Below, piece by piece: positions 1 to 41,715 of a stretch of DNA of 41,715 nt (position 1 is its first letter; every line of letters starts with the position of its first letter). The translations under genes and the position numbers were made by a program. Below the pieces are notes generated by a model. It did no database searches and was not told where the DNA came from. It worked only from the letters and a program-made list of their open reading frames with translations. Origin of the DNA: a virus; the IMG/VR virus record IMGVR_UViG_3300046000_006392, positions 1-41,715 of that record; one strand, given 5' to 3'.

Positions 1-300
1 ACGCAGATCAACTCCAAGGCGAAGCGCCCGCCCTCGCTAATGTACCTACGTAAAGAAAACACCGAACCCGCTGCAACCCTACTCAATACTCCGCTCTGGG
101 CAGACATTAAAAAGTGTCTGCTAGAGCGGCGTCCTGAATCCCCGGATTCCGCCGACGCGATCCACGTCGCAGCGGCAAAAGGATTTTCCCGGAAGGGTTT
201 TGAACTCGCTTTGGAAGAGTTGGAAAAACTTCCGTTCGACCGCCCAGTTGAGCGCGTCGACCCTTTTAACCGTCCCTCAGTTCTCGAAACCATAGACTAA
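1..300 (+). CDS. Hypothetical phage protein, C-terminal part (5' end outside window)
   Basis: The frame is open from the first base to the TAA at 298-300, giving 99 visible residues. An ATG at 40 could be an internal start, but the codons before it read as ordinary coding sequence (RPPSLM just upstream) and no ribosome binding site precedes it, so I treat the gene as truncated by the window edge. The protein is mixed charged and mostly helical in appearance, with no recognised motif. It lies 2 bases before the scaffold-like gene, in the position where phages of this type carry portal-associated or small head genes. Function unknown. Confidence 0.6.
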   Translation, partial: TQINSKAKRPPSLMYLRKENTEPAATLLNTPLWADIKKCLLERRPESPDSADAIHVAAAKGFSRKGFELALEELEKLPFDRPVERVDPFNRPSVLETID

Positions 301-302
301 CC

Positions 303-1748
303 ATGCCCCCCGCTCCAGAAAACGAACCGTTCGATCTCGAAGGTCTTGCCGACCTTGCTCGTAAAGTCAGTCCAGAAATTGCTCAGCAAGTCGATTCCGA
401 CGCTGGCAATGTGGCCCCTGATCCCACGCCAGCCCCAGTGGTTGACGAAGGTGCAGACCCCACACCGCCAGAATTAGACCCAGAGCCGACTGAACAGCCG
501 GAACTGGATGAAGAGCCTACGACCAGCATCGCTGACGAACTGGAAGAACTAAATCGCCAGTCCGCTGAGGCGGCCAAGGCTAAAGAAGTTCCTCCCGTCG
601 AAGCACCCAAGACGGTCGAGACGCCCAAGCCCGTAGAGAACGCGCGCGATTCCGATCTTAAACTCGACGAGCGTGCGTCTACCGTGCTGCACCCCAAGAC
701 CAAGAAAATCATCGAAGAGCGGAATCAAAAGATCATCGCTGAACGCAACAAGGCCGAAACGCTGGCTCAGGAAAAAGCGGACATGGAGCAAGAGCTTCAG
801 AAACTCCGCGAAGCCGCCAAGACCACGACCGTACCAAAACCGGTTGAGGAAGAGCTGACCAAGTTGCGCGAGCGCATTCGCGAACTCGATATTGCTCAAG
901 ACCCCACCATCGAAACCAAGTTCGATGCTCCCATCCGTCAGAACCAAGATAAAATTATCGACGTGCTCAAGAGCTTCGGCCTCGGCCAGACCGCAGACGG
1001 CAAGCCCGATCCTGCGGCCATCGAGGCGTTAAAGAAATCCGGCATGGGTTTTTCGGCGATTGCTCCCCACATCAAAAAACTTTCGGACGCGGGCGAGGAA
1101 GGCGCGGCTGAAGAGCTGCGTGAAATCCTCCGCGAAAATATCCGCATTGGTCGCGAAAAGGAGAAAGAGATTGGTGACTGGAAAACCAATTTTGAGTCTA
1201 AGAAACAGCAGACCATTCAGCAAAGCCAACAGCAGCAAGAGAACTACACGACCCAAGTTCGTGAGCATGCGAGCAAGATTCTGAACGCAGACATTGCGGA
1301 GCTGTCCAAGGATTTCCCATACCTCAACCGTCCTACCGAGCCACTCCCGACCGACACCCCAGCGGTAGCCCGAGCCAAGCAAGACGCCATTGCGGCGTTT
1401 GAAGCTGCATCCCAAGCTGTCTCTAAAGCAGTGGGTTCGCTCGATCCTTCTAAAGCTCCCCCAGAGAAAGCTCTGGAAGCCCAAGGTCGAGTTTCAGCTT
1501 CGGCCGTCCAAGGCATCATCCTTCGCGAACACGTCCTCCCCCGCGTCAAAAAAGAGTTAGCAGAATTGCGCGCTCGTAACGCAGAACTGGAAGCCAAGGT
1601 CGGCAAGATTCAGACCGCTGGTAAGCTCTCTCGGGCTCACGCTGCGGCTGCATCAGCCCCGGCCGGTGCTAAAGCTGCCCTCCCTGAAAGCACGGAAGAC
1701 GCCGCTAAACAAATCGCTCGGGAAATGGGTATCACCATCGACTCGTGA
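303..1748 (+). CDS. Putative scaffolding / head-assembly protein
   Basis: 481 aa, highly charged. Residues 1-125 are acidic and rich in Pro/Glu/Asp. Residues about 125-200 are Lys/Glu/Gln-rich with coiled-coil character, as is a later segment near 285-320 that holds Gln-rich runs. A further helical Ala-rich segment lies near the C-terminus. No enzymatic motif is visible. An acidic, low-complexity, coiled-coil protein encoded shortly before the major capsid gene is the usual profile of a phage scaffold, which is expelled or degraded after procapsid assembly. Here four glycosyltransferase-type genes separate it from the capsid gene, which is unusual. The ATG follows a TAA by two bases and has no Shine-Dalgarno. 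The stop overlaps the next start (GTGA). The scaffold role is inferred from composition and position only. Confidence 0.6.
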   Translation: MPPAPENEPFDLEGLADLARKVSPEIAQQVDSDAGNVAPDPTPAPVVDEGADPTPPELDPEPTEQPELDEEPTTSIADELEELNRQSAEAAKAKEVPPVEAPKTVETPKPVENARDSDLKLDERASTVLHPKTKKIIEERNQKIIAERNKAETLAQEKADMEQELQKLREAAKTTTVPKPVEEELTKLRERIRELDIAQDPTIETKFDAPIRQNQDKIIDVLKSFGLGQTADGKPDPAAIEALKKSGMGFSAIAPHIKKLSDAGEEGAAEELREILRENIRIGREKEKEIGDWKTNFESKKQQTIQQSQQQQENYTTQVREHASKILNADIAELSKDFPYLNRPTEPLPTDTPAVARAKQDAIAAFEAASQAVSKAVGSLDPSKAPPEKALEAQGRVSASAVQGIILREHVLPRVKKELAELRARNAELEAKVGKIQTAGKLSRAHAAAASAPAGAKAALPESTEDAAKQIAREMGITIDS

Positions 1749-2656
1749 TCGATCTAGTAAACCTTCCGACGAAGTACCTAGAACGATTTGGGCGTGAAAA
1801 AGTTTGCGAGATAATCGGTCAGGGTTCTGCAATGCTCTCGATGTGGATTTCGCGAAAGCGATTTCCACTCGAAGCCGTGCAGAAATTGGTGGATTTTGAT
1901 CCCTCTTTACTGGGGGATATCGCACCGCTCTACACCAATCCCAAACTAGGTACTAAACTCATCATTTTGATGCCGCTCACCGGCGGCCCAGAACCCGAGG
2001 TGTTGGATGCGTTCTCGCAAATTTACGATCCGAAGGAGATGGATTTTAAGCGAGTCGCCTTTAACAATCTTTCGGTGGCTCGAAACGCCCTTGCCGGCCA
2101 CTTCCTACGCGGCCCGTGGGAATGGGCTTTGTGGTGGGACGGAGACACCGTGGCTCCCTACGGAAATGCCGAGGAGTTTAAGAAACTGTGCCAAGCCCCA
2201 AACATGTCAGACACGTTTGCCGGCGTTCACTCGATCTACCGCATGCTCGTCCACAAAAAGACGTTTGTGAGCGCGTGCTACGTCGGCCGTCGCAAAGGAG
2301 CCCCTCCACAATTTGCCGAAGGAGAGTCCCTAAGCATGCGAACCATGATTAAGCGCGGCCCACGCAACGAACTCATGGAGCGCGAGTGGACCGGATTCGG
2401 TTTTACCCTGACTCACCGGTCGGTGTTCGAGGATATTATTAAGACGCAGGGGGATGAAATCCGCGTGACCAATCGCGGGTTGAGTAGCCGATTTGGTTAT
2501 GAATACGCGTTCTTCAACCCTATCGACATAAACGTCCCCGGGGACGATATTCCTTTTTGTCACCGAGCCGCCAGAGCGGGACACAAGGTGGTTGTCGACA
2601 TGTCGGTTTTTGCCGCACACATCGGAAATCACGCTTACACCTACAACGACCTGTAA
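1745..2656 (+). CDS. Glycosyltransferase-like protein with N-terminal helix-turn-helix-like segment
   Basis: 303 aa, starting at a GTG that overlaps the upstream stop (GTGA). Residues about 65-300 look like a GT-A glycosyltransferase: a hydrophobic beta strand (KLIILMPLTG, 71-80), a block with FNNLSVARNAL (106-116) and a DxD-like metal/nucleotide-sugar site in WWDGDT (130-135), then an acidic GDD and an HRA..GH stretch near 267-280. Residues about 10-55 resemble a short Cro-type HTH (pattern S-x-W then P-x-x-x-V, here SMWISRKRFP), an unexpected partner for a sugar transferase. It is the first of four GT-type genes before the capsid gene. The sugar donor and acceptor are unknown. The GT assignment is fairly secure; the HTH is tentative. 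Confidence 0.7.
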   Translation: MIDLVNLPTKYLERFGREKVCEIIGQGSAMLSMWISRKRFPLEAVQKLVDFDPSLLGDIAPLYTNPKLGTKLIILMPLTGGPEPEVLDAFSQIYDPKEMDFKRVAFNNLSVARNALAGHFLRGPWEWALWWDGDTVAPYGNAEEFKKLCQAPNMSDTFAGVHSIYRMLVHKKTFVSACYVGRRKGAPPQFAEGESLSMRTMIKRGPRNELMEREWTGFGFTLTHRSVFEDIIKTQGDEIRVTNRGLSSRFGYEYAFFNPIDINVPGDDIPFCHRAARAGHKVVVDMSVFAAHIGNHAYTYNDL

Positions 2657-2667
2657 CTCAAACTAAC

Positions 2668-4161
2668 ATGCCCAACGATAACATTCAGAATTTTACCTCT
2701 GCGCCAACTATGGTTCGCATGGCAAATGGGACGTACGCGCCCGTTGCCCACTCCAATCCCAACATCCCGCTCGCACATCAAAAACTTCTGATTGTTATCC
2801 AATATTACGAAGGGGACAAAGAATCAGCAGAAGACCTTGCCTCCCTGATCGCGGATTTGGAGCGCATCCAAAACAAAGAAGCGGACATCCTCATATTCCG
2901 TCGGTTCGACGCGTCGGAATTTAGCCGTAGCGTCCGATCCAAGTTGGAAGATAAATTCGACAAAGTCTATTTTGAGACTTGCCGGCGCCGCGACGGTAAA
3001 GGGTATCCATTTGCCCCTAACCAAATGTGGAATGATCTCGTCACGCTCGTGGCTCAATTTGCCCCGTGGAAGACGAACTATTACGCGTTTCTTCCCTTAG
3101 AAGCGGACTGCACCCCCGTGCATCCCGGTTGGATTCGCGAACTCATTTCCGAGTTCCGCATGGCCAAGGCCCACAGTTTTGCTGCCGTTGGTCACATTCA
3201 CAACGACCCGGTCCCACACATGAACGGCGTGGCCGTTTATGACATCAACCTTTGGCGTATCGTTGGCGCGGGTAAATTGAACGGAGGCAACCCACAAGTT
3301 GCCTACGACATCTATCACGCAAGGGATATCCTGCCTATCGCGCAAGATACCGCATCGATCATGTTTCAGTATCAGCGCCCAACGATTGCCGCTGACGACC
3401 TTTTCCGCCCATGGAAAAACGGCATCGAGCCCGCGCTTTTCCACGGGGTGAAAGACGCGTCTGCTCGCGAAGCAGTTCGAGCTAAGCACATCACGTTTTC
3501 ACAGACGAAAGACTTGTCCCGTCGCACGGTGTTTACTTACCAGCACCAACCTGCCGGCGCCATTCCAGCGGCGGATCAGCAAAAGCTGGACCTCTGGTTT
3601 GAAGGATGGAAGAGCCGAGGCTGGAACCCGGTCGTTCTCCGAGCCCGCGATGCTGCTCGCAGCCCGAGGTACACCAAAATTATGGAGCGCGTGAACGCGT
3701 TGCCATGCCTCACCGACCGCGCAGAGATGGCCTCAAACATGGCCCGGTGGGTTGCCTTAGACCTCATGGGTGCCGGTCTGATGGTTGACGTAGACGTACT
3801 CCCCGGGAAATTCGTCCCAGAAAATCTCACCACCACGACTACGTTATTCAATGACGAAGCCGGTCACCCCAACATCGTTGGAGCGTTCTTCACTCGAAAA
3901 GACTTGGCTGAGTATCTGACTGGGATGGCAGACTACATCCCAGACTCTGAAGATTCAATCAACGGCCGAGCCCACGTATCTGACCTGTCGATACTCAAAA
4001 ATTCAGAGATCGACTATCTTACCGATGTGGCAGTCTACGGTTGCGGCACTCCCGGCTGGTCTGAAGCCCGCATGGTAGAATTTTCTTTAGAGACGATGAT
4101 CCTGTCCGCAATGCGCGGCAGCCCCGTCCAAGCGATGGAGAATTACCTACGACAGTCTTAA
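2668..4161 (+). CDS. Two-domain glycosyltransferase (C-terminal domain GT32-like)
   Basis: 497 aa from the ATG at 2668. A longer frame begins at 2557, inside the upstream gene, but the ATG 9 bases after that gene's stop fits the tight packing here. The N-terminal domain (about 38-260) has GT-A-like features: LLIVIQYYEGD (40-50) and an acidic LEADC (146-150) in the DxD position. The C-terminal domain (about 285-480) matches the DXD glycosyltransferase pattern of GT32/Gly_transf_sug: MARWVALDLMGAGLMVDVDV (358-377), with the DVD as metal and sugar-nucleotide ligand. Two GT domains in one chain could add two sugars in succession. It follows the HTH-GT gene and precedes the GT-methyltransferase fusion. 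Family calls come from motifs; substrates are unknown. Confidence 0.75.
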   Translation: MPNDNIQNFTSAPTMVRMANGTYAPVAHSNPNIPLAHQKLLIVIQYYEGDKESAEDLASLIADLERIQNKEADILIFRRFDASEFSRSVRSKLEDKFDKVYFETCRRRDGKGYPFAPNQMWNDLVTLVAQFAPWKTNYYAFLPLEADCTPVHPGWIRELISEFRMAKAHSFAAVGHIHNDPVPHMNGVAVYDINLWRIVGAGKLNGGNPQVAYDIYHARDILPIAQDTASIMFQYQRPTIAADDLFRPWKNGIEPALFHGVKDASAREAVRAKHITFSQTKDLSRRTVFTYQHQPAGAIPAADQQKLDLWFEGWKSRGWNPVVLRARDAARSPRYTKIMERVNALPCLTDRAEMASNMARWVALDLMGAGLMVDVDVLPGKFVPENLTTTTTLFNDEAGHPNIVGAFFTRKDLAEYLTGMADYIPDSEDSINGRAHVSDLSILKNSEIDYLTDVAVYGCGTPGWSEARMVEFSLETMILSAMRGSPVQAMENYLRQS

Positions 4162-4162
4162 T

Positions 4163-5464
4163 ATGAAACTGACCTTGCTAACCTGTACCGGCACTCGGCC
4201 GGAAGCGTTTGCTCTGTGCGAAAAGTACATGGCGCGACAAACGCTTCAACCCATTCAGTGGATCGTCATGGACGATGGAGCGATACCTACGCCCTGCACC
4301 ATGGGGCAAGAATATCACCACGTTCCACACATGACGGGACGCAGCTCCCTCGTTGAAAAAATCAAGTGGGTGTTGGAATCAAACACGATCCGAGGTGATG
4401 CTCTTTGCTTCATCGAGGATGACGATTGGTATGCCAAAGACTGGTTGGAGCTGTGCGCGACAAACCTCACTTCGTGTGACGTGTTCGGCGAAGGCCGCGC
4501 ATGGTATTACAACGTGCAACACCGGTACTGGTTTGCTCACGGCAATCTCACACATGCCAGCCTCTGTGCTACCGCGATACGTAAGCAAGTTTTCCCATCC
4601 CTCCTTGAAGAAACTCGCAGATCAAAAAACCCATTTATCGATGTAGCCCTTTGGGGGAAACGCTTGCTATCTCGGAGAGTTTTCGATCCTCAAACAGTTC
4701 GCCGGCGTCGCACCGTAGGTATCAAATCCATGCCCGGACGTTCAGGTTATGGAAGCGGCCACACCGCAAACGGGCGCGATGTTTCAGCCGTCGACGATTT
4801 AGACCTTAAACAGCTTACCGAGCAAATCGGAGATGATGCTAAAGACTACGCTCAATATTTCAAACCCGCCATGTCGACTATCCAAGCCCCATTCATCCCA
4901 AAAGTAAAATCCGTCACTGGACAAGTTCACGGGCCTAATTGGGCAAAGTGGCTTGCCCCGATCCAAGGCAAAGCGGATATCCGAGGTTTTGAGATTGGCA
5001 CATTCAAAGGCGAATCTGCCGAGTGGATGTTGGACAACATTTTCACGCATCCGACGTCAAAATATCACTGCATTGATCCGTTTCTCGGCTCTATCGAACA
5101 TCACAACGCGGGCATCGACTGCACCATCTTGGAGTCCGAAACCAAGAAGCGCCTCAAAGGCTATGCCAATGTTCAATTCCACAAAGAATTTTCCAACGAG
5201 GTGCTTCACACGTTCGACCGCGATTTTAATTTTGCCTACGTTGACGGAGCTCACGACGCCATGAACTGTTTGCGAGACGCAGTCATGTCGTTCGAGCTGC
5301 TCGTGTCCGGCGGCGTGATGGTTTTTGACGATTACGAATGGGCCGTGTTCCCGAACGCCATCGATAGGCCCAAGATGGCCGTAGATGCGTTTATCGCATG
5401 CTACGCAAAAGAACTCGACGTGTTGCAACGCACCGGCTGGCAAGTTTGTGTCCGTAAAAAATGA
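4163..5464 (+). CDS. Glycosyltransferase-methyltransferase fusion
   Basis: 433 aa. Residues 1-215 look like a GT-A glycosyltransferase, with TLLTCTGTRPEAF at the N-terminus, VMDDGA (35-40) and an EDDDW (85-89) metal site. Residues about 255-433 read as a class I SAM-dependent methyltransferase of the Methyltransf_24 type: motif I FEIGTFKGES (276-285), an acidic residue after strand 2 in CIDPF (303-307), YVDGAHD (359-365) and GGVMVFDDYEW (383-393). The fusion suggests that a sugar is added and methylated, or that a methylated sugar caps a short glycan. It starts one base after the upstream stop and its TGA overlaps the next ATG (ATGA), so it sits in one transcript with the neighbouring GTs. 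O-methylation of the glycan is inferred, not shown. Confidence 0.8.
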   Translation: MKLTLLTCTGTRPEAFALCEKYMARQTLQPIQWIVMDDGAIPTPCTMGQEYHHVPHMTGRSSLVEKIKWVLESNTIRGDALCFIEDDDWYAKDWLELCATNLTSCDVFGEGRAWYYNVQHRYWFAHGNLTHASLCATAIRKQVFPSLLEETRRSKNPFIDVALWGKRLLSRRVFDPQTVRRRRTVGIKSMPGRSGYGSGHTANGRDVSAVDDLDLKQLTEQIGDDAKDYAQYFKPAMSTIQAPFIPKVKSVTGQVHGPNWAKWLAPIQGKADIRGFEIGTFKGESAEWMLDNIFTHPTSKYHCIDPFLGSIEHHNAGIDCTILESETKKRLKGYANVQFHKEFSNEVLHTFDRDFNFAYVDGAHDAMNCLRDAVMSFELLVSGGVMVFDDYEWAVFPNAIDRPKMAVDAFIACYAKELDVLQRTGWQVCVRKK

Positions 5465-6210
5465 GCATCTCTGTCCACATCCTGACGTTTAACGAGGAAG
5501 ATATTCTTCCGTACACGCTGCGTCACTACGCTACGTTTGCCGACAAAATCATCATCCACGATGGCGGCAGCACGGATCGCACGCGGGAAATTGCACAGCA
5601 GTACGAAGTCGAGATTCGCGAATGGCGAACGGACGGGCTGAACGACAAACTGGCGAAGGAATTAAAGGAGCAAGCGTGGCGCACTGATGGGACCGACTGG
5701 GCTATCATGGTAGACGCTGACGAGTTGATCTACTTCCCAATGGGGGCGTGGAACACACTGGCCTCCTACGATTCTGCCGGCATAGCCATGGTTCGCCCCC
5801 AAGGATTTGAGATGGTGAGCGACGTCTTCCCCACCACAGAAGGACAAATCTATGATGAAGTCGTAACAGGTTGCCCAGAGAATGACTGGTACGCAAAGCC
5901 CGTTTTGTTCTCGGCCAATCGGATTTCCAGCGTCGAATTTTCGGCGGGTGCTCACGAAGCATGGGCCACGACCAAACAGGGATACCGGTTTCACAGTAAA
6001 TCTCTGCCGATCCTTACTCCGCCTACGTACTTTTTGCATTTTCACCATCTCGGTCCGGTTGAGCGGATCGCTGAGCGTTATGCCCGTCAACGGGCTCGGC
6101 TTAGCGCGCTCAACGTGGCCATGAAATGGGGTAATTTTGACCCACCCATGAAGCACGCCATGGACAAGCGCCAAATGATCATGGCGGGGGTCACTACAGT
6201 AATTGCATAA
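5461..6210 (+). CDS. Glycosyltransferase family 2 protein
   Basis: 249 aa with clear GT2 signatures: SVHILTFNEEDIL at the N-terminus (4-16), IIHDGGSTDRT (31-41) for nucleotide binding and MVDADELIYF (83-92), whose DAD is the DxD metal site. The protein is shorter than many bacterial GT2 enzymes and has no membrane segment, so it probably acts in the cytoplasm on a soluble acceptor. The start overlaps the upstream stop (ATGA). It is the last gene of the GT cluster and is followed by a 217-bp noncoding stretch with a promoter-like site and folded RNA before the capsid gene. Confidence 0.88.
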   Translation: MSISVHILTFNEEDILPYTLRHYATFADKIIIHDGGSTDRTREIAQQYEVEIREWRTDGLNDKLAKELKEQAWRTDGTDWAIMVDADELIYFPMGAWNTLASYDSAGIAMVRPQGFEMVSDVFPTTEGQIYDEVVTGCPENDWYAKPVLFSANRISSVEFSAGAHEAWATTKQGYRFHSKSLPILTPPTYFLHFHHLGPVERIAERYARQRARLSALNVAMKWGNFDPPMKHAMDKRQMIMAGVTTVIA

Positions 6211-6216
6211 AAGGCA

Positions 6217-6244
6217 TTGACGGAGCCCCTCAACGAGTTATTAC
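6217..6244 (+). promoter_or_regulatory. Putative sigma70-type promoter for the capsid gene
   Basis: TTGACG (6217-6222, 5/6 match to the -35 consensus), a 16-bp spacer and TATTAC (6239-6244, 4/6 match to -10). Initiation about 7 bases after the -10 would fall near 6251, exactly the first base of the closing helix of the RNA element. The match is by eye, and the host sigma factor preferences are unknown. Confidence 0.45.
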
Positions 6245-6250
6245 GAGAAA

Positions 6251-6401
6251 CATCCGGGGGTTATTAGCACGCAAGTGCCGGTCCGTCTGCGAGAGCAGAT
6301 ACATCCGCCGGGGACGAACGGGTGTGCCGCAAGGCCAAATTGGAGAGGGAACTACCCACCTTCGGATGAAAACATATTCGCCGGTCATTCCGACCAGCGA
6401 A
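6251..6401 (+). ncRNA. Structured RNA leader upstream of the major capsid gene
   Basis: Bases 6251-6261 pair with 6358-6368 over 11 bp, two of them G-U. Inside are hairpin P2 (6267-6270/6275-6278, GCAA loop), helix P3 (6281-6284/6312-6315) enclosing a TCTGC/GCAGA stem with a GAGA loop (6286-6299), and helix P4 (6320-6323/6354-6357) enclosing a 3-bp stem with a GCAA loop (6326-6335). Together they form a four-way junction with three GNRA tetraloops. After a short A-rich linker, a second hairpin (6377-6381 with 6397-6401, one C-A mismatch, then 6383-6386 with 6392-6395, loop ATTCC) precedes an unpaired A/C-rich stretch up to the capsid ATG at 6428. No U-tract follows, so it is not a simple terminator. 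I do not recognise it as a known riboswitch or ribozyme. It could stabilise the abundant capsid mRNA, regulate translation or be processed into an independent RNA. Confidence 0.6.
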
Positions 6402-6427
6402 ACAAACCAACTTAAATTCTTCTCACC

Positions 6428-7657
6428 ATGTCCTGCGCCCCGGTCCCAATCGATCTAGCCACGCAACTTTTCTCGCGTGATCCTCAACGTCTCTACGGCC
6501 CAATCGCCCGTAACCTGATGACTCAGGTTCCGTACATCTCCGTGCTCAAGTCCGGTACTTTCCCGGCTTCTGTCGCGTCCACGCTCTTGAGCGTTGCTCA
6601 AGGTCGTCCCTACCTCCAGACCTCTCTGGCCAATCCGACCTTCAATTCGATGCTGAACCTTTGCGGTTCTTGCTCGCTGAACGTCGACCAGAACGGTACG
6701 AACCAATACAGCTACATCGCCGAGATCAATCAAGGCATGTCCGACAAAATCTGTTTGAACCAAGGGTTCTCAGCGTTTCTCGGCTCCTTGACCGCTCAGC
6801 TTGAAGCCTATCAGACCGGTGTTACCGAGCTGATCAACTCCGATGTCCGTTGGCAGCTCTTCCTCCGTTCCGGTGTGAAGTGGGTTGTCCGCACGGGCAC
6901 CGACGTCACCTCCCAGATCGCTGGTGGTGAGTACGCCATCGACACGCCCGTCCCTGCGGTGCAGTCGAACGCCGAACTCACCTTCGGTGCTCTTCAGGCT
7001 GCCAACCGCTACATGCGTTCGGCCCTCCGCGCGAAGCCCTTCGGCTCTGGCGCCAATGCCCACGCCCGTTTCATCGGCTCCCCCGACATCCTCGATTTCC
7101 TCCGTAATGACCTCGGCGGTGCCGCTGGTCCCGGCGGTGCGAACATCGTCCCGTTGGGTCAAGTTGCCGCTGGCGGTAACAAGATGGCTCAAGACGCCCT
7201 CACCGGCTACCTGTTCGAGCCCCTCTACCGTGGCATTCAGCTCGGCGAGGACCCAATCCCATTGCGCCTCAACTGGAACGGCGCGGGTTACGACCCCGTC
7301 GATCCAAACGTCTCGCAATCGGCCACCGTCGGCACCGTCTCGGTCGTCTCTCAGGCTTGGCTCAATGCCTCGCACGAAGTGGCGTTCTTGTTCTATGACG
7401 GTTCCTTCGAGCGCCAAGTCCCCGCCCCGTTCACGGGCGAAGGCAAGATCAAGTTCCAACGCCAGCTCTTCGGTGGCGAGATTCAGTTCATGAACCACCC
7501 CGATATGTCCACCAACATGTTTGGTGACTACGGCGTGATGGCCTACCGTATCGGTCGCGCCCTCCGTCCGATCTATCCGTGGTTCGTTCTCCCGATCATC
7601 TACAAACGCTGCAAAGAAGATGGTCTTCTGACCACCTGCACCGGCGTTAGTGGCTAA
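6428..7657 (+). CDS. Putative major capsid protein
   Basis: 409 aa, the typical length of a phage major capsid protein. The composition is that of a soluble shell protein (many Gly, Ala, Asn, Gln), with no signal peptide or enzymatic motif. Visible segments that fit a HK97-fold subunit are an N-terminal helical arm, a central helix-rich part with LQAANRYMRSALRAKP (about 188-203) and a C-terminal strand region with MNHPDMSTNMFGDYG. The gene stands alone between a promoter-like site with a structured leader and a strong intrinsic terminator, the arrangement expected of the most highly expressed virion gene. No Shine-Dalgarno precedes the ATG. Cysteine pairs near the N-terminal third (CGSC) and the C-terminus are notable. 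The fold is not provable by eye; position and expression signals carry the call. Confidence 0.78.
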   Translation: MSCAPVPIDLATQLFSRDPQRLYGPIARNLMTQVPYISVLKSGTFPASVASTLLSVAQGRPYLQTSLANPTFNSMLNLCGSCSLNVDQNGTNQYSYIAEINQGMSDKICLNQGFSAFLGSLTAQLEAYQTGVTELINSDVRWQLFLRSGVKWVVRTGTDVTSQIAGGEYAIDTPVPAVQSNAELTFGALQAANRYMRSALRAKPFGSGANAHARFIGSPDILDFLRNDLGGAAGPGGANIVPLGQVAAGGNKMAQDALTGYLFEPLYRGIQLGEDPIPLRLNWNGAGYDPVDPNVSQSATVGTVSVVSQAWLNASHEVAFLFYDGSFERQVPAPFTGEGKIKFQRQLFGGEIQFMNHPDMSTNMFGDYGVMAYRIGRALRPIYPWFVLPIIYKRCKEDGLLTTCTGVSG

Positions 7658-7677
7658 TCGGTTCAGAAAGCTATAAC

Positions 7678-7708
7678 ACCCTCTGGCGTCTAATCGATGC
7701 CAGAGGGT
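7678..7708 (+). terminator. Intrinsic terminator after the capsid gene
   Basis: A perfect 10-bp inverted repeat, ACCCTCTGGC (7678-7687) and GCCAGAGGGT (7699-7708), with an 11-base loop lies 20 bases past the capsid stop. A T-rich stretch follows (CACTTTTCACTTTAGGG then TTTTT ending near 7730). It probably ends most capsid transcripts and lets some read through into the fibre genes. Confidence 0.85.
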
Positions 7709-7736
7709 CACTTTTCACTTTAGGGTTTTTAGCACT

Positions 7737-13235
<5,499 letters not shown>

Positions 13236-13236
13236 A

Positions 13237-13767
13237 ATGGCTGGTACCTCGGACACGAACTGGCGCAGCTACGTTGGCCCACAGGACAACGGCAAGCTGG
13301 TTACGTCTGAGGACTGGCAAGCGCCGTCGAACCCGAAAGAGTACGACGACCTGTTCAAATGCAGCAACGTGGAGGGTCTCACCGCTCGCGGTTTGACCAT
13401 CCCCGCTTCCCGTGAAGACTCCATCGACTGCGTGCGCGGGAACGGCTATTCTTTCCAATCCTGCACCATCGAGGGTTCCGTCACAATCAAAGGCGCTATT
13501 GATGGTGTGAAAATCTATAATTGCGTCGTTTCAGGCACGGTGGAGCTAGGCCAATACGACAACTACTGGAAGTTTGGCAGAGCACCAACCAAGGGTGTGC
13601 TGTTGCACACCTGCTGTTCGCCAGACGATAAGCCAATCCGCGTCAAAGTGTGGGACGCCGAGATGCCTGTGGTGCAGAATACCAATGTAAAAATCACCAA
13701 GATACCAAAGTGGGTTTGGCTCCCGTATTTCTTGTTTCGTCGTCTCACCAACCCTAAAGCCGTTTAA
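13237..13767 (+). CDS. Hypothetical protein, small beta-helix-like
   Basis: 176 aa. The middle (about 55-110) reads as short successive beta strands with regularly placed Cys/Ile/Val (DCVRGNGYSFQSCTIEG, then VKIYNCVVSG), suggesting a few coils of a right-handed beta helix. The C-terminus is basic and aromatic (WVWLPYFLFRRL, about 158-169) and may touch membrane or protein. The gene starts one base after the preceding small gene and ends two bases before the holin gene, so it is part of the lysis cassette transcript. It shows no amidase, lysozyme or peptidase signature and I would not call it an endolysin. Confidence 0.65.
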   Translation: MAGTSDTNWRSYVGPQDNGKLVTSEDWQAPSNPKEYDDLFKCSNVEGLTARGLTIPASREDSIDCVRGNGYSFQSCTIEGSVTIKGAIDGVKIYNCVVSGTVELGQYDNYWKFGRAPTKGVLLHTCCSPDDKPIRVKVWDAEMPVVQNTNVKITKIPKWVWLPYFLFRRLTNPKAV

Positions 13768-13769
13768 CC

Positions 13770-14180
13770 ATGTTCCCTCTCGCTGAAGTCTTAGGCATTG
13801 GTACGAAGCTCATCGACAAGCTCATTCCTGACCCAGAGGCGAAGGCCAAGGCGCAGCTAGAGCTTGCTCAGTTGGCCCAGAACGGCGAGCTGGCCAAGAT
13901 GAATGCGGACTTGGAAGCCTACAAGGTTGAACAGAATAATTTGACTCAACGGTTACAGGCCGACATGGCTAGTGACTCATGGTGGTCGAAGAACATTCGC
14001 CCCATGACTCTTGCGGCGATTTTGCTCGGGTATTTTATCTTCGCCGGGATGTCGGCGTTTGGCTACAATGCCAACGAATCCTACGTGTCCCTGCTTGGCC
14101 AATGGGGCATGCTAATCATGAGCTTTTATTTTGGTGGCAGAACACTTGAAAAAATTATGGAGATGAGGGCTAAAAAATGA
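13770..14180 (+). CDS. Holin of the three-transmembrane (GTA-holin-like) family
   Basis: 136 aa. An N-terminal segment LGIGTKLIDKLIPDPEAKAKA (about 8-28) and a Lys/Glu/Gln-rich helix (29-68) are followed by SWWSKNIRPMTL and two clear hydrophobic stretches (about 83-98 and 110-122) ending FGGRTLEKIMEM. This matches the layout of the 3TM holin family named for gene-transfer-agent release (PF11351): a PDP motif, RP before the membrane segments and GGR after them. It would permeabilise the inner membrane at the end of infection. Its stop overlaps the next ATG by four bases. Confidence 0.8.
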   Translation: MFPLAEVLGIGTKLIDKLIPDPEAKAKAQLELAQLAQNGELAKMNADLEAYKVEQNNLTQRLQADMASDSWWSKNIRPMTLAAILLGYFIFAGMSAFGYNANESYVSLLGQWGMLIMSFYFGGRTLEKIMEMRAKK

Positions 14181-14503
14181 ACGAACCCAAAGACCTCATG
14201 GAAGTGGCTAAACTTTGGAAAGAGACCGGGTGGCTCACCGCCGTTATCGGCGGGGCGGGCATGACTGCAAGGTTGCTTGCCAATCCGATTCAAGGTACCC
14301 CATGGGACAGCGTTCGCCGCATCCTCATGGCCGCTATCGTCTCAACGATTGCTTGGTTCATTGTCGAACAGATCGAGGTCAGTTCTCTTGTTAAGGCCAT
14401 CACGTACGGCGTGGCCGGCGTTGTTTCTCCTGAGATTATCGACGGGCTAACAACTCTGGCGAAGCGGTATTCCAAGAACCCAAGTAAGCTGATTAAAAAA
14501 TGA
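14177..14503 (+). CDS. Putative second holin (LydA-like)
   Basis: 108 aa with three hydrophobic segments (about 19-34, 48-66 and 72-92), a charged N-terminus containing LWKETGW and a basic tail (KRYSKNPSKLIKK). Size and topology fit class I holins, and the GWLTAVIGGAGMTARLL stretch resembles the LydA-type group. Lysis cassettes often carry paired holin/antiholin genes, and this gene overlaps both neighbours by four bases (ATGA). A GAGG-like sequence lies 7 bases before the start. Holin or antiholin cannot be told apart from sequence alone. Confidence 0.65.
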   Translation: MNEPKDLMEVAKLWKETGWLTAVIGGAGMTARLLANPIQGTPWDSVRRILMAAIVSTIAWFIVEQIEVSSLVKAITYGVAGVVSPEIIDGLTTLAKRYSKNPSKLIKK

Positions 14504-15114
14504 GCCCCAAGGTCATCATTGCTGCGCTTGCGCTAACCGTAATTTGTTTTTCGGGAGTAGGGGTTTTGACTGTGCAAAAGGTGTCGAGAAATATCGCGGA
14601 AAGCGACAAAGAGTTCGCCCTTACCAGCAACGTGTTGAGTCCTCTTTTTGACATCTACGGTCTCTCCATCGTGGACGGTCAGGCCAAGGCGAGCAAAGGG
14701 CTGATCAACCCGAAAGAGTTCTGTAATTCTCTTAATAATTTAGAAACCGAAGCGGAGCGATTGATTGTCGAGTACAACCAGCACCCAGAACTGGTGGCGC
14801 AGCATAAGCTGGTTAAAGCATATCTCAAGAAAGCGCGCGAGATGTGTGACAAAGGTCAGATCGAGGCGTTGAACTCACCGACCATGACCGCTGAACTCTA
14901 TGCGGTGATCGACCCGATGACTGAGTTAATCAACAAGCTGCTTCTGGAAAATTTAGCGGTGTCGCGCAAATACAAGGACGCAGCCGATTCATCTTTAATC
15001 ACTTTTGAGCGGTTTGCCAGTGTGGCCGCTGGGTTAGGAATTGTTTTTGCCGTGGCCCCTTGGATTAAGCCCAAAGATAACGTAAAACGCCGTAAGCGGA
15101 AAGATGCCCTATGA
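14500..15114 (+). CDS. Bitopic membrane protein with periplasmic helical domain, in lysis cassette
   Basis: 204 aa. One membrane segment at the N-terminus (about 5-25), a predicted extracytoplasmic four-helix-type region (about 30-165), a second membrane segment (about 172-189) and a strongly basic cytoplasmic end (KPKDNVKRRKRKDAL). The topology is like the 4HB sensor module of chemoreceptors without the signalling part. It may be a lysis regulator sensing the periplasm, an unusual spanin substitute or an exclusion protein. No lipobox or endolysin motif is present. It overlaps the genes on both sides by four bases, so it is co-translated with the holins. Confidence 0.65.
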   Translation: MSPKVIIAALALTVICFSGVGVLTVQKVSRNIAESDKEFALTSNVLSPLFDIYGLSIVDGQAKASKGLINPKEFCNSLNNLETEAERLIVEYNQHPELVAQHKLVKAYLKKAREMCDKGQIEALNSPTMTAELYAVIDPMTELINKLLLENLAVSRKYKDAADSSLITFERFASVAAGLGIVFAVAPWIKPKDNVKRRKRKDAL

Positions 15115-15353
15115 ACCCACGCGACCTACCCTGCAATAGCCCACGCCGTGATGTAAGCGGTGGAAAAAAGTCCGTTGTGCGCGCCTGTGCCAACGGTAAA
15201 TCCAAAGTGATTCGCTTTGGCGATGCGAACATGAGCATCAAAAAAGACCAACCGGCGCGCAAGAAGTCCTACTGCGCCCGCTCAAGTGGGATTAAAGGAA
15301 CCTCCGATAAACTTTCAGCCAATTATTGGTCGCGTCTTGCTTGGGGATGCTAA
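15111..15353 (+). CDS. Small basic conserved phage/virus protein
   Basis: 80 aa, rich in Lys/Arg with several Cys. The pattern is NPRDLPCNSPRR at the start, VVRACANGKSKVIRFGD (about 22-38), KKDQPARKKSYCARSSGIKG (about 44-63) and SANYWSRLAW at the end. I recognise this arrangement (K-I-R-F-G-D, then R-K-x-x-x-x-R, then YW) as a family of small basic proteins found in phages and some large DNA viruses; its function is not established. It overlaps the upstream membrane-protein gene by four bases and is followed by the tailspike gene 15 bases later. Confidence 0.75.
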   Translation: MNPRDLPCNSPRRDVSGGKKSVVRACANGKSKVIRFGDANMSIKKDQPARKKSYCARSSGIKGTSDKLSANYWSRLAWGC

Positions 15354-15368
15354 ATAGAGATTACCGTA

Positions 15369-17693
15369 ATGGCCACAACCAACATCCAGTTTACCATACC
15401 GCCCGTTAACCCCAGCACCACTACGGTTACGACCGTAGTCGCTGGCGCTACGGGTGCGACCGGGCCGCAAGGCAATCCGGGCCGTGAGGGTGCGGCGGGC
15501 ACTCCGGGACAAGCGGGTCCTCCCGGTCCAGCGGGTGGTCCTTCGGGCCCAACGGGTGCGACGGGTGCGACCGGATCGATTGGGGAAACGGGTGCGACAG
15601 GTGCTGCAAGCATCGCCCCCGGCCCTACGGGTGCCGTGGGTGTGACCGGCGCAACCGGAGCTATTGGCGTAACGGGCCCCACTGGCGTACAAGGTACGAC
15701 TGGCCCAACAGGCCCCATTGGCGTCACAGGTGTCACCGGGGTGACCGGCGTCACGGGCGTTACCGGCGTCACGGGCGTGACCGGCGTTACGGGCCCAACG
15801 GGTGCCGCAAGCATTATTCCCGGGGCTACAGGTATTCAAGGCGCAACGGGCCCTGCCGGAGTCACGGGCGTTACCGGCGTCACAGGTCTTACCGGCGTCA
15901 CGGGTGTGACCGGCGCAACGGGCCCTGCCGGCGTCACGGGCGTCACGGGTGCAACGGGTGCGGCAAGCACGGTTCCCGGCCCTCCCGGGGTTACGGGCGT
16001 TACCGGTGCAACTGGGGCAACAGGCTCTCCCGGCGTCACGGGCGTAACGGGCGTGACTGGAGTCACGGGTGTTACAGGAGTCACGGGTGTTACAGGCGTC
16101 ACAGGTGCAACTGGAGTATCTGGCTCTCCCGGCGTCACGGGCGTAACGGGCGTGACTGGAGTCACGGGTGTTACAGGAGTCACGGGTGTTACAGGCGTCA
16201 CGGGCGTAACAGGCCCCGGCGTCATCGCGGGCGGAGCTAAATATGCCCGACTGGCCAAGAACAGTACCACGAATTATGACGTGGGCTGGTACGGTCCTGA
16301 CGTTTTTAATATCACTGACTACGGCGCATCGCCATCAGCTAGTGCTGCGACTAACACTGCTGCGATAGTCGCAGCATTTACAGTAGCAACAGTAAGCGGT
16401 GGATGCGTTTTCGTACCCCAAGGCGTCTTCAACTGTGACAAAATTACGGTTACGATAACCGAAAATGTTGCCTTTATCGGCATGGGGCAAAATGCTTCCG
16501 TTCTTAAATTTAACCCCCCACCAGCAGATGGGGATTTGGGTTTGAAAGTTACGGTGTCTAGTGGCGGCCAGAACGACATTCGCAATTTTGAAATACAGGA
16601 TATTTGTTTCTGGGTAAGGAGTTCAGTTAATGAAAATTACGATGCTGGCACAGCTATTGAAGTTATTCATTCCAATTTCAACAATAAGCACTTCTTCCCA
16701 TACCTAAAAATCTTAAATTGCTGGGTGAGATGTGACATTGGTGCTGGATATTGGAGTAAGGGCATTAGCATGAGCCGATGCCATAACTACATCATTGATA
16801 ATTGTTTTATTTGTGGCAAGGTATCTGACTACGTTGGCTCCGGCATTTATTATCAGGATGCGATAATTAACGGCGACATAACCAACTGTCACATCAATTA
16901 CTGGTCTATTGGCGTTAATTCACCATTTAGAATGGAGGGCATGAACGCTATTGCCAACTATCTTATTGAGTGCAACATAGGATTTAAGATTGTCGGTCTT
17001 ACTTCAGGTACTAAACTTAGATCGACGGCCTTTTATGCGGCTTTTAACAATTTAGACTGTCGTGGATCGTCGCCTAGATGTTTCTATTTGAGAAATGTTT
17101 CGGCAGCTATGGTAACCAATAACGAAATGGTCCAAGATAGCGGGCCAGCAATTATTGATTGTCTTCGAGTATTCGAGTCAGCTTTTACGGCGAATACGAT
17201 TTACGGTCCCGCAACCTATGGTATTCATTTTGCTGGTGATGGAGAGGTTGGTCTTGACTCAATTTCAAACACCGTTGTTGGCAATATCTTTCGTGGTCAA
17301 TCAACCAACGTCTTGATTGATGCTAACAACAATGGGATCATTGTTACCAATAACCGATCAAATGATTCTGATAGCGATAATACGCTTGATTGGGTTTCGG
17401 TTACCGATAGTGGTTCTAACAACTTGTGCGGTGAATCTAAATCGTTCAGCACGGTTGAGACATTGGACGGAAGCACGCTGTTCTCATTTGATTACACCAT
17501 TACAACCTGCCAGCTTGGAAAGAAACCCAGCGGAGTAACTATATCTCTGGGTTCTGAATTTGGGTCTAACATCGTTGGTGGGTACGATTTTGACAATTCA
17601 ACTAAAACCACTGCCAAAATCAAGGTTTGGAGGACTGATGGAAGCGCACTTCCAAGTGGTGCAGTCCGATTCAATCTTTGCGTTAATCCTTAA
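15369..17693 (+). CDS. Collagen-stalked tailspike with right-handed beta helix
   Basis: 774 aa. After a short Thr/Val-rich N-terminus, residues about 26-284 are Gly-X-Y collagen repeats dominated by GVT. The rest (about 300-774) begins with [20 protein letters not shown] and VFVPQGVF, the classic opening of pectate-lyase-type beta-helix tailspikes, and continues with repeated N/I/V-rich coils ([12 protein letters not shown]-like turns). Such domains bind and often cleave surface polysaccharide. Catalytic residues cannot be assigned by eye. The coding sequence of the beta-helix part is clearly AT-richer than the flanking genes, suggesting exchange of the receptor-binding end. A collagen stalk replaces the usual head-binding domain. 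Confidence 0.85.
15444..16220 (+). repeat. Collagen-coding repeats with 80-bp perfect duplication
   Basis: About 0.78 kb of in-frame GXT codons, mostly GTC-ACG-GGC variants coding GVT. Bases 16023-16102 and 16122-16201 are identical over 80 bp at an offset of 99 bp, so a 33-codon unit has been duplicated recently. Confidence 0.9.
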
Positions 17694-17706
17694 TCCCCTT
17701 ATCCTT

Positions 17707-18378
17707 ATGAGCTGCGGCTGCAATACCAACGACGACTGCAATAACCGGGAGGACTTTTGTGCTCCCCCAGTCCTCATCTCCCAAATCGTCGCCGGCCCCG
17801 TCGGTCCGTCCGGCCCCATGGGGGCGACCGGCCCTGCGGGCTACGGCGTGACCGGCCCTGCCGGCGTGACCGGCCCACAAGGCCAACCCGGTCCCATCGG
17901 TGCGAACGGTCAGACCGGCGCCACCGGGGCGACCGGCCCCAGCGGCGCGCCCGTGGCCATCTACTCAGGCGTGGTCTGGAATCCTGCTGTCCCCACCAGC
18001 GATCTCTCCAATCTTTCGGGCTCTCGCGTGCTCGATTTTGGTACGACCAACTTTGCCAGCGGGAATTACCTTTTCAGCCTGAAAATGCAGATCGGCTGGA
18101 ACGGTGGCGCTGTCGGCCCCAATAACCTCAACGGCACGGTCAAGTTTATGGACGGCACCACGGTACGGAACACGTTCTCGTGGGGTCGGCTCAAAACTCA
18201 AGACGCCGGCTACCAATACGGCGTTGCGGAATCGTACGATTTCTGGTTCATGGCCACCGTCACCAACGGCCAAAACGTCACGATCACCGCGTCCGATCAG
18301 TTCTACTTGCTTGGCGCTCAACTTGTGGCCTTTGTCCAGCCCACCAACATCATCACCTCCCCCGGCTTCATCGCATGA
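17707..18378 (+). CDS. Short collagen-like virion fibre protein
   Basis: 223 aa from the ATG at 17707; a longer reading from 17560 would overlap the tailspike end in another frame. The N-terminus is Cys-rich ([18 protein letters not shown]), then about 50 residues of collagen repeats ([14 protein letters not shown] and onward) and a 140-residue beta-rich C-terminal domain with W-containing strands. The MSC start and Cys cluster before the triple helix recur in the other two MSC-starting fibre genes of this window and could lock trimers by disulfides. The stop overlaps the next start. It is probably a decoration or accessory fibre; the receptor is unknown. Confidence 0.75.
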
Positions 18379-18818
18379 AAACCTTACCTGACAATATCGA
18401 ATCCCAGTTCCCCGTCGAAATCGACTTGGGGATGACCCCGACCGCTACCATCGAAATCTCCGACATGGGGATGAAGAAGTCGGCTAAAGCTATGAAGCCC
18501 ATGTACCCCTCGCTGTACATTCACGGCGCCGACAATCTTGATAAGCTCCCCAAAGAGGGTTACGCCTTGGTCTATTACAAGCGTCGCGCCCTGACCCAGA
18601 CCGAAACCGAGAGAGGCAGCGAAACGTCGGCCGATCTTGAGATTCAAGAAATCTGCGCGCCTGAGATGTCGGTTGACGAGGACAAGGCCGACCTCGAAAG
18701 CGGACTCAAGTCGATGGCCAAGGGTATGGGCATCGATGTCGGCGACGACGAAGACGAAGACGAAGAGGAGTCCATGGACTCGTACGAAGACGACGAAGAC
18801 GAAACCGAAGAGAAATAA
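18375..18818 (+). CDS. Acidic capsid-associated protein (capsid-staple-like)
   Basis: 147 aa from the ATG at 18375 (ATGA overlap). The central part has [20 protein letters not shown] (about 46-65) then [12 protein letters not shown], a pattern I associate with small proteins encoded in phage structural clusters and called capsid staple or similar. The C-terminus (about 120-147) is almost pure Asp/Glu. The acidic tail could shield a DNA-like charge or bind basic partners. The family link is from memory of the motif and moderately secure; a structural role is likely. Confidence 0.6.
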
Positions 18819-18823
18819 TCCCC

Positions 18824-19807
18824 ATGATCATCACGCTCGGAAAAATTATTGAGGCGTCGAAATCCAACGACTTGTTGGGCATTTCTGACCGCACCAAAAT
18901 CATCGACTACATCAACCGAGCGATTGAGATTGCCGCGTACCGTGCCAACTGGAACCCTTACGTAAGCACGCTCGACGTCTGCTCGGACAAATGCGGCTTC
19001 ATCACGCTGCCCGATTTTGTTGATACCGTTTTGGCGTCTAACGTCGGCGGCCGTCCAGCCCTGTTCCGCAACAGCTGGTACGAGTATCACATCAACGGGC
19101 TCGGATCGAACAGCTCTTGTGGCGGCGCGTGCGGCGTCTTCTGGGATGACAAGATGTGGTCGCCCACGTTTCAGGACGTGAAGCAATGGAGCCTCATCGC
19201 GGCCATCTGCGAAGACCCCATCGACGGCAACGGCTCTTTGGAGCTGATCGTGCAAGGTGAGACGGTCGACGCGAACTACAATCAAAAACAGGTTTTAACG
19301 ATCCCGACTACGGGTCCGTCGTCTCCCGGCGTGCGCGTGCAGCTCTTGAACGGCTACGCGGCGACCGACCCGAACGCGACGATGTTCAAAAAGATCACGC
19401 AGGTGACCAAGCCGGTCACCCGTGGCTACGTTAAGCTGATCGCGTTCCCTCCGACCCAGCTCGGCCAAGCGGTCACCATCGGTTACTACGGTCCGAACGA
19501 AACGAATCCGCGCTACAAGCGCATGCGCGTCTCGTGCGGGTGTGAGTGGGTGCGGATCAAGTATCGCCGCAAGACCATCGACCTCGTCAACGACTACGAC
19601 ATCGTCCCGCTCGCTTCTTATCAAGCCACGCTCGACCTGTTGAAAGCGATCCGTCTGCGCGAGACGAACAACATCGAGCTGGCCGAGAAGTACGAGACTA
19701 AGGCCGTGCAACTTCTGCAAGATATCCAGACCATCGAAGACGGTCCCAACTGGGGCCCACTTCAGGTCGATCCCTCGTTCGGAATCGGCACCATCGACTA
19801 CCGTTAA
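18824..19807 (+). CDS. Putative tail adaptor / gatekeeper-like structural protein
   Basis: 327 aa. The N-terminus (about 18-60) has an INRAIEIAAYRANWNP segment typical of proteins that line phage connectors. The C-terminal part has YKRMRVSCGCEWVRIKYRRK (about 230-249) and a long helical end with LKAIRLRETNNIELAEKYE (about 275-293). Located directly before the beta-propeller nozzle candidate, it matches the tail tubular protein A position of podoviruses. Cysteine pairs (CSDKC near 46-50, CGGAC near 99-103, CGC near 237-239) are unusual for a phage connector protein. Function is inferred from order and pattern. Confidence 0.6.
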   Translation: MIITLGKIIEASKSNDLLGISDRTKIIDYINRAIEIAAYRANWNPYVSTLDVCSDKCGFITLPDFVDTVLASNVGGRPALFRNSWYEYHINGLGSNSSCGGACGVFWDDKMWSPTFQDVKQWSLIAAICEDPIDGNGSLELIVQGETVDANYNQKQVLTIPTTGPSSPGVRVQLLNGYAATDPNATMFKKITQVTKPVTRGYVKLIAFPPTQLGQAVTIGYYGPNETNPRYKRMRVSCGCEWVRIKYRRKTIDLVNDYDIVPLASYQATLDLLKAIRLRETNNIELAEKYETKAVQLLQDIQTIEDGPNWGPLQVDPSFGIGTIDYR

Positions 19808-19810
19808 ACC

Positions 19811-21892
19811 ATGGCTGAAACAACCACACCGGGACGGGTAATGATCGAGGGCGGCCTCGATGGCGCAAAGTTCGCGGGGTTTCCCGAGGGCGTTGACAGC
19901 TTTTCGCACCCGCTGGCGATCAAGCCGACCCAGCTCCGGTGGTTGGAGAACGCGGTGACTCAGGGTGGTTTTGTGCAGACGCGTCCGGGCTTCAAGACTC
20001 GGCTGACTTTCGACGTTAAGACGGCCGGCACCGTGTTCAACCTGTGGTGGCTCTCTGCCGGCCAACCGGTGATCCACCCTCAGATGATGGTGGACTTCTA
20101 CCCGTCAAACGGTCGGCCGCAAAAAGTGTTCGCGGTGAGCGGGTCGGTGTGGTTCTGCAACATCAACTCGGACGGATCGCTCGACGACGCTCAGCAAATC
20201 CCCAATCTCAGTTTCTGCCCTAATGCCGATCAGTTAACCGGCACGTCCTGCACGCAAACGAACACCATCGTTTCGGGTCAGTACGTTAATAATATCATCC
20301 CTCGCAACCTGCTCATCATCCAAGACGGAGTGAACCGAGCCGGCGTGTGGGACGGCCTCACGGGGACTCACTTGAACCCCGAGAAAAAGGTCACCGTCGA
20401 TGAAGACGGCAATACCCTTTACGACACCAACTACAACCAGACTCGGATAGGACTCTGGTGTGCATGGAGCGGTGATCGTCTTTTCGTGTTCACCGGCCGA
20501 CTGGGCTTCGCTTCCGATCTTGGCGACCCTCTTCACTTCACCGAGGAGCTCACGCTCAACAGCCTTCAGGTTTTGGTGTTTCCCGAAGACGTGACCGGCG
20601 CGATTGATCGCGGCACCTCGGGCAACAATCAATCGGCCGTGATCGTCTGCACGCGCACCACGACGTGGACCCTCTTCAGCGGCATCCGCAACCGCATCCC
20701 GTCCAGCTACGGCGCGGGCTGGGCCAACACGTCGGGGTTTGCCACCAAAATCTTCAGCGGCGCCGGCTGCGTTGCAGGGAAAAGCCTGATTATCCATCGC
20801 GGCCTAGCTTATTGGCGTTCGGTGGATGGGCTCGTCCTCTTCGACTCGGTTAACACGGTCAATTCGACGCAGAATTTGCCGATCATCGACCAAGAGATGG
20901 CGTACTCCAAGCGTCTCGTGACCCCGCCCAACAACCCGTTCGGCGATTTAACCTGCGCGGGTAAGCGGGGCAGCGCCGTTTTCTGGAGCATGCCGGTCGG
21001 CACCGTGACCAATGGGCGCTGCTACTGCCGCCACACTCAGGTGCTGGATCGTCAGACGACGGTGGTGCGGTCTGTCGGTTCCGACGGCCCTTTCAGCTAT
21101 GGCACGACCGGCTGGCAGGGTATTTGGACCGGCATTCGCCCTGTGGAATGGTCCTATGTCAACCTCGCGGCCGAGCATACGTACGCCCTGTCGATGGATG
21201 ACGACGGCGTCGTTCGCATTTGGGAAGCCTTTCAATCGAGTCGGTCCGATAACGGCCATCGGATTCCGTGGCTCATGGAGACGCGGCTGGATCGCGTGCA
21301 AAACTCGGTTTTCGAGTACGCCAACTTCCGCCATTTCCGTCTGCTCCTCGATCAGATCGTGGGCAATCTCTCCGTAACGGGTTATTGGCGTGGCATGCGT
21401 GGGTCGTACCACCAGTTGCTGAGCAAAAACATCACGGCCACCCCCGGTTCAATTTTGACCCCGGTGCCCGGCTTCTCGGTCGTCACCAACGACACCGAGC
21501 ACTACGCCTTTTTGGCTCAGACCCGTACCGTTATCTCCGAAGACGTGCGCGGCGTGAACGACACCTGCTCCTCTGCTGGCGTTGAGTCTGAGTACGAAGA
21601 CGGCACCGACCACGCGTTCAGCCTACTCCTGAAGATGGAAGGCCGTGGCGCCGTGGTGGCCTACCGCATCGCGGTCGATTCTCGCCCGGACAACACCGAA
21701 GGTCGGGCCATCAACAATTCCGGCGTCGACGAAAACGGGTTCAATATCATCAGCGCGGCCGAGTGTCCTCAGCATATTTCTGGAGTCACCCCAGAGTATT
21801 CGCTTTACGACCAGCAAGATCAGCTTGCGTTGAGCCCGTACCAACCGGTATATGACGAATCGTCCAACTATCAGTCGCCTGTCACACCATGA
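19811..21892 (+). CDS. Putative tail nozzle protein (tail tubular protein B-like)
   Basis: 693 aa, beta-rich. The opening (GGLDGAKFAGFPEGVDS, then QLRWLENAVTQGGFVQTRPGF, about 37-57) is the standard start of phage beta-propeller nozzle or stabilisation proteins, where the chain announces a reference plane, a list of samples and an RPG turn. Repeated W-containing strands follow. It shows no signal peptide or enzyme site. Its ATG follows the adaptor stop by three bases and its own stop overlaps the next start. This protein would form the tip of the short tail through which DNA leaves. Confidence 0.72.
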   Translation: MAETTTPGRVMIEGGLDGAKFAGFPEGVDSFSHPLAIKPTQLRWLENAVTQGGFVQTRPGFKTRLTFDVKTAGTVFNLWWLSAGQPVIHPQMMVDFYPSNGRPQKVFAVSGSVWFCNINSDGSLDDAQQIPNLSFCPNADQLTGTSCTQTNTIVSGQYVNNIIPRNLLIIQDGVNRAGVWDGLTGTHLNPEKKVTVDEDGNTLYDTNYNQTRIGLWCAWSGDRLFVFTGRLGFASDLGDPLHFTEELTLNSLQVLVFPEDVTGAIDRGTSGNNQSAVIVCTRTTTWTLFSGIRNRIPSSYGAGWANTSGFATKIFSGAGCVAGKSLIIHRGLAYWRSVDGLVLFDSVNTVNSTQNLPIIDQEMAYSKRLVTPPNNPFGDLTCAGKRGSAVFWSMPVGTVTNGRCYCRHTQVLDRQTTVVRSVGSDGPFSYGTTGWQGIWTGIRPVEWSYVNLAAEHTYALSMDDDGVVRIWEAFQSSRSDNGHRIPWLMETRLDRVQNSVFEYANFRHFRLLLDQIVGNLSVTGYWRGMRGSYHQLLSKNITATPGSILTPVPGFSVVTNDTEHYAFLAQTRTVISEDVRGVNDTCSSAGVESEYEDGTDHAFSLLLKMEGRGAVVAYRIAVDSRPDNTEGRAINNSGVDENGFNIISAAECPQHISGVTPEYSLYDQQDQLALSPYQPVYDESSNYQSPVTP

Positions 21893-22590
21893 GCGTAACT
21901 CTTCCCATCACCCTTACTCCGGTCCCCGTACCCGTAGGCATCCGCGCCACGGATATTAACCAGCTGATCACGATTCTGACGCAGTACGTCGCCGCGTCGG
22001 TCAACACGGACGTTTCGTTTTTCCAGACGGTGTCGGCCGATCCAACCCAGTTCACGACTCAGATTATTTTCAACACGTCTCAGCTGACCTTCAAATATTG
22101 GAGCACTTCGCTGGGCAAGTACACCGCCATCACCCCGTTTCAGCCCGGAGATATTAAGAATACTTTCTTGTCGGGTGATAGCCCGCAAACCGGCTGGATC
22201 GAGTGCGATGGTCGAGCCATCTCCCAAGTTCCGAACATCAGCCAAAACCAGCAAGGCATCCTCAACTCGTTATTCGGTGTTGGTGGTAATTTGCCCGACC
22301 TGACCCCGATTCAGAGCTTCAACGGTTTGCCAGCCGCAGATTCCTTTTCGGTTATTTCGGTTGCGACGACGGTGCCACCTCAGAACCAGATCGCGAATCT
22401 CCCATTCTCGACCGACTACAATCCCGTCGAGTCGCAGAATCTTGCCGCCAACACCGAGACGCTGCGTGGTAGCCAAGACAGTCTCCGCACGTCGCTGACC
22501 GACATTCAAACCGTTTCGTCTCAACTCCTCACCGCCCTCACCACCCCCGGCCAACCGCTCGTGGCGTGCGTGTTCGTCGGATTCCCCTAA
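21889..22590 (+). CDS. Tail-collar-type fibre protein
   Basis: 233 aa. Residues about 85-145 carry the collar signature: GDIKNTFLSGDSPQTGWIECDGRAIS, split as GDIK, GW.ECDGR, then LNSLFGVGGNLPDL. This 'P.GW..CDG....LF..G..LPDL' layout is typical of phage tail collar and microcystin-dependent-type proteins. The N-terminal part has strands and a short helical bundle; the C-terminus has a coiled-coil stretch (NTETLRGSQDSLRTSLTDI). It follows the nozzle gene by overlap, consistent with a fibre on the short tail. Confidence 0.75.
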   Translation: MSVTLPITLTPVPVPVGIRATDINQLITILTQYVAASVNTDVSFFQTVSADPTQFTTQIIFNTSQLTFKYWSTSLGKYTAITPFQPGDIKNTFLSGDSPQTGWIECDGRAISQVPNISQNQQGILNSLFGVGGNLPDLTPIQSFNGLPAADSFSVISVATTVPPQNQIANLPFSTDYNPVESQNLAANTETLRGSQDSLRTSLTDIQTVSSQLLTALTTPGQPLVACVFVGFP

Positions 22591-23048
22591 TGTCTGAACT
22601 CGCCACAGTCGAAAATCGTTCTGAGCTGGCTATCACACGCGATGACGTGGACCAGTTTGAGCGCAGCCTGTTCGAGTTTGCCCGTGCCACCGATTCTGAG
22701 GTAGTGCCGGCGGTGACCAACCATTTTGGCCCCGGCGTCTACATGCGTGAGATGTTCCTCGATGCGGGTGTCATGGTGGTGGGACATTCCCACAAGACCG
22801 AGCATTTCAATATCCTGCTTTCGGGCACCATGCGCGTCGTCGTCGATGACAAAGTCGAAGAGATGACCGGCCCGAAGATCGTGCTTTCCAGCCCCGGCAA
22901 AAAGAAAATCGGCTATGCTATTACCGATTGCCGCTGGTTAACCGTCCACCCAACTCACGAAACCAATCTCGACAAACTCGAAGAAGATTTAATCGAGAAA
23001 AGTGACGCTCATTTAGAGCATCAAAAACTTAAACTTATCGCATCATGA
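22590..23048 (+). CDS. Cupin-fold phage protein
   Basis: 152 aa from the ATG at 22590, which shares its A with the upstream stop (TAATG). The central part reads as a cupin: FGPGVYMREMFLDAGVMV, then GHSHKTEHFNILLSGTMRVVV (about 69-89) with the H-x-H-x3-E/H metal motif, and a second strand set with SSPGKKKIGYA. The C-terminus has HPTHETNLDKLEEDLI. Small cupins of this kind occur among phage structural genes, but no reaction is known. Metal-binding residues look intact. It overlaps the ejection gene by four bases. Confidence 0.72.
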   Translation: MSELATVENRSELAITRDDVDQFERSLFEFARATDSEVVPAVTNHFGPGVYMREMFLDAGVMVVGHSHKTEHFNILLSGTMRVVVDDKVEEMTGPKIVLSSPGKKKIGYAITDCRWLTVHPTHETNLDKLEEDLIEKSDAHLEHQKLKLIAS

Positions 23049-24064
23049 GCTTCGTATCCCTTGGAACTGCCATCACTGCCGGCGCCCTTACCGGTGGAGC
23101 CGCTGCCGCTGCCGGCGTCGCAGCTTCTGGTGCCGTTCTGGGCGCCGGCACGTCGTTGTACAACGCCAGTCAGGCCCGCGTGACCGGGAATAAACAGGCC
23201 GACCTTGCTCAACAGGCTGTCGACAAACAGCGCGCACTGCTTGGTAGTCTGAAATATGAGCCTATCGACATCGAGAAACTCAAGACCGAAGCCACGGCCA
23301 ATGCGATCACCAATGCGAAAAACTCTCTCGCGCTTGAGCGCGAACTTAGCCCTGCGGTGGCGGCTGCTCGTGTCGGCCTTTCGGAGCAGATTAGCAAAGA
23401 CCTCGCTCTGGGTGGTAAACTTTCTCCTGACATTGCTAATCAAGTTGCTCGGGCTTCTCGCACCATGGGCGCTTTGAGCGGTGCGCCGGCCGGCCCGCTC
23501 ACCGCTGCGTCTATCGGCACCACGGCCGAGGCGCTGAAACAGCAACGGATGGCGAATGCTTCTGGGTTGCTTGCGGCCAATAAATTACCGGTTTCCGGTC
23601 TTGATCCCGGCCAGATTGCGGCGCTTGAAGCGCAACAGAGTGCGGCCATGAACCAGTTCAATATCGCAAAGGCGGGCGGCCAAGCGAACCTCCTCGGTAG
23701 CGAAGCAAATATCCAAGCTGGTCGATTGGGTACGCAAGCCGGCGCTGATGCTTCACTGGTGAGCGGCATCACCGATGCCCTCGGCAAATTTGGCAGCCTC
23801 TATGCCGGTCTTCCAAGGACGGCTACGCCCCCTTCATCGCTGAATTTTAGCGGGAATTATGGGCTTACTGGGGTTGGAGATACCAGTGGTTTGCTGGGTT
23901 CCGTTCAATCTACCCCCGTGAATTACACCCTAGGCAGCGGTGGCTATGTACCCGGCGCTTCGCTTTCGGGCACTCCATCTTTTGGTCAAGGGCTACTCTC
24001 AGGGATTCCAACTTTTGGTCAGGGTTTGCCTACGCCTTCGTATAAGCCCAAGCCATTAACCTAA
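23045..24064 (+). CDS. Putative internal virion (ejection) protein
   Basis: 339 aa. The N-terminus is a hydrophobic Gly/Ala run (about 7-37) that could enter membrane, followed by long Ala/Gln/Lys-rich helices (about 50-220) and a low-complexity Gly/Ser/Pro C-terminus. Such proteins leave the capsid with the DNA and build a conduit across the cell envelope in podoviruses such as T7 and P22. It is the first of four neighbouring genes of this type. The call rests on composition and order. Confidence 0.62.
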   Translation: MSFVSLGTAITAGALTGGAAAAAGVAASGAVLGAGTSLYNASQARVTGNKQADLAQQAVDKQRALLGSLKYEPIDIEKLKTEATANAITNAKNSLALERELSPAVAAARVGLSEQISKDLALGGKLSPDIANQVARASRTMGALSGAPAGPLTAASIGTTAEALKQQRMANASGLLAANKLPVSGLDPGQIAALEAQQSAAMNQFNIAKAGGQANLLGSEANIQAGRLGTQAGADASLVSGITDALGKFGSLYAGLPRTATPPSSLNFSGNYGLTGVGDTSGLLGSVQSTPVNYTLGSGGYVPGASLSGTPSFGQGLLSGIPTFGQGLPTPSYKPKPLT

Positions 24065-24071
24065 TCTTATC

Positions 24072-25505
24072 ATGGCCCTCGAAACTTCTGGATTCCAAGT
24101 CCCAGCCAGCATCCGCGCACCGGAGATTCCCAGTAACATCGGCAAGGTCGATGTGAGGGGAATCTATGATAGCGTGACCAATGCGCTCAGGTCTTACGAG
24201 GCTATCCGCACGGCTCCAGCCATGCAGAATGCCGTCGATGCCGAGTTGGCGTTGAAGACCACCCGCGACACCATCGAGAAGGGCCTAGTAGCGCCCGAAG
24301 CGGCTGCACGGGCGGCTAACGCAAATCTGCTCAAAAGCAAATCGGAAGCCGGCATGGGCCTTGTCGCTCCTCAAACGGAAGCAGAGCGTCAGAAGGCGCT
24401 GCTCACTACGGCAGAAGCTGGCGTAGGTTTGGGCACGGTAGCTCAGCGCGCTAAATCTGATCGGCTGAAGCGGGAAGCGGAAGATGTGGCAAACATCCTC
24501 CGATCAGACCCAGTGCTTGCGAAGAGGATGCTAGAGAATAAGAGCCTCACTTCAACCGTTCGCACCATAAACGAATTGCAGTCGATGTTGGCTGACCCCA
24601 ATCGCACGGAAGATGAAAAGGCAGCAATCCGCGTACAGCTTAAATTGCAGCAAACTGCGGATCAAAAAGCAGCTGACGATCTTGCCAAAAGCGGCGTAGG
24701 GTTGATGCAGCTAAACGATGGTAGAATAGTGCGCTATGCTAAAACCGGTACGGGGGTAGAAATTGTTGGCGCGCCTGAAACGCGAATCGGGTCTTTCTCT
24801 CCGTTGGCTACTCCAGCACCTACGGGTACTGCGGGTCCGTCTGCGGAGTCTCTGCGATTTGGTAACGCGGCTATCTCAGCACCAGTCCCGGGCATGACCG
24901 CTCCTGCGGCTGCACCGACCCCAGCCCCGGCTGCTCCTGCGGCTGCACCGGCTGCGGCTGGCCCAGCGATTAATCCGTTTGCCGGCGTTACTCCTGAGCA
25001 AAAAGCGGAGGCTACTGCCCGAGTCGCAAAACAGAAAACGCTGCCTAAAGTTCGTCAAACTGTTCGTGCTTTAGAAGATAAAACCGAGCTTGTGGACGAT
25101 GCAATCAACCAAGCCTTGGCTTTGGCGGATACGACTACAACCGGTATCGTAGGCAGCTTGGGTAAAGATATCCCCGGCACGAACGCTTACAAATTACGAA
25201 GCATTCTAAACACCATTGGTACGAATGTCGGCTTCGATGCCTTGACTGAGATGCGTCAAAATTCCCCAACGGGTGGCGCGCTAGGTAACGTATCCGACAC
25301 GGAAAATAAGCTGCTCCAAGGTACGATTGCGGCTCTTGATCAAGGATTGGATGCTCAATCTTTAAGGGCGAATTTGGAAGCCGTACGCAGAGCTCGAAAT
25401 GGTGCCCTAAGACGAGTTCGTGAGGCTTTTGATAAGGATTTTGGTGACACCTATGCGGGCTCAGCGGATTCCAATAGCCTCGAAGAACGTCTGAAGCGAT
25501 ACTAA
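24072..25505 (+). CDS. Putative internal virion (ejection) protein
   Basis: 477 aa, helical and Ala/Lys/Glu-rich (about 1-215), then a short beta segment (LMQLNDGRIVRYAK), a Pro/Ala-rich linker (about 245-300) and a second helical domain to the end. No enzyme motif is seen. The gene lies 7 bases after the preceding ejection gene and 7 bases before the next. Ejection role inferred from position and composition. Confidence 0.6.
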   Translation: MALETSGFQVPASIRAPEIPSNIGKVDVRGIYDSVTNALRSYEAIRTAPAMQNAVDAELALKTTRDTIEKGLVAPEAAARAANANLLKSKSEAGMGLVAPQTEAERQKALLTTAEAGVGLGTVAQRAKSDRLKREAEDVANILRSDPVLAKRMLENKSLTSTVRTINELQSMLADPNRTEDEKAAIRVQLKLQQTADQKAADDLAKSGVGLMQLNDGRIVRYAKTGTGVEIVGAPETRIGSFSPLATPAPTGTAGPSAESLRFGNAAISAPVPGMTAPAAAPTPAPAAPAAAPAAAGPAINPFAGVTPEQKAEATARVAKQKTLPKVRQTVRALEDKTELVDDAINQALALADTTTTGIVGSLGKDIPGTNAYKLRSILNTIGTNVGFDALTEMRQNSPTGGALGNVSDTENKLLQGTIAALDQGLDAQSLRANLEAVRRARNGALRRVREAFDKDFGDTYAGSADSNSLEERLKRY

Positions 25506-25512
25506 TAATTCC

Positions 25513-27378
25513 ATGCCTGACATAAAACAGTTGGAGTCCGCGTTCATCAAAGCCGATGACGCGGCCAAAGCTGGTGATGCTCAAGCTGCCGAGGACGCAC
25601 GCGCCTTTGCAGCGGAGTTAAAGCGTCTTCAGACACCGTCGGCTTCAGCAAATTTCTCACCGGCTCCCGCATCCACGGCCAAGCTCTATTCTGAAGACCC
25701 GTCCATGTACACCATGGGGCGGGAAATGCTCACGGGTGCAGGAGCAACCACGGCGGGGCAAATGATCGGTACTGCGCTCCTTCCGGGCGTGGGTACGGCC
25801 ATCGGTGGGAGCATCGGTGGTGGTGTGGGTAATCTCACCAATCAAATTCAGCGCATGGCTGAAGACCCCAACTATGAATTTCGTTGGGGCGAGCTGCTGG
25901 CTGATGTTGGCACGGGTGCTATTCCCGGGTCTGGCGTGGTTAAAGCGGGCATTAAGCCCATCCTCAAAGAAGCGGCTAAACAAGGCGTAGCCGGCGCCGC
26001 TGCTACCACCGTGCAATCGGGGTTAGACAAAGGCGAGCTGCCATCGGCTAAAGAATTGGCGATTGGTACGGCCCTTCCCGCTGTAGTGGGTGGAGGCGTA
26101 CAAGCCGTCCTCCCGAAGTTGCCCGGTGGACGCGTAGAATCGGTGCCCGGGGTCACACCTCAGAAAATTCGTACTCTTGAAGAGGGTCAGGCAAAAGGAC
26201 TTTCAGTCCTCCCCACCACTCTTGACCCATCGTTCTCCAATAAACAGCTGGAGAGCTATGGTGGTGCCGTAGCGTCCAAGCGTCAGGTGCAACAAGCAAA
26301 TGCCGAAAAGGTGCCAGCGTTAATTCGAGAAGAATTAGACCTTGTTCCCGATGCCGACGGCCGGGTTGCCGAGTTGTCTCCGGGCCTTCTTAAACAGCTC
26401 CGAAAAGATGCGGGTGAAGCCTACAACGTCATCGACGAGATTCAGAAAAAAGCTAAGACTGAGTTAGATCAGTTGGAAAAGGCCCGTGCCCAGATTGATT
26501 TAGAGCCCGATCCAAAACAGCGTGAGATTTTGTTGGATCAATACGATCAACAAATCGCATCTAATAAAGCCATTTTGGAAACTCAAGCGGCTGCGGACGT
26601 GAAAAAGCTGCGCGAGTTGCGCGGAGAATCTCAGAAAAACTTTGATAAGTATTACAACTCTGGTGGCAAGAACGTCGAAGCTCAGACGGCTGCGTACGAT
26701 CTCAAAGACCAAGCTAGACAGCTTGAGTTGGATATCGAGGACGCCATGCGTAAAGCTGGGTTTGAGGATGCTGCGAATAACCTAAAACGGGCTCGGGAAA
26801 AGATTGCTAAGACCTACAATGTCGAAGAGGCGCTAAACCTTGGAGATTTCTCCATCGATCCCGACGTCTTCAAAAAGCAGTTGGATCGGGGCGTCCCGTT
26901 AAGTGGAAATCTCGAACTTTTGGGGCAATTCAAATTGGCGTTTCCAAGCAGCCTTGCCGACCCGACCAAAATTCCCGCTCCCGGCGTGAGCAATGTCTCC
27001 AGCATCCTTCAAGGGGCTATGGGCATGGGTACGCTCATGGGTACTGAAGGATTGCCGTTGCCCGCTCGTTTGCTGCTTTCTGGTGCGGCTACTGCCGCGT
27101 TACCCGTGACTCGTGAAATGGCTCGCAACCGGCTTCTCTCTCCGTCGGTGCAAGGGTCTCTCTCGGAAGCCATCAGTCCAAAATTGTTTGCCAGTGCAGA
27201 GGCTGCTGCGGCGGGTACGGCTGCCAAGCAACTCGGCCAAGAAGCTGGGCGTACCGAGACGCGTCCCATCACCAAGATGGATGTCGACTATCTTCGATCC
27301 AATCCAGATACGGCGAAACAGTTTGACGAGAAATTCGGTGCGGGCACTTCTGCCAAGTGGCTTACCGGTAAAAAATAA
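25513..27378 (+). CDS. Putative internal virion (ejection) protein
   Basis: 621 aa. A Gly/Ala-rich, weakly hydrophobic stretch lies at about 75-115 (GTALLPGVGTAIGGSIGGGV within it), a second at about 180-200 and a third at about 500-540. Between them are long charged coiled-coil helices (about 290-450). This alternation suits a protein that changes from soluble to membrane-associated during DNA ejection. It is followed two bases later by the largest ejection-type gene. Confidence 0.62.
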   Translation: MPDIKQLESAFIKADDAAKAGDAQAAEDARAFAAELKRLQTPSASANFSPAPASTAKLYSEDPSMYTMGREMLTGAGATTAGQMIGTALLPGVGTAIGGSIGGGVGNLTNQIQRMAEDPNYEFRWGELLADVGTGAIPGSGVVKAGIKPILKEAAKQGVAGAAATTVQSGLDKGELPSAKELAIGTALPAVVGGGVQAVLPKLPGGRVESVPGVTPQKIRTLEEGQAKGLSVLPTTLDPSFSNKQLESYGGAVASKRQVQQANAEKVPALIREELDLVPDADGRVAELSPGLLKQLRKDAGEAYNVIDEIQKKAKTELDQLEKARAQIDLEPDPKQREILLDQYDQQIASNKAILETQAAADVKKLRELRGESQKNFDKYYNSGGKNVEAQTAAYDLKDQARQLELDIEDAMRKAGFEDAANNLKRAREKIAKTYNVEEALNLGDFSIDPDVFKKQLDRGVPLSGNLELLGQFKLAFPSSLADPTKIPAPGVSNVSSILQGAMGMGTLMGTEGLPLPARLLLSGAATAALPVTREMARNRLLSPSVQGSLSEAISPKLFASAEAAAAGTAAKQLGQEAGRTETRPITKMDVDYLRSNPDTAKQFDEKFGAGTSAKWLTGKK

Positions 27379-27380
27379 TC

Positions 27381-30300
27381 ATGGCAAATCCCTACGACAA
27401 ATTCGACAGCGCAGAACTTAATGCGGTTGCTCAAAGCGCCGTGTCGGGTGTTGGTGCGATACCCAAGGGAGCTGCCATCCTCGCTTCTCGCGTTGCTGAG
27501 CAACCCATCGTCGACGAGTTTGGTCGGCCGGTTGATCCCAGCCAGATGGAGAAAAAACCGCTGTCGAGTATCGAGCGAATGGCGGGGATAAAGGCCGATC
27601 CGGTTTATCAGTTCGGTGAAGAGCTCCAGCAAGGCGCCCGAGAGGCATACCCCGTGCCTGAAGAGCAGGAGAAAAATTGGGGCGTTAAGTTTTCCCGCAT
27701 GGTTGGTGGTTTTTTACCTCTTCTCGGGTCGGGCCCCTTGGCTCCTGCAACTATTGGCCTCCAATCCATCGGGGATCGCATGGGCGAAGCCTACGAGTCG
27801 GAAATCGGGGCTGGTAAGACGCCTGAAGAAGCTGCGGCAGCGGCTGAAAAACAGGCCCTAGCATCGGGCGCTCTTCAAGCCACACTTTTCAAATTCCTCC
27901 CCGAACCCCTAAAGAAAACCACCGATAAACTGATTGTTGATCGGATGTCCAAGAGCCTTGTCAGCGAGTTTTTCGCCAAACGTGGAGCTCAAGCGGTTCA
28001 AGGCGGCATTGAAGGTGCCGCTTCCATGGTTGGCGAAAACGTGATCGCTGGAAAACCGCTCGAAGAGGGCGTGGGGGAAGGCGCGGCCGCATTGAGCGCC
28101 CTAAATACGCTCATGCCCCGAGGCGCATCGGCTGCAAAAGCCAAGACGCCGTCAGAGAAAATCCTTTCCCGTCGTGTAGAAGAAACCGCACCAACGCAGC
28201 CGGTGCCAGAAGCAGAACCCACGGCGGGCATGTTGTCGGGCGAGCGTTCGGCACCGGCTGCGACCATTCCAGAACCCACCCTGCCGCTTGTTACCGAGGC
28301 CGCCCCTAAACCGTTGCTGGCTGAAAAACAGACTTTTGGTGGAGTTGAGTATACCAAGACCGAAAAGGGTTGGGTAGACCCCGAGGGTAAGCCTATTGAC
28401 CCATCGGTTGAAGAGCTGTTGCCCAGTGCAAAAGCCCTAGATGACCCCAAGCTACTCGAAAATCCCGACGCTTGGGCTGACAAAGTTTTGGCCGACCGCA
28501 AAGGCCAAGTTAGCTCTAACATCGATCCAGAACTTGCGACGGCGTATGTGATCAAAGGCTCGATGATCCTGTCTCGCGGCGTCAAAGACTTCGCAACTTG
28601 GAGTACCGAGATGGTGAAGGAGTTTGGTGAGTCGATTAAGGCTCAACTCGACGTGCTTTGGGCTGAAACCAACAAAGCTCACGAAGGTCTTACCATGACG
28701 CGCCGTGCTTCTGGCGTGGCGGCAAGCCCCGTCGTTACCGACATCAATTTTGATCGTGCTCGTCGCAACCTTACTTCGGCCGACCAAGCCAGTTTCAAAA
28801 TGAAGATGCAGGAGTTAGCTCCTGATGCGACGGTGAGTAACGCCATTGGTGACTGGGTTGATGGAGCAGAAAACTCGGTTGCGGCCGTGTTCGATTACAA
28901 TAAACCGGTTGAGGAACTTCGTCGATTGGCGGCTTCTGCCGGCCTTTCCCGCGATCAGAAAGCCGCTTTGTGGTGGACCACTGACTCCAATGGCAAAGAC
29001 GCGACGCATTTCATATCGTGGCCTAAAGATGTTTCGATAGCGGACGCTCGTCAATCGATGATCGATGCCGGCTTGGACAACCGCACCCTTACTCAGACCG
29101 CTGACGGTGTTCAGGGTTTCGTGTTTGACGGTGGGCAACAAGCTCTTAATAAGATCGAGCAACTTCATGAACACTCCACAAAACCAAGTATCGAATCCAG
29201 TGCCGCAACCGGCGAATTTATCGGCGATTTCTCCAGTGTTAAACGCCCCGATGGAGAACGCGAAGGCGGCCGCGTTGCCGCCCGAGAAGCCTACCGAGAC
29301 GTATTGGGAACGTCTCTCAAAACTAGAGCGCGTAAAGATGTCGCCCAACCTGAAATTGTCGGGGTTGGTAGTCAGCCAGAGACGGCCGGAATAACTTCAG
29401 ATTTACTCGCTTCAGAGCCCGTAAAAGCGCCTCTGGCGACCGAGGTTCCCGCCAAGCCCGAGCCCATCAAAGAGCGGCCCGATTTACCTGTTACGAGCGC
29501 CCTCAACACGCTCTACGCTCGCGAGTCGGCTCTCCCAGTCAGTGGTAAGCGTACCAACTCCGAAGTAGCTCAACAGATTCAAGAGGCTGCAATCGACCAT
29601 TGGGGTGGTGAGCCGGTAACCTCAAAAACGATAACTCCCGAGCAAGAATCCGCGATTGTTGATAACGCCGCTCAAGAGGTTTTGGCTGGCTTGAAACAAG
29701 GTGGTAATGCTGCCGACTGGTACACCACAGCGGTTAAAAAAGCTCTGGCGATTGCCCGCGTCCTCCATCCAGAATTGGCCAGTGATGAAGCCGCACAAGC
29801 TGCCGGCTTCTCGAACGCTAAAACCGCTGAGCTGGGCATGGCTACGGCTTTGGCCATCACGTCTCAAAACCTGAATGTTACGCAAAACACTCGTTTCGCG
29901 AATGACCAATTTAAGATTCTGAAAGAGACGGGGCGTTTTGACCCTAGCATCGACTACGGCACCAAAGCCGAATCGATCTCTGGAAATCTCGAACTAGCTA
30001 ACAAGCTCTTAGACCTTAAAGGCTGGGACGGCGTAAACGAGCTGCTGAATAAAGAATTTACCGTTGGGGAGTTGTCCGAAATTGCCTCACAAATAACCGG
30101 CAAAGACGCCAAGATCGCGGGCCGCGTAAACGATATCGTGAATGGCTCTGCCCTGTTCGGTCCTAAAATCGGTGGCGGATTCCTGCAAAACCTGTTGGGC
30201 AATTTTAATCCTGTTACGGTCGATCTTTGGATGCGTCGCACTTGGGGACGCTGGACCGGCGACGTGCTTCCAGACCCCGTAAACGCCGTACAAATTGCTC

Positions 30301-31058
30301 GAATGGTCGACGGATTGAAGGAGGTTGGAATCCCACTTCCCGAGGTCTTAAAAGGTGTTCGTACCGTGTCGCAAGGCGGCAAAAAGGGTACGACCATATC
30401 CGAAAAAACGGCTGAACGCCTCCTCTCAAATCCCGAATCAGTTGATAAAATTTACTCGGCAGCGGACGAGCTAGATAGCCGCTGGAACAAGGTTTATGAC
30501 CAAGTTCGTAACGGCATAACCCCTGAGCAAGCTGCCGCCGTACGCGATGGCTCTCTCAGCCTTGAAGCCTTGAGTAAACAGCTGGTAAAGCCGTTGCGGG
30601 ATCGCGAAGCCGCATGGGTCAAATTCAAAGAGGGCTCCGAAACTAAACTCAGCAACAAAGACCGAGAGGCTTTCTACCAGTCTTACGATGCGAGCAAAGG
30701 TCGGACCGAAACTCTGACGAATAAAGAGCTTTCGGGTAACAAACCGACGTGGGCAAAAGCCGCTCGGGTTATCTCCAACATCTTAAAACCGGTTGATGTC
30801 CCAAGCGACCAAGATCGTGAAGTTATTAACCGCATTGTGAACAAAGTCCGTGTCGGTCTTGAGCAGCGCGGCATGAAAACAACCAACGCGGATATTCAAG
30901 CCATTCTCTGGTATCCTGAAAAGGACATCTGGGCTAAATTGGCTGGAGATTCTGAGAGCAACCTGAAAAACTCCTACGATGAAGAATTTCTTAAACTCGC
31001 CAAAGCGCAGGGGCTCGGAGAGCAAGCGAACAACGCTCTCCAAGCCTTCAACCAATAA
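27381..31058 (+). CDS. Large internal virion (ejection) protein
   Basis: 1225 aa, the largest product of the ejection cluster. The N-terminal 260 residues hold Gly/Ala-rich amphipathic segments. A linker rich in Pro/Glu follows, then central helical regions. From about residue 700 comes a domain I recognise in giant virion proteins of many phages: ADWYTTAVKKALAIARVLHPE (about 774-794), ALAITSQNLNV (about 824-834), GPKIGGGFLQNLLGNFNP (about 929-946) and LWMRRTWGRWTGD. Its activity is not known to me. Its length fits the large T7 gp15/gp16-type ejection proteins. It is the last gene of the late operon; a long hairpin lies 18 bases past its stop. Confidence 0.68.
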   Translation: MANPYDKFDSAELNAVAQSAVSGVGAIPKGAAILASRVAEQPIVDEFGRPVDPSQMEKKPLSSIERMAGIKADPVYQFGEELQQGAREAYPVPEEQEKNWGVKFSRMVGGFLPLLGSGPLAPATIGLQSIGDRMGEAYESEIGAGKTPEEAAAAAEKQALASGALQATLFKFLPEPLKKTTDKLIVDRMSKSLVSEFFAKRGAQAVQGGIEGAASMVGENVIAGKPLEEGVGEGAAALSALNTLMPRGASAAKAKTPSEKILSRRVEETAPTQPVPEAEPTAGMLSGERSAPAATIPEPTLPLVTEAAPKPLLAEKQTFGGVEYTKTEKGWVDPEGKPIDPSVEELLPSAKALDDPKLLENPDAWADKVLADRKGQVSSNIDPELATAYVIKGSMILSRGVKDFATWSTEMVKEFGESIKAQLDVLWAETNKAHEGLTMTRRASGVAASPVVTDINFDRARRNLTSADQASFKMKMQELAPDATVSNAIGDWVDGAENSVAAVFDYNKPVEELRRLAASAGLSRDQKAALWWTTDSNGKDATHFISWPKDVSIADARQSMIDAGLDNRTLTQTADGVQGFVFDGGQQALNKIEQLHEHSTKPSIESSAATGEFIGDFSSVKRPDGEREGGRVAAREAYRDVLGTSLKTRARKDVAQPEIVGVGSQPETAGITSDLLASEPVKAPLATEVPAKPEPIKERPDLPVTSALNTLYARESALPVSGKRTNSEVAQQIQEAAIDHWGGEPVTSKTITPEQESAIVDNAAQEVLAGLKQGGNAADWYTTAVKKALAIARVLHPELASDEAAQAAGFSNAKTAELGMATALAITSQNLNVTQNTRFANDQFKILKETGRFDPSIDYGTKAESISGNLELANKLLDLKGWDGVNELLNKEFTVGELSEIASQITGKDAKIAGRVNDIVNGSALFGPKIGGGFLQNLLGNFNPVTVDLWMRRTWGRWTGDVLPDPVNAVQIARMVDGLKEVGIPLPEVLKGVRTVSQGGKKGTTISEKTAERLLSNPESVDKIYSAADELDSRWNKVYDQVRNGITPEQAAAVRDGSLSLEALSKQLVKPLRDREAAWVKFKEGSETKLSNKDREAFYQSYDASKGRTETLTNKELSGNKPTWAKAARVISNILKPVDVPSDQDREVINRIVNKVRVGLEQRGMKTTNADIQAILWYPEKDIWAKLAGDSESNLKNSYDEEFLKLAKAQGLGEQANNALQAFNQ

Positions 31059-31076
31059 AGAGCCGCTAGAACCGCA

Positions 31077-31111
31077 CGATTTGACGGGCTCAATGACGCC
31101 CGATCAAATCG
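31077..31111. terminator. Long hairpin in convergent gap; candidate bidirectional terminator
   Basis: CGATTTGA (31077-31084) pairs with TCAAATCG (31104-31111), and CGGGC (31085-31089) with GCCCG (31098-31102), leaving one bulged A at 31103 and an 8-base loop: a 13-bp stem. It lies between the ends of the late operon (31058) and the minus-strand GT4 gene (31130). No T-run follows on either strand, so release may need a factor; it could also be an RNase stop for both transcripts. Confidence 0.6.
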
Positions 31112-31129
31112 GTAAATTCGCCAAAGCCC

Positions 31130-32338
31130 TCATGGCCGCCGGCCGATCCGGTAGCTCTCAGGCGAATACCAGCCCGCGCCGCTGAGGTCGTTGATTTGGC
31201 GAAACGCCGCGTCGTAAATCTTCCCGCACGCTTGGAGTGAATACCGAGCGCGGGTTGTATCAGCCACGACCTTACGGTCGAGATGGCGCGTGGCTTCAAT
31301 GCCGTGCATCCAATCTCCGAGCGTGTTGCAGCGGTAGCCGGTGACACCTTCCACGATGGTCTCGGTGAACGCGCCATAGCCTACCGCGAGGAGTGGAGTG
31401 CCGCACAGCATCGCCTCAACGCCAGAGCCGGCGAAGGGCTCGACGAATGACGTGGGCATGAGCATGCAGCGGGCGTTGTTGATCAGGTCGGAGCGGGCGC
31501 GGCCATGCACGGGGCCGACGTACTCGATGTTGAGGCAATGGTCTTCTGGGCGCGGATCACCGAGAACGTGGCTCATCACCTCTTTCTCAAAATTACCTTG
31601 GCCGGCGAACACGAACCGAGGCGGAACCTCTTTGGTTTCTTTGCTGCGTTTGGCGAACTCGCGGATGATGGCCGCGATGGTGGTCATGCCTTTCTCGGGC
31701 GTGATGCGACCCATGAAAACGATGTAGTCGTCTTTGCCGGTGCCTACCTGCCAGTCATCGAGGTCGAAATAGTTCGGCACCACCCACGAGTAGAACCGGT
31801 TTTGGCCGCGCTCGCCTTGCGGCACGGACGCGTCGTGATCCCAACGGCCCCAGTGGTAGTGGCGCCACGCTTGAGACTCGAAGATGCGCCAACAACCGAA
31901 CGGCTTGTCGCCGTATCCAATACCAGACTCGACGTGCTGGCACTGGGGGAAGATGCCGACGAGCGACTCGTGAGCCCGACCGAATGGGTGAAGGATGATG
32001 TCGCCCGGGGCGACTCGCTTGGCCAGCTCGGTGATCAAACGGCTGTTAAACGTGGGCCAACCGAACTGTCCGATTACGGCGTGATTTCCATGAAATTCTT
32101 TGGCGTCGGGGCGGGGGTAAAACTCGGCAAACTCCTTGGCGTTGAGGATGGGTACGAACTCGGCCGCGTCGGTGGCGTCGCTGCCCTCGTTGGCGTAGAG
32201 AACCGTTTCCCAGCCGTAGGGCTTCATCATCTTGGCCCATCGGCGGCATTTGCCGCTGAACGCGCAATGGCTATAGGCATCGGTAAGTAGCGTGTGGAAA
32301 CAGGCTACCATGTGTAGCCGAGGGAGTTTGGTGGGCAT
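31130..32338 (-). CDS. Glycosyltransferase family 4 (group 1) protein
   Basis: 402 aa. GT-B signatures are in the C-terminal half: DYIVFMGRITPEKGMTTIAA (about 223-242) and VEPFAGSGVEAMLCGTPLLA (about 317-336), followed by FTETIVEGVTGY. These are the EX7E-type donor-binding elements of GT4 enzymes, with E318 and E326 as likely donor-contact residues. The N-terminal half binds the acceptor. There is no membrane segment. It is transcribed away from the Dps-like gene and towards the late operon, apart from the four GT-type genes near the capsid gene. Capsid, fibre or host surface glycan could be its target. Confidence 0.85.
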   Translation of the reverse strand: MPTKLPRLHMVACFHTLLTDAYSHCAFSGKCRRWAKMMKPYGWETVLYANEGSDATDAAEFVPILNAKEFAEFYPRPDAKEFHGNHAVIGQFGWPTFNSRLITELAKRVAPGDIILHPFGRAHESLVGIFPQCQHVESGIGYGDKPFGCWRIFESQAWRHYHWGRWDHDASVPQGERGQNRFYSWVVPNYFDLDDWQVGTGKDDYIVFMGRITPEKGMTTIAAIIREFAKRSKETKEVPPRFVFAGQGNFEKEVMSHVLGDPRPEDHCLNIEYVGPVHGRARSDLINNARCMLMPTSFVEPFAGSGVEAMLCGTPLLAVGYGAFTETIVEGVTGYRCNTLGDWMHGIEATRHLDRKVVADTTRARYSLQACGKIYDAAFRQINDLSGAGWYSPESYRIGRRP

Positions 32339-32417
32339 GATTTGGGGTTACCTTGTTAAGAATTGGGGTCAAGAGTTTTTCTTGCGCTGTAAAACCGGAT
32401 GCTCTACGAGGTTTGCC
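32339..32417. promoter_or_regulatory. Divergent control region between GT4 and Dps-like genes
   Basis: 79 bp between two outward-facing genes. TTGGGGT occurs twice in direct orientation (32342-32348 and 32363-32369), exactly 21 bp apart, about two helical turns, as expected of a paired operator. A TTGACC on the minus strand (32367-32372) could be a -35 for the GT4 gene but no good -10 follows. For the Dps-like gene, GAGG at 32408-32411 is a Shine-Dalgarno 6 bases before the ATG, and AAACC (32392-32396) can pair with GGTTT (32410-32414) to mask it partly. Confidence 0.35.
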
Positions 32418-32816
32418 ATGAAAGCCATCGCCACCCTCCTTCGCGCCCTTCAGCTTTACGCGCACAACGCTCACAATATGGCGAGCGGTTGTAACTTCCT
32501 TCAAGACCATGAGTTTTTTGGCGAGCTTTACCCAGCTTACGAAGGCGAGTACGACTCGGTGGTCGAGCGCATGATCGGCATGGATATGGAGGTGGATTTG
32601 CCGGCGCTGAATTGCGACGCTTGCGACATCGTCTCCAAAGCTAAGACCGGCGACTGCTGCACCAACTTCAAAGTGCTCCTTGCGACGGAAAAATCTTTGT
32701 GCGCCGAGATTAAAAAGACGGTCGGCTCCTGCTCGACTGGCACACAAAACCTTTTGCAAGGTATCGCGGACAAATCCGAGATGCGTCAGTACAAATTCAA
32801 ACGCATCACGAAGTAA
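32418..32816 (+). CDS. Dps-like ferritin-family protein
   Basis: 132 aa from the ATG at 32418, which has a GAGG 6 bases upstream; a longer frame reaches 32292 but overlaps the GT4 gene and control region. The first half matches Dps/ferritin-like proteins: YAHNAHNMASGCNFLQDHEF (14-33), FGELYPAYEGEYDSVVERM (34-52), with D46-x3-E50 as ferroxidase ligands and His16/His19 as the partner site. It is shorter than bacterial Dps (about 160 aa), and the C-terminal half is Cys-rich (Cys66, 69, 80, 81, 95, 105). It may store iron, quench peroxide or coat phage DNA during infection. It is an accessory gene between late and early regions and its stop touches the convergent helicase stop. Confidence 0.75.
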   Translation: MKAIATLLRALQLYAHNAHNMASGCNFLQDHEFFGELYPAYEGEYDSVVERMIGMDMEVDLPALNCDACDIVSKAKTGDCCTNFKVLLATEKSLCAEIKKTVGSCSTGTQNLLQGIADKSEMRQYKFKRITK

Positions 32817-34136
32817 TCAGGCGATTAACTTTCGGTAGTTAGACATGACGCGGGTCATCTCGTGTTGGGCATCGCCCTTCTCGCGCAAAGTTTCAATGAT
32901 CGCCTCGTCGATAGTGTTAGGCGAAACCAGCCGGTAAATCTGAGGCTGCTTGTCTTGCCCCTTGCGCGCCACGCGGGCGTTAAATTGATCGTAGAGTTCG
33001 CGACTCCACGTCGGAGAATACCAGACCACGGTGCGGCCGCCGGCTTGCATGTTTAGCCCGTGCCCGATGGATCGAGGATCGGCGACAAGGATTGGGATCG
33101 TGCCGCTGTTCCAAGCCTTCTCGATATCGCCTTTGAACTTGGCCACGTCGACGGCGCCGAGGCTTGAGAGCTCGCGACAAATGCGCTCGCGCTCGTGGAC
33201 GTAGTTGCACGCGACAAGCACGGGCTCGCCGATGCCGGTCACAAGTTTTTCCAACGCCTTAATCTTGGCGTCGTGTAACTCTTCAATGATGCGCTCGTCG
33301 TTGTAAACCGTGCCGCCGCAAATCTGGTGGAGTTTTCCAACCAAGGTGGCCGCGTTGCGTGCAACCACTTCGCCCTCTTTGGTCGCGATGAGAAACTGCT
33401 TTTCCAGTTCTTCGTACGCGGCGCGAACCGTGTCGGGCAATGGCACGTCGATGTCCTGTAACAGCGTGTCGGGGATGTCGAGGTAGTCGCTGCTGCGGAG
33501 CGTGACGGTCATGTCTTGAATCTTGGCGTAGACCTTACCCTCCGAGCCGGCCTTGGGCTCCCAGTTGTAACGCATGTAGTCGGTCGGGTAAAAATATCCG
33601 TCGCGAAAACTGGAGAACGCGGTGCCCAGCCGTTTGCCATCATCCAGCAACCGAATCTGGGCAAAGATTTCCAACAGTGAGTTGGGCCGTGGTGTGCCGG
33701 TCAGACCCCAGCGGCGCTGATGTTTGAGTAGCGGGCGCAGAGCTTTGATCCGTTTGCTCGTGGGGTTCTTGGCCTTGGTGATCTCATCGAAGACCACGAC
33801 GTCACAGAACTTGAGGTCTTCTAGCTGGCTCAACCGTTCGTAGTTGATGAGGTAGACGTGAGCTTTGCCCGAGGGTTTCTGACCCTTGAGAATCTCGGTC
33901 TTCATCCACTTAAACGCGTCCCATTTCTGAATCTCGTTTGGCCATGTAACGCGGGCCACGCGCAGCGGGGCGATAACCAGCGCGGCACGAATGGCGCCGT
34001 CTTTGAACAGCTCGTTGAGCGCAGATAGGGTCGAAGCTGTCTTGCCAAGGCCGAGCCCTACGTTGGCGTACGCTCGCTCGTTGTTGAGCAAGTGATCGCG
34101 CATCACCAACTGGTAGGGTTCGGGGTTGAATTTCAT
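32817..34136 (-). CDS. SNF2/DEAD-type superfamily 2 helicase
   Basis: 439 aa. Walker A is GLGLGKT (27-33) and motif II is DEIT (117-120) within VVVFDEITKAKN. GLTGTP (144-149) is motif III, and QFNARVARKGQ near the C-terminus is motif VI. This is the compact SNF2-like helicase often encoded beside a VRR-NUC gene and family A polymerase in phages, where it is thought to remodel or unwind replication or recombination intermediates. No extra domain is visible. It overlaps the VRR-NUC gene by four bases and its stop (32817-32819) directly abuts the Dps stop. Confidence 0.9.
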   Translation of the reverse strand: MKFNPEPYQLVMRDHLLNNERAYANVGLGLGKTASTLSALNELFKDGAIRAALVIAPLRVARVTWPNEIQKWDAFKWMKTEILKGQKPSGKAHVYLINYERLSQLEDLKFCDVVVFDEITKAKNPTSKRIKALRPLLKHQRRWGLTGTPRPNSLLEIFAQIRLLDDGKRLGTAFSSFRDGYFYPTDYMRYNWEPKAGSEGKVYAKIQDMTVTLRSSDYLDIPDTLLQDIDVPLPDTVRAAYEELEKQFLIATKEGEVVARNAATLVGKLHQICGGTVYNDERIIEELHDAKIKALEKLVTGIGEPVLVACNYVHERERICRELSSLGAVDVAKFKGDIEKAWNSGTIPILVADPRSIGHGLNMQAGGRTVVWYSPTWSRELYDQFNARVARKGQDKQPQIYRLVSPNTIDEAIIETLREKGDAQHEMTRVMSNYRKLIA

Positions 34137-34414
34137 GCGTTGGCTGCGAAGTGCAGAATCAGGATGCGAGCGTCGTCGAAGTTGTCAGCCCAAACCACCC
34201 GACAACCGGCTTCACGGATGCGACCCATCTCGTGAAGCTGGAGTGGAGTGGGCTTCTTCCCCTTCTGTTTTAGTTCGAGGAACATCGCCTTGCCGTTGCA
34301 CAGTATGATGCGGTCTGGCACTCCCCGATTAGCGGGAGAGACAAACTTGTACGTCGCGATCTGCTGACTGCGGCAGAGCGCGACGATCTTACGTTCTAGT
34401 TCCGATTCCAGCAT
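34133..34414 (-). CDS. VRR-NUC nuclease
   Basis: 93 aa from the ATG at 34414; the open frame runs further but would cover the next gene's end. The PD-(D/E)xK core is visible: GVPDRIIL (31-38, D34), FLELKQKG (45-52, E47 and K49) and Q59 in PTPLQLHEM. The length is normal for stand-alone phage VRR-NUC enzymes, which cut branched DNA such as Holliday junctions. Encoded directly before the SNF2 helicase, with a four-base overlap, it probably acts with it in recombination or replication. A weak GGAAAG precedes the start. Confidence 0.88.
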   Translation of the reverse strand: MLESELERKIVALCRSQQIATYKFVSPANRGVPDRIILCNGKAMFLELKQKGKKPTPLQLHEMGRIREAGCRVVWADNFDDARILILHFAANA

Positions 34415-34457
34415 CAGAGTATTACTTTCCCGTTTTCCGTAAACTGGAAATGCGGTG

Positions 34458-34655
34458 TCATTTGCAGGACTCCTTCCACTTAAATACAGGGTAGCCGTTT
34501 TCGTTGGTACTCCATACAGCGTGACCTTTTTTAACGGCTTCCCGCTCAAATTTTTCACCAAACTGCGAAGTACCAAAAGCAGCTCCAAATACAAAACCGA
34601 TTATTGCGAATACGAAAGAAAATATGATATAAGGAAAGATAGAATTGTTGTTCAT
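34458..34655 (-). CDS. Small membrane protein
   Basis: 65 aa with one hydrophobic segment (about 7-29) and then FEREAVKKGHAVWSTNENGYPVFKWKESC. The motif EREAV..GHA.W....G...F.W is common to many small phage proteins of unknown role. The N-terminus is short and uncharged, so it is probably anchored with the C-terminus in the cytoplasm. It overlaps the upstream gene by four bases; 43 bases separate it from the VRR-NUC start. Confidence 0.75.
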   Translation of the reverse strand: MNNNSIFPYIIFSFVFAIIGFVFGAAFGTSQFGEKFEREAVKKGHAVWSTNENGYPVFKWKESCK

Positions 34656-34918
34656 TTGCTGCCCTCCGTCTCAGAAGCTGGCGCCGCCTCGGGCGTGGGC
34701 ACGGGAGCGAAGTCCGAGTTAGGGTTAGGGATCGCCTCGAAGTGCGATGGCGGGTTGGCGGGATCGAAGACCATCACGCCGGCCGGCAACTTTTGAAGCG
34801 TGTACCGCTTGGAGAATATCTTGAGGGCTTTTTTCTGAGCCTCCTCGATGTTCTCGGCGTGGACGGTGGTCGCTCCAACGATGTTGGCGGCGACAAAGAA
34901 TTTCTGATTCTTGCTCAT
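34652..34918 (-). CDS. Hypothetical small protein
   Basis: 88 aa. The first 50 residues look like a small alpha/beta domain (KFFVAANIVGATTVHAEN, then AQKKALKIF), followed by a Pro/Ala/Glu-rich tail of about 35 residues. The ATG follows an A-rich leader (AACCATAAACCAAAACCTAAT) with no Shine-Dalgarno. It overlaps both neighbours by four bases, within the replication operon. No function can be assigned. Confidence 0.65.
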   Translation of the reverse strand: MSKNQKFFVAANIVGATTVHAENIEEAQKKALKIFSKRYTLQKLPAGVMVFDPANPPSHFEAIPNPNSDFAPVPTPEAAPASETEGSK

Positions 34919-35193
34919 ATTAGGTTTTGGTTTATGGTTTTTTGGATGCGGGAAAATTGGCGGGCTCGCTCGATCTTGGCAATGCGGCCAAGCAATCGAT
35001 TGATGATGGTTCGGCGCTGACCTTTCATCACTTCAAGGATGACGAGTCGGCGTAGGTCTTGTTCGGATACGCCAAGCAGGAACATCTCGTTGAGTTGATT
35101 CCAGCCTGATAAATGCGGCATGAGCCGCTTGGCGTCGTTGTCGGTGATCTCAACCGGCAAGTCGAAGATTTGGTACTTGGTGGCGATTTTCAT
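34915..35193 (-). CDS. Hypothetical protein following DNA polymerase
   Basis: 92 aa from the ATG at 35193 (ATGA overlap with the polymerase stop). The longer frame to 35352 lies inside the polymerase gene. It has an all-helical, charged composition: NQLNEMFLLGVSEQDLRRLV (about 32-51) and a basic C-terminal half (GQRRTIINRLLGRIAKIER). I associate this 'RTIINRLLGRI' type of end with small phage replication-operon proteins; no activity is known. Confidence 0.65.
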   Translation of the reverse strand: MKIATKYQIFDLPVEITDNDAKRLMPHLSGWNQLNEMFLLGVSEQDLRRLVILEVMKGQRRTIINRLLGRIAKIERARQFSRIQKTINQNLI

Positions 35194-37175
35194 TTTGAGT
35201 AGTAGGGCATGATCTTGGACTCGACCTTGAGCGGTAAACCCTGCGCCCATGCGGGCAGCGTGGCCAACGCGGCAGAGAACTGATCGGCCGTCTGACCTTT
35301 CAAGCGCAGCGCCAGACCTTGGTCGTGGATGAGCGCGAACGGTAGCATCCACAGACTCTCAGCCTTGCGCGCGCCATGAGACATGACATCGGCGGCGATG
35401 GCTTGGCAGACGTTCTCGAACGCTTTTGCGCCGTAGAGTTTGATGCGGCCCCATCGAGTGCTGCTCGGGATTTGCCCCCAATAGGTTATCTGTTGGCCGA
35501 ACTGGTCGTCGGCGACGATCTCGGGCAATGGGTACGCCAGCCGGCGACCCGAGGGTAGCGTGATAAAGAGGTAAAGCATGCCGGCCGTGCGCTCGCAATG
35601 AACACGCAACCGACCGAGCTCGGCGGGCGGGTTCTGCGGGCGTTGAATCGCAGCGACGATGGCGTCGTCGAGAGTGCGCCAGCACTTGGCCATGCGGCTA
35701 TGCTTTACGCGAAACGCCACCTTGGCCCGCTCGGATATTTCAAGCGAAATGTCGATGCCATACATGTCGCGGCACGAGGTCATAAACTTCTCGGCGCCCA
35801 TGCCGTAGCCGAGCCCAAGGATCGCGCGCTTACCTACCTCACGCTGGTCGCTGGTGACCTTGTCGACAGGTATGCTGTAGATGTAGGCGGCCATGGTGCG
35901 GTAACGGTCAACTCCACGACGGTATTCTTCCAGAGCCTCGACTTCGCCCGATACCCAGCACGCGATGCGGGCTTCGATAGCGTTGTAATCACCATCGAGA
36001 ATCTCGCAGTTAGGGTCGCCCACAAAGTGGCGCACGCACGAGGCCAGCACTTCAATGGGATCGCCATAGACGGCGTCGATGCCGGCGGCGGTGCCGCCCT
36101 TGGCGATGTAGGCAAAGGCCGCGTGAGTGATCGGGCGCATGGCCGGCGTGGCCTTCTTGGCGTTTTGAATCTGAGGGCCGCCAGCTGACCAACGGCCGGT
36201 GCCGGCGCCGTAAAACTTGAGCACGCCGTGTAACCGGTTATCAGGACAAGCCCACGCCAGCATGGTCGTGATCTTCTTCGTGGCCGCATAGGACACCTTG
36301 GAATAGAGGTCGAGAATCTTGGCGGCGCGCTCGCGGTTGGCCTTGTCGGCAATGTCTTTGGTCAGGTTGGGATTCTCCAACGTGTCGGCTTGCATGTTGT
36401 CGATGTCGACCCCGAGGCCGCGCACCATTTCCAAGACCTTTGCCCGTTGCGTGGGGTTGAGTCCGGTGATCTCGCGGAACTCGGTGACGATGCCTGACTG
36501 AACCTCGGTGAGAATCGATTGAGCGTTCTTCAAGGCCGGCACGTTTACGGGGATGCCCATGTGGTTCATCCGCATCGTAAATTGGTAGGTCGCTAAGTTC
36601 TCGTCGACCAGAGAAAATCGGTGTTTCAGTTTGGCGTGAATCTCGCGCTCGGCGCGTACGTCTTGCCGGCAATACTCGCAGAACTCGGCCCACTCTGCAC
36701 GGTGGTCGCGAGGCTCGTTGAACTGGCCATCCTCTTCGCGAGGCTGGGAGAAAAACTTAATGAGGGCTTTGCCGCGTGGGCTCTTCTTCGATTTGATATT
36801 GAGAGCTTCACCACAATTTTCGAGCGACTCAGGCAAACCGGCCATGCGGGCCATGGCTTGCGTGCATCGCCACTGATCAAGCCCGATATGCGTAAACATG
36901 TTTGTACCTGCACAGACCGGTTGCTCGAAACCGGTGTTGTGGGCGTGTACGCGTTTGGCGTTTTTGAGCATGTCCTCGGCACCTGCGTCCGATGGTATGC
37001 CGGCGTCATGGAACTTCGGATTAACCCAAAGGTAGACCGGCGACGCGGGGTCTGACGAACCGACGGCGCCCATGAATATCTCGGTGCTCGGGTCGCAGCC
37101 GTAGCGGTCAGCGCCTACGACGGTAAGGTCGATGCGGCTACGCGTCTCAATGTCAAAGTGTACGTCTTCGATCAT
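35190..37175 (-). CDS. Family A DNA polymerase with 3'-5' exonuclease
   Basis: 661 aa. The exonuclease is DEDDy type: HFDIE (6-10), N80 in AHNTGF, and YCRQD (Y168, D172). Polymerase motif A is ILDGDYNAIEAR (392-403, catalytic D396), motif B is REVGK then GLGYGMG (R445, K449, Y457, G458), and motif C is IHDQG (616-620, catalytic D618). The usual acidic neighbour after the Asp (HDE) is Gln here. Length and layout match phage replicative PolA enzymes lacking the 5' nuclease. It overlaps genes on both sides (ATGA) and heads a group with nuclease and helicase genes. The identification is secure. Confidence 0.95.
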   Translation of the reverse strand: MIEDVHFDIETRSRIDLTVVGADRYGCDPSTEIFMGAVGSSDPASPVYLWVNPKFHDAGIPSDAGAEDMLKNAKRVHAHNTGFEQPVCAGTNMFTHIGLDQWRCTQAMARMAGLPESLENCGEALNIKSKKSPRGKALIKFFSQPREEDGQFNEPRDHRAEWAEFCEYCRQDVRAEREIHAKLKHRFSLVDENLATYQFTMRMNHMGIPVNVPALKNAQSILTEVQSGIVTEFREITGLNPTQRAKVLEMVRGLGVDIDNMQADTLENPNLTKDIADKANRERAAKILDLYSKVSYAATKKITTMLAWACPDNRLHGVLKFYGAGTGRWSAGGPQIQNAKKATPAMRPITHAAFAYIAKGGTAAGIDAVYGDPIEVLASCVRHFVGDPNCEILDGDYNAIEARIACWVSGEVEALEEYRRGVDRYRTMAAYIYSIPVDKVTSDQREVGKRAILGLGYGMGAEKFMTSCRDMYGIDISLEISERAKVAFRVKHSRMAKCWRTLDDAIVAAIQRPQNPPAELGRLRVHCERTAGMLYLFITLPSGRRLAYPLPEIVADDQFGQQITYWGQIPSSTRWGRIKLYGAKAFENVCQAIAADVMSHGARKAESLWMLPFALIHDQGLALRLKGQTADQFSAALATLPAWAQGLPLKVESKIMPYYSK

Positions 37176-37351
37176 GCGAGGAAGATGCCGAGCTTAATCA
37201 AAAACACCGCGAGGATGATGTAAAAAGACCATATCCCCGTAAGAGCGCCGGCATGATTGTAATCTCGTTTAGCGCGATACTCGGTAATGACGGACGCGAC
37301 AAACAACCCGAGGGCAAAAGCAACGAGGGTTGAGAGGATAGAGTTGGCCAT
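37172..37351 (-). CDS. Small membrane protein
   Basis: 59 aa from the ATG at 37351. An alternative TTG at 37402, overlapping the upstream stop, would add 17 residues. Two hydrophobic stretches (about 4-22 and 38-58) are separated by a short charged loop (ITEYRAKRDYNHAG), so both ends probably face the cytoplasm. The stop overlaps the polymerase start. Function unknown; small two-pass proteins beside replication genes may attach replication to the membrane or block superinfection. Confidence 0.65.
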   Translation of the reverse strand: MANSILSTLVAFALGLFVASVITEYRAKRDYNHAGALTGIWSFYIILAVFLIKLGIFLA

Positions 37352-37398
37352 AAAAATAGTTGAGCCACCACTACGCAGGTTGCTCAGTCGCGCCTTAA

Positions 37399-37584
37399 TC
37401 AATCAACAGTTTCGACAGTTTCTGGTTTCTGCATCGAAGCCCACAACTGGTCACCGGACAGGTCGAGCAAGTCGAGCAAGCGGGAAACAGGCATGTGTTC
37501 TTTGATCTGAGCGGCCAGCACTGGATCGGAGTCCAACAGCAGAGCGATTTCAGCCGCTTGCTGCATGACGTGTGGGCGGTCCAT
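37399..37584 (-). CDS. Hypothetical small protein
   Basis: 61 aa from the ATG at 37584, one base after the stop of the ssDNA-binding gene. It is helical, with AAEIALLLDSDPVLAAQIKEHM and LLDLLDLSGDQLW, leucine-rich and acidic towards the end. No motif is recognised. The tight spacing with the genes around it supports a real gene in the replication operon. Confidence 0.6.
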   Translation of the reverse strand: MDRPHVMQQAAEIALLLDSDPVLAAQIKEHMPVSRLLDLLDLSGDQLWASMQKPETVETVD

Positions 37585-37585
37585 G

Positions 37586-38128
37586 TTAGATGGCGCCCTC
37601 ATCTTCATCGGGCAGAGCTTCAAACTCCTTACTCACGTCGACCGTGCCTTCGCCGAACGGAGCGCCGTCCTTGACGAATTGCACAGCGCGGAGCTGGGCG
37701 TTGATGCGTTTGCCAAACTTGTTGTCCTGAGCCCAGAGGCGCACGGTCGCATTGACGTAGCAACCGGCGTACGGTTTGCCATCGTCTTCGACGAGCGGGC
37801 TCATGTCGCGGTTCACCACTTGAGGGCGGCGGTCGCAACGGGCCGAGATAAACATCACGTCTTCGCCGTAGCCATCGAGCTCTTTCTCAGCGCCGTCGCG
37901 GAGGCAAATCTTCGGTGGGGTCTTGCCTTTGAAATCGTCGCGGACGATCTGGGCAATCATGTCCTTGATCGCTTTGATCGAGGAGGCGTTGGTCTTTTTA
38001 TCGAGGATGAAGGTCGCGCTGAACGCCTCTTTGCTGTTCTCTTCTGGGCCCTTTTTAGGACGGAAGAGAGCGGGGAAGGACAGGCGAGCGTTGACTAGCT
38101 TTACGTTGGTTTTTTGTTCGTTAGACAT
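37586..38128 (-). CDS. DUF2815-type single-stranded-DNA-binding protein
   Basis: 180 aa. Opening KLVNARLSFPALFRPKK (about 10-26), then FSATFILDKKTN (about 37-48), GYGEDVMFISARCDRRP (about 86-102), PYAGCYVNATVRLWAQDN (about 119-136) and an acidic C-terminus (EFEALPDEDEGAI). This is the layout of DUF2815, an OB-fold family equivalent to T7 gp2.5 single-stranded-DNA-binding proteins, with an acidic tail for partner contacts. Placed between DUF2800 and the polymerase, it belongs to the common DUF2800-DUF2815-PolA module. Confidence 0.9.
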   Translation of the reverse strand: MSNEQKTNVKLVNARLSFPALFRPKKGPEENSKEAFSATFILDKKTNASSIKAIKDMIAQIVRDDFKGKTPPKICLRDGAEKELDGYGEDVMFISARCDRRPQVVNRDMSPLVEDDGKPYAGCYVNATVRLWAQDNKFGKRINAQLRAVQFVKDGAPFGEGTVDVSKEFEALPDEDEGAI

Positions 38129-38148
38129 ATCAGTGTTTCAGGTTGTGC

Positions 38149-39309
38149 TCAAATGACATCGAGGTTTTCGAGTCCTTGAGCGGTGCTATAATCGAGGGCT
38201 GGCCGCTTATCGTCTTCGGAGACGAGAGTTGGTTTGCCTTCGGGCTTAGTAATCAGGGACTGCAAACGCGTTTTGAAGCGCGCCGACAGTTCGATCCCCT
38301 TGAGAGCTTCTTCCGCCTGTTTGGGCGAAATGAGGTCGGCTCTCGGCCTCGTGGTATCGATACCAAGGTGGTTGCTTAACAAGGTCTGGGCCGCTTCGGC
38401 GTCTTTCCAGACGCGATTCGATTTACCAGTAACCAGTTTATAGCCCATGGGGGTTGCGCCCGCCATGAGGTCGCCGACCTCTTGGTCTTCGACTGCTTCA
38501 AGCCAATCCTTCAACAGCTTCTTGGCGGCTAGTACCTTCACGCGTTGTTCACGAGTGAGGGACTTGACGTCAGGCATCTGTATGGGGCGGGCTTCCTCGG
38601 GCAATGCTACCAAACCCTCGTTGCCGTAAGCGGTGCAAATACCCTTGGCTGGGCAAAATTTGCACGCCTTGTCAGACGGGCCGAAAGTGCCATTGCCTGA
38701 TAGGGCAATAGCAGCTTTGCAGCCCAGTTCGGCGGCAAAGGAACGCAACTCTCCGCGAGTGAGTGACCATGTACGGACAGGCTCGGAATCGTTACGATCT
38801 CTGGGTTGGTAGATTGTCAGGTGGACTGGAAGGTCGTCTGGGAAATCCAGCGCGGCCTCCCAAAGTTGGATGAGCGACTCGGCATAGATTGCCAGTTGCT
38901 CGTTCTCGTAGGCATAGACCGACACGCCCACGCCGTACTTGAGGTCATCGATGAAGATGGCGTCGGGCCGGCGAATGGATGCGTCGACCAGCCCGTTGCG
39001 GTCGGGCAAGTAAAACAGGGGAACCTTTTGCTCCACGAGCAACGTCGAGCCCATCGTGTAGTGGGACATGACGTGCTTAACGTAGCCGTTGACGTGCTGG
39101 ATCATAATCTCAGGCACGTCAGCGGGCACGGGTTGCTCGGTTAGCATGCGATTGGCCACGTCGTGCGCGAGCGTACCCTCGTCAGCATAGACCGACGAGT
39201 CCTCGCCCAGCTGATCCGCGTTATCGAGGATGTACTGAGGCGAAGCGGTGCAACGCGACCACCGATGGGCGGCCGACGGTCCAACGTCGATGCGGTTACG
39301 ACGTCCCAT
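38149..39309 (-). CDS. DUF2800 Cas4/RecB-like nuclease
   Basis: 386 aa from the ATG at 39309, overlapping the upstream gene by 14 bases; a longer frame to 39402 covers that gene further. Residues about 10-230 hold the RecB-type nuclease: GPSAAHRWSRC (10-20), EGTLAHD (44-50, H49), IFIDDLKYG (118-126) as the D-x-K core and ENEQLAIYA (135-143, Q138). Four Cys (C20, C216, C219, C225) are placed to hold an iron-sulfur cluster as in Cas4 and AddB. It probably degrades or processes DNA ends during recombination. The family name DUF2800 is clear from the layout; activity is inferred. Confidence 0.88.
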   Translation of the reverse strand: MGRRNRIDVGPSAAHRWSRCTASPQYILDNADQLGEDSSVYADEGTLAHDVANRMLTEQPVPADVPEIMIQHVNGYVKHVMSHYTMGSTLLVEQKVPLFYLPDRNGLVDASIRRPDAIFIDDLKYGVGVSVYAYENEQLAIYAESLIQLWEAALDFPDDLPVHLTIYQPRDRNDSEPVRTWSLTRGELRSFAAELGCKAAIALSGNGTFGPSDKACKFCPAKGICTAYGNEGLVALPEEARPIQMPDVKSLTREQRVKVLAAKKLLKDWLEAVEDQEVGDLMAGATPMGYKLVTGKSNRVWKDAEAAQTLLSNHLGIDTTRPRADLISPKQAEEALKGIELSARFKTRLQSLITKPEGKPTLVSEDDKRPALDYSTAQGLENLDVI

Positions 39310-39802
39310 GGGTGAGCTTGGTAAGGAGTTCGTGAATCTCGGCGTACTGCTCTTCCGTCGCTTCGGAAATGCGGCGAAGGCCGAACTTCTTGTTGATCGC
39401 AATCACGCCCGAGAGCTTGTCGTTGTCGAGAGCGACTTGGGCCAGCTCGCGAATGTCTTGGAGTGTGATCTTCACAGACTCGTGCATGGCACCGGTGACG
39501 GGCTCGGGCTCGACGGCAATGGCCACCTCGGGCTCGGCGGCTGGCTCCAGTGAGTGCTTAGCAATGAGCTCGTCAGCGGCTTGGTGAGCTTCTTGAAACG
39601 TGGTAGGCAGTGCGGCGGCTTTCTTGCGCGACTTTTTCGGCGTCTCGGGCTCAACGGCTGGCGCCGGCGTGGGCTCGGGATTTGCAAGAACTTCGGGGGT
39701 ATTGGCCCCTGCCAGTACTGGCGCAGCGTTGAGCGTGGTGATGGTCTGGGTCAGGTTCTCAACTGCGACCGTGAGTTTATTGATACTATCTTCTAGGGAC
39801 AT
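39296..39802 (-). CDS. Hypothetical replication-operon protein with Pro/Ala linker
   Basis: 168 aa. A helical N-terminus (INKLTVAVENLTQTI) is followed by a Pro/Ala/Glu-rich linker (about 30-105) and a compact C-terminal domain: VKITLQDIRELAQVALDNDK (about 110-129), then KFGLRRISEATEEQYAEIHE (about 138-157). The last part resembles a small helical domain common in phage replication operons next to DUF2800 genes; its function is not established. The ATG follows a leader of A/C-rich sequence without a Shine-Dalgarno. Confidence 0.65.
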   Translation of the reverse strand: MSLEDSINKLTVAVENLTQTITTLNAAPVLAGANTPEVLANPEPTPAPAVEPETPKKSRKKAAALPTTFQEAHQAADELIAKHSLEPAAEPEVAIAVEPEPVTGAMHESVKITLQDIRELAQVALDNDKLSGVIAINKKFGLRRISEATEEQYAEIHELLTKLTHGTS

Positions 39803-39827
39803 GTTGTATTTTGTTGGTTGTTATTTC

Positions 39828-40085
39828 TCAGACAGAGTAGGGTGGGGTATCCAAAGCGATGTCGGCTTTGATGACGGCGACCTTGAGGTCAGCGGCGTAC
39901 CAGTCGGCCTCGGTGCTGCGCTCCATGAGGGAAAGGCCGGCGGCGCGGAGGTCGGTGAGGGCCACACGCAGCGCAGCGTTCTGCGATGCGGTGTAGAACT
40001 GTTTCTCGTCGGCTAACTTTAGACGGGCTTCGAGGTCGGCAATCATGGCCGCCTGAACTTCAATGGGTGTCGGGTCGTTGGGCAT
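39828..40085 (-). CDS. Hypothetical coiled-coil small protein
   Basis: 85 aa, predicted helical: ADLEARLKLADEKQFYTASQ (about 16-35) and LRVALTDLRAAGLSLMERST (about 39-58), charged and Ala/Leu-rich, with a short non-helical end. No motif. It lies in the replication operon, 54 bases after the helicase stop. Those 54 bases hold a short AAGC/GCTT hairpin (40120-40132) and an A/T-rich leader, with no clear promoter. Confidence 0.6.
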   Translation of the reverse strand: MPNDPTPIEVQAAMIADLEARLKLADEKQFYTASQNAALRVALTDLRAAGLSLMERSTEADWYAADLKVAVIKADIALDTPPYSV

Positions 40086-40139
40086 GGGTTAAAACAAAAA
40101 CTGTTTCTGTTCGGTCGTCAAGCGGTTTGCTTAATAATT

Positions 40140-41715
40140 TTACAGCAAATCCATTCTTTGCTGCGCCCGTGCGGCGGTGTCGAGGTCGGGGTCCATCGTC
40201 CACAGGGCGTGCGTGGCGCCGTCGATCTGGTGGCGGCCGACCGAAACGAATCCTTCTTCGCGCAGGATAGAGCTGAGCCCTTGGTCGGTGAACGGTGGCA
40301 GGTTGTTGGTCGGCATCATTGCGCGTAGTGCTGTAAGCGATACAAGGTCCTTCCGCACGAGCGGGTGCGGCTGATCGTGGATCGTGTCGAGCACAGCGCG
40401 GGCGAGCGGGGTCGCGGTCTGCATGGCGAGCGTGCGTAGGAATGGCGTCATGGGGGCACGGCCTTCGGGCTCGAAGTTTTTCGAGATAGGCCACGCCTCG
40501 AAGAACGCACGCAACCCGCCGGCCAAACGTGTCGCGTCCCGATAGAGGTCGTCGAAGTAGGTCGGCCCGAGGTTGAGAATCTGCTTCTTGGTTTGCAGCG
40601 GTGACTCGACGTAGAAGTAGCGCCGGTCGTCCGAGTGAACCGCGAGAGAGTCGTGATAGTTCGTGAAGAAAAGATAGTTCGTCACGTTGGGACAGGTCAT
40701 GACCGGCTCGTAAATCTGCCGAACCGAAACCATGTCGTCGGAGATGACGGGCTTTAACTTGTCCATGATCCGGTGCCGGTTCGGCCCGATGATGCGAACC
40801 TCGTCGACGACGGTGAGCTGCGATCCCGCCGCCCAGCCGTTGTGATTGCCTTCGAGGATGTGCTCGGCCGCCAGTCGTTGCACGTTAGATTGGCCGAGGA
40901 TGAGCGTGAGGATGTACGCGAGGAACCCCTTGCCGCCGCCGACGCCCGACTGGATAGCCGGCGCCCAGCGAATCTTTTTCCCCGAGTGCTGGACTTGGTA
41001 CGCGACCCAATCGGTGAAGGTGATCCAATACGGATCGCCCAATAGGTTCTGCGCGTGCCGCAGGTAGAGCGCGCCGGCCTCAATGGCCATGCTCTTGTCG
41101 GGGCGTGCGTAGGTCGGGCGATAGGTGTTGATGTAGGGCACGCCCTCGTGCGTGAACACCCGCTTAGTTTCGGCGGGGTTGTAACGCAGGTTCTCGACGA
41201 CGGGGATGCCGATGTCGTGAATGAGGTAGTCGCGTGCGCTGATCTCGGGGTTGGGGCTCTTGTAGATGAGGTCGACCACCTCGCCGCGCATCTTGCGGTT
41301 GTCGAGGTAGCGGAAAAACAGATTGGGCGCAGTGAGGAACACGATGCCGGTCGCCCATGGGGGCTGCGAACTGTTGGCCCGCGTCGCCGCTGAGGATAGC
41401 CGGCGAATCTCCTTAGCTAAGTCCACCACGGTGGGGCCGCGTAGCCCTCGCGACTTGGTCGCGCCGAACAGGTCGGCGACTAGGACCTTCTGCTCTAGGG
41501 GGCCCACTACGGCGCCCAGCTTGGCGATGCGTTTGGCTCCATGCACCAACAGGTCTTCCGGTGTGCGTGCCGAGTCGCGAATCCACTCGCGGGCGCTCTC
41601 GAACATGCGGCCGGCGATGGGTCGGTTGTTCCAGCCCGCCTCGACTGCGACCTTGATGACGCTGCGGATCGTCGTGGGCACGCGGTCCTTGGGGTTCGCT
41701 CGGAACGACTCCCAC
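40140..41715 (-). CDS. Primase-helicase, superfamily 3 helicase part (5' end outside window)
   Basis: About 524 residues are visible and the frame is open to the window edge, so the true start lies outside; a GTG at 41681 is probably internal. Counted from that GTG: Walker A SGVGGGKG (245-252, K251), with Gly where most ATPases have Ser/Thr, Walker B VVDE (291-294), and the sensor stretch NYLFFTNYHDSLAV (about 335-348) followed by DDRRYF. This is the SF3 helicase layout of DUF5906/D5-type phage primase-helicases, where a GKG form of Walker A is known. The C-terminus (about 450-510) looks like a winged-helix end. Any primase domain would lie in the missing N-terminus. Confidence 0.88.
   Translation of the reverse strand, partial: WESFRANPKDRVPTTIRSVIKVAVEAGWNNRPIAGRMFESAREWIRDSARTPEDLLVHGAKRIAKLGAVVGPLEQKVLVADLFGATKSRGLRGPTVVDLAKEIRRLSSAATRANSSQPPWATGIVFLTAPNLFFRYLDNRKMRGEVVDLIYKSPNPEISARDYLIHDIGIPVVENLRYNPAETKRVFTHEGVPYINTYRPTYARPDKSMAIEAGALYLRHAQNLLGDPYWITFTDWVAYQVQHSGKKIRWAPAIQSGVGGGKGFLAYILTLILGQSNVQRLAAEHILEGNHNGWAAGSQLTVVDEVRIIGPNRHRIMDKLKPVISDDMVSVRQIYEPVMTCPNVTNYLFFTNYHDSLAVHSDDRRYFYVESPLQTKKQILNLGPTYFDDLYRDATRLAGGLRAFFEAWPISKNFEPEGRAPMTPFLRTLAMQTATPLARAVLDTIHDQPHPLVRKDLVSLTALRAMMPTNNLPPFTDQGLSSILREEGFVSVGRHQIDGATHALWTMDPDLDTAARAQQRMDLL

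Follow-up and report, generated by a model that had tools for sequence, protein, structure and literature searches.

The window, that is, the whole stretch of 41,715 nt that was analysed, comes from IMG/VR, where it is listed as a virus contig (41.7 kb), and the element examined here lies at 6251-6401 on its + strand. It consists of a closed, multi-helical RNA domain and a separate hairpin, with promoter-like boxes on one side and a predicted capsid gene on the other (Table 1). In the window, methyltransferase and glycosyltransferase genes (4163-6210) lie directly upstream of this leader; most close relatives carry another gene in that place.

Table 1. Coordinates of the leader RNA, its promoter-like boxes and the gene that follows
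Feature	Position	Strand	Remarks
-35-like box TTGACG	6217..6222	+	TTGAC spacing kept among relatives
-10-like box TATTAC, 16-nt spacer	6239..6244	+	judged by place and spacer length; most relatives have TAT(T/C)
P1, 5' strand	6251..6261	+	7 conserved pairs (6255-6261) and four outer pairs, three poorly conserved
Unpaired joiner UAUUA before P2	6262..6266	+	invariant in eight leaders; UAAUA in L011
P2 hairpin, GNRA loop GCAA/GAAA	6267..6278	+	A-U/G-C covariation; GAAA in L066, GCAA in L067
Pseudoknot stem S1, 5' strand GUCC, ahead of P3	6281..6284	+	invariant in close group
P3 hairpin, GAGA loop	6285..6300	+	three pairs change on both sides
P4, 5' strand	6301..6307	+	pairs with 6319-6325
Pseudoknot stem S1, 3' strand GGAC, within P4 loop	6312..6315	+	pairs with 6281-6284
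P4, 3' strand	6319..6325	+	pairs with 6301-6307
P5 hairpin, GNRA loop GCAA/GUAA/GAAA	6326..6335	+	C-G to U-A covariation; GCC-GAAA-GGC in L067
Unpaired purine box J5/6, GGAGAGG region	6341..6346	+	almost invariant, eight leaders
P6 hairpin GGG-AACUA-CCC (6347-6349/6355-6357)	6347..6357	+	pairs invariant in close group
P1, 3' strand	6358..6368	+	pairs with 6251-6261
Hairpin H2, 9-bp with one mismatch	6377..6401	+	hairpin position constant among leaders, sequence differs
Weakly structured 26-nt linker, pyrimidine-rich end, without Shine-Dalgarno	6402..6427	+	
Major capsid protein gene, 409 aa, HK97-type fold predicted	6428..7657	+	AlphaFold, Foldseek, ENC

What does the gene behind the leader encode? 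Its product had no sequence match in Pfam, PHROG or PDB. An AlphaFold model from a deeper alignment (12 sequences) reached a mean pLDDT of 51.6, compared with 28 in the first model, and only parts of its C-terminal two thirds are confident (pLDDT 70-87). Foldseek, run with this model, returned phage capsid chains for nearly all of the 50 highest-ranked PDB entries, the best being that of cyanophage Pan3 (E=3.2e-4, probability 0.96), with A4 also among the best and phage N4 matched at a probability of 0.98 (E=3e-3). TM-scores to the capsid matches were low (0.25-0.31) because about half of the residues of the model are unconfident. Also, no other long + strand gene has an ENC as low as this one, which is consistent with high expression. 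Taken together, the model and the ENC support the assignment of the gene as a major capsid protein with a predicted HK97-type fold, in agreement with the sequence-only reading of this DNA, which had placed a folded leader RNA before the capsid gene; these predicted capsid proteins possibly form a new family of uncultivated phages. Neither the terminase nor the HK97 Phage_capsid Pfam models gave a match in the contigs.

Searching IMG/VR with the downstream protein (409 aa) retrieved 11 loci with 66-100% identity, and the leader was recognisable by sequence at nine of them. These nine loci and the window form what we call the close group, which contains eight distinct leader sequences. DNA-pattern scans of IMG/VR, run independently, recovered the same loci, and a pattern of the 3' half added L010. 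The sole other pattern match, L022, was rejected as a leader homologue, being a chance match within a coding region. Distant relatives, with overall capsid-protein identities of ~51% (L066), ~43% (L067) and 34% (L055), were recruited with two conserved segments of the capsid protein. In 10 of the 12 contigs the covariance model found the leader, always as a single copy and always at the capsid gene; with model R1, there was no significant score for L010, L011, L066 and L067. In the collections searched, the element is thus present in a single copy per genome and only ahead of the capsid gene. A sequence search of cultured phages with the leader and four capsid homologues gave no match, nor did bacterial and archaeal genomes when searched with the capsid profile and the RNA pattern. 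The comparative support comes from only about five independent lineages.

The fold is stronger than expected from composition. The 151 nt of 6251-6401 have an MFE of -62.0 kcal/mol, whereas dinucleotide shuffles average -47.9 (z = -3.5) and none of 200 reached the value of the leader. The sequence-only reading had argued that three GNRA caps together with a fitting closing helix would seldom arise by chance, and the tiling agrees for the caps: among 1,412 tiled segments of 118 nt, scanned on both strands, 1,368 contained no GNRA-capped hairpin, 43 contained one and none contained two or three, so that 6251-6368, with four in its MFE structure, is the only tiled segment with more than one. Conservation does not extend to the fourth of these loops, GGGA within P4, whose 2-bp stem is broken in L004, L007 and L008. 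When the whole leader is folded together with the start of the coding region, competing pairings appear in most relatives, and these may leave room for a switch.

Comparison of the eight distinct leaders identified six pairs with compensatory changes, whereas shuffles gave a mean of 1.6 and none of 500 reached six; such changes in homologous leaders were what the earlier reading had named as the support to look for. In the eight close sequences 94% of the cells pair, compared with 34-48% in slid controls. The bulk of the covariation lies in P3, P2 and P5, that is, in the GAGA, GCAA and GCAA hairpins already drawn from the single sequence, and the separate 9-bp hairpin downstream also stands, with its one mismatch. 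The 11-bp closing helix is present as well: its inner block (6255-6261/6358-6364) provides 7 of 11 pairs that are unbroken in all eight leaders, whereas of the outer four a single pair survives in every leader and the remaining three are mostly disrupted in the relatives. P1 is doubtful in L010, L066 and L067, and P3, absent from the same three, is optional. Since the pairs of P6 are invariant in the close group, covariation cannot test them. What had to be given up is the four-way junction of the earlier reading, in place of which the relatives back six helices and a pseudoknot. As predicted from these alignments, the layout is a P1-closed domain with P2-P6 plus a pseudoknot between 6281-6284 and 6312-6315.

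Outside the close group the strands of S1 differ yet complement each other: CGCC/GGCG in L010, GCCC/GGGC in L011, GCUC/GAGC in L066 and CCCU/AGGG in L067. Strands of the same lineage pair at 20/20 positions and strands swapped between lineages at 61%, a count that is biased because the strands were chosen partly by complementarity. A pseudoknot in the leader upstream of the AUG, a feature shared with T4 gene 32-type leaders, is predicted here, with S1/P4 supported in five lineages. The same core, written in different stem letters, precedes the capsid gene in both L066 (~51%) and L067 (~43%). A descriptor consisting of a GNRA hairpin followed by the S1/P4 pseudoknot found 15 matches in 874 kb of shuffled sequence, whereas the + strands of L066 and L067 carry exactly one match each, in both cases in the capsid leader. 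The odds that this implies are optimistic, since the ranges of the descriptor were chosen with both leaders already in view. A looser pseudoknot descriptor was dropped as too unspecific in favour of this GNRA-anchored one. L010 shares with the close group the stretch GGAGGAGGAAAUGCCCACCUUCGGAUG at the expected 3' end of the RNA, and L011 shares AACCGGCGGUUAAUAGCG at the expected 5' end. The leader of L055 is differently structured, and no match to the core was found in it. The distant capsid relative of that contig (2945-4306) is accompanied by a promoter-like site, TTGACG-N17-TATCAT, and its homology reaches upstream of the first ATG/GTG/TTG, which leaves its start codon ambiguous.

Mean pairwise identity within the domain is 90%, equal for paired and unpaired columns. 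The background is far lower: 53% at fourfold-degenerate sites (47 in number) in the gene next to it, and 55% in the spacer that leads to the AUG. Judged by these comparisons, the domain is strongly constrained, non-pairing bases included, and constraint on unpaired bases suggests specific recognition or tight tertiary packing. That the RNA persists across capsid divergence to ~43% identity indicates that it is probably important to these phages.

Where does the transcript begin? In the window, in seven close relatives and in L011 and L066, P2 is preceded at a distance of 48-51 nt by a TTGAC box. L010, where P2 is not clearly present, has the box 48 nt ahead of the S1 strand, which brings the total to 11 leaders; L067 has no such box. 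A consensus promoter scan of the window called no promoter at TTGACG/TATTAC, and the promoter argument therefore rests on conservation. The fixed distance between TTGAC and P2 suggests that transcription probably starts at the first base of the RNA, near position 6251, where P1 also begins. A search of the contigs with Pfam models of phage RNA polymerase, made without a positive control, gave no match. Between the RNA and the capsid gene no + strand terminator-like site was found in the window, no leader contains a run of at least five T, and no conserved upstream ORF was found in the leaders, so that co-transcription with the capsid gene is expected. Leader-peptide attenuation was rejected, given the lack of a conserved upstream ORF. 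On the - strand, a terminator-like hairpin with a T-rich tail (6377-6401) overlaps H2.

Close to the start codon, hairpins of differing sequence occur 27-34 nt ahead of the AUG in all ten leaders tested; taken singly, none stands above shuffles. The last 25 nt before the AUG are 55-79% unpaired in the ensemble, yet they are C-rich and have competing pairings. No clear Shine-Dalgarno was seen among the listed genes of the window, which makes sequestration of such a site unavailable as a mechanism. The same lack points to an SD-independent host, and the promoter-like boxes look of the sigma-70 type. A pyrimidine-rich tract (6413-6427) lies just before the capsid AUG; it is present in relatives and richer than the sequences before most other genes.

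The leader RNA belongs to no described RNA family. At the gathering cut-off, Rfam 15 gave no match in the window and six relatives, in line with the sequence-only reading, which had assigned it to no known riboswitch or ribozyme class; L066 and L067 had no Rfam 15 match either, and a permissive scan returned only a chance-level antisense match (E=3). No earlier description of it was found in the literature searched, which covered few subscription papers. The manA and wcaG motifs of cyanophages are also structured RNAs in potential 5' UTRs (PMC2864571), but they are tied to metabolic and host genes and neither is matched here in Rfam.

What might such an RNA do ahead of a capsid gene? It probably controls the amount of capsid protein made. 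Our preferred reading, to which we give a probability of roughly 0.45, is a cis-acting leader of the capsid mRNA that would set mRNA stability and start-codon access. With transcription starting at about 6251, the first bases of the RNA would be drawn into P1, and a compact body would form in which P1-P6, with their GNRA-capped hairpins, are held together and the P4 loop is locked by the pseudoknot, followed by the hairpin, the 26-nt linker and the AUG. The buried 5' end would shield a heavily used message from 5'-end-dependent decay, and the start codon would stay open to ribosomes of a host that works without Shine-Dalgarno pairing. The conserved unpaired bases would probably be bound by a protein of host or phage. 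Against simple protection speaks the 90% identity at such bases, needless for a plain protective hairpin, which points to a specific partner or ligand. We favour this stability and translation leader for three reasons: the RNA would begin at the predicted +1, no switch platform was seen, and the gene behind it is the one in greatest demand. The leader of T7 gene 10, likewise that of a very highly expressed phage capsid gene, is a short translational enhancer with a Shine-Dalgarno and an RNase III-made 5' hairpin; here, by contrast, a large pseudoknotted domain is predicted and there is no Shine-Dalgarno.

A less probable but credible alternative is an autogenous operator, in which the capsid protein, or some other protein of the virion or of its assembly, would bind the pseudoknot domain and repress its own translation. 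The invariant unpaired bases, which suggest a specific binder, and the strict one-to-one tie of the RNA to the capsid gene speak for it, and it has a precedent: gp32 of T4 binds the pseudoknot of the gene 32 leader and shuts off its own translation. In that leader the pseudoknot lies 67 nt upstream of the start codon and is followed by an unstructured stretch (PMC3014915). Both are 5' leaders of phage mRNAs in which a pseudoknot precedes the start codon by some 60-70 nt. The RNA described here differs in being much larger (P1-P6, GNRA caps), in having no sequence relation and no Shine-Dalgarno, and in preceding a capsid gene instead of an SSB gene; autoregulation is putative here. Leaders of the E. 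coli rpsO (S15) type are likewise structured, pseudoknotted and attached to a highly expressed gene, but those genes are cellular and no such leader is matched in Rfam. As a possible switch, the conserved purine box GAGAGG could pair with its complement in the pyrimidine tract just ahead of the AUG, a weak argument given that this pairing is not clearly above composition-matched shuffles. Should the two act as a switch, the RNA could even be a sensor of assembly, the pseudoknot binding capsid or scaffold protein and coupling capsid synthesis to assembly, which we consider unlikely.

The sequence-only reading had offered two roles, a cis-acting RNA or an independent virion or regulatory RNA. 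The first is the likely one. The second, a processed or prematurely terminated small RNA with a role in trans or in the virion, for instance as a packaging RNA, would fit the high conservation without coding, the promoter-like box of its own and the closed domain; it is disfavoured, and in our opinion rather improbable, because no + strand terminator was found in the window and because the RNA is co-linear with the capsid message, always precedes that one gene and keeps its distance to the promoter-like box. The phi29 pRNA is also a phage-encoded structured RNA of similar size, but it is stand-alone and lies near the genome end, whereas this RNA is an mRNA leader before the capsid gene, and the Rfam family of pRNA was not matched. 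About equally improbable is a riboswitch, in which the domain would serve as aptamer for some small molecule or ion that varies over the course of infection. A compact pseudoknotted fold with invariant unpaired bases is what such an aptamer would look like, but no conserved expression platform was found (no + strand terminator in the window, no long T-run in the leaders and no Shine-Dalgarno at the listed genes), the AUG-proximal pairing is weakly supported, and a virion gene would be an unusual target for an RNA occurring at one gene only. Finally, a chance fold in a DNA segment conserved for other reasons (promoter, origin) agrees with the adjoining promoter-like box but is most improbable in view of the compensatory changes, the retained GNRA caps and an architecture that distant relatives build from different letters.

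The leader adds an undescribed RNA family in a little-known phage group and bears on how very high expression may be reached in SD-less hosts. Its predicted pairs are specific enough for direct mutation-and-rescue tests. Elsewhere in the window, the capsid gene is followed by two genes (8815-13050 and 15369-17693) whose products, 1411 and 774 aa in size, are very long proteins of the collagen-like (Gly-X-Y) kind, and the - strand carries a replication block at 31130-41681 with DNA polymerase A, a gp2.5-like SSB, an exonuclease, a helicase and a primase.
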